Shown: positions 1 to 42,656 of the stretch, in pieces
Layout of the letters: the number at the start of each line of letters is the position of its first letter
Numbering within the stretch: the stretch's first letter is position 1
Source of the DNA: Thraustochytrium sp. TN22
Lineage: Eukaryota; Sar; Bigyra; Thraustochytrida; Thraustochytriidae
NCBI GenBank assembly: GCA_013306675.1
Contig: JABLUY010000274.1
Coordinates: 2,502-45,157, forward strand
Length of the DNA stretch: 42,656 bases
Reading direction: 5' to 3'
Made by a program: the position numbers and the translations under genes
Notes under the pieces: generated by a model
Database searches by the model: none
Seen by the model: the letters and a program-made list of their open reading frames with translations, nothing else
Told to the model about the DNA's origin: nothing

Positions 1-2640
1 TCAGCTTGGCCGCGGCCGGCCGTGATCTCGACGGCGCCGCCCTTGCCGCCCGTCGCGCTCGTGCCGGCGCCAGCCGTGATCGTCACCGCACCACCGGCAA
101 CGTTGTTCGCGCTGCTCAGACCGGCGAGAATCTCTACCATGCCGCCGGCGGCCGTGTCGCCATCGCCAACGAGCAGCGAGATATCGCCGCCCTTGCCGCT
201 CGTCGCGTCGCCCGTCGACACGATCACCTCACCCGAGTGGCCGATCGTCGTCGACCCGGTCTCCAGGTTGATGTAGCCAGACAGGCCGCCCGGCGAAGCG
301 CCACCCGTGGCCGTCTTGATGTCGACGCTGCCACTCGAGGATGTCGCGCCACGCCCAGTCAGAACCGACACGGACCCGCCGGTCAGGGCGGTGGTGTCAC
401 CCGCCGTGAACGACATCAGGCCGCCGGCACCGCTGTTGCCCGAGCCGACCGTCATCGTGATCTTGCCGCCCGTGCCGCTTGTTGCGTCGCCAGTCTTGAG
501 CGCGAACTCGCCCGTGTTGCCATTGCCCGCGTCGCCAGTGTCGATCAAAACAGCACCCGAGATGCCGGTGCTACCGCCAGCGGCGGTCGCGATCTCCACG
601 TTACCGCTTGAGCTCGACGTGCCAAGGCCAGAGGAAAGCTTGATTGCGCCACCGGTGTCAGCTTGGCCGCGGCCGGCCGTGATCTCGACGGCGCCGCCCT
701 TGCCGCCCGTCGAGCTCGTGCCGGCGCCAGCCGTGATCGTCACCGCGCCACCGGCCACGCTGTTAGCGGTGCTGAGACCCGCAAGAATCTCTACCATGCC
801 GCCCGCGGCCGTGTCGCCATCGCCAACGAGCAGCGAGATATCGCCGCCCTTGCCCGAGGACGCGTCTCCTGTCGACAGAATGATCTCACCCGAGTAGCCC
901 TGCGCGGTCAGCCCGGTCTCCATCGTAATGGAGCCCGTTGTGCCCGCAGTGCCGCCCGTGGCCGTCCTAATATCAACATGGCCGCTGCTCGTCGTCGAGC
1001 CGCGACCGGAGAGCACGGAAACCGAGCCACCGGTGAGCGCCGTGGTGTCACCCGACGTAAACGACATCAGGCCGCCCGCGCCGCTCGTGCCTGCGCCCAC
1101 CGTCATGGTGATTTGGCCGCCCGTGCCGCCGCCCGCCGTCGCGGCACCGGTCGTAACGGCGAACTCGCCCGTGTTGCCCGCAGCGGCCGTGCCCGTACCA
1201 ATGACGACCGCACCGGAAGTGCCCAGCGTGCCGCCAGCCGCCGTCGCGACTTCCACGTTGCCGCTGCTGGTCGCCGTACCAAAGCCCGAGCTCAGCGTGA
1301 TGGCACCACCCGTTCGGGTCGCGCCAACACCGGCCTCGATCGCGACGGCTCCACCCTGGGAAAGCGTCGTGCCCGTCCCAGCTCCGGCAGTGATCTCCAC
1401 AGCACCACCGGCCACGCTGTTGGCGCTCGTGAGGCCAGCCGTGATAGTCACCTTGCCGCCTGCAGCTGTGTCGCCGTCGCCGACAAGAAGCGAGATATCG
1501 CCGCCCTTGCCGCTCGTCGCATCGCCCGTTGACACCATCACCTCTCCAGAGTATCCGACTGTTGTCGACCCGGTCTCAAGTGTAATGGAGCCCGTCGTGC
1601 CTGCACTGCCGCCTGTCGCCGTTCTGATATCAAGATGGCCGCTGCTCGTCGTTGAGCCCCGGCCGGAAAGCACCGACACGGAGCCGCCGGTCAGTGCCGT
1701 CGTGTCGCCAGACTTGAACGACATCGGGCCGCCGGCGCCGCTGTTGCCCGAGCCAACTGTCATGGTGATCTGGCCGCCCGTGCCGCTTGTCGCGTCGCCA
1801 GTCTTGAGCGCGAACTCGCCCGTGTCGCCGTTGCCGGCGTCACCGGTATCAATGAGCACCGCCCCTGAGATTCCGGCGGTACCACCAGCCGCGGTCGCGA
1901 TCTCCACGTTGCCGCTCGAGCTCGACGTACCGAGGCCAGACGACAGCTTGATCGCGCCACCGGTGTCATCCTGGCCGCGACCGGCCGTGATCTCCACAGC
2001 GCCGCCCATGCCGCCAGTGGAGCTCGTGCCGGCGCCAGCCGTGATCGTCACCGCGCCACCAGCCACGCTGTTGGCGCTCGAAAGGCCGGCCAGAATCTCC
2101 ACCATGCCGCCCACGTCCGTGTCGCCATCGCCAACGAGCAGCGAGATATCGCCGCCCTTGCCCGTGGCCGCGTCGCCAGTTGACACGATAATTTCGCCCG
2201 AGTAGCCCTGCGTGGTCGACCCGGTCTCCACGATGATGGAGCCCGTCGTTCCCGCGGTGCCGCCCGTGGCCGTCTTGATGTCAATGTGGCCGCTGCTCGT
2301 CGTGGAGCCCTGGCCAGAAAGAACAGACACGGATCCGCCGGTCAGCGCCGTCGTGTCGCCGGACTTGAACGACATCAGGCCGCCCGCGCCGCTCGTGCCT
2401 GCGCCCACCGTCATGGTGATCTGGCCGCCCGTGCCGCCGCCGGCCGTCGCGGCGCCGGTGGACACAGCAAACTCGCCTGTGTTACCAGCCGCGGCGTCGC
2501 CCGTGTCGATCAGCACAGCACCCGAGGTGCCCAGAGAGCCTCCAGCGGCAGTGGCAATCTCCACGTTGCCGCTGCTCGTGGAGGAGCCGAGCCCAGTGGT
2601 AAGCGCAATTTTGCCGCCAGTCGCAGTCGAAGCCAGACCG
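1..2640 (-). repeat. Tandem ~655-bp higher-order repeats, four copies
   Basis: Copies begin near 1, 658, 1312 and 1966 on the plus strand. The first offset is exactly 657 bp (219 codons), and the next two together are 1308 bp. Copies 1, 2 and 4 are highly similar by eye, with long identical stretches; copy 3 has diverged more. Each copy contains about 14-15 of the 15-residue units, including GGAVEITAG, SGNVEIATA and GGDISLLVG. This is the best-conserved part of the gene, so it probably arose by recent unequal exchange or is kept alike by gene conversion. Confidence 0.88.
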
Positions 2641-5600
2641 GCGGTGATGGTCACGTCGCCACCGGTGCCCGAGTTACCGCTCCCGACGAGAAGCGAAATA
2701 TCGCCTCCCTTGCCGCCCAGAGCTGCGCCCGTAGAGAAGAACAGCTCGCCCGAGGACCCATCCGTCGCCGAACCTGTGCGCACCGACACGTAGCCCGAGA
2801 CGCCCGCGGTACCGGCATTGGACGTCGTCATGATAATGGCGCCGCTGCTCGTCGCCGCGCCTTCGCCGGTCGTCAGCGTGATCTCGCCACCTGTTTCATA
2901 TCGCGAGTTGCCGGCATCGAGCGTAATGACGCCGCCGGGCGTATCGCCGGACCCCACGAGGAGGCTGATGTCGCCGCCGTTGCCGGACAACGCTGTACCG
3001 GTGGAAAGACGAATCTCGCCAGATGCGCCGTACGTGGTCGTGCCCGTCGTCATCGTGATGGGCCCGCTCACGCCGGAGAGGCCGGAGTTGAGCGTGTCCA
3101 ACGTGATGGCGCCGCTCGAGGTGGCCGACCCATAGCCGGACTGCATGGCGATCACACCGCCCGTCTCGTGCGTCGTGTTGCCGGCGCGAACGAAGACGTT
3201 GCCACCGTCGTTCAGCGTGCCCTTGCCCACAATAAGGCTAATGTCGCCACCCTTGCCCGCCAGCGACGACTTGCCCGTCTCGAACCGCATCTCGCCGCTC
3301 GAACCGAGCGTCGCCGTGCCCGTGCTGAGCCGCAGCGAGCCACTCACGCCGCTGTTACCAGCGTTGCCCGAGGCGATCCACACGCTGCCACTCGACGTCT
3401 CCGTCGATCGTCCAGACACCACACGCACCGCGCCACCAGTCAGGCCGCCCACGGTCGTGGTCGGGCCGGCCGCCACGTTCACCGCACCTCCAGCACCCGA
3501 GTCGCCAGAACCCACGGTGAGCGAGATGTTGCCGGCGCCGCCATAACTGGCCGTACCCGTGGCAATCTCAATGGCACCTGTGGCACCCGCCGGAGCGGCG
3601 CCCGAAAAGAGCTGGATCGCGCCGCTCGCGCCAAGAAGTCCGCCACGCGCCGTCTCAATCACCACATTGCCGCTCGAGGTCGCTGTGCCGTTGCCCGACA
3701 ACAGGTGCACATTGCCGCCGCGCGCCGTCGTGCTCGTACCGGCCGTGATGTTCACCATGCCGCCTTCCGCACCAGTCGCCGCGCCCACCATGAGCTTTAG
3801 GTCCCCCGCCTTGCCCTTGAAGGAATCGCCCGTCAGCAGCTGGATCGACCCGCTTGTGCCCACCGTCGCGTTGCCCGTACCAAGGCGGATGCCGCCGCTG
3901 CGGCCCTTCTCCCCGGCGCTAGGCGTGTGCACGCTGATGCTCCCGCTCGAGGTGGCCACGCCCGACCCGGACCGGATCTCCACCGAGCCTCCGACCGCCT
4001 TGCTGCTGTTGCCGGCCGCCATGAAGATGTTCCCGCCCGCCAGGGCACCGGAAGTACCCACCTGGACATAGAAGCGCCCGGCCTTGCCGGCGTCCGTCGA
4101 CCCAGTCGTGATATTCACCATGCCCGTGTCCGCCTTGTACGAGTTGCCAGTGTACATTTGCAGCTCGCCACTCACGCCACTCACGCCCGCCTCGCGCGAG
4201 GCGATCGTCACGTTGCCGCTGGACGAGCTCAAACCCGAGCCGGAGAAGATTTGCACATTACCCCCGACCTTGGAGTCACTCAAGCCGGCAATAAAGGTCA
4301 CATTTCCGCCGCGCGAACCGGTCGAGTTGCCCACGAGGAACTCAATGTTGCCCGCGCTCCCAGCAAGTGCCTTGCCCGTGCTGAAGCGGACCGCGCCACT
4401 TGAGCCATCCGAGGCCGTGCCGGTTTGCAGCGAGATCTTCCCGCTCGTGCCCTGCGACCCGGCATTGCCCGTCGCAAACAGCAGGTCGCCGCTCGACGTC
4501 GCGAGGCCGCGTCCCGTGCTGAAGCTCACATGCCCGCCGCGGTCGCTCGTGCTATCGCCGGCGGTGAACGACACGTTGCCGCCACGCGCCTGCGTGCCGA
4601 GACCCGCGGCGAACCACACGTTCCCGGACGGCCCGTTCGCGCTGTCGCCGGTGGTGAACGACACGCTGCCGCTCGAGCCCACCGACGCCTTGCCCGTGTA
4701 CACCATGACGCTACCACTCTGCCCAAGCGGCCCGGAGTCTTCCGAATGCAGCTTTACAGACCCGCTCGTCGTCTTGGCGCCAAAGCCGCCCGCGATCAAC
4801 ACGTGACCACCCGTCGCATAGTCGCTGCTGCCGGCCTGGAAGGTGACATCGCCGCCAGTGCCCGACGCGCTGTCGCCCACGAGCACCGACACGCCGCCGG
4901 CACTGCCCTCGGACGCGTGGCCAGTCGCAAACAACAAGTCACCCGAGTCGCCCGCCTCCGTGGACCCAGACGTGAAGTGCACGCGCCCGCTCGTTCCCGA
5001 GCCGGTCGTGTCCGAGGTATGCACCAGTACATCGCCGCTGTCCCCCATCTCGCTCCCGCCGGAGAGCAGCCACACATCACCGCCGCGGCCCTTGGTGGCG
5101 TTGCCTCCGTAGAACCCGATCGGCCCGCCGTGGTACCCATTTCCACCAAAGAACGTCACGTTGCCGCCCGTGGCAAAAGAACCCTCCGCAGTGCCCGCCG
5201 CGAACGTCACGTCCGCTCCGGCATCGCGCGCCGAAGACCCGGCACGAACACGAATGTCGCCGCCGCGCCCGGCCTCGCCGTCGCCTGTCGTTAAGTAAAG
5301 GTCACCACCGTTGGTCCCGCCCATCCCGGACGCGATCGAGACGTTGCCGCCGGTCAGCGTGTCCGAATTGCCGGCCTGTACCACCACGGCAGCACCTCGC
5401 GTCGCCGCAGAGGTACCTGCGGTAAGGCTCAGATCACCCGCCCTGCCAGCCGCGGCCGCGCCCGTCGACAGCGAAATGCCGCCCGACCCGCTTGCCGACC
5501 CGGCTCCCGTGCGCAGGCGAATGCCGCCGGACATGCTGGAGGCTGCGGTTGACAGCGAGATCTCGCCGCTCCCGGCACGCGCGCTTGCCCCGGTCTTCAT

Positions 5601-8600
5601 GTGCACCGAGCCACCCACCTTGGAGGTGGCCGCGCCGCCCTGCAGCGTGATGTTACCACCTTGCATCGTGCCGTCGCCCGACTGCAGCTGGATCGCGCCG
5701 CCAAACGCCGTGGAGTCAGACCCGCTCGCCTTGCCGCCCTGAAGCGAGATTTCGCCGCCGGCGCCCTTGGTGGAGTTGCCGGCAATGACCCGCATGTCGC
5801 CGCCGCGCGCGTCCGTGCTCGAGCCCGTCCGCACCTCAACGTTGCCGGCCTGAGCGCCCGAAGCGGCACCCGTTGAGATGCGCACAGCGCCAGAGCTGGC
5901 GCCCAGCTTGATGGCAGCCGGCGTCGCGACATCAATCTCGCCCGTGGCGGCGCCACTGCTCGAGCCGGACCGCACGCGGACCGTACCCCCGGCCGCAGCA
6001 CTGGAAGCGCCCGCCGAGATGGCCACGTCGCCGCCCACGTCGCCGGAGCCTTCGCCCGCCTCGATCTGGACGTCACCGCCGGCCGATGTCGCCGCGCCGG
6101 CGCGCACAGTCACGTTGGCGCCCTGCGAGGCGGTGCCGGAGGACCGCCCAGCCAGCACGCGAATGCCACCCGCCATGTTCGAGGTCGCATCCTCCGTGCG
6201 GATGTCAATGCCGCCTGTGGAGGGGCCGGCACCCGTCACCACCTCAATCGACCCGCCCACGTTCGTGCCAGACGAACCCGAGCGGACGCTCACGCCACCG
6301 CCCGCGCTTGCCGCCGAAGCGCCGGCCGCAACCAGCACGTGGCCGCCCGACCCAAGGCTGGCAGAGTCGCCGCCGACCAGCGTCAAATTTCCCGCAGACC
6401 CGGCGGCCGCAGACCCGGTGCTCACGGTGACAGCACCTGATCCAGTGCTCGCCACCGTGGCGGCCGCTGTGCTAATCTCGACCGGGCCGCTGCGCGCCGC
6501 CTGCGTCGACCCGCTCGTCAGCCGAATGCCACCGCCCGTGGCCTTGCCGGCACCGCCCTCCAGAGAGACGTCGCCACCCGCGCCCTTCTGCAGACTGGCA
6601 CCGCCCACGAGGGACACCTCGCCGCCAGTGCCGGAACCCGCCGCCTGCCCAGCGACAACGTCCACGCGCCCGCCATCCACATTTCCGGACGACGCTGCGC
6701 CGACCTGAAATGAGATGTCGCCGCCAGCGCCAGCACTGGAGGCGCCGGTTCGCATGCTCAGCGAGCCAGAGTCGCCCCCAGAGGAGCCACCTGTCTGAAG
6801 CATGACGGAGCCACTCGTCGCCGTGCTCGATGCTCTCGTCTCCACAAGAACGGCCCCGCTCGCGCCCTCCGCGCTCGCGCCGGCCGCGAGGTGAAGCTCG
6901 CCGCCGCGGCCGGAGCCCGTCGCGTTGCCCGCCTCGAGCGTCGCCGCGCCGCCCGCGCCTGCCCCGCTACCACCCGCATGCAGGTGCAGCTCGCCGCCCG
7001 CAGCGCGAGACGTCGACGTCCCGCCCGACACGCGCAGGGGCCCGCTCGCCGCCGCCGAGCCCACCGCCAGGTAGAGACCGCCAGACGCCGAGCTGGCATT
7101 GCCCGTCAAAATGCGAATTGACCCGGTCGAAGCGGCGTCCGGCGTTGCCACGCGCACAGCCCCGCTCGCGCCTGACCCCTCGCCAGCCTGAATATCCACC
7201 ATGCCGCCAGATGCCGAGCCCTCGACCAGCGTGGCACCACCCGCGATGCGCACGTCGCCGCCGTTGGACAGCGACGAGGCCCCGGCCTCCACCGTCACAC
7301 TACCGCCAGCCTTACCGGAGCCGCCGCTCGCGCCGCCGTTCATGCGCAGGGCGCCACCCTGACCCGAGGTCGCGGCGCCCGCCGACACCTCCACATCGCC
7401 GCTGCCCTGAACGGCATTGCCCGATCCGAGCTTGGCAGCGCCGGACGTTTGCGTCGCGTCGCCGCTGCGCACGCCAACCGCGCCCGAAGCGCGGGATGCA
7501 GCGGATGCCAATGCGAGGTCGCCGCTTGTCGTCGCTCCGGCACCGGTGGTCACCTGGACGCTACCGCCGGCCGACGCGCTGCTCGAGCCGGCCTGCACAA
7601 TGACAGCCGCCCCGGCACCTTCCACGGACGCCCCGGCCATCACACTCACCTGCCCAGCCGTGGCCATCGCGTTACCAGAGCCGACGGTGACGGCCCCGCT
7701 GCTGCCCGAGCTCGCCAGGCCGCTCGCCACGCGCACGAAGCCCGTCGCGGCGGTACCGTTCGCGGTGCCAATCACGGCCGAACCTGAGCTCACGGCGCCC
7801 GAGCCGGTAAGCACCTCGAGACGGCCGCCAGTTCCGGTCGCCGAGCTGCCGCCCGCGATGCTGACCGGGCCGCCGTCCGCCGAAGAAGCCGAATGACCGC
7901 CAGAGGCGATCAGACTGCCGCCCGCACCGCTCTTGGTGGTGTTGCCCGCCTGGAGGCGCACGTGCGCGCCGGCCTGAGCGGTGCTCGTGCCGGCGACCAC
8001 ACGAATGTGGCCCGCGCGGCCTGCGGTCGCGTCGCCCGTCTGCACGGAGAGCGCCCCGCTGGACCCGGCGGTCGCCGCGCCGCTCGCAAGGGAGACGCTG
8101 CCGGAGCCCACGACGGTGGCGTCTGCGGTGCGAAGTGCAAGCATGCCCGAAGACCCGCTCGTGGAGCTCCCAGACTGCACCGTCACGTTGCCGCCGGCGG
8201 ACGCACCCTGACCGCCCATCACCTCCACGGGACCGCCGGCGCCGCCCGACGACGAGCCCGCGCGCACGGAGACAGCGCCACCGCGCGCCGCACTGCCCGT
8301 TGTCGCACCGGCGTCAACCGTGATGTCGCCCCCATCGGTGCCGGTGGACCGGCCCACGGCGACCTTGATGTCACCGGCGCTCGTCGCATTTCCCGAAAGG
8401 ACATGCACGTGACCGGACGTCGAAGACGACGCCTGACCGGACTGCAGCACAACCGTGCCCGACGGGCCAGCGCCGGAACCTGCAGAGGCCAGCGAGAGCG
8501 ACCCGGAGCCGGAGGCGCCGGAGCCGGACACTACCAGGACGCGTCCGCCCGCGCCCTCCGCGCTGGCACCGCCTCGCAGGTTCACGCTACCGCCGACGCC

Positions 8601-11600
8601 ACTGCTCTCCGCAGCGCCCGCAGTCATGTTGAGGGCGCCGCCGCTCGCCGCGCGGCTCGCCGCACTACCGGCCGCAATGCTCACGCTAGCGCCGGTCGTA
8701 GCCGAGGCCGACGCGCCGGCGGCCATGCGGAGATCGCCGGCCCTCACGCCGGCCGCACCGGTGGCGATGCGCAGCGCGCCCGAGTGATCCTCGGCGCTGC
8801 CAGTCTGCACGCGCACGTCTCCGCTCGAGGACTCGCCGTCCGCGGAGCTCACATTGACCACACCCGAAACGCCGTTGGGCGCAGCGCCGGACTGGAGCAC
8901 CACCGAAGCGCCCTCCGCGGCGGCTTGGGAGCCGCCAGCAACGATTGAGACCGCGCCACCACGCTGACTGCCGGCGCTTGCCCCGCCGCGCACCTCGACA
9001 TCGCCACCAGCGCCGCTCGTGCCGGCACCGCCTGCAAGCCGCACGCGGCCGCCGCGCGACGCGCCATTTCCACCACCCAGGGTCACGTTGCCACCACTGC
9101 CAGACGTGGCCTGGCCCGCTAGGAGCGAGACTTCGCCACCACGGAAGGAGCCCGTGCCGGCCTCCACCTGCACGAAGCCACCGACAGCGTTGGAGGCCGA
9201 AGCGTCGCCGGCCGTCAACTCGACAGCGCCGCCCTGGCTGCCGGTCGAGGTCCTGCCAACCTTGGCGGAGAAGCCGCCTGCACTCACGGCGCCCGCCCCG
9301 GTGCGAAGCGTGATGGCGCCCGAAACGCCGGTCTCGCCGAGTGCGCTTGGCGTTGAAACGCTGAAGTCGCCTGACATGCGTGTCCCAGCACCTGTTTTCA
9401 GCTCGATAGCGCCACCAGACGTAGAGCCGCTGCCCGCATTGATGCGCACACTGCCACCGCTCGCGCCGGTACTCTGGCCAGCTGCCACAGTCACGTTGGC
9501 GCCCGTACCGGTGGTGGCGGAACCTGCCGCCACCTTGACGCTTCCACCCTGGGAGCTTCCGTCGCCCCCCGAGAGCTCAACGTGACCACCAGCGCTCGCG
9601 CGCGAAGCGCCGGCAGCCAGCGTCAAGTTGCCAGCGCTTGCCTTGCTGGACGCGCCAGAGCGCACCTCGACGCCACCAGAGGCGTCGAGCGCATCGCCCG
9701 ACCGCATCAGCACGCTGCCGCTCAGACCCTCGCTCGTATCACTCGTCCTCAGATTCATACTGCCCGAGTCGATGCCCGTACCCGTCTGCACGACAACATC
9801 CCCGCCAACGCCCTCGCTGGAGTCCCCGGCAGTCGCACGAAGGGAACCGCCCTGTGAACTGGAGTCCGTCGAGCCAACCTCCAAAACGATGTCGCCGGCT
9901 GACCCGGCGCCAGACACGCCCCCGGTGTAGATGCGCACCGCGCCGGTCGAGGCCGAGCCACTGCCAGAGCCGAGGCTGACATCTCCGGAGCCACCCTCGA
10001 GACCGTCGGCACTGTGCACCAGCACCGTACCGCTCGTGTTCGACCCGGCATGCGATCCACTTTGAATCAGCACGCCGCCGCCGCGCGCCGCCTTGGCGAG
10101 ACCGTGTCCACCGAGGAGCTGAACGCTGCCTGGGGTGGCGGCGCTCGAGGCGGCCGAACCAGCTTGGAGGATGATGTTGCCTGCCTTGCCCTGGCGTGAA
10201 TCGCCGGTAGAGAGCGTCATCGGGCCGGATGAAGCTTCCGCCGAGCCCGTGCGCAGCGTCAGGTTCCCGGTCGCCGTGCCCTTCGCGGACTCCAGCACCA
10301 TGTTGCCGCTCGAACCGGCCTCACTGGCGCCGGATCGCACATGGACGAGACCGCCCTTGCCCGAGACCGTGCGGCCACCAGTCAGCTCCAGGGAGCCGCC
10401 AGCGCTGCTGCCAGTCGCGTTGCCGGCTCGCATCGTTACCGTGGCGCCCGCTGCCTTGGCGCTCGTGCCGGCCTCGACGAGGACGCCGCCGGCCGTAACG
10501 GCGCTTGAATCGCCGGATCGCAGCGTGATCGAGCCGGAGGTGCCACCCGAGGCAGCACCGGAGCGCATCTCGATGACGCCCGAGCCCTCCGCGCCACCGT
10601 CCTGCGTCATCACCGTGGCGCCGCCTGTCTGGCCCATCGTGCTCGAGCCGCCCGAGAGTAGCAGACTGCCGCCCGAGAGAGCCTCGCCGCTGCCGGCCCG
10701 GATCGTCACATCGCCGGCCTCCGCCGTGCTCGTGGCGTTACCACCATACAGCGAGATGCTGCCAGCATGCGTCTGAGAGGACGAACCCGCGCGCACTTGC
10801 ACGCTGCCACCTTGCAGGACCGCGGACCCGGCGTCCACGACAACAGAGCCGCCGCCACGCGCGCCGTAGCCCGCGGTGATGTTCACGAGGCCGGCGGCGC
10901 CGGCCTCGGACGCCTTGGACAGGATTTGCGTATCGCCTGAGGTGCCGCTACTCCCCGACACCGCACCAGACTGCAGCGTCACACCTGCGCCCTTGCTCGC
11001 CGAGGTCGAAGTTCCAGCCGAGATGTGGATGGATCCGGCCTGGGAAACGGCGTCGCCGGTGGACAGGCGCATGGTGCCAGACTTCTGGCCAGCCGACCCA
11101 GACATGAGCAAAACGTCACCAGACTGCGAGGAACCGGCTGCACTGCCGGCCTCGAAGGCGCCGCTCTGCACTGCGGCACCACTCTTGATGATCACTTGCC
11201 CGCCCTTGCCGGAGCCCTGGCCCGCTGCAAACGCCAGATTGCCACCAGTCGCGGACCGTGAGACACCGCCCGTCACGATAACGGAGCCGGCATCGCCCGA
11301 GGTCACCGCGCCCGTACCAAGGACGAGGTCGCCCGATCCGTAAGTGCCGGCACCCGTCTCAATAGTCGCCGTGCCAGACTGACTGCCGCCGCCTGTGCGA
11401 AGCTCGAGCTGGCCTGAGGTCTGCTCGCTGCTCTCGCCCGTCTCCACCACAACGGCGCCGGAAGTGCCACCACTGCCCTTCGCAGCCGCTGACGAGGACA
11501 CCAAGATGTCGCCCGAATTTCCTTCGGAGGCGACACCCGACGCGACCCGCACAGCGCCGCCCGCGGTGGTCCCCTTGCCCGCCTCGAGAGTGAGGCCGCC

Positions 11601-14600
11601 GCCCGTCGTCTGGCCCTCGCCACCACTCAGGCGCACATCGCCACCGCCGTTTTTGATCCCCGAGCCGCCGAGGATCTCCACGCTGCCACCGGCCATGCCC
11701 AAAGTGCTCGCACCGCCCGCAACGCGCACGGCGCCGCCCAGACCGGCCTTCCCGAGGCCGGCCTCAAGGGCGATGGGCCCGCCCTCGCTGGAAGATTCAC
11801 CAGCGCTCAGCGAGATGCCAGCGCCCTGCGTGCCCTTGGACGCACCCGCCACCAGCGAGATGCCCCCGGCGTTGCTGGAGTCGCCCGTGACATCGCCCGT
11901 GTAAATGGCCACATCGCCCGAAGTCGACGCCGCCACGCCCGTGGCGAGCCGAAGCGCTCCAGATTCATCTGAGCCGGCGGCAGTCGCCAGCGAGACATCG
12001 CCGGAGGCGCCGGCCGTGTTCACGCCACTCTGAATGGAGACCTTGCCACCAGGCTGGCCGCGCTTCTCCGCGGCGCCCGCCTCGAGCACAAGGTTGCCGC
12101 CGCGGAAGGCCTGCGCACCGGCGCCGGCGCGAACAGATAGGTCGCCGCCCTGGCCGGCCGCCGCGTCGCCCGCCTGCAGCGAGACTGCGCCACCCTGAAC
12201 GCCACGCATCGAGGAGGCACCAGCCTCGATGCTCAAGTCGCCGGCACTCGTGCTGCCTGAGCCGGCCTTGAGGGCGAGTGCGCCGCCGGCGCCGGCTCTG
12301 GCCGAACCGGCGCTCACCACAATCGCGCCACCGTTGCCGGACCGGGAGGAGCCACCCTGCACGGACACGGTGCCGGCCTCCGAGCTCGAGCTCGCGCCTG
12401 CCTGAATGGCAACATTGCCGCCGCCAGTGCTGCCGTCGCCCGCCTGCATGGTGATGCCACCCGCCAGACCCTCCACCGCCTCGCCAGTGGAGAGCAAGAG
12501 GTCGCCTGTGCCGACGCTCTTGACATCGCTCTGGGCCGTGGCAAGAGAGATAGACCCGCTCCGCGCGCCCGTCTTGGTCGTCGGCCCGCTCTGCAGGGCG
12601 ATACTGCCGCCCGATGAACCGTCCGAGGAACCACCGACAAGACGAAGAGCGCCCGCGCCGCCCTTGCTGGCGCCCACCTCGAGCGTCACGTCGCCCGAGA
12701 CAGAGCTGGCGGCACCGCTCGACACGTGCACCGCCCCGCTGTTCGCGGCAGACGTACCGGACGTAAACGAAACGGCGCCCGAGTCCGCCGTCGCCGCGTT
12801 CGCGGAGGCCACACGCACCTCGCCCGTCGCGCCGAGCGTGCTGCCGCCGCTATGCAGCGTCAGGGCACCGCCCTGCTTCTCGGTGCTGCTGCCCGCCTGG
12901 ATGAGCACAGCGCCGCCCTGACCGTCGCCGTTCTGTGCGTCTCCGCCATTAATATGCACGGAGCCGCCAGAGGCCACCCCAGCGTCAGAGGCGCCACGGA
13001 TGTAGACACTGCCAGCAGGACCCAGTTCCTCGTCATCAGAGATGCTGTCGCCAGGCGAGATTGTAATGTCTCCGCCAACGGCATCCTCGGCAGCCGTGGT
13101 GCGCAGACGAAGAGCGCCACCGCGTGCAGCACGCGCGGCGCCCGCGGCAACGTCAATGTCGCCGGCCTGCGTCTCTGCACCGCCCGTGGCGATGAAGAGG
13201 TGCCCGGCTGAGCCCTCTGTGGATGAGCCCGTGCGCAGAGTCAAGTTACCGGCCAGGCTTTCCGTCGAGTCACCCGTGCGAAGGATGACGTTGCCGCTCT
13301 CCTTTGAGATCGCGTCTCCCGTCCCTAGGGTCAGATTGCCGGTCGCACGTCCCGCGCTCGGCGTAGCCAAGTCCAGGTTGCCGCTGCTGGCGCCGTCGCC
13401 CGCAGCGCCAGAGCGCAGCGTGAGCGCGCCGCCGTCAACACCTGCGGCGCCGCCAGTGCCGCCGCGAATATCGACGTGGCCGCCAGCGACGCCCGCCACA
13501 GAAGACGTGCCACCGCTCACAGATACAGGACCGGCGCTCACGGTCGCCTCCAGAGCCTCGACGTCCTCGACCATGCCCACGGCGCCGCCCTCGATGACGA
13601 GGTTACCCGCCAGTCCGTTGGTAGCCGTGCCAGACGCCAGACGCAGATCGCCACCGGTGAGGCCTTCGCCGGCCACAACATCGACCGAGCCGCCAGCAGC
13701 TGCGGCGCTGGAGCCACCACGCACGAGCACGTCGCCACCCTGCGCGGCTGAAGCGGCGCCAGCCTCCAGAGAGATCGCACCACCGCTCGACGACTTGCCC
13801 GTCGAGGCGCCAGCGCGAACGACCACATCACCGCCCACGCCGCCTGCGCCTGCGTGCACGCCAACGCTGCCGGCCTGCCCCCTATCGCTAGCGCCGGCCT
13901 GCAGCGAGACAGAACCCGCCTGGGAGCTCGACGAGCCGGTCTGCAGGACCACGTCACCCGAGACTCCATCCTCGGCGGAACCAGTCGCCACACGCACGCC
14001 GCCGCTGGTCGACACAGCGGACCCAGTCTGTAGAACCATCTCACCGGAAGACTCGGCACTTGCCACTCCAGTGGCGATCTCCACGGCTCCAGACCCGGCA
14101 GAGGCCGATGTGCGCATAGAGATCGGTCCAGAGGTGCCCTCGGCAGTGCTGGTGCCAGACTCGATGGTCAGAGCACCGCCTTGAGCGCCGGCCTGCTGCG
14201 TGGCGCCCGCCGTGAGGCGCAGCGCCGCCGCGCCAATTTGCGAGGAGCCCGCAACGACCTCCACATCGCCTGCCTGACCGGTCGAAGAGCCGCTCTGGAT
14301 CGATACAGCCCCCGAGGTGCCCGTCGAGGTGGAGGCGCCCGAGGCGATGAGAACCTCGCCGCTGCCAAGAGACGCAGAGTCCGCCGAGGCCAGGACCACG
14401 CGGCCGCTCGTACCGAGCGCGCTCTCGCCGGTTACAAAGCGCAGGTCACCACCGCGCGCGGCCTCGCCGGTCGTGCGACCAGCATGGACCGAGATGTCAC
14501 CGCCCGCGCCCGTATCTGCGGCGCCTACAGCAACCACGATACTCCCGGCAGAGCCGCCCTGCGAGGCGGCGCCCGTGGACAGCGCGAGGTCGCCCGCCTT

Positions 14601-14735
14601 GCCGGTCGTCGCGGTCCCGGTGCCGACAGAGACGTCACCACTGCCACCCACACCGGGGGTGGCCGCCGAAAAGTAGTCGCCGCCGTTGGCACTGGAGACC
14701 TTCACAGACGCGCTCTTGCTCACAGCATCCGTGCC
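1..14735 (-). repeat. C-terminal block of 15-residue repeats
   Basis: From residue about 7076 to the window edge the chain returns to 45-bp units. Three textures can be seen. At about 5.2-14.7 kb the units are degenerate and Ser/Ala-rich. At about 4.2-5.2 kb they carry aromatic residues (NVWFAAG, IGFYGG, VSFTTG). At about 1-2.6 kb they form regular, well-conserved higher-order repeats. No stop codon is met, so the real end of the protein lies to the left of this window. Confidence 0.9.
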
Positions 14736-17700
14736 AATGGTAAAGCGCTTGTGCATAACCTGGAAGGCGGCAAGCAGATCGAGGGTGATGGCTTGCTTGT
14801 CGACCTCATGGAAGTCCTCAAGCTCGAACCCCTTCTCAGCGAAGGTGAGGTTATCAATGATGTTGATGTACTCCGGGAAGACCTCCTCAAGCTGCTGCGC
14901 GATGACGCCGCGCACCACCTTGTTCTCCGTCATGCCGCGCACGGCCCGCCACTTCTCGATGTACTGGTACTGCTTCATCTCAATGAGCTGGAGACGATGG
15001 TATACCGAAGACGTGTCGTAGTCCGCGATGTTCTCCTTGATGCGCCGGTCCGACGGGTAGACGACCGAAGTCGCTTGAATCGGTACGTGAGAGAAGATCT
15101 CGTCCTGACGAATCCGGAAGGTGATGTTGCCGTGCACCATGTTCTCCGTGTTGCCAATGGTAAACTCCGACTCGGGCGAGGTGAACTCCATGCGCGTGTC
15201 GCGCCCTGGCTCAAAGACCACGTCCTCGTCCACGCTAGAGCTCAGACGCACCTCGCCGTGGCTCAGCACGGACACGCGCGCCTGTTTGGATGCATCCTGC
15301 AGCGTCACATGGCTCAGCGGGCCGTTGCCTGGGCTCACATACACCGAGCCCGAGACAGCGCCGGTGCCAGCGCGAAGCTCAATGTCCCCAGCAGTGCCGC
15401 CATCGGCGCCGCCCGTGGATAGCACGAGCGAGCCGCTCGAGCCACTCGCTGACCCTGTACCAACCACGATTTCGCCCGAGTCACCAGCGGCGCTTGCGCC
15501 CGTGCTCACCGCCACGTCACCCGAGTCGCCGGCGCCCGTGGTGCCGGATTCCAGCGAAACCTTGCCCGAGGCGCCAGCGCTGCTCGCAGACGCGATGGTC
15601 ACGTCGCCGCTCTCGAATCCGGGCGTGGCGTCGCCCCCGCGGCCCGAGAGGATCCGCATCGCACCGCCGCGGCCTGCCTGAGAGGCGCCGGCCTGCAAGG
15701 TCACGCTGCCACCCTCGACCGCGGAGCCGCGGGCGGCGCCAGCCGTGATGCTCACTTGACCACCCGTCGCGCTGCCGCTCTCGCCAGCCGCCAGGACAAG
15801 GTTACCGGCGCGCGACGCACCGCTCCCCGTGCTCAGCTCGAGGTCGCCGCCCGCTCGCGCGTCAGAGCTGCCCGCAGCGAGACGCACGGAGCCTCCCGAG
15901 CCAGCGCTCGAAGCGCCAGCGCGAAATTCGAGGGCACCAGCCTGCAGGGCGGCGTCGCCGGTGCGGAGGACCACCGACCCGGACTCGCGCTGTGAGCTGG
16001 CACCCGAGGTGATGGCGATGTCCCCGGTCACTTGGTCCGCAGGCGCCGAGGTCACGTTCACAGACCCGCTGGCGCCGGCGGCGCTGGCGCCCGAGCGGAC
16101 TTCAATGGAGCCGCCATGGCTCGCACCAGAGGCACCCGCGACGAGGTTCAGGTTGCCACCCTCGCCCTGGTCGCTGCCGCCGGCCTCCAGTACGACGTTG
16201 CCGCCCTTGGCGGAGACGCCCGTGCCAGCGGCCAAGTGCAGCGTGCCACCAGACGTGCTGCCGGCGCCGGCGCGCGCCTCGAGCAAGCCGCCAGCGCCAT
16301 GGGCGGCCTCGCCGGCCGTCAGACGCAGCGCACCGCCGGTGCTGCTCGCGGCCTGTGTGGCGCCCACCGCGACCTCGATGTCGCCGGCCGGACCGACCCT
16401 TGCTGCGCCGGTGCTGATCTGCACGGAGCCAGCAGCCCCGAAGTCGGAGTCGCCCGTGGCCAGACGCACGCGGCCCGAGTCCGGGTGCTGCGCCGTGCCG
16501 GGCGTGGAGCGCACGTCTACCGACGCCGTCTGGCGCGTGTCCGATGATGTTGCGCCGATGGTGAAGTGCGCGTGCTGCTCCTGCACGGCGGCGAGAATGT
16601 CAATGATGAGACCAACCTTGTCAATGACATGAAAGTCCTTCCACCATAGGCCCTTCTCGCGCACGCCCCACTCCTTGACCTTGACGTGCTCGGGAAATAC
16701 TTCGCGCAGCTGCTGCGCGATGATGCCTCGCACCGGGCTGCCATCGTGGCGGCGGATGGCCGCCCACTCGTCCGTGTACCGGTAGGTCTTGAGCTCGATC
16801 GTCTGCAGGCGCTGCAGGATTTGGTTCTTGTTCGTGTCCTGGATGTCCCGCTTGATGCGCCTGTCGGACGAGCTCTGAGTGCTCGGCGTATGGAGGGGCA
16901 CGTGCGAGTCGACCTCGTCATCTTCGATACGGAAAACCGTCTCAGACCCGTTGGACGCCCAAAAGCGTGTGCCAACGACAGTGCCGTGCTGAAAGTCCAG
17001 CGTGCCGGAGGCTTGGACCTTGAGCTGCTGGTCCTGACGGGACTGCAGCATCAGCTTCCCGCTGTCTTCGGCGGTGATGAGCGACTCGCCGTCCGAGGTC
17101 TGCACCTCGAGCGACGCGCTCGCGCCGCCAGGAGCCAAAATCACGCTGCCGCCCTGCCCATCGCCCTCCGGGCCGCCCCGAATCTCGACATTGCCGCTCA
17201 GGGTGCCGCCTTGGCCGCCCGCCACAAGGACGCTACCGCCCGTGCCGAGAGCAGAGGTGCCAGCGTTGATGACCACGTCCCCGGCCGACTCGCCGGCGCT
17301 GCTGCCCACGAGGAGGGAAATAGAGCCGGAGGCGGCCACGGACGCGTCGGCGGTGCTCAGGAGGAGGTTGCCGGTCGTCGCGCCAACCCCGGAGGAAATG
17401 GTCAGGTTGCCCGAGGCGCCGCTGCTGCTTGACGCGGCCCCTGAGGACAGCGCCACAGAGCCGCTCGTGGCAGTGGCAGCAGCGCTTGCCATCGAAAGAT
17501 CGCCCGACGCATCGGTTCCGGCGCCCGAGGAGATTGTCACGGCGCCACCCGTGCTGGACAACGCGGTGCTCGCACCAGCCAAGACCTCGACGTCGGCGCC
17601 GGTCGTGGCCACCGTGCTGGTCCCGGCACCAATGCGCGTTGCACCTGCAGTTGCGGCGTCCCCTGAGGAGACTGTCACATCGCCAGACGTGCGCACCGAC

Positions 17701-20700
17701 GCGTCGCCCGACGTGAGCATCACGGCGCCCGAGTCGGCAATGGCCGAGCCTGCGGAGCTCAGCTGCAGAGCGCCGGTCGTGCCGCTGCTCGAGGAAGTGG
17801 AGCCCGTGGTCACGGTCACATCACCACCCACCGTGGCACCCTGACCGCCAGCTAGGCTCACCGTACCGCCCGTGGCCGCATTCGATGTGCCCACGGAAAG
17901 CTCAATTTTTCCGGCCGTGCCACTCGTGGCGTCGCCAGAAACCAGGCGAAGAGCGCCAGACGCACCGTGGGTCGCGGTGCCGGTGCTCAGCTCCAGGTCA
18001 CCCGTATCGCCATCGGTGGATGCGGCGGTCGTGATGGAGATGGCGCCCGTGGCGCCCGAAGTCGAGGCGTCACCGCTCTCGATGGAGACGGAGCCGCCCG
18101 TGGCGCCCGCCAGGGAGGTCGCACCAGCCTTGAGCGAGATGCTCGCGCCCTCGACGCTTTCGCCCGTGCCTGGCGCCAGGTAGATGGACCCAGCTTGCGT
18201 GGCGCCCGTCGCCGCGCCGGAGAAGATGCGCACATCTCCGGTTTGGGCGCCAGTTGCGTCGCCAGAACCAATGAGGACCGGCCCGCTCGTGCCGCCCACC
18301 GCGTCGCTGGACCGAATGTCCACCGTGCCGCTGGAAGACACGAGGGAGCCGCCGCTGCGCAGCCGCAGAGTACCTCCCGTTACGAGATTGGCCCGGCCGG
18401 CCGAGATGCTCACCGTGGCGCCAGCGTCTGTCTCGCTGCTCGTGGCACCAGCTGCGATCGTGATCGCCCCGGCACGCCCAAGGAGGGAAGGGCCAGTCGT
18501 GATGGACACCTCGCCGGAGGTGGCTCCGGTCAGGGCAGCCTCGCCGGTGGACAACGAGATAGAGCCCGTCGCAACGCCAGAGGAGTTGGTTGCGAGCGAA
18601 ATGGACCCGCTGGTGCCGGATGAACCGGCACCAGCCGCTAGGATGTGGATGTCACCACCTGTCGAGCCGCTCAGCTCCGAGACACCGGAGGTGATGTTGA
18701 TCAGGCCGCCGCTGCCGTCCTGAGAGTTGCCCACGGCCAAGACGATGTCGCCCGCGGAACCCGAAGAGCTCGATGCACCTGTGCGCAGCACCACACGGCC
18801 GCTGGCTCCCTCCGCACTGGTCCCGGTCGAGAGCGTCACATCACCAGTGGCTCCAAAGGTCGAGTCGCCTGTGGCTAGCGAGACGCGGCCCGACGATCCA
18901 GATGTGCCGGCGTCGGCGGACTGCATCGTAATCGCGCCGCTGCCAGTCTCTGCCGAGCTTCCGGACTGAATGGTGACCGAGCCTCCCAGGACGCCATCCG
19001 CATTCGAGCTCGTCGCACCTGCCCCGATGGTCACGTTGCCGCCAGTGCCGAGCGTAGCGTCGCCAACGCTCACAATGATATTGCCAGCGCTGCCGTAGTC
19101 CGCGCTGCCGGTGCGCAGCGAAATGCCGCCGCTCGTGCCGACCGAAGATGTCCCTGTGCTCAGGGAGATCGCGCCCGAGACGCCCACGAGACCAGCGTTT
19201 GCGGTGGCGAGACGGAGGTCGCCGCTCGAGGTGCCCGCGCTGGTACCACTCTGCACAACGACGGAGCCGCCAGACGCCGCCGTGTCCTCCACGCCAGTTT
19301 GGCCGCCAGCGCGCAGCTCGAGGATGGCACCCTGGCCCTGGTCGCCGGAGCCAACGGCCAGAGTGACAGCGCCGGCTGCACCGCGAGTAGCGTCACCGGA
19401 AGCGATGATTACCGCGCCCGACGAGCCGGCCGATGCCTCGCCAGAGGCGAGAGCAATGCCGCCAGAAGAAGCGCTCCAAGCGGAGCTCAAATTTACCGCG
19501 CCGCTGACGCCATCGCCGGCGCCAGTGACCAGCTCGATGTGGCCACCCACGGCGTCATCGTCGGTTGCGGTGCCAGCGGTCAGCACGATGCCCGCACCGG
19601 CGCCCACGAGATTCGAGGCGCCGGCGGAGAACACGATCTCCCCGGCCTGGCCCTCGGCCGCATCGCCTGTCGTAAACACAAGGGCGCCAGAAGCCCCCTC
19701 TCCAGCGGCCCCGGTAGCGAGACTGATGCCGCCGGACGTCGTGCCAGCGCTTCCTGTCATCAGAGCCAGGTTGCCGCTCTGCGCCTCCTTGCTCGCCCCG
19801 CTCCAAAGCTTGATGCTGCCGCCTGTGGCTCGCGACGAAGATCCGGCCGTCATGTTGAGGTGGCCACCCGTTGCGGTCCTGGCGCTAGAACCCAGCGACG
19901 CGCCGGCGTTGACGACGACGTCTCCGCCTGCGTCAATGCCGGTCCCTGCCGTGAGGTTAAGGAGGCCGCCGCTGCCGTCCAGGCCTGTGCCCGACACTAG
20001 CGTGGCGCTCGCGCCAGCGCCCGAGGCGCTCGAGCCAACCGAGAGGCGAAGCGAGCCGCCACGGCCGCCCGCAGACGCACCAGTGGTCATGCTCACGGCA
20101 CCGCCGCTGCCCAGAGCGGCAGACCCGCTCGAGATGGCCACGCGGCCGCCGTCATACGTGCCGGTGGCGCCCCCTACAGTCAGCACGATGGAGCCGGAAG
20201 CTCCGCTCGTGCCAGCGCTGGGCGTTGACAGCAGAATGCTGCCGCTGCTGGACTTGGCCGAGGCGCCAGAGGTCATGGAGATGCTTCCACCCGTCCTGCT
20301 GAGAGCCGCCGTATCGCTGAGCTGGTCACCAGCCGTGAGGGCCACGTTGCCGCCAGCGCCGGAGCCGGACGTTCCCACCGTCAGGCTAATAGATCCAGCC
20401 TGGCGGGATGCCGATGCGCCGGTGGAGAGCGTCAGCGCTCCCGTCCCCTTTGAACCTGCACCTGTTTGGACCGTGACAGCACCAGACCCGCCGCTGTTGG
20501 TGAGAGAGTCCGCCGAGGCGAGGAGAACAGAGCCTGTCGTCCCCGTAGCAACGCCCGTAGCGCCCGACACGAGTTCGACCTTGCCACCAGTGCTCGTCAG
20601 GCTCGTGCCGGCGGACATCTTCACATCGCCGCCGGCGTCTGCGCTATTGCCCACGCTCATGGTGATGTCGCCTGCCCGGCCGCTCAGCGCGCTGCCAGTG

Positions 20701-23700
20701 GAGATGGAAATGGTGCCGGAAGTGGCGTCCTCGCTATTGCCCGTGATGAGCGAGAGGGCGCCCGAGGTCGCCGCGTTGTTGGCGGACTTGACAGTCACCG
20801 AGCCGGAGCCCAGGCCGCCACCGCTCGAGCCAGTCACCATCGAGATGCCACCTCCGGGCCGCGGGCCAAGAGCGGAGCCAGCCTCCATGGAGATGTCGCC
20901 GCCGCCCGTGCCAGCCGCCTGCGCACGCGTAGATTGGTCGTCGCCAGCGCGGATCGCCACCGAGCCGCCACCACCCTGAAAGGCATTGGATGTCACGCCG
21001 TGGCCCGCGGCCAGCGTGAGGTCGCCGCCGGTGGCCGTGCCCGTGGAGTTGCCTGCTGCCACCTCGATGCTGCCGCCGGTGCTAGCCGTCCCAACCTGTA
21101 GCGCGATATCGCCGCTCGCGCCCGCGGTGGCGGCGCCGGTAGAAATAGAAACATCGCCAGAGCCGCCAGCACCGGCCGATGTGGACATGAGCAGGGAGCC
21201 CGTCACGCTGGTCGCGCCGGCCAGGCCGGTGGCAATCTCCACGTGGCCGCTCTCCTTGCTGTCACTGGCGCCGGAGGTAAGACGGATCGCGCCGCCCGAG
21301 GCATCCTCCGAGGCGCCTGCCGTTAGCGAGATGCTTCCACCCGTACCACTCACAGAGTTGCCGTTCTCGAGCAAAATTGCGCCCGCGGAGCCTTCGCTAG
21401 CGCCCGTCCGCACGCGAACTGCGCCACCAGTGCCGTCGTCGGAAGCGCCCGTCGTGAGCGAGATGTCGCCGCTCGTCGCACCGCTCCCGGCTGACGCCGC
21501 AGCCGTGGAGATGGCCACGCCGCCCGAGGTAGCTGACCGGGTCGCACCTGAGGCGATTTCAATGGCGCCGCCATCCTCGTCGTCCGCCACAGTAGCGCCG
21601 GCCGTCACCGAGACCTTGCCACCGGCACCGTCCGAAGAGCTGCCAACTGCGAGGATGATATCGCCAGCTACGCCCTCGGACGCGGAAGTGCCCGTACTGA
21701 GTGCAATGAGGCCGGTGCTGCCCTTGCTCGCCGTGCCGGTGGAGAGCGCGACACTCCCGCTGTTGCCCTGTAGGCCGCCCACAGCGGTGCGTAGCACGAC
21801 GTTACCACTGGTCGTGCGGTCGCTGCCGCCCGAGGTCATGACAATGCTGCCGCCTGTCTTGGAAGTTCCGGCGCTAAAGCCGGCTGTGACTGTCACGTTG
21901 GCGCCGCGCTCATCGTTGCTCTCGCCCACGGACAGCGCGATGCCGCCAGCGGTGCCGGTGCGGGGCACATCGCCCGTCGAGATGGCCACAGCGCCCGAGC
22001 CGCCTGTCGTGGATCCACCCTGGCCGGTGCTAAGCGTGATGTCGCCGCTGACCCCGTTCAAGCCTGCATCCTGCGTGGCCAGCTCAATGCTGCCGCTCGA
22101 GGTCGCCGTGCTCTTGCCACCAAAGACAGAAACGCCTGGAGCGCGCCCGCTGGCCACGTCGCCCGCCGCGATACGTACGACGCCATCGGTCGAGCTGCTG
22201 GCAGAGGTGCCGTCGCCGGGCTGGATGAAAATGCCGCCGGCGGGCCCGCTAGCCGCATCGCCCGTGCTAATGCGGACCGCGCCGCTGCCCTGGGCCAATC
22301 CGGGACCCGTGGAGAGGGAAATGTCCCCGCTGCGGCCCGACGTGCCGGCGGTCGCAGTCTCCAGTGCGATGGCCCCGCTGCTCGCCGCGCCGGCCCCCGA
22401 GGTGATCGTGACGCTGCCACCGGTCGCACTATCGCTCGTCGTGCCAGCCGTGACGCGCACGTTGCCACCGTGGCCCGAGTCCCCCGCACCGACGCTAAGC
22501 TCAATCCCGCCCGCCGCGCCGTCCGTGGACTCGCCAGTCGAGAGAAGGATCGCGCCGGACTGCGCCTCTACGGCGTTGCCTGTCACGAGCCGCAGGCTGC
22601 CGCTGCCGCTGGCCGTCGAGTTGGCAGTGCGAATGAAGATCGCCCCGCTCGTGCGCGCGCCACCGGAGCCCGAGGTCAGCTGAATGCTGCCGCCCGTGGA
22701 GGTGGTCGCCGCGCCTGCGGTCACCAGGACATCGCCGCCCTTGGCAGCACCGAGCGTGCTGCCTACAGAGACCACAATGTCGCCGGCCTCGAGCCGGGAG
22801 TTGCCCGTGCGGATGTTCACTGAGCCCGAGCTGGCGCCAGTGTTGCTCGCGTGTGCTGAGGCGAGCGTCAGGCTGCCACTGCTCGTGCCGCCAGTACCCG
22901 TGGTCACATTGATGGCACCGCCCTCATGCAGAGAGCTGGCGCCGCCAAAAATGGTTACATCTCCGCCATTGCCGCCCGTGGAGCGACCGGCGAGCACCTG
23001 AACACCACCGGCCGCGGCTGAGGCGGAACCCACAGAGAGGCCGATGCCCCCCGAGGACCCGGCCGCCGCGGCGGAAGTGGACAACTCGATGCTGCCGGAG
23101 TTGCCCTCGGCGGCGCCGCCCGCACCGGTGGTGAGGCGCACGGAGCCGCCCGTGCCGGCAGTCCCGGCGGCAGGCGTGCTGATGCTCACGTTACCGCTAT
23201 TGCTGTCCTCGCTGCCGCCGGAAACGATGATCACCTCGCCGCCAGCAGCCTTGTCGGCATCGCCGGCCGTGAGACTCACAGAGCCGCCCACACCAGAGTC
23301 GCCAGCGCCGACGCTGAGCTGGAGATCACCGCCTTTGCCGTCTGAGGCCACGCCGGTGCGCAGAGAGATGGAGCCCGAGGTCCCAGAGGTAGCATTTCCC
23401 GTCAGGAGCGAGATGGATCCGGAGGCACCCTCGGAGGGCGCATTACTCGTCCGCAGCGAAATAGCACCGCTCGAGCTCTCGGCGCTCGCGCCGCTCCGGA
23501 TGAAGACCGAGCCACCCGTGACGCGGCCCGAGGACACATCACCGGCACTCAGCTCCATGGCGCCGCCAGTGGCATCCACGCTGGACCCCACCGAGAGGAG
23601 GATGCGGCCCGCCGCAGCGTCCTGGGAGGTACCCGTGGTGAGAGCGATCTCGCCCGTACTGCCGACGGCCGAGGTGCCCGTGGAGAGCGCGACGCGGCCA

Positions 23701-26700
23701 GAGGCTGCGCCCGTGATGGTGCCCGCGTCGGCAGTCTTAATGACCACGCTGCCGCTGCCCTGACGCTCGCTCGCGCCACTGGCAAGCAGCAGGCTGCCGC
23801 CCGTCTGAGATAGTGCCTCGCGGCCCGTGGCGCCAGCACGCATCTCAACATCAGCGGCCTTGCCAATGTTGGCTTTTCCAGCAACAATAGAGATGCCACC
23901 CGCGCCAGAAGCACCTGCACCCGTAGCGATAGAGATGCCGCCCGAGGCAAGCGTCGTCGCAGCGCCCGTGGCGAGCGTCACGTTGCCCGAGGAGGTCTGC
24001 GCAGCCGCGGACGCCAGCGAGACACGCCCGCTCGCATACTTGGTGCTGGCGCCCGAGATCATGAGGAGCGCACCGCCACTGCCCTGCGTGCTCTCGCCGG
24101 CCTGAATGGCGATCTTGCCGCCGTCACGGCCCACGCCAGCGCTCTGGCCCACCGAGAGCAGGAGGTCGCCGCTTGCGCCCTTGGGCGCGTTGGAGGTGGA
24201 CATCACGATGCTCCCGCTCGACCCCCCTACCGAGCCGGCAGTGCCGGTGCGCAGCGTGAGGTTACCGCTGCCGGCCGTGGAAGCCTCCACATCTGCGGTC
24301 TCAAGGCTAAGGTCGCCCGTGTTGTGGAACGCGCTGCGGCCAGAGGTAATGGAAACATCGCCGCCAAGGCCTCCCGTGGATCGACCAGCCGTGATCGTCA
24401 CGGCACCGCCCTGGCCCGCATCGCCCTCTCCCACGCTCAGCGTGATGGCCCCGCCCGTGCCCGCGGTGGCCTCGCCGGTCTCCAGGACGATGGCACCCGA
24501 AGGGCCGCTCGTGGTGGCGCCGGTCGAAAGCGTGACGCTGCCCGTGCGCTTGCCGCCGCTCGCAGAGGCGTCCGCGCTGCGGATGAGCACCGCGCCTGTG
24601 TTTGCCGTGTCCGAAACGCCCGAGGTGATCTCCACGGCGCCGCCCGTGCCCTTGGTCGCAGATCCCGCCTGTAGCGTCACCTTCCCGCCGGAGCTGGAGG
24701 CGCCCGTGGCCGAGGTGGCGCCGCCAATGAGCTGCACGCCACCGCCGTTGCCCGCGACGGCGTCCGCCTCCGTGACGGCGTCGCCGCCGCGGAGAACGAC
24801 ACCGCCGCCCTGCGCGAGCTCCGAGCTGCCCGCATCGAGCGTGACACTGGCGCCGGGCGCCGCGTTGCTGTCGCCCGCCGCCAGGGAGATGTTGCCCGCG
24901 GCATGAGCGGCGTTGCCAGAGGTAACAGAGCCTGTCTCGAATCGCAGCGTCCCAGAGCTCGCCTTGGCGGCCGAGCCCGTGCTGACCGTGATGGGGCCGC
25001 TCTTGCTCTCGTCCGAGCTCGGCGTCTTGACCGAGATGGCGCCGGTTGCCGCCTTGGTGCTTCCACCGGACTCAATGGTCAGGTCGCCGCCCTCGCCGTT
25101 CGTCTGCGTGCCTGCGCTCAGGCTGAGCGTGCCGCCCTTGCCTACGCTGCCCGAGCCAACCGCGATGCTGAGCGACCCGCCGGCGACGTCCTCCGAATCG
25201 CCGGTGCGCACGGTGAGCGAGCCAGAGGGCTCGCTCACGCTCGCGCCCGAGGCGAGCAGAATGTCGCCGCTCTGCCCGGTCGACCCGGTGGCGTCCGCGG
25301 AGACAATCTCCACGGCACCGCTCTGGCCCTCATCGCTGGCGCCGCTCGTGACATAGACAGCGCCGCCGGTCTCCTCGCCGTCCGGAATGCTACCGGCCGT
25401 GATGTGCACATTGCCGGCCGCATCGCCGGTCCCGGTCGTGTCGCCGACGCTCAGGTGAATGGAGCCCGCCGACCCGCCGCTCGCAGCGCCCGTGGCCAGG
25501 TGAATCGCGCCACTGCCGCCGCCGGGCGCAGTTCCGGTGCTCAGGCGGATGGCCCCCGAGTCGCCGCTCGCGCCACCCGTCTGCGTCTGCAGCAAGAGGG
25601 ACCCGCTCGTAGTGGACGCGGAGGCGCCCGTGGTGAGAGAGATGGAGCCACCCGTGGCGGCGCCCTGGCCCGCACGCAGCTGAATCGCGCCGCCGGCACC
25701 GGAGCTGCCCGTGCCGACGCTGAGGAGGATGTTCCCGCCAGCCGTCTGGCCAGCGCCCGTGCGAAGCTCGATAGCGCCCGCCTTGCCGTTGGTGGCCTTG
25801 CCCGTGCGCACAGAGACGCCGCCCGAGACGCCGCCGGGCAGGCCGTTGAGCACGGTGGCAGCATCCGCGGTCTGCAGCAGCAGACTGCCGCTCGAGGTGC
25901 GCGACGAGGCGCCTGTGGTCACGTTCACTGAGCCACCCACCTTGGCGCTGTGTGCGTAGCCAGCCGCCAGCGTGATGTTGTTGCCGGCGGTCTCGCTCGA
26001 TGAGCCCACGGCCAGCTTGATGGATCCGGCCATGCCGGCGCTGCCGTCGGCATCGCCCGTCTGCAAGCTAATGGCGCCGGTGGCGCCATCGCTGGAGGCC
26101 CCGGTTCGAACTGTGATTGCGCCGGAGGAACCCTCCTGGCCGGCATCCGCAGTCAAGACCTCGATCGCGCCACTGCTGGTCTCCACCGAGGCGCCGCTCG
26201 TGATGTGCACGGCGCCACCGGTCTGCTCCTCGACATCGCCGGCCTGCAGGCGCAGAGCACCGGCGGTGCCGGCGCCGCTGGCCGTGCCAGGCTGCAGCGA
26301 GATTGAACCAACAGTGCCGTCTGCCGTATCGCCTGTGGTGACTGTGATCGCGCCCGAGGCTCCCGAGTTGTGCGCCTCGCCGCTGGCAATGGAAACCGCG
26401 CCTGTGGCGCCTGAGGAGGCCTCGCTCGTGCTGGCCGTCGCCAGCTCGAGAGCGCCCGTGGGCCCCGTGGCCGATTCACCGCTCAGCAGGGTGATAGCAC
26501 CGCCGTTGCCCAGGCCGCCCGCGCGGCCAGCCTGGATGAGGACCGAACCGGCGTCCTTGGTGGAGCCCGCCGAGTTGCCGGCGCGTAGCTGGATGGAGCC
26601 ACCCACGGCGTTCGAGGTGCCATTACCGGCGTGGAGACGCACGCCGCCCGCGAGATGGCCGTTCGTGGTGCTGGCGGAGTTGCCGGCCAGGACCTCCACG

Positions 26701-29700
26701 TCGCCGGCACGCGCGGCACTGGCACTGCCAACGGCAAGCGAGATCCCGCCCGAGTTGCCCTCCACGGCAGTGCCGGTGGCGATGCGGATGCTGCCGGAGA
26801 CGGCCTCCTCCGTGGCGGCGCCAGTCGCCAGACGAATCTCGCCCGAGGCCACGTCCGTGGCAGCCTGCGTGGCGAGCTCGATCGCACCGCTCGCCGCTGC
26901 CTGGCTTGCGCCGGACTCGATGCGCACCGAACCACCAGCGCCAGCGGTCTTGCTGGTCACGTTGCCGGCACGGAGCGTCACGTTGCCGCCGGCGCCTGAG
27001 ACGCCAGAGCCGACCTGCAGCGAGATGGCGCCGCCGGCCTCGGCGTCTGAGGTGCCCGTGGCCAGGTACAGCGCACCAGAGGCGGCATCGCCGGCGTTCC
27101 CTGTGGTAATGTTGACAAAGCCGCTCGAGCCGCGGTCGGTGGTGGCCGACTGCGTGCGAATGGCAATGTTGCCGCTCGTACCCTCGACGGAGCCGCCGCT
27201 GGTCAAGGAAATGTCGCCGCCGTCGCCCGTGGACGTGTTGCCAGCCTGCAGGCGGATGTCACCGCCGTCCGCCGCGAGTGAGCCGGTGCCCACCCGAATA
27301 TCAATGTCGCCGCCTGCGTGGCGCGAAGACGCGCCCGTCTGGAGCAGGAGGTCACCCGAGGCGGCGCCCAAGGAGGAGCCCGTGACGAGTGCGATGGACC
27401 CGCTACGAGAGGTGGCGTGCGTAGCAGCTGCCGTCTCCAGTGTGATGCCGCCCGTCCGCGCCTGGGAGGACGCGCCACTCGTGAGGCGGATAGAGCCGCC
27501 CGAGCGCGCATCGTCGCCCGACATACTGCCCGCGCTGATGCTCACAGCGCCGCCAACACCGGACTCCCCCGAGCCGACCTCAAGGCGAATGTCGCCCGCG
27601 CGCGCGCCGGTCGCAGCGCCCGTGGACAGGGCCAGGTCGCCCGACTTGAAGCCCTCGCTGGTGCCAGTGCCGACGGAAACAAGGCCGCTGGCGCCCTCGG
27701 CACCGCTGTCCGCACTCCGGATCACGACGTTGCCGCTCGTCGTCTCGGCACTCGTACCCGAGACGACCGTGACATGACCACCAGTGAGGCCGTCGCCGGT
27801 GGTGTTGCCACCGCTGAGGATGACGTTGGCGCCGGCGCCAGACATGGATGTGCCAACTTCGATTTCGATGGTGCCAGCACGCCCGTCGCTCGCCGCGCCA
27901 GTCTGCAGCTTGAGCGCGCCCGAGGCACCCTCTGTGGACGTCCCGGTGGACAGCGTGATGGATCCCGAGGCGCCGCCGATGGAGCCGGCACCCGGCGTGT
28001 GAATGAGGATAGACCCGCTCGTGGTGCGCGCCGAAGCGCCCGAAGCCAGCTCCACGCTGCCGCCCGTGGCCGATGCATCGCCATTTGCGAACGAGGTAGA
28101 TCCCGCGGCCATGGTCAGGTCGCCGCCCGGGCCGGATCCCGCGCTGCCGCCCTGCAGCGTGATGCTGCCGCTCGAGCCTTGCGCGCTGCCCGTGGTGAGC
28201 GAGATGGAGCCCGAGTCGCCACGCGTTGCGGTACCGGTGAGCACGTCCACGTCGCCACTCACGCCACTCGTGCCGGCGTTGGCCGTGGCCAGGGTCATGG
28301 CGCCGCTGGAAGTCGCCGTGCTGCTGCCACTGCGGATGGTGACGTCGCCGCCGCTCGCCGAGGCGGCTGTGCCACCTTCCACGAGGACGTGACCGCCCGC
28401 CACGGTGGACCTGCTCTTGCCAGAGGCCGCGCCGCCGCGAATTTCCACGTCGCCGCCGTCACCGCCGCCGACCTCATCCGTGCTGAGGCCGGCACCCGCC
28501 TGCAGAAGGATGTTGCCACCCTCAGCGCTCATCGTATCACCGGCGCGCAGCGAAATGAGCCCGCCGTTGCCCGCAGTGCCCGTGCCGACCGCCAGCACGA
28601 TGTTGGCGCCCGCCTGCGCCTGGCCCGTGCTGAGGCGAATCTCGCCGGCATTGCCCTTGGTTGCAGTACCAGTGCTCAGGTGCAGCGCGCCGCTACTGCC
28701 CGTGGTCGCCGCGGCGTTCACGGTGCGAAGCGTGATGGACCCGCTGCTGGACGAGGCCGAGGCACCGGACTTGATAAGCACAGCGCCACCGGTGGCGCCG
28801 GCAGAGCCCATGGCACCGGCCGTGATGTTCACGTGGCCGCCGCGCCCCGAGGAGCCGGCGCCGACCGTGACCGAGATGTCGCCGCCGTGGCCGCGCGAGA
28901 GCGCAGCGCCGGTGGAGATCGCAATTGTCCCCGAGTCGCCCTGAGACGAGGTGCCCGTCTTGAGCAGCATCTTGCCGGAGACGCCACGCACGCCGGCGTC
29001 CGCAGACTGGATGGCAACGTCGCCGCTAGAGCCCTCGAGGCCGCGGCCTGAGGTGAAGTTAAGCACGCCGCCCATGCCGCCCAGGGACTGACCCGCCGTG
29101 ATGGTAACGTTGCCGCCGCGGTTGCTGCTCTTGTCGGAGCCATTCGTGGCGCCGGCGCGAATGAGCACAGTGCCACCCGTACCGGCGCTCCCGTGCGTGC
29201 TGTTGCCGCCAAAGATCTCCACAACGCCACCGGACTTGAGCTCCTCGCTGGTGTCGCCGGCCTGGAGGCGCACGCGACCACCATTCCCGGCGCTGGCCTT
29301 GCCGACGGTGAGGTCGATGCGGCCGCCGGCGCCGGAGGCCGCAGAGGCGCCAGTGCTGAGCAGAATAGCACCGGAATGGCCGGTGGTGGCTGTGCCCGTG
29401 GAGAGACGGATGAAGCCGCTGACGCCGCCCGTGCCAGCGCCGCCAGACGGCGTGGCCAGAGAGATGGAACCCGAAGAGCTGAGCGTGCCGCGGCCGCTGA
29501 TGATGGACACCTCACCGCCTGTAAAGCCCGTCGTGATGGTGTTGCCTGCGTTAATGAGGACATCGCCGCCACTGGCCGTCTTCGCGCGACCGACCTGGAG
29601 GCGGATGTCGCCGCCCTGGCCGGCCTCGGAGTCGCCCGTGAGGAGATCAATGCCGCCGGAAGGGCCGCCGAGGCCGAGGCCGGTTTCAATCTTGACGTGC

Positions 29701-32700
29701 CCGCTGCCGTCCCACTTGCCCGAGTCCGCCGTCTGCAGGTTAATGTAGCCGCTGGATGCCGCGTACGCGTAGCCCGTGGTCAGGTCAATGGAGCCGCCGG
29801 TGCCGGAGGCCATGGTCTGGCCCGCGGTGAGCGCGATGTTGCCGCCCCGCCCCGAATCGCCGCTGCCAACAGAGAAAAGAATGTCCCCGCCGTGGCCCTC
29901 AGTGGCCGCACCGGTGGTCACCTGGAAGGCGCCGGAGCTGCCCTCGGATGAGGTGCCGGTGGAGAGGCGAATGGAACCGCTGACGCCAGTGACCCCCGCG
30001 TTCGAAGTTGAAATGACGACGTGACCGGAAGAGCGCGCCGAGCTGCGGCCCGAGCGCAGGAGGATGCCGCCGCCCGTGCCCTTGTACGAGTCGCCGCCGT
30101 AGACAGAGACGTCGCCGCCCTCGTCGACCGCGCCACCGCCGTAGGCGCGCCCTGCCGCGATGCTGACATCGCCGCCAGAGCCGCCGCTCGTGCTGTCATC
30201 CGAGAGACCGGCGCCGGCCGTAATGCGAACCGGGCCGCCCTTGGTGGCGTCCGTGGTAGTGCTGCCAGCAGTCATGGTGATATCGCCGCCCACGGTGAAG
30301 CCGTCGCCGCGCGCCAGGCCGACCTGGACCTGGAAGCTGCCGCCGCGGCCGTCCATGGCGTCGCCCGTGGTCACCGAGAAGGTGCCGGAGTGGCCTACGC
30401 TGGTGGTACCGGTCTTGAGCAAGATGGCACCGCTGACGCCAGCGGCGCCCGCGTTGGGCGTGCTGACGCGGATGGCGCCACTCGAGGCGGTGGAACTCCA
30501 GCCCGAGGTGATGGAGATGGACCCGCCGGTGGCGGTGGCGCCGTCGTCCGTGGTGTTGCCCGCGCGCATCTCAATGAGGCCGCCAGCGCCAGAGTCACCC
30601 GTGCCGACGGTCATGTTGAGGTGGCCCGCCTTGCCGTTGATCGCCTTACCGGTCTCGATGTGCACGTAGCCAGAGTTGCCATTGCTGGTGGTGCCAGTCT
30701 TGAGAACCATGCGGCCCGAGACGCCCGAGGCACCCGCGTTCGCCGTCTCCAGCCGCAGCTGGCCGCTGGTGCGCGCCGAGGAGTAGCCGGTCTTGATCAG
30801 CACGGCGCCGCCCGTGCCCATGGTGCTGGCGCCGCCATCCAAGGTGATGTCGCCACCGGTGTCCTTGGCGTTCCGGCCCGCCGCGAAGCCCGCTGCGATG
30901 TGCACGTCGCCGCCGTTGCCGCCGTCGCTGCTCGACGTAGAGCTACCGGCACCAGCGGTGAGCTCGATGCTGCCGCCCTGGCGACCGGCGCGCGTGGTCT
31001 CGCCAGCGTTGAGTGTGATGTCGCCGCCGTCGAGGCTGTCGCCAGTGCCCACGTAGAGCTCAATGTTGCCGCCCTTGCCGCCGAGCGCGTCGCCGGTGAC
31101 GAGACGCACGATGCCAGAGTCGCCCTCGGTGGTGTGGCCCGTCACGACAGAGATGCTGCCCGAGACGCCCTCGTCACCTGCGTCGGCCGTGGTAATGTTG
31201 ATGCGACCGCTAGAAGCCTTCTCGCTGTAGCCCGAGGTGAGAAAGATGGAACCGCCCGAGCCCTTGTAGGCCTGGCCACCGGTGAGCGCCACGGCGCCAC
31301 CGAGGTCGAGCTCGTCCTCGCCAAGGGCCTCGCCACCGGTGATGGAGACCTGGCCACCGTCACCGCCGTTGGAACCGTCATCACTGGAGCCGAGGCCACC
31401 GACGATCTCGACATAGCCTCCGGCCTTCTTGTCCGCGGTGGACTCACCGGCGATGAGGCTGATGTAGCCGCCGTTGCCAGAGTTGCCCGTGCCAACTTGC
31501 ACCGTGAAGGCACCGCCGCGGCCTTTGTTGGCCACGCCCGTGTCGAAGCTGACGCCACCCGTGTTGCCGTTGGTCGAGGTACCTGTCTCAAAGGCCATGG
31601 CGCCACTCATGCCAGACTTGCCGGCGTTGGGCGTGTTGAGGAAGAAGGAGCCGCTGGTGGTCTCCGACGAGTAGCCCGTGGACACGTAGATCTCACCACC
31701 GGTGGCCTTGGCCGTGGTGGTACCCGAAGTCACAAAGATGTCGCCGCCCGAACCGGAATTGCCGGAGCCGACAGCCATGATCATATGACCGGCGTGGCCC
31801 TTCTTGGCATCGCCGGTCGTCACATAAAAGGCGCCCGACGTGCCGTCCGTGGAGTCGCCCGTAACAATGGAGACGGAGCCGGAGACGCCCTTGGTGCCGG
31901 CGTCTTCCGTGCTGATCGCAATGTGGCCGCTCGTGGTGCCCTTGCTAAAGCCCGAGGTGAGCAGGATGGAGCCTCCCGAGGCCTGTCGCGCGTAGCCGCC
32001 CTGGAGCTCAATGTTGCCGCCAGCGTCATATACGGAGGTGCCCTGGGCGGCGCCGCCAAAGAGCTGCACCTTGCCGCCGTTGCCGCCGTTGGAGAAGTCC
32101 TGGCTCGAGCCCTCGCCGGCGGTAAGGACGATGTCACCGCCGACGGTGGCAGCGTCCGTGGCCTCGCCGGCCGTGATGAGAACGTCACCGCCGTTGCCGG
32201 AGTGGCCCGTCCCGACGTAGAGGCGAATGTCGCCGCCGTGGCCCTCGTTGGCCTCGCCCGTGCCGAGCGCGATCATGCCAGAGTTGCCGTTGCTCGTGGT
32301 GCCCGTGCTGAGGGAGATGCCACCCGAGACGCCAGTGAGGCCGGCGTTCGGGGTGCGCAGCGAGAAGGAGCCCGAGCTGGTCTGCGCCGAGTAGCCCGTG
32401 GTGACGGCAATGTAGCCGCCGGATGCGCCCGAGGAATCCGTTGTCTTGCCCGCGGAGATGGAGACGTGACCGCCCTCGCCATAGTTGCCCTCGCCGACGA
32501 AGAGGTTGATGAAGCCGCCCTTGCCACCCATGGCCTTGCCCGTGACGACCGAGACGAAGCCACTGTCGCCGAGGCTGGTGGTGCCGGTGGAAAGGGTCAT
32601 GGCGCCACTAATGCCCGAGGAGCCGGCGTTCGCGGTGTCCATAATGATGTGGCCCGAGCTCGTGCCCGTGCTCTCGCCCGAGGAGATGCGCAGCGAGCCG

Positions 32701-35700
32701 CCGGTGCCGGCAAAGGCGCGGCCGCCAATGACGGCAATGTCGCCGCCGGCGTCAATGGGCGCCGTGCCGCGCGCCTCGCCACCGTAAATGCCAACTTTGC
32801 CGCCGTCGCCGCCGTCAGCAGAGTGCGCGCTGGCCCCCTGTCCGGCGCGGATCTCGACGGCGCCGCCAGCGCTGGCGGCGTCCGTGGACGTGCCGGCCGT
32901 GAGGAAGATGTCACCGCCGTCACCCATGTCGCCGGTGCCGACCGAGAGCACGAGGCTGCCGCCCTTGCCGTCGGCCGCAGCGCCGGTCTCGAGAGCGATG
33001 GTGCCTGAGTCGCCGGCCGTGGCCGAGCCCGTGCGCAGCACGAGGTCCCCGGAGACGCCGGAGATGCCAGCATCAGAGGAGGCAAGGAGGACAGGCCCAC
33101 TGGAGCGCTCGACGCCGGCGCCAGAGGTGATGGAGATGGCGCCGCCGTTACCGCCCGCGGAGAGGCCACCGGCGAGCTCGACGGCGCCGCCGGCATCGGA
33201 AGTGGCGCGGCCCTTTGCCTCGCCACCAACGATGCGGACAAGCCCGCCGTTGCCGCCGTTGCTGAGGTCGTTGTCGCTGCCCTCACCGCCGGAGATGATA
33301 ACACGGCCACCCGTGGCAGCGTTGCTCTGTGCAAGACCGGCCGCGATGATCACGTCGCCGCCATCACCTTCCTCGGAAACGCCAACCGCGACGCTAATGT
33401 CGCCAGCGGCGCCGGCCGAGGCGGCGCCGGTGGAGATGGAGATGGTGCCGGAGTTGCCGAGCGAGGTGGTGCCGGTGCTGAGTGCGATGCTACCCGAGAC
33501 GCCGGCCGGGCCAGCGTTGGCGGTGGAGACGGAGACATCGCCGCTGGAGGTCTCCGTTCCAGTGCCGGAGCGCAGGTAGACGTTCCCGCCGTAGTCGTTG
33601 GTGCTCTCGCCGCCCTCAATGATGATGGCGCCACCGGGGGAGTCGGAGGAGTAGCCACCGTAGAGCTCGACCTGGCCACCGGCACCCTCCGAGCCGCCGG
33701 CCACGGAGCTGTCGCCACCGGCCGCGCCACCGCGCAGAACGACATCGCCGCCGTTGCCGCCGTTGGTTGAGGTACCAGAGCCCGCAGTGAGCTCGACGTC
33801 TCCACCCGTGGACTCGTCGCCCGAGGTCAGGCCGGCCGTGAGGCGGATGCTGCCGCCCGAGCCGGAGCCCGAATCGCCAACGGTGATGTTGACGGAGCCG
33901 GAGCGACCGGTGGTGGTTGCGGACCCGCTTTCCAGATGAATGTCGCCCGTGACCCCGGAGCCGGTGTCACCGGAGCGAAGCACGATGTCGCCGGTGCCGG
34001 CGGAGTCGTCGTCGCCGAGACTGGACGCACTGAGGATGGAGACGTCACCAGAGCGCGAGTTACGCGCCGTGCCGGACTCGAGGACGACGTTGCCGCCGGG
34101 CAGCGAGGCGTCGAGCGTGCGGCCGGCGCGCAGCGAGAGCTGGCCGCCGGCGCCCGAGGTGCCCTCTCCAACCTGGATCGCGATGGTGCCTCCGGCGCCA
34201 TCAGCGGAGTCGCCGCTGGAGATCTCGACGGCGCCCGTGTTGCCAGCCGCCGCATCGCCCGAGGTGAGGCGCACGCTGCCGGAGGTGCCCGAGGTGGGGC
34301 TGTCCGCCGAGGCTACGGAGACGTCGCCGGAGCCAAGGCCATCGCTGGCGCCGCTGGCGAGCTCCAGGGCGCCGCCGTATCCGACCGCGGCTGCGCCGCC
34401 GGCAAGGCGGAGCCTGCCACCGGCGTCAGCTGACCCGGTGCCACTGGCCGCGCCGCCGGTGAGGAGCACAGCGCCGCCGCGCGGGCCCGCGCCGCCGGTG
34501 ACGTCGATGGCGCCACCGGAACGCGTGGCCTCGACGGCCGCGCCGGCGACGAGCTCGATGCCTGCGCCGTGGCCCGTGGTGGTGGCGGTGCCGACCTGCA
34601 TGCGAATGAGCCCGGGCATGTCACCAGCGGCATCACCAGTGGACAGCGCGATGGAGCCGCTGGGCGCGTCAAAGGCCGCCCCGGAAAAGAGGCTAATGGA
34701 CCCGGACGAGCCGCCCTGCGAGCTGCTGGCATCGGCGCTGAGGATGGTGATGTGGCCCGAGGAGGAGCCGTCGCTGGCGCCAGAGGCGAACATAAGGTCG
34801 CCGCCGGTGGCCATGGCAGAGCCGCCGGCGATGATCTGAACGTCGCCGCCCTTGACGGCACCGGCCTCGACGTTGAGCGACTTGCCGGCCTCGAGGCGCA
34901 GTGCTCCAGGGCGCTGCGCGGCGTCGCCGGTGGCGAGGAGCAGGCTGCCGGAGTGGCCCTCGTCGGACGTGCCCGAGGTGAGCTGGATGTGGCCCGAGAG
35001 GTCCGAGGCATCGGCCGAGGCGATGCGCACACCACCGCTCGAGGTAGCACGGCCCACGCCCGAGAGGAAGTCAAGGCGACCGCCGGTGGCGCGCGTCGAG
35101 TACCCGGCGCGAAGAATGACGCGGCCGCCCTCGGCCTCGGCGGACTCGCCGGCCGTGAGCTGCACGTCGCCGCCGAGGCCGGCGCCGCCGCGCTCCACCG
35201 TGCCGGCACCGGTGCCCGCGGTGAGGCGCACGTGACCGCCCGTGCCGCGGTTCAGGCTGACGCCGTCACCGGCCGAGATCTCCACGTCGCCGCCGCGCTC
35301 GTTGACGCCGGAGCGGTTCCCGGCCGCCACGGAGACGTCCGTGGCAGACTGCAGAACGAGCTCCGAGTCGGTGAGCTGAAACTCGAAGCGGTTGCCCGAG
35401 TCCTCGTTGGCGCCCGACACGCTGATGTGGCCACCGCCAAAGACCGGGTCCGGCTCCACGACGAGATTGCCGATGACGCGGTTGACGCCCACGTAGGATG
35501 CCGGGCACGGCGGGTCGAAGACCGTGCCGCGGCACCCGTTGGAGAAGACCTCGGTGAGGATCATGCAGGAGCCCTCGGACGGGCACCAGGCGCAATCCTC
35601 GTGCGAGGCGCACGACTCGCAGTCGTCGAACTCGCCGCACGCCGGCGGCACGGGGCACGCCTCCTGCGGCCCCAGCCAGTCCGGGCAGAACGTGTTGTTG

Positions 35701-35960
35701 GCCGTCGGCCCGTGCTCGTCGCCGCCCATGCACCGCAGCGTCGACAGGCAGAACCCGCACCCGGCCGTCTGCAGGCACGGCATGCACGTGTTCTCAATCT
35801 CATACCAGTACGGGTTGTCCCCGTCGCTCTCATGCACGGCGCACGCATCGTTCGCGCCGGCTGCCGCGCGCACCTGCGCGGCGCTCACCACCACCACCAG
35901 CACGGCCAGTGCCGCCAGCCTCGCCGTCGCCGACGCCTCGCCGCGCTCCTTGCCCGCCAT
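1..35960 (-). CDS. Giant secreted repeat protein with two internal S74 chaperone domains (C-terminus beyond window)
   Basis: The frame opens at the ATG at 35960 (G at -3 and +4; in-frame TAG about 35 bases upstream) and stays open to position 1, at least 11,986 residues. Order of parts: signal peptide (1 to ~33), two PSI-like cysteine modules (~36-155), short linker, 15-residue Gly/Ser/Thr/Ala-rich repeats (~173-6276), stalk plus S74 domain A (~6277-6472), repeats, stalk plus S74 domain B (~6874-7075), repeats to the window edge. I saw no cysteine after the PSI region and many N-x-S/T sequons. The same codon register holds at the start, at both S74 serines and at position 1, and no closed minus-strand reading frame occurs in it. 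Known: S74 domains trimerise beta-helical fibres and then self-cleave. Inferred: an extracellular or cell-covering fibre of roughly 1 MDa or more. No family name is recognised for the whole protein. Confidence 0.93.
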   Translation of the reverse strand, partial: MAGKERGEASATARLAALAVLVVVVSAAQVRAAAGANDACAVHESDGDNPYWYEIENTCMPCLQTAGCGFCLSTLRCMGGDEHGPTANNTFCPDWLGPQEACPVPPACGEFDDCESCASHEDCAWCPSEGSCMILTEVFSNGCRGTVFDPPCPASYVGVNRVIGNLVVEPDPVFGGGHISVSGANEDSGNRFEFQLTDSELVLQSATDVSVAAGNRSGVNERGGDVEISAGDGVSLNRGTGGHVRLTAGTGAGTVERGGAGLGGDVQLTAGESAEAEGGRVILRAGYSTRATGGRLDFLSGVGRATSSGGVRIASADASDLSGHIQLTSGTSDEGHSGSLLLATGDAAQRPGALRLEAGKSLNVEAGAVKGGDVQIIAGGSAMATGGDLMFASGASDGSSSGHITILSADASSSQGGSSGSISLFSGAAFDAPSGSIALSTGDAAGDMPGLIRMQVGTATTTGHGAGIELVAGAAVEATRSGGAIDVTGGAGPRGGAVLLTGGAASGTGSADAGGRLRLAGGAAAVGYGGALELASGASDGLGSGDVSVASADSPTSGTSGSVRLTSGDAAAGNTGAVEISSGDSADGAGGTIAIQVGEGTSGAGGQLSLRAGRTLDASLPGGNVVLESGTARNSRSGDVSILSASSLGDDDSAGTGDIVLRSGDTGSGVTGDIHLESGSATTTGRSGSVNITVGDSGSGSGGSIRLTAGLTSGDESTGGDVELTAGSGTSTNGGNGGDVVLRGGAAGGDSSVAGGSEGAGGQVELYGGYSSDSPGGAIIIEGGESTNDYGGNVYLRSGTGTETSSGDVSVSTANAGPAGVSGSIALSTGTTSLGNSGTISISTGAASAGAAGDISVAVGVSEEGDGGDVIIAAGLAQSNAATGGRVIISGGEGSDNDLSNGGNGGLVRIVGGEAKGRATSDAGGAVELAGGLSAGGNGGAISITSGAGVERSSGPVLLASSDAGISGVSGDLVLRTGSATAGDSGTIALETGAAADGKGGSLVLSVGTGDMGDGGDIFLTAGTSTDAASAGGAVEIRAGQGASAHSADGGDGGKVGIYGGEARGTAPIDAGGDIAVIGGRAFAGTGGSLRISSGESTGTSSGHIIMDTANAGSSGISGAMTLSTGTTSLGDSGFVSVVTGKAMGGKGGFINLFVGEGNYGEGGHVSISAGKTTDSSGASGGYIAVTTGYSAQTSSGSFSLRTPNAGLTGVSGGISLSTGTTSNGNSGMIALGTGEANEGHGGDIRLYVGTGHSGNGGDVLITAGEATDAATVGGDIVLTAGEGSSQDFSNGGNGGKVQLFGGAAQGTSVYDAGGNIELQGGYARQASGGSILLTSGFSKGTTSGHIAISTEDAGTKGVSGSVSIVTGDSTDGTSGAFYVTTGDAKKGHAGHMIMAVGSGNSGSGGDIFVTSGTTTAKATGGEIYVSTGYSSETTSGSFFLNTPNAGKSGMSGAMAFETGTSTNGNTGGVSFDTGVANKGRGGAFTVQVGTGNSGNGGYISLIAGESTADKKAGGYVEIVGGLGSSDDGSNGGDGGQVSITGGEALGEDELDLGGAVALTGGQAYKGSGGSIFLTSGYSEKASSGRINITTADAGDEGVSGSISVVTGHTTEGDSGIVRLVTGDALGGKGGNIELYVGTGDSLDGGDITLNAGETTRAGRQGGSIELTAGAGSSTSSSDGGNGGDVHIAAGFAAGRNAKDTGGDITLDGGASTMGTGGAVLIKTGYSSARTSGQLRLETANAGASGVSGRMVLKTGTTSNGNSGYVHIETGKAINGKAGHLNMTVGTGDSGAGGLIEMRAGNTTDDGATATGGSISITSGWSSTASSGAIRVSTPNAGAAGVSGAILLKTGTTSVGHSGTFSVTTGDAMDGRGGSFQVQVGLARGDGFTVGGDITMTAGSTTTDATKGGPVRITAGAGLSDDSTSGGSGGDVSIAAGRAYGGGAVDEGGDVSVYGGDSYKGTGGGILLRSGRSSARSSGHVVISTSNAGVTGVSGSIRLSTGTSSEGSSGAFQVTTGAATEGHGGDILFSVGSGDSGRGGNIALTAGQTMASGTGGSIDLTTGYAYAASSGYINLQTADSGKWDGSGHVKIETGLGLGGPSGGIDLLTGDSEAGQGGDIRLQVGRAKTASGGDVLINAGNTITTGFTGGEVSIISGRGTLSSSGSISLATPSGGAGTGGVSGFIRLSTGTATTGHSGAILLSTGASAASGAGGRIDLTVGKASAGNGGRVRLQAGDTSEELKSGGVVEIFGGNSTHGSAGTGGTVLIRAGATNGSDKSSNRGGNVTITAGQSLGGMGGVLNFTSGRGLEGSSGDVAIQSADAGVRGVSGKMLLKTGTSSQGDSGTIAISTGAALSRGHGGDISVTVGAGSSGRGGHVNITAGAMGSAGATGGAVLIKSGASASSSSGSITLRTVNAAATTGSSGALHLSTGTATKGNAGEIRLSTGQAQAGANIVLAVGTGTAGNGGLISLRAGDTMSAEGGNILLQAGAGLSTDEVGGGDGGDVEIRGGAASGKSRSTVAGGHVLVEGGTAASASGGDVTIRSGSSTATSSGAMTLATANAGTSGVSGDVDVLTGTATRGDSGSISLTTGSAQGSSGSITLQGGSAGSGPGGDLTMAAGSTSFANGDASATGGSVELASGASARTTSGSILIHTPGAGSIGGASGSITLSTGTSTEGASGALKLQTGAASDGRAGTIEIEVGTSMSGAGANVILSGGNTTGDGLTGGHVTVVSGTSAETTSGNVVIRSADSGAEGASGLVSVGTGTSEGFKSGDLALSTGAATGARAGDIRLEVGSGESGVGGAVSISAGSMSGDDARSGGSIRLTSGASSQARTGGITLETAAATHATSRSGSIALVTGSSLGAASGDLLLQTGASSRHAGGDIDIRVGTGSLAADGGDIRLQAGNTSTGDGGDISLTSGGSVEGTSGNIAIRTQSATTDRGSSGFVNITTGNAGDAASGALYLATGTSDAEAGGAISLQVGSGVSGAGGNVTLRAGNVTSKTAGAGGSVRIESGASQAAASGAIELATQAATDVASGEIRLATGAATEEAVSGSIRIATGTAVEGNSGGISLAVGSASAARAGDVEVLAGNSASTTNGHLAGGVRLHAGNGTSNAVGGSIQLRAGNSAGSTKDAGSVLIQAGRAGGLGNGGAITLLSGESATGPTGALELATASTSEASSGATGAVSIASGEAHNSGASGAITVTTGDTADGTVGSISLQPGTASGAGTAGALRLQAGDVEEQTGGAVHITSGASVETSSGAIEVLTADAGQEGSSGAITVRTGASSDGATGAISLQTGDADGSAGMAGSIKLAVGSSSETAGNNITLAAGYAHSAKVGGSVNVTTGASSRTSSGSLLLQTADAATVLNGLPGGVSGGVSVRTGKATNGKAGAIELRTGAGQTAGGNILLSVGTGSSGAGGAIQLRAGQGAATGGSISLTTGASASTTSGSLLLQTQTGGASGDSGAIRLSTGTAPGGGSGAIHLATGAASGGSAGSIHLSVGDTTGTGDAAGNVHITAGSIPDGEETGGAVYVTSGASDEGQSGAVEIVSADATGSTGQSGDILLASGASVSEPSGSLTVRTGDSEDVAGGSLSIAVGSGSVGKGGTLSLSAGTQTNGEGGDLTIESGGSTKAATGAISVKTPSSDESKSGPITVSTGSAAKASSGTLRFETGSVTSGNAAHAAGNISLAAGDSNAAPGASVTLDAGSSELAQGGGVVLRGGDAVTEADAVAGNGGGVQLIGGATSATGASSSGGKVTLQAGSATKGTGGAVEITSGVSDTANTGAVLIRSADASASGGKRTGSVTLSTGATTSGPSGAIVLETGEATAGTGGAITLSVGEGDAGQGGAVTITAGRSTGGLGGDVSITSGRSAFHNTGDLSLETADVEASTAGSGNLTLRTGTAGSVGGSSGSIVMSTSNAPKGASGDLLLSVGQSAGVGRDGGKIAIQAGESTQGSGGALLMISGASTKYASGRVSLASAAAQTSSGNVTLATGAATTLASGGISIATGAGASGAGGISIVAGKANIGKAADVEMRAGATGREALSQTGGSLLLASGASERQGSGSVVIKTADAGTITGAASGRVALSTGTSAVGSTGEIALTTGTSQDAAAGRILLSVGSSVDATGGAMELSAGDVSSGRVTGGSVFIRSGASAESSSGAISLRTSNAPSEGASGSISLLTGNATSGTSGSISLRTGVASDGKGGDLQLSVGAGDSGVGGSVSLTAGDADKAAGGEVIIVSGGSEDSNSGNVSISTPAAGTAGTGGSVRLTTGAGGAAEGNSGSIELSTSAAAAGSSGGIGLSVGSASAAAGGVQVLAGRSTGGNGGDVTIFGGASSLHEGGAINVTTGTGGTSSGSLTLASAHASNTGASSGSVNIRTGNSRLEAGDIVVSVGSTLGAAKGGDVLVTAGAATTSTGGSIQLTSGSGGARTSGAIFIRTANSTASGSGSLRLVTGNAVEAQSGAILLSTGESTDGAAGGIELSVGAGDSGHGGNVRVTAGTTSDSATGGSVTITSGAGAASSGAIALETATAGTSGRSGDISLSTGPGLAQGSGAVRISTGDAASGPAGGIFIQPGDGTSASSSTDGVVRIAAGDVASGRAPGVSVFGGKSTATSSGSIELATQDAGLNGVSGDITLSTGQGGSTTGGSGAVAISTGDVPRTGTAGGIALSVGESNDERGANVTVTAGFSAGTSKTGGSIVMTSGGSDRTTSGNVVLRTAVGGLQGNSGSVALSTGTASKGSTGLIALSTGTSASEGVAGDIILAVGSSSDGAGGKVSVTAGATVADDEDGGAIEIASGATRSATSGGVAISTAAASAGSGATSGDISLTTGASDDGTGGAVRVRTGASEGSAGAILLENGNSVSGTGGSISLTAGASEDASGGAIRLTSGASDSKESGHVEIATGLAGATSVTGSLLMSTSAGAGGSGDVSISTGAATAGASGDIALQVGTASTGGSIEVAAGNSTGTATGGDLTLAAGHGVTSNAFQGGGGSVAIRAGDDQSTRAQAAGTGGGDISMEAGSALGPRPGGGISMVTGSSGGGLGSGSVTVKSANNAATSGALSLITGNSEDATSGTISISTGSALSGRAGDITMSVGNSADAGGDVKMSAGTSLTSTGGKVELVSGATGVATGTTGSVLLASADSLTNSGGSGAVTVQTGAGSKGTGALTLSTGASASRQAGSISLTVGTSGSGAGGNVALTAGDQLSDTAALSRTGGSISMTSGASAKSSSGSILLSTPSAGTSGASGSIVLTVGGATGTYDGGRVAISSGSAALGSGGAVSMTTGASAGGRGGSLRLSVGSSASGAGASATLVSGTGLDGSGGLLNLTAGTGIDAGGDVVVNAGASLGSSARTATGGHLNMTAGSSSRATGGSIKLWSGASKEAQSGNLALMTGSAGTTSGGISLATGAAGEGASGALVFTTGDAAEGQAGEIVFSAGASNLVGAGAGIVLTAGTATDDDAVGGHIELVTGAGDGVSGAVNLSSAWSASSGGIALASGEASAGSSGAVIIASGDATRGAAGAVTLAVGSGDQGQGAILELRAGGQTGVEDTAASGGSVVVQSGTSAGTSSGDLRLATANAGLVGVSGAISLSTGTSSVGTSGGISLRTGSADYGSAGNIIVSVGDATLGTGGNVTIGAGATSSNADGVLGGSVTIQSGSSAETGSGAITMQSADAGTSGSSGRVSLATGDSTFGATGDVTLSTGTSAEGASGRVVLRTGASSSSGSAGDIVLAVGNSQDGSGGLINITSGVSELSGSTGGDIHILAAGAGSSGTSGSISLATNSSGVATGSISLSTGEAALTGATSGEVSITTGPSLLGRAGAITIAAGATSSETDAGATVSISAGRANLVTGGTLRLRSGGSLVSSSGTVDIRSSDAVGGTSGPVLIGSGDATGAQTGDVRIFSGAATGATQAGSIYLAPGTGESVEGASISLKAGATSLAGATGGSVSIESGDASTSGATGAISITTAASTDGDTGDLELSTGTATHGASGALRLVSGDATSGTAGKIELSVGTSNAATGGTVSLAGGQGATVGGDVTVTTGSTSSSSGTTGALQLSSAGSAIADSGAVMLTSGDASVRTSGDVTVSSGDAATAGATRIGAGTSTVATTGADVEVLAGASTALSSTGGAVTISSGAGTDASGDLSMASAAATATSGSVALSSGAASSSSGASGNLTISSGVGATTGNLLLSTADASVAASGSISLLVGSSAGESAGDVVINAGTSALGTGGSVLVAGGQGGTLSGNVEIRGGPEGDGQGGSVILAPGGASASLEVQTSDGESLITAEDSGKLMLQSRQDQQLKVQASGTLDFQHGTVVGTRFWASNGSETVFRIEDDEVDSHVPLHTPSTQSSSDRRIKRDIQDTNKNQILQRLQTIELKTYRYTDEWAAIRRHDGSPVRGIIAQQLREVFPEHVKVKEWGVREKGLWWKDFHVIDKVGLIIDILAAVQEQHAHFTIGATSSDTRQTASVDVRSTPGTAQHPDSGRVRLATGDSDFGAAGSVQISTGAARVGPAGDIEVAVGATQAASSTGGALRLTAGEAAHGAGGLLEARAGAGSTSGGTLHLAAGTGVSAKGGNVVLEAGGSDQGEGGNLNLVAGASGASHGGSIEVRSGASAAGASGSVNVTSAPADQVTGDIAITSGASSQRESGSVVLRTGDAALQAGALEFRAGASSAGSGGSVRLAAGSSDARAGGDLELSTGSGASRAGNLVLAAGESGSATGGQVSITAGAARGSAVEGGSVTLQAGASQAGRGGAMRILSGRGGDATPGFESGDVTIASASSAGASGKVSLESGTTGAGDSGDVAVSTGASAAGDSGEIVVGTGSASGSSGSLVLSTGGADGGTAGDIELRAGTGAVSGSVYVSPGNGPLSHVTLQDASKQARVSVLSHGEVRLSSSVDEDVVFEPGRDTRMEFTSPESEFTIGNTENMVHGNITFRIRQDEIFSHVPIQATSVVYPSDRRIKENIADYDTSSVYHRLQLIEMKQYQYIEKWRAVRGMTENKVVRGVIAQQLEEVFPEYINIIDNLTFAEKGFELEDFHEVDKQAITLDLLAAFQVMHKRFTIGTDAVSKSASVKVSSANGGDYFSAATPGVGGSGDVSVGTGTATTGKAGDLALSTGAASQGGSAGSIVVAVGAADTGAGGDISVHAGRTTGEAARGGDLRFVTGESALGTSGRVVLASADSASLGSGEVLIASGASTSTGTSGAVSIQSGSSTGQAGDVEVVAGSSQIGAAALRLTAGATQQAGAQGGALTIESGTSTAEGTSGPISMRTSASAGSGAVEIATGVASAESSGEMVLQTGSAVSTSGGVRVATGSAEDGVSGDVVLQTGSSSSQAGSVSLQAGASDRGQAGSVGVHAGAGGVGGDVVVRAGASTGKSSSGGAISLEAGAASAAQGGDVLVRGGSSAAAAGGSVDVVAGEGLTGGDLRLASGTATNGLAGNLVIEGGAVGMVEDVEALEATVSAGPVSVSGGTSSVAGVAGGHVDIRGGTGGAAGVDGGALTLRSGAAGDGASSGNLDLATPSAGRATGNLTLGTGDAISKESGNVILRTGDSTESLAGNLTLRTGSSTEGSAGHLFIATGGAETQAGDIDVAAGAARAARGGALRLRTTAAEDAVGGDITISPGDSISDDEELGPAGSVYIRGASDAGVASGGSVHINGGDAQNGDGQGGAVLIQAGSSTEKQGGALTLHSGGSTLGATGEVRVASANAATADSGAVSFTSGTSAANSGAVHVSSGAASSVSGDVTLEVGASKGGAGALRLVGGSSDGSSGGSIALQSGPTTKTGARSGSISLATAQSDVKSVGTGDLLLSTGEAVEGLAGGITMQAGDGSTGGGNVAIQAGASSSSEAGTVSVQGGSSRSGNGGAIVVSAGSARAGAGGALALKAGSGSTSAGDLSIEAGASSMRGVQGGAVSLQAGDAAAGQGGDLSVRAGAGAQAFRGGNLVLEAGAAEKRGQPGGKVSIQSGVNTAGASGDVSLATAAGSDESGALRLATGVAASTSGDVAIYTGDVTGDSSNAGGISLVAGASKGTQGAGISLSAGESSSEGGPIALEAGLGKAGLGGAVRVAGGASTLGMAGGSVEILGGSGIKNGGGDVRLSGGEGQTTGGGLTLEAGKGTTAGGAVRVASGVASEGNSGDILVSSSAAAKGSGGTSGAVVVETGESSEQTSGQLELRTGGGSQSGTATIETGAGTYGSGDLVLGTGAVTSGDAGSVIVTGGVSRSATGGNLAFAAGQGSGKGGQVIIKSGAAVQSGAFEAGSAAGSSQSGDVLLMSGSAGQKSGTMRLSTGDAVSQAGSIHISAGTSTSASKGAGVTLQSGAVSGSSGTSGDTQILSKASEAGAAGLVNITAGYGARGGGSVVVDAGSAVLQGGSVQVRAGSSSQTHAGSISLYGGNATSTAEAGDVTIRAGSGEALSGGSLLLSGGSSTMGQTGGATVMTQDGGAEGSGVIEMRSGAASGGTSGSITLRSGDSSAVTAGGVLVEAGTSAKAAGATVTMRAGNATGSSAGGSLELTGGRTVSGKGGLVHVRSGASEAGSSGNMVLESAKGTATGNLTLRTGSAEASSGPMTLSTGDSRQGKAGNIILQAGSAASSAATPGSVQLLGGHGLAKAARGGGVLIQSGSHAGSNTSGTVLVHSADGLEGGSGDVSLGSGSGSASTGAVRIYTGGVSGAGSAGDIVLEVGSTDSSSQGGSLRATAGDSSEGVGGDVVVQTGTGIDSGSMNLRTSDTSEGLSGSVLMRSGDALDASGGVEVRSGASSKASAGNLTLAAGASRASAGGHVELSGGDGSSQGGSVKVAAGSATTGTGANVTVAAGQSTGASGGSVRINAGSGSTSGGAIELKTGAGTRMSGDFSVSTPSALGETGVSGAITLRTGAGAVSAGGFSAKVGRTSTGSQGGAVELTAGDASASNAVGGFVQVEAGTGSFRGGEVSLLAGQATSGSGGNVTLGGGNGASRGGRVRLAGGAGTSGAGGDVEVRGGASAGSQRGGAVSIVAGGSQAAAEGASVVLQSGAAPNGVSGVVNVSSADGESSSGDVRVQTGSAEDHSGALRIATGAAGVRAGDLRMAAGASASATTGASVSIAAGSAASRAASGGALNMTAGAAESSGVGGSVNLRGGASAEGAGGRVLVVSGSGASGSGSLSLASAGSGAGPSGTVVLQSGQASSSTSGHVHVLSGNATSAGDIKVAVGRSTGTDGGDITVDAGATTGSAARGGAVSVRAGSSSGGAGGPVEVMGGQGASAGGNVTVQSGSSTSGSSGMLALRTADATVVGSGSVSLASGAATAGSSGALSVQTGDATAGRAGHIRVVAGTSTAQAGAHVRLQAGNTTKSGAGGSLIASGGHSASSADGGPVSIAGGSSATGTGGRLEVLTGSGAVSSGSAVIGTANGTAATGFVRVASGLASSGSSGAVTVGSGNAMATAGQVSVMAGASVEGAGAAVIVQAGSSSASAGGSVQVTTGAGATTSGDLALASAASRASGAVGVRSGDATQTSGAAKLGSGNAVQGSGDVEVSAGAATSGQGGALRMNGGASGGSGKAGGSVTVEAGASSLSNGGDVRIAGGATLVEGSASGGMVDIQAGEGSGASGAVRVATPDAASTGSIRILTGNASSASGGLYLAVGSAAASGPLRVSGGTSTSRAAGGELHLHAGGSGAGAGGAATLEAGNATGSGRGGELHLAAGASAEGASGAVLVETRASSTATSGSVMLQTGGSSGGDSGSLSMRTGASSAGAGGDISFQVGAASSGNVDGGRVDVVAGQAAGSGTGGEVSLVGGASLQKGAGGDVSLEGGAGKATGGGIRLTSGSTQAARSGPVEISTAAATVASTGSGAVTVSTGSAAAGSAGNLTLVGGDSASLGSGGHVLVAAGASAASAGGGVSVRSGSSGTNVGGSIEVVTGAGPSTGGIDIRTEDATSNMAGGIRVLAGRSSGTASQGANVTVRAGAATSAGGDVQIEAGEGSGDVGGDVAISAGASSAAAGGTVRVRSGSSSGAATGEIDVATPAAIKLGASSGAVRISTGAASGAQAGNVEVRTGSSTDARGGDMRVIAGNSTKGAGGEISLQGGKASGSDSTAFGGAIQLQSGDGTMQGGNITLQGGAATSKVGGSVHMKTGASARAGSGEISLSTAASSMSGGIRLRTGAGSASGSGGISLSTGAAAAGRAGDLSLTAGTSAATRGAAVVVQAGNSDTLTGGNVSIASGMGGTNGGDLYLTTGDGEAGRGGDIRVRAGSSARDAGADVTFAAGTAEGSFATGGNVTFFGGNGYHGGPIGFYGGNATKGRGGDVWLLSGGSEMGDSGDVLVHTSDTTGSGTSGRVHFTSGSTEAGDSGDLLFATGHASEGSAGGVSVLVGDSASGTGGDVTFQAGSSDYATGGHVLIAGGFGAKTTSGSVKLHSEDSGPLGQSGSVMVYTGKASVGSSGSVSFTTGDSANGPSGNVWFAAGLGTQARGGNVSFTAGDSTSDRGGHVSFSTGRGLATSSGDLLFATGNAGSQGTSGKISLQTGTASDGSSGAVRFSTGKALAGSAGNIEFLVGNSTGSRGGNVTFIAGLSDSKVGGNVQIFSGSGLSSSSGNVTIASREAGVSGVSGELQMYTGNSYKADTGMVNITTGSTDAGKAGRFYVQVGTSGALAGGNIFMAAGNSSKAVGGSVEIRSGSGVATSSGSISVHTPSAGEKGRSGGIRLGTGNATVGTSGSIQLLTGDSFKGKAGDLKLMVGAATGAEGGMVNITAGTSTTARGGNVHLLSGNGTATSSGNVVIETARGGLLGASGAIQLFSGAAPAGATGAIEIATGTASYGGAGNISLTVGSGDSGAGGAVNVAAGPTTTVGGLTGGAVRVVSGRSTETSSGSVWIASGNAGNSGVSGSLRLSTGTATLGSSGEMRFETGKSSLAGKGGDISLIVGKGTLNDGGNVFVRAGNTTHETGGVIAMQSGYGSATSSGAITLDTLNSGLSGVSGPITMTTGTTTYGASGEIRLSTGTALSGNGGDISLLVGSGDTPGGVITLDAGNSRYETGGEITLTTGEGAATSSGAIIMTTSNAGTAGVSGYVSVRTGSATDGSSGELFFSTGAALGGKGGDISLLVGSGNSGTGGDVTITAGLASTATGGKIALTTGLGSSTSSGNVEIATAAGGSLGTSGAVLIDTGDAAAGNTGEFAVSTGAATAGGGTGGQITMTVGAGTSGAGGLMSFKSGDTTALTGGSVSVLSGQGSTTSSGHIDIKTATGGTAGTTGSIIVETGSTTQGYSGEIIVSTGDAATGKGGDISLLVGDGDTDVGGMVEILAGLSSANSVAGGAVTITAGAGTSSTGGMGGAVEITAGRGQDDTGGAIKLSSGLGTSSSSGNVEIATAAGGTAGISGAVLIDTGDAGNGDTGEFALKTGDATSGTGGQITMTVGSGNSGAGGPMSFKSGDTTALTGGSVSVLSGRGSTTSSGHLDIRTATGGSAGTTGSITLETGSTTVGYSGEVMVSTGDATSGKGGDISLLVGDGDTAAGGKVTITAGLTSANSVAGGAVEITAGAGTGTTLSQGGAVAIEAGVGATRTGGAITLSSGFGTATSSGNVEVATAAGGTLGTSGAVVIGTGTAAAGNTGEFAVTTGAATAGGGTGGQITMTVGAGTSGAGGLMSFTSGDTTALTGGSVSVLSGRGSTTSSGHVDIRTATGGTAGTTGSITMETGLTAQGYSGEIILSTGDASSGKGGDISLLVGDGDTAAGGMVEILAGLSTANSVAGGAVTITAGAGTSSTGGKGGAVEITAGRGQADTGGAIKLSSGLGTSSSSGNVEIATAAGGSTGISGAVLIDTGDAGNGNTGEFALKTGDATSGTGGKITMTVGSGNSGAGGLMSFTAGDTTALTGGSVSVLTGRGATSSSGSVDIKTATGGASPGGLSGYINLETGSTTIGHSGEVIVSTGDATSGKGGDISLLVGDGDTAAGGMVEILAGLSSANNVAGGAVTITAGAGTSATGGKGGAVEITAGRGQA
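14736..15339 (-). other. Stalk plus S74 intramolecular chaperone domain B
   Basis: Residues about 6874-7075 form a second copy of the module. The stalk ends in FRIRQDEIFSHVP, aligned with FRIEDDEVDSHVP of module A. It is followed by SDRRIKENIADYD, with Ser6970 and Lys6975 as the expected dyad, then MKQYQYIEKW, GVIAQQLEEVFPEY and FHEVDK, and a final helix ending MHKRFTIG. The two catalytic serines are exactly 605 codons apart and in the same register. Domain B is closer to the S74 consensus (KENI) than domain A (KRDI). The two are clearly related by an old internal duplication of stalk and chaperone together. Confidence 0.92.
15340..16544 (-). repeat. Middle block of 15-residue repeats between the S74 domains
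   Basis: About 400 residues of the same Gly/Ser/Ala-rich units (for example GGALRLTAGEAAHGA) separate S74 domain A from the stalk of domain B. If both domains cleave, this block and domain A together would be released as a fragment of about 605 residues. Confidence 0.88.
16545..17130 (-). other. Stalk plus S74 intramolecular chaperone domain A
   Basis: Residues about 6277-6472. The repeats give way to a non-repetitive beta-rich stalk (FRIEDDEVDSHVP) and then SDRRIKRDIQ, with Ser6365 and Lys6370 as the expected catalytic dyad. Further conserved parts are a Leu-rich helix, LKTYRY, GIIAQQLREVFPE and FHVIDK, then a closing helix ending at HAHFTIG. This matches the Peptidase S74 / endosialidase chaperone family, including the MYRF version. 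Family members trimerise the fibre upstream of them and then cut at the conserved serine. Unusually, the domain is internal here: repeats continue after it. I expect it to be active because Ser, Asp and Lys are retained; this is inference. Confidence 0.9.
17131..35443 (-). repeat. N-terminal block of 45-bp (15-residue) coding repeats
   Basis: Residues about 173-6276 consist of units near [GS]G-x-[VIL]-x-[LIVF]-x-[TSAV]-G-x(6), with 1-3 residue insertions and occasional longer GG-rich loops such as NGGNGG. Alternating hydrophobic positions followed by glycine suggest one short beta-strand and turn per unit, as in beta-solenoids or the triple beta-helices of phage fibres. In the first part (about 29985-33050) a landmark NAG-x-x-GVSG unit recurs at alternating spacings of about 285 and 440 bp, giving a higher-order repeat near 725 bp. 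The stretch of about 17-28 kb is more degenerate and richer in Ser/Ala. Confidence 0.9.
35496..35855 (-). other. Two PSI-like cysteine-rich modules
   Basis: Residues about 36-155 are cysteine-rich. The second module has cysteines at 108, 114, 117, 123, 126, 132, 143 and 152, giving C-x5-C-x2-C-x5-C-x2-C-x5-C with the motif CAWC. This is the hallmark of PSI (plexin-semaphorin-integrin) domains. The first module (cysteines near 59, 62, 68, 71, 77, 92 and 102, motif CGFC) is a more divergent version. PSI domains are extracellular, disulfide-bonded wedge modules next to larger beta domains. Here they cap the repeat fibre at its N-terminus. Confidence 0.8.
35862..35960 (-). other. Signal peptide of the giant protein
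   Basis: Residues 1 to about 33 have a charged start (MAGKERGE) and a hydrophobic core (LAALAVLVVVV), followed by small residues (SAAQVRAAAG) suitable for signal peptidase. This sends the protein into the secretory pathway, in agreement with the disulfide-type cysteine modules that follow. The exact cleavage site is a guess; Ala28 or Ala32-34 would fit. Confidence 0.85.
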
Positions 35961-36096
35961 CACGGCGAGGCACGAGATCCTCACTTCCCTCTACTCCCTC
36001 ACTCACTTCCCTTCACTTCCCTCCCTTCGGCCCAACGTCGGGTGAATGACCCGAGGCAAGCCTAGCCTGTCTACGAACCACGCGCGCGCGCAAGGG

Positions 36097-36157
36097 CTGC
36101 TGCTGCTGCTGCTGCTGCTGCCGCTGCTGCCGCTGCTGCTGCCGCTGCTGCTGCTGC
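36097..36157. repeat. Interrupted (CTG)n trinucleotide tract
   Basis: An eight-unit uninterrupted CTG run is followed by further CTG units broken by CCG. It lies about 140 bp upstream of the giant gene's ATG and would read as CAG repeats in that gene's sense strand, perhaps within its 5' untranslated region. A CG dinucleotide run (about 36080-36091) flanks it. Confidence 0.95.
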
Positions 36158-36474
36158 CTCCGCGCTCCGCGTGCTCACCCGCTCCGCTCCGCTCGCCCGC
36201 GCGCTTGCCCGCGCGCGCGCGCCGCCCTCCGCGCCGCCGCGCAGCCAAGGATTGGAGCCGCGCTGCCGATGCTCGATTCGAATCGAATCGCTCGCTCGCC
36301 AACCGCGCCCACCGCGCCAACCGCGCCGCGCCGCGCCGCCGCACCCGCGCCTGCCCGCGCCCGGCGCTCCGCGCGCCGGCCGCCCGCCCTCCACGCGCGC
36401 CGCGGCCCTGCCGCAGCCCGCGCCGCGAGGTCGCCGCCCGGCGCCTCGCTCGGAGTCTGGCGGCGGCGCGGCGC

Positions 36475-36510
36475 GGCCGCTCGTTGAGACCCGGCCGCTC
36501 GTTGAGACCC
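36475..36510. repeat. Exact 18-bp tandem duplication
   Basis: GGCCGCTCGTTGAGACCC occurs twice back to back (36475-36492 and 36493-36510) with no mismatch. It may be a duplicated protein-binding site or a simple replication-slippage product; the sequence does not decide. Confidence 0.9.
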
Positions 36511-36585
36511 GACTCGGACTCGGCCTTCTCTCACAGTCAACTCCAAGTGCCAGACCCCTGGCCAACCAGGTCCACCAACTAGCGA

Positions 36586-36640
36586 GCAAGGCGAGGCAAG
36601 GCAAGGCAAGGCAAGGCAAGGCAAGGCAAGGCAAGGCAAG
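36586..36640. repeat. (GCAAG)n pentanucleotide array
   Basis: Eleven 5-bp units, ten GCAAG and one GCGAG variant (36591-36595), the last nine in perfect succession. A microsatellite in the divergent intergenic region. Confidence 0.95.
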
Positions 36641-38375
36641 AGCTCGACACGAAGTAAGTTAGCTTCGCCAGAAGGGAAGGTCCTCCGAGCGCAGCACTGC
36701 AGGAAGACGCGGCCGGCCGCCAGCTCCGAGGACTCGGAGGCCGCGGCCGCGGGCGCCTCGGCGCGGCGGCTCCGGCGAGCAGGCCGGCGCGGCGGTCCGC
36801 TTGCAAGACAGGGAAGGCAGGCCCTCGAGCGCGGGCTCGGCGCGCCGCACGCAGCTGCGGCGCCGTGGAGCGAGCGCCACCTCAGTTGGCTCGCGCGGCG
36901 CGGCCGCGGCGCGCGACTCGAGTGAGAGACCGGCGCGTCCCACTTGCCGCCACTGGGCCATCGCGGGTCTTTCCAACTTGCGCAAGTCAGGTCTTTCACT
37001 TCTCTTTACCCGCGTCTTTCGGCACCGCAGTGGCCCCCAGCACCGCCCGGCCCCCACTGGGGCGTTCTGCTCGAGCGGGGGCAGTGCGGGCGAGGGGGAA
37101 TACTCTCGGCAGCCGTTGTGAGGAGGAAATGGCAATGTGGGAGCTAGAATCCTTTGTGGAGATAGGGGAAAAAGCGAGAGGGGGAGGGGCGGGGCCCGCA
37201 GCGACTGACGTTGGAGCCGTGCCGTGGCAGCGGCCTCGCCGCCTCGCGGCGCGCGCCGGCTCCGACCTCGTGTCGTGCGCGGCAAGGCAGGCTGGCGCCG
37301 CAGAACAGGGTCGAGTCCCGGCCGATCGGGTGGCGTGGAGCAATGCGGCCAGGCTTGGGCAGCGTAGCGCGGCGAATGATGAGCGAAGCGCAGCGAAGCC
37401 ACTGGCAGGCTGCCGGAGCCGATCGGTTGGCCATGGCGGCGCCGGTGGCCGACGTCAACGCAGCCAGTACCATCGACCCGCCGTGGTTCTGCGCCTGTGC
37501 ACGGTCCGCGCGCCACACGTGCGCCGCGCGGGCGTCTTGGAGTCTCGGCGCGATCCGATTGTTTTGATCATCGGCGGCCGTCCTGATGAGACTTGCACAG
37601 TGCAGAGGTCTTCAGCTTGATCTTTGACAGAAAGTCAGTGAGGAGTCAGTGCCGGCTGGCTTTTGCTCTAGCTAAATAGCTTGCGCGCGCGCGGCTTCAG
37701 GAATAACCCCACCGCCAAGCTATCCGCTGCTGCCAGTGCCAGGCTCCGGGGTCTTATCCAGCCAGCAGTGCAGGCCTAGTGACAGAGCAGCCAGGCTACG
37801 ATCTTTGCCCTGGATCCGGCGCGTGCGCGGAGTCCAGGCCCGCGCAGGGCCATGCCAAGCCAAGCCACGGCCTCCGGCGACGCCGACGCGGCCTCTGCGC
37901 CGCAAGATGGCGCCCGGCGTGCTCGTGCGTGCGCCACCGCGCGCGGCGGCGCCGCCAACCCGGGTCACGATCTGGCCAGGCACTGCAGCTTGTCACGGTC
38001 CTGTCCTTCCAGAGTCCAGCCTGCGGTGTAGCTTAGTATCCTTTCAGTAGCCACGCCAAGGCCTCCGAGTCCCGCCGGTGGCATAATGCTCCTGACAGGC
38101 TGTCAGCGCGCGCAGCCGCAGCGCAACCCGCCAGTGGATCCAGGCCCGCGGCATGGCCTCATCATCATGCGCGCCGCAGCCTGCCGCCGCAACGAGTCGG
38201 CGAAAGACAGACTACTTCAGAGTCACACTTCAACCAGGTTGGCTAGGCGAACAGGAAGCGCCGCCACTGGTACAAGCCACGCGCCCCACACTGCGGGGCC
38301 GTGTGGGCTCGGCACGCCCGGCTGCACGGCGCACGGAGGCGGCGCCAACGGCTCGGATTTTTCTCTCGCCCGCCA

Positions 38376-38410
38376 CTGCACTGCACTGCACTGCACTGCA
38401 CTGCACTGCA
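38376..38410. repeat. (CTGCA)n pentanucleotide array
   Basis: Seven perfect CTGCA units, about 180 bp upstream of the start codon of the plus-strand gene and perhaps within its 5' untranslated region. Confidence 0.95.
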
Positions 38411-38589
38411 ACTTGGTTCAAGTCGAAGTCGGCGCCTTGGACAGCACGGCATCATAGGATGGGCGAGCCTGGCTTTCGGGGTTCTTTCTGTCTCTCCGGC
38501 CTCCTTCCTCGCCTCGTGAGCTTGGCGGGGCAGCGCCGACGGCGGTGCAGCCGGCAGGCAGGCGCCAGACGTTAAGCGCGGCGCGAATT

Positions 38590-40818
38590 ATGGCGGCGAC
38601 GGTGGCGCGGCCGCTGCGGCGGCCGCGGCGGGGGCGGCACGCCGGCGGCGTGGCGGCCTGGCTCTGCGCAGCCGTGCTGGCGGCGCTCGTGGCGCGCGGC
38701 CTGGCGGCGAGGAAACTGGTGGAGGGCATACCTGTGAACAGGACTGTGGACGTGGACATGAACTCGGAGAACTTCATCCCTCTGAGCGCGGCCGTGCCGC
38801 TGCCGGAGCCTCTGGAGAAGGGCGGTCAGCTGAACTGGCCCATTTACATCTCCAAGGACACCTTCGGGAACCAGGGCGTCTTCGACGACCTAGTGGTGGA
38901 TAATGTGGCCGTCACGGTGCGCGGGCTGTACCACGAGTGGGTCGGGGACCTCGAGATGGTGGTCTCGCACGAGGACGACAGCTCGACGCTGACGGCGAAC
39001 CGCGGCGGCAACCGCAAGCTGGGCCAGCCAGCGGCGCGGCCGTACGAGGGCCTGGCCAGCGCCCAGATGAAGCGGTCTAGCTCCAGTGACCTGCGCCTGC
39101 AGGGTGAAGGCTACGACTACACCTTCGCCGACCTGGTGGGCAACAACCTGGCCGCCGGTTGCAGCGGCAGCCAGTCGTCCTCCATGTCCGGCGACGACAC
39201 GGCCGCATGGCGCGCCACGGACGGCGATATCGTGGTCTCTGGCATGGCTACGCACACGGAGCAGAATCCGTGGTATCAGGTGGACCTCGGGTCGACGCAG
39301 GATGTTGGCACGGTGGTCTTGTGGACGCCGGATCCGGAAAATCAGATCAACGAGGTGCAGGTGGTTAAGACGACCGGCCTGGTCACGCTGGGTGGCAGCT
39401 TCCGTCTCGCGCTGACGCACAACGGCTTCACCGAGGTCACCGAGGAGATTCAGCACAATGCCGTGCCCTCGGTGCTGTATGAGGACAGCTCGTCCGAGGA
39501 GCCCGGCCTGGCCCAAGGCGAGTCCATGCAGTCTAAGATCCAGGCGCTTGACAACGTCGGCCTGGTTGCCGTCACGCGCAGCGACCCGGACCGCACGGGT
39601 GGCTACGAGTGGACCGTCACCTTTCTCACGGAGCACACCAACCTGAACGAGCTCGAGGTCTATGAGAACAGCCTCACGGCGGGCGCCCTGCGCCTGCCGG
39701 AAGACCAGGTGGCAGCCATCACCGTGCGTACTGAGCTCAACGGCACGCGCAACACCTTCTACAACGCCAACATGCGCTTCGGCGCAGTCCTGGTGTCGGA
39801 TGTTCCCTTCGGCGACGTCGACCTGGAGGGGGCGCGCGCGCTTGCCGTGGCGGAGCAGGCGTTTGAGATCCGCTACCGCCAGCGCCAGATTAACGTGCCC
39901 ATGCCCACGAACACGCGCGGTCGCTACGTGCGCGTCACGCTCAAGCAGATCTCCTACCTGAGCATCGCGGAAATTTTGGTTTTCTCGGAGGAGCTGTACT
40001 CCTTCGAGGTCTTCGACGGCGGGTCCCCGCTTCCGGCTGGCAGCTACGCGCCCGAGCTCGCCTTCGCAGATATCTTCGGCGGCAAGGAGATCTACGGTCA
40101 GTGGGTGCTCTCCATTACCGACAACACGCAGAGCTTCGTGGCGTACGAGACTGCCTCGCGCCGCCGCGAGCTGCACCACGGCGCGGGTGCCGTCAGCGAC
40201 TGGGTGCTCGAGGTCACGCCGCGTAACCGCACCTCGGGCGAGGTGCTCTCGGCCGCCACAATGACTTTTTACACCGACCTCTCTGCCACGATCCTCACGC
40301 TGCCCAAGTACGGCAACCTGTATGAGGCCGAGGCCTTCGTGCGCGGCGAGCTCATTGAGGCGGTCGAGGGCATGCAGATCTTCGCATCGCGCTGCTCGCC
40401 CATTGACTGTGAGCACAAGTTCGGCCTGGGCAACTTGCTCTCGACCGATACCTCCGGGTCCCTTGCGGAGCGCAACAAGATCAACCGCGACCGCCAGGTC
40501 GTCTACGTGCCGCGCGCCAACTTCCGCGGCACGGACACCTTCACTTACCGCATTAACGTCGGCACGTATCCCGAGCCCCTCGTCGGCACCATTACCATCA
40601 ACGTCAAGCGCTGCCGCATCAACTGCTCCAACGACAAGCTCTTTGGCATCCGGCCCTCCATCGTCGAGGAGCTCGTTACGCCTTGGGACCACCGCGTCAG
40701 CCCGGCCTACCCGCCAGACAAGGTTCTTCAGCCCGAAAAGTACGGCGCACGTCTCTGGAACGACCCCTATTGCGACAACCCGCCTTGTAATGTCTTTGAC
40801 GGTACCGAGATCATCTGA
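38590..40818 (+). CDS. Secreted nested-domain protein (P-like, discoidin, Ig/cadherin-like)
   Basis: 742 residues from the ATG at 38590 (A at -3, G at +4); an upstream in-frame GTG at 38545 is less likely. Signal peptide: arginine-rich start, core VAAWLCAAVLAALVA, ending near 39. Residues ~95-180 (VTVRGLYHEWVGDLEMVVSH, YDYTFAD) resemble the first half of a proprotein-convertase P-domain, and ~469-545 (GQWVLSITDN, SDWVLEV) the second half. Between them lies a discoidin F5/8C domain (AAWRATDGD, NPWYQVDLGS at 226-235; end YVRVTLKQISYLSIAEI at 446-462). That domain is itself interrupted at ~262-365 by a beta-domain (GGSFRLAL, GGYEWTVTFL) of a kind I associate with algal and oomycete surface proteins. 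Residues ~555-675 (VVYVPRANFRGTDTFTYR) are an Ig/cadherin-like module of the bacterial tandem-repeat type. No membrane anchor is seen. Role inferred: extracellular adhesion or matrix protein, glycan binding possible. Confidence 0.85.
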   Translation: MAATVARPLRRPRRGRHAGGVAAWLCAAVLAALVARGLAARKLVEGIPVNRTVDVDMNSENFIPLSAAVPLPEPLEKGGQLNWPIYISKDTFGNQGVFDDLVVDNVAVTVRGLYHEWVGDLEMVVSHEDDSSTLTANRGGNRKLGQPAARPYEGLASAQMKRSSSSDLRLQGEGYDYTFADLVGNNLAAGCSGSQSSSMSGDDTAAWRATDGDIVVSGMATHTEQNPWYQVDLGSTQDVGTVVLWTPDPENQINEVQVVKTTGLVTLGGSFRLALTHNGFTEVTEEIQHNAVPSVLYEDSSSEEPGLAQGESMQSKIQALDNVGLVAVTRSDPDRTGGYEWTVTFLTEHTNLNELEVYENSLTAGALRLPEDQVAAITVRTELNGTRNTFYNANMRFGAVLVSDVPFGDVDLEGARALAVAEQAFEIRYRQRQINVPMPTNTRGRYVRVTLKQISYLSIAEILVFSEELYSFEVFDGGSPLPAGSYAPELAFADIFGGKEIYGQWVLSITDNTQSFVAYETASRRRELHHGAGAVSDWVLEVTPRNRTSGEVLSAATMTFYTDLSATILTLPKYGNLYEAEAFVRGELIEAVEGMQIFASRCSPIDCEHKFGLGNLLSTDTSGSLAERNKINRDRQVVYVPRANFRGTDTFTYRINVGTYPEPLVGTITINVKRCRINCSNDKLFGIRPSIVEELVTPWDHRVSPAYPPDKVLQPEKYGARLWNDPYCDNPPCNVFDGTEII

Positions 40819-40950
40819 GCCAACCGTGACGCGTGATGCGACGATGCGACAACCTGCCCTGCTTTGTGTGTCACGGCGCCAAAGTCACCGTGATGCGACA
40901 ATTGACAACTCGCCCTGCTTTGTGTTTGGCAGCGCCGAGGTCATTTCTGA
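40771..40950 (+). repeat. Three diverged copies of the last coding peptide, two beyond the stop codon
   Basis: The final codons of the plus-strand gene (40771-40815, CDNPPCNVFDGTEII) recur as CDNLPCFVCHGAKVT (from 40845) and DNSPCFVFGSAEVI (from 40904). The copies are in three different frames, about 70-80% identical at the DNA level by hand alignment. Copies 2 and 3 also share the preceding CGTGATGCGAC, so they are tandem units of about 58 bp. They lie after the TGA at 40816-40818, in the presumed 3' untranslated region. Confidence 0.75.
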
Positions 40951-41040
40951 GCTGACTTTCATGACTGCGAGCGATCGCGCCATTTTGTTCTTCTCTTCTC
41001 TTCTCCTTTCCATTGTTTTTTTCTTTCTTCAAGTTTGCTG
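40819..41040. other. Convergent intergenic gap with pyrimidine-rich tract
   Basis: 222 bp separate the stop codons of two converging genes. The first 130 bp contain the duplicated tail-peptide copies. From about 40987 to 41030 the plus strand is a C/T tract ending TTTTTTTCTTTCTTCAAG. No AATAAA signal is visible on either strand. Confidence 0.6.
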
Positions 41041-41883
41041 TCAAGACTCGGACAAGGCTGGCGCCTGCGCCTGCGCCTGCGCCTGCGCCTGAGCGCGGGC
41101 AAAGAGGAGTTCCGTCCCATCGAAGGCAAATGCACCACGCGATGGCCGCGAACCCAGCACGTGCGGGTACCAGTGCACGTCGTCCGCCGGCATTTCGGTG
41201 TACGGTACGGCCTCGAGCGGCCACCAGCGCGTGCCGGGCGGCGGATTGCGCTGCGTAGCGTCGTCCGCGGTCGCCAAGAACTCGAACTCCAGCGCCGGCC
41301 CAGCATTCAGCTCGTAAAAGTCCATCACGCCCAGCAGCGCAGGCTCGCTCCCTGCGAGGCCCGCGCCGGCTGCGCCTGCCGCCGCCCGCGCTGCCTCGGC
41401 CGTCGCGCCGCGCACGTCCGGCTGCGCCTGCAGAAAGCTCGTCCAGCGTCCCGCAAAGGCACCCTCTTCGTGCTTCAACAGCAACACGCGCTCGCGCGCC
41501 GCGTCCACCACCAGCGTCTGCACGAGCACCTGCGGCTCGCCCACGTCCAGCTGCTGCTGCGTTTGCTGCTGCATTTGCTGCAAAGCCGCGGCCTCCACGA
41601 CCTGCAGCTGCAGCTCCTCTGCGAGCTCCTTGGCCTGATCGCTCGCCTCCGGCCAGCACGCCAGCACCTCGCTGCCGCCGTTCTTGGCCGCCGCGCGCGC
41701 GGCGGCCACGCCCGCGTCCCACGCCTCGCCCTGCGCCGCGCCCGGCACGGCGCGCTCCACGGCCACGAGCCGCCCGCTGCGGCCCACCGCCGCCGCCGCC
41801 GCCGCGCGGGCCACGCCCTCCGTCCGCGCCAGCGCGGCGGCCTGCGCGGCCACGCGCGCCGCCACCAGCGCCGCCGCGCGCAT
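41041..41883 (-). CDS. MTH1-like Nudix protein with degenerate Nudix box (probable pseudoenzyme)
   Basis: 280 residues from the ATG at 41883 (AAAAG before it). Residues ~1-95 are Ala-rich and unassigned; a Gln-rich stretch (LQQMQQQTQQQ) lies at 101-111. Residues ~117-262 match the Nudix fold of MTH1/NUDT1, the 8-oxo-dGTP hydrolase: VLVQTLVVD, RVLLLKHEEGAFAGRW, VMDFYELNAGPALEFEF, RWWPLEAVPYTEM, ADDVHWYPHVL and GAFAFDG. The two aspartates that read the oxidised base in MTH1 (DD of PDDSYW) are kept at 234-235. The Nudix box at ~153-176, however, reads ARAAAGAAGAGL where MTH1 has ARRELQEESGL, so the metal-binding glutamates are replaced by Ala/Gly, and the GGK loop is gone. Hydrolysis is therefore unlikely. 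The chain ends in an Ala-Gln repeat. Alternative: a degenerating gene, or another Nudix-fold protein. Confidence 0.75.
   Translation of the reverse strand: MRAAALVAARVAAQAAALARTEGVARAAAAAAVGRSGRLVAVERAVPGAAQGEAWDAGVAAARAAAKNGGSEVLACWPEASDQAKELAEELQLQVVEAAALQQMQQQTQQQLDVGEPQVLVQTLVVDAARERVLLLKHEEGAFAGRWTSFLQAQPDVRGATAEAARAAAGAAGAGLAGSEPALLGVMDFYELNAGPALEFEFLATADDATQRNPPPGTRWWPLEAVPYTEMPADDVHWYPHVLGSRPSRGAFAFDGTELLFARAQAQAQAQAQAPALSES
41061..41090. repeat. (GCGCCT)5 hexanucleotide array inside the coding region
   Basis: Five perfect hexamers encode the Ala-Gln repeat at the C-terminal end of the Nudix-like protein, six codons before its stop codon. Length changes in whole units would stay in frame. 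Confidence 0.95.
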
Positions 41884-41995
41884 CTTTTCCTTCGGCTTCA
41901 AGTTCTGCTGCGCGAGCCTCGCAGTGCAGTGCCTGCGGAGCGCCGCGGCGCGTCTCTCGCTTCTTCTTCAAGTTCGGGTTGGGCGAGGTCTCGTC

Positions 41996-42045
41996 GCGCA
42001 GCGTAGAGCAGCGCAGCGCAGCGTAGCGCAGCGCAGCGCAGCGCT
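41996..42045. repeat. (GCGCA)n pentanucleotide array
   Basis: Ten 5-bp units of consensus GCGCA, with GCGTA, GAGCA and GCGCT variants, lying about 110-160 bp upstream of the Nudix-like start codon. Confidence 0.9.
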
Positions 42046-42490
42046 CCTGAGGCGGCCGCCACGGCAGTTTGGTCCTGGTTCTGGTCGAGCTCGAGCGAGC
42101 AGCGCAGCGCGCGCAGCTCACGCCACGCACGCCGGCTTTGCCCTGGCAGGGTTTCCCGCGCTCCTGCTCGAGAGGCGGCAGCCATCACCAGCCTTGACCA
42201 GACAAGTCTGCGGGACTCGGACTGCGCGGGACTCGACGACCTCGCCAAGGCCGTGAACTCCCTGGCCGCCACCACGCCTTGCTCGCGCGCCGCAGGCCGC
42301 CAGACGGCCACTGCGGCGCGCCGCCAGAGCCACGCAGGCGAACGCAGAGGTCGCCGCCGGCGCCCTCGCCTTCGCGCGGCGCGGCGCGGCTCTGTTCTGT
42401 GAAACTGCGACTCGACTCGACTCGGCTGCTCGGACTCGGCCTCGGACCCACTTGAGTGCGCGCCGGGCGCGCGCATCGGTCACGGCTGTG

Positions 42491-42547
42491 CACAGGCAGG
42501 CACAGGCAGGCAGGCAGGCAGAAAGAAAGAAGGAAAGAAAGAAAGGC
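42491..42547. repeat. GGCA and GAAA tetranucleotide arrays
   Basis: CAGG/GGCA units (about 42491-42530) pass directly into GAAA-type units (about 42531-42547), giving a compound microsatellite. Confidence 0.9.
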
Positions 42548-42603
42548 AGAAACGTGAAGGGCAGAAAGCAGAGAGGGCAGCAGACCCGCAAGCTGGCCAC
42601 CTG

Positions 42604-42656
42604 CTCGCGCGCGCGCGCGGCGGCGGCGGCGCGGCGGCGGCGGCGGCGCGGCGGCG
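42604..42656. repeat. CG dinucleotide run into CGG trinucleotide repeat
   Basis: A CGCGCG run is followed by CGG/GGC units to the window edge. Such sequence can form non-B DNA and is hard to assemble, so the true length may differ. Confidence 0.9.

Follow-up and report, generated by a model that had tools for sequence, protein, structure and literature searches.

S74/ICA domains are described in phage fibres and in the transcription factor MYRF, where they trimerise and the chain is then cut just before a serine (accessible portions of PMC3742443, PMC8326128 and PMC10769870). Phage tail fibres and spikes (phrog_1980 and others) carry a single C-terminal S74 domain behind a stalk. The mosaic adhesive trimeric (MAT) surface fibres of Bdellovibrio comprise S74 and non-S74 members side by side; they measure about 1,000 aa, and the S74 members end in the domain (PMC10769870, available text). 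Polinton-like viruses, which are protist elements, have large modular fibres of up to 3.9 thousand aa with a single, often C-terminal, S74 domain, and no 15-residue repeat is described in the available part of PMC12220804. MYRF is a membrane-anchored transcription factor in which a coiled coil follows a single ICA domain (PMC3742443 and PMC8326128, accessible portions). This coiled coil is reported as the main driver of trimerisation, and mutations in it alter both trimerisation and cleavage (PMC8326128, same portions).

The window analysed here (42,656 nucleotides of Thraustochytrium sp. TN22, part of contig C193 in a 37.9 Mb assembly of 453 contigs) encodes a giant repeat protein with a secretion leader and two internal, duplicated S74 domains that retain their active-site residues. 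We read it as an extracellular fibre, secreted by a non-photosynthetic protist, that would be trimerised and cut by its two internal ICA domains, and assign this reading a probability of about 0.52. The minus-strand frame runs without a stop from window position 35990 down to the window's low edge (base 3). Base composition predicts approximately 243 stops in its 11,994 codons, and the other five frames across the same stretch contain 81, 110, 424, 257 and 212. Residues are numbered from window position 35984 (residue 1), which makes the first Met residue 9. The features are as follows:

3..35960, minus strand: giant ORF whose first Met is at window 35960; it codes for at least 11,986 aa and has not closed at the low edge
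35835..35960 (approximate limits), minus strand: probable secretion leader with hydrophobic core LAALAVLVVVVSAAQVRAA, hydropathy 2.13
35505..35843, minus strand: head rich in Cys, in which the stretch around 35559-35639 gives a marginal match to PSI (plexin repeat)
17130..35174, minus strand: N-side fibre of 15-residue G-rich repeats
16869..17129, minus strand: stalk 1, a non-repeat stretch just ahead of S74 no. 1
16569..16868, minus strand: S74/ICA no. 1, SDRRIK at 16868, Pfam core 16680-16868, predicted cut before Ser6373
15354..16478, minus strand: repeat segment separating the two S74 domains
15054..15329, minus strand: stalk 2, a non-repeat stretch just ahead of S74 no. 2
14748..15053, minus strand: S74/ICA no. 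2, SDRRIK at 15053, Pfam core 14868-15053, predicted cut before Ser6978 (Pro-Ser)
3..14642, minus strand: C-side fibre of 15-residue repeats
3..2618, minus strand: array of 217-219 aa super-repeats; contig C350 consists of the same kind throughout

Apart from the leader, the readable part of the giant ORF has no strong TM-like stretch; a marginal one (hydropathy 1.71) lies inside the repeats. Together with 779 repeat-unit starts, this leader upholds the view of an earlier note on this DNA that the protein is a secreted repeat protein. The head is labelled Cys-rich first and PSI second because its PSI match (PF01437, E 3.8e-5, 24.4 bits) barely exceeds the Pfam cut-off of 23.1 and is missing from the genome-wide PSI scan at E ≤ 0.001. 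It occurs once in the genome, on C193, and beyond residue 160 the ORF contains no Cys at all. A divergent neighbour ORF (window 38548-40818, plus strand) encodes a TM-like leader and an F5/8 type C-like domain (1.6e-6), with weak Ig/cadherin-like matches under their cut-offs. The assembly returned no Chloroa_b-bind (chlorophyll a/b-binding) match in 37.9 Mb, with a positive control that responded, and the algal setting proposed earlier was abandoned.

The bulk of the protein is a 15-residue G-rich repeat, roughly GGxVxLxxGxSxxGx, and units no more than 22 residues apart span 10,403 of the 11,994 residues. Our guess from the sequence pattern is that the repeat adopts a beta fold. The repeats gave no phage match in a search with the low-complexity filter on, no significant match to solved structures (best 0.085) and no match to PHROGs for repeat-only pieces (0/5). 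A long phrog_1980 stretch extending across the repeats was not reproduced with the repeat alone. Median dN/dS between super-repeats was 0.175 (interquartile 0.133-0.214, maximum 0.327) over 276 non-independent pairs of 24 complete copies, three in the window and 21 in C350, which argues that the array is kept as protein. We consider it extremely improbable that separate repeat genes were wrongly joined by the assembly or the gene model. The array is highly repetitive, and contigs C350 and C106 end inside repeats, but the frame holds for about 36 kb through moderately diverged repeats and both S74 domains lie in unique sequence.

The SD.R.K motif is present twice in the giant ORF, at residues 6373 (window 16868) and 6978 (window 15053), and the Ser-Lys dyad (SDxRxK) is intact in both copies. 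Pfam PF13884 (Peptidase_S74) matched the region in two stretches (E 6.3e-26, 90.9 bits, cut-off 22), confirming the two S74 copies recognised earlier from the motifs SDRRIKRDI and SDRRIKENI, both of which are correct. A genome-wide scan gave 2.1e-13 and 3.6e-11 for the two copies. The earlier limits of 14736-17130 agree with a stalk 1 that starts at 17129 and a second S74 domain that ends near 14748. The claims that thousands of residues follow and that each domain has its own stalk also held: 4,915 readable residues lie beyond the second copy, and the two stalks are related (alignment score 60, maximum 43 in 500 shuffles). Stalk plus S74 cores scored 305, whereas 500 shuffles reached at most 70. 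Blocks widened to 360-380 aa by inclusion of flanking repeat scored 501, no higher than random pairs of repeat blocks can reach (200 pairs, mean 428, maximum 616), and therefore only the stalk plus S74 core is diagnostic. Duplication within the gene is the most likely origin of the pair, because the two domains, 42% identical, are sister rows in a 65-row tree (support 100/97). By itself the pair shows no strong sign of constraint (pS 0.55, pN 0.43).

When both S74 domains were given together, the best solved-structure match was MYRF (7dc3, 4.7e-10, via copy 2). Copy 1 alone also matched MYRF best (1.9e-8), with a phage fibre next at 0.23. The accessible portion of PMC8326128 gives 19 mutated MYRF positions, numbered here as in that paper; 14 fall within the aligned segment and the other five in the coiled coil. 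Ten of the 14 are kept in copy 1 and 11 in copy 2; the other three S74 domains of the genome keep 7/14 each. Both copies retain the S587/K592 dyad, R590, Y615, Y617, I637, Q639, E647, F666 and K671. T634, L667 and N678 are changed in both and V669 in copy 1. These residues and the structure matches support the MYRF-type label of the earlier note. MYRF resembles the giant protein in its dyad, Tyr pair and K671, its internal ICA domain and the stalk ahead of it, and shares Pro-Ser at the cut with copy 2. The giant protein differs in being a secreted repeat fibre with two ICA copies, no coiled coil and no DNA-binding domain found in the pieces scanned. After both S74 domains the MYRF-type coiled coil is absent, and the last short helix runs into a beta-like FTIG and then into repeats.

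A clade of the window S74 domains with MYRF was neither rejected nor supported (p-AU 0.59, with MYRF represented by one short segment and 113 columns); p-AU was 0.42 with the S74-ATAD3 fusion of this genome added. The nearest row outside the window pair is a Phycisphaerae protein (87/92). The giant gene was considered as a MYRF orthologue and this was rejected on the readable part and the pieces scanned. No NDT80/PhoG DNA-binding domain was matched in the scanned pieces (3,919 of 11,994 aa), the S74 piece had no match to the MYRF_ICA extension (PF13887), no TM segment follows the ICA domains in the readable part of a protein whose end lies beyond the window, and the coiled coil is missing. Genome scans for NDT80/PhoG (0/1) and PF13887 (0/1, five candidates scored) found neither domain, but their positive controls were silent; in these scans, with silent controls, no genuine MYRF was found elsewhere in the genome.

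Both S74 regions match the phage tail-fibre family phrog_1980 (8.5e-19 and 1.2e-18), and tblastn of the S74 region against phages at E ≤ 1e-3 returned 37 records; the best of the 20 listed reached 2e-5, and each was below 60% identity. Each domain sits behind a non-repeat stretch, alike in both window copies, that may correspond to the stalk of phage fibres. In contrast to the single C-terminal domain of phage fibres, the giant protein has two internal ones, amid repeats that lack a PHROG match in the five repeat-only pieces. Capture of a phage- or virus-like fibre gene could have left the S74 pair as a functionless relic, as the phrog_1980 matches and the S74 fibres of protist polinton-like viruses (PMC12220804, available part) might suggest. 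We regard this as very unlikely, since the frame is open for about 36 kb, active-site residues are kept in both copies at 42% identity, and the viral-contig scans contained no near viral relative. A viral origin of the whole protein was also considered and rejected: the viral-contig scans held no confirmed relative, and the repeats have no phage, structure or PHROG match.

Viral and prokaryotic S74 loci were sampled (at least 43 and at least 67 loci, respectively). The domain was C-terminal in all 43 viral loci listed, with 96-112 residues from the Ser to the end and one locus cut by a contig end. Profile search of their ORFs gave 51 S74 matches, none followed by more than 150 residues. The 67 listed prokaryotic loci yielded 83 matches in 82 ORFs, six followed by more than 150 residues and two by more than 500. 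Internal S74 domains, as in the giant protein, were found in the bacterial loci L087, L116, L138 and L080. L087:1-4614, from a Herminiimonas MAG, is one ORF with two S74 domains about 400 residues apart (residues 899 and 1301), the second of which groups with the C-terminal type in the tree. Internal and tandem S74 domains thus have bacterial precedents, and an internal S74 alone is not unheard of. Unlike the giant protein, these bacterial proteins have at most 570 residues after the S74 match and no 15-residue repeat array; the 4,915 residues found here are unmatched in the sampled viral and prokaryotic loci. The earlier remark that no described system with this architecture is known is supported with this qualification. 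Internal and tandem S74 occur in bacteria and the parts are known, but no precedent was found for the giant secreted eukaryotic architecture with two S74 domains, and none of the titles listed from the open-licence PMC literature describes such a protein.

PF13884 occurs five times in the genome: twice in the window and once each on C256, C444 and C310. The C256 (L008) and C444 (L009) ORFs have a C-terminal S74 domain (1e-12 each) and group with a bacterial S74 (96/94). C310 (L010:3471-6479) holds a single 1,003-aa ORF, an S74-ATAD3 fusion, with a hydrophobic leader followed by S74 (4.2e-9), a long middle, ATAD3_N (6.4e-16) and AAA (5.8e-22). For its S74 domain too, MYRF was the best match among solved structures (0.0013). 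A publication joining endosialidase with ATAD3 was not found in the open-licence PMC literature.

Counting C193, the 15-residue repeat gave 91 matches at E ≤ 1e-6; the other contigs that carry it are C350, C106 and C195. One frame is open end to end through the 15,927 bases of C350 (L074, L075), encoding 5,308 aa of the same kind of 217-219 aa super-repeats as at the end of the readable window ORF; C350 is probably the continuation of the window gene. The C106 frame (L076, L077; 2,616 aa) runs open to the contig end and has a stop and a C-terminal knob. C195 (L078) is a complete, membrane-anchored ORF of 1,292 aa that has PT repeats and, around residue 154, a TM-like stretch. C106 and C195 share a C-terminal domain (41% identity) that has no Pfam match and no further copy in the genome at E ≤ 0.001. 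Neither has an S74 match, so the repeats do not generally depend on S74. S74 and non-S74 proteins thus stand side by side in this genome (the window gene versus C195 and C106), as among the Bdellovibrio MAT fibres; those fibres, in their size and terminal S74, are unlike the giant protein. As a fair guess, C193, C350 and C106 may belong to a single gene of some 19,900 or more residues. A tentative reading, in our judgement still doubtful, is that this gene encodes a self-cutting giant polyprotein, which two central MYRF-type ICA domains would trimerise and then cut into three separate fibres.

Under the reading that we prefer, a secreted fibre trimerised and cut at two internal ICA domains, the 15-residue repeats would form long beta fibres flanking a central double module. 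In each module a short stalk would lead into a MYRF-like S74/ICA domain. Three chains would meet at the ICA domains, with their stalks aligned in register as a trimer. Once the ICA trimer had formed, the Ser-Lys dyad would cut each chain just before Ser6373 and Ser6978; two cuts are predicted because the active-site residues are intact in both copies. Cleavage would yield three pieces: an N-side fibre that extends 6,364 aa from the Met to the first cut and ends in stalk 1, a 605-aa middle piece (S74 no. 1, repeats and stalk 2), and a C-side fibre with S74 no. 2 as its cap. Stalk tips, which are the ligand-binding part in phage and Bdellovibrio S74 fibres, would become exposed, and we infer a role in adhesion.

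Against the cut-fibre reading stand the missing coiled coil, the S74-free paralogues, the pS/pN of the S74 pair and the changed MYRF positions. With no MYRF-type coiled coil, the flanking fibre would have to drive trimerisation. The S74 domains may instead act as internal trimer clamps in an uncut fibre, the trimer being too loose or its geometry wrong for cutting. The long C-side fibre that directly follows S74, where the coiled coil is absent, fits this possibility, as does the effect of MYRF coiled-coil mutations on trimerisation and cleavage (PMC8326128, accessible portion). A pure clamp, however, needs neither a complete Ser-Lys dyad nor the surrounding residues, which both copies keep, and we hold it to be possible rather than probable. 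The cut pieces might also remain non-covalently bound, giving a jointed or breakable fibre able to shed its outer part. In favour of this, the freed ICA trimer would have no coiled coil keeping it separate, and there are long repeat fibres on either side; yet the phage ICA domain is released once cut (PMC8326128, accessible portion), and such a joint seems unlikely.

Known settings of the S74/ICA domain are MYRF and the fibres of phages, polinton-like viruses and bacteria; here it would serve in a eukaryotic extracellular fibre. This offers a possible connection between the domain's role in fibres and its role in a transcription factor. The giant protein also bears on whether an ICA domain can cut without a coiled coil, in the middle of a fibre. 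If the polyprotein reading is true, it would represent eukaryotic ICA use outside transcription factors, in fibres sub-micrometre to micrometre long.
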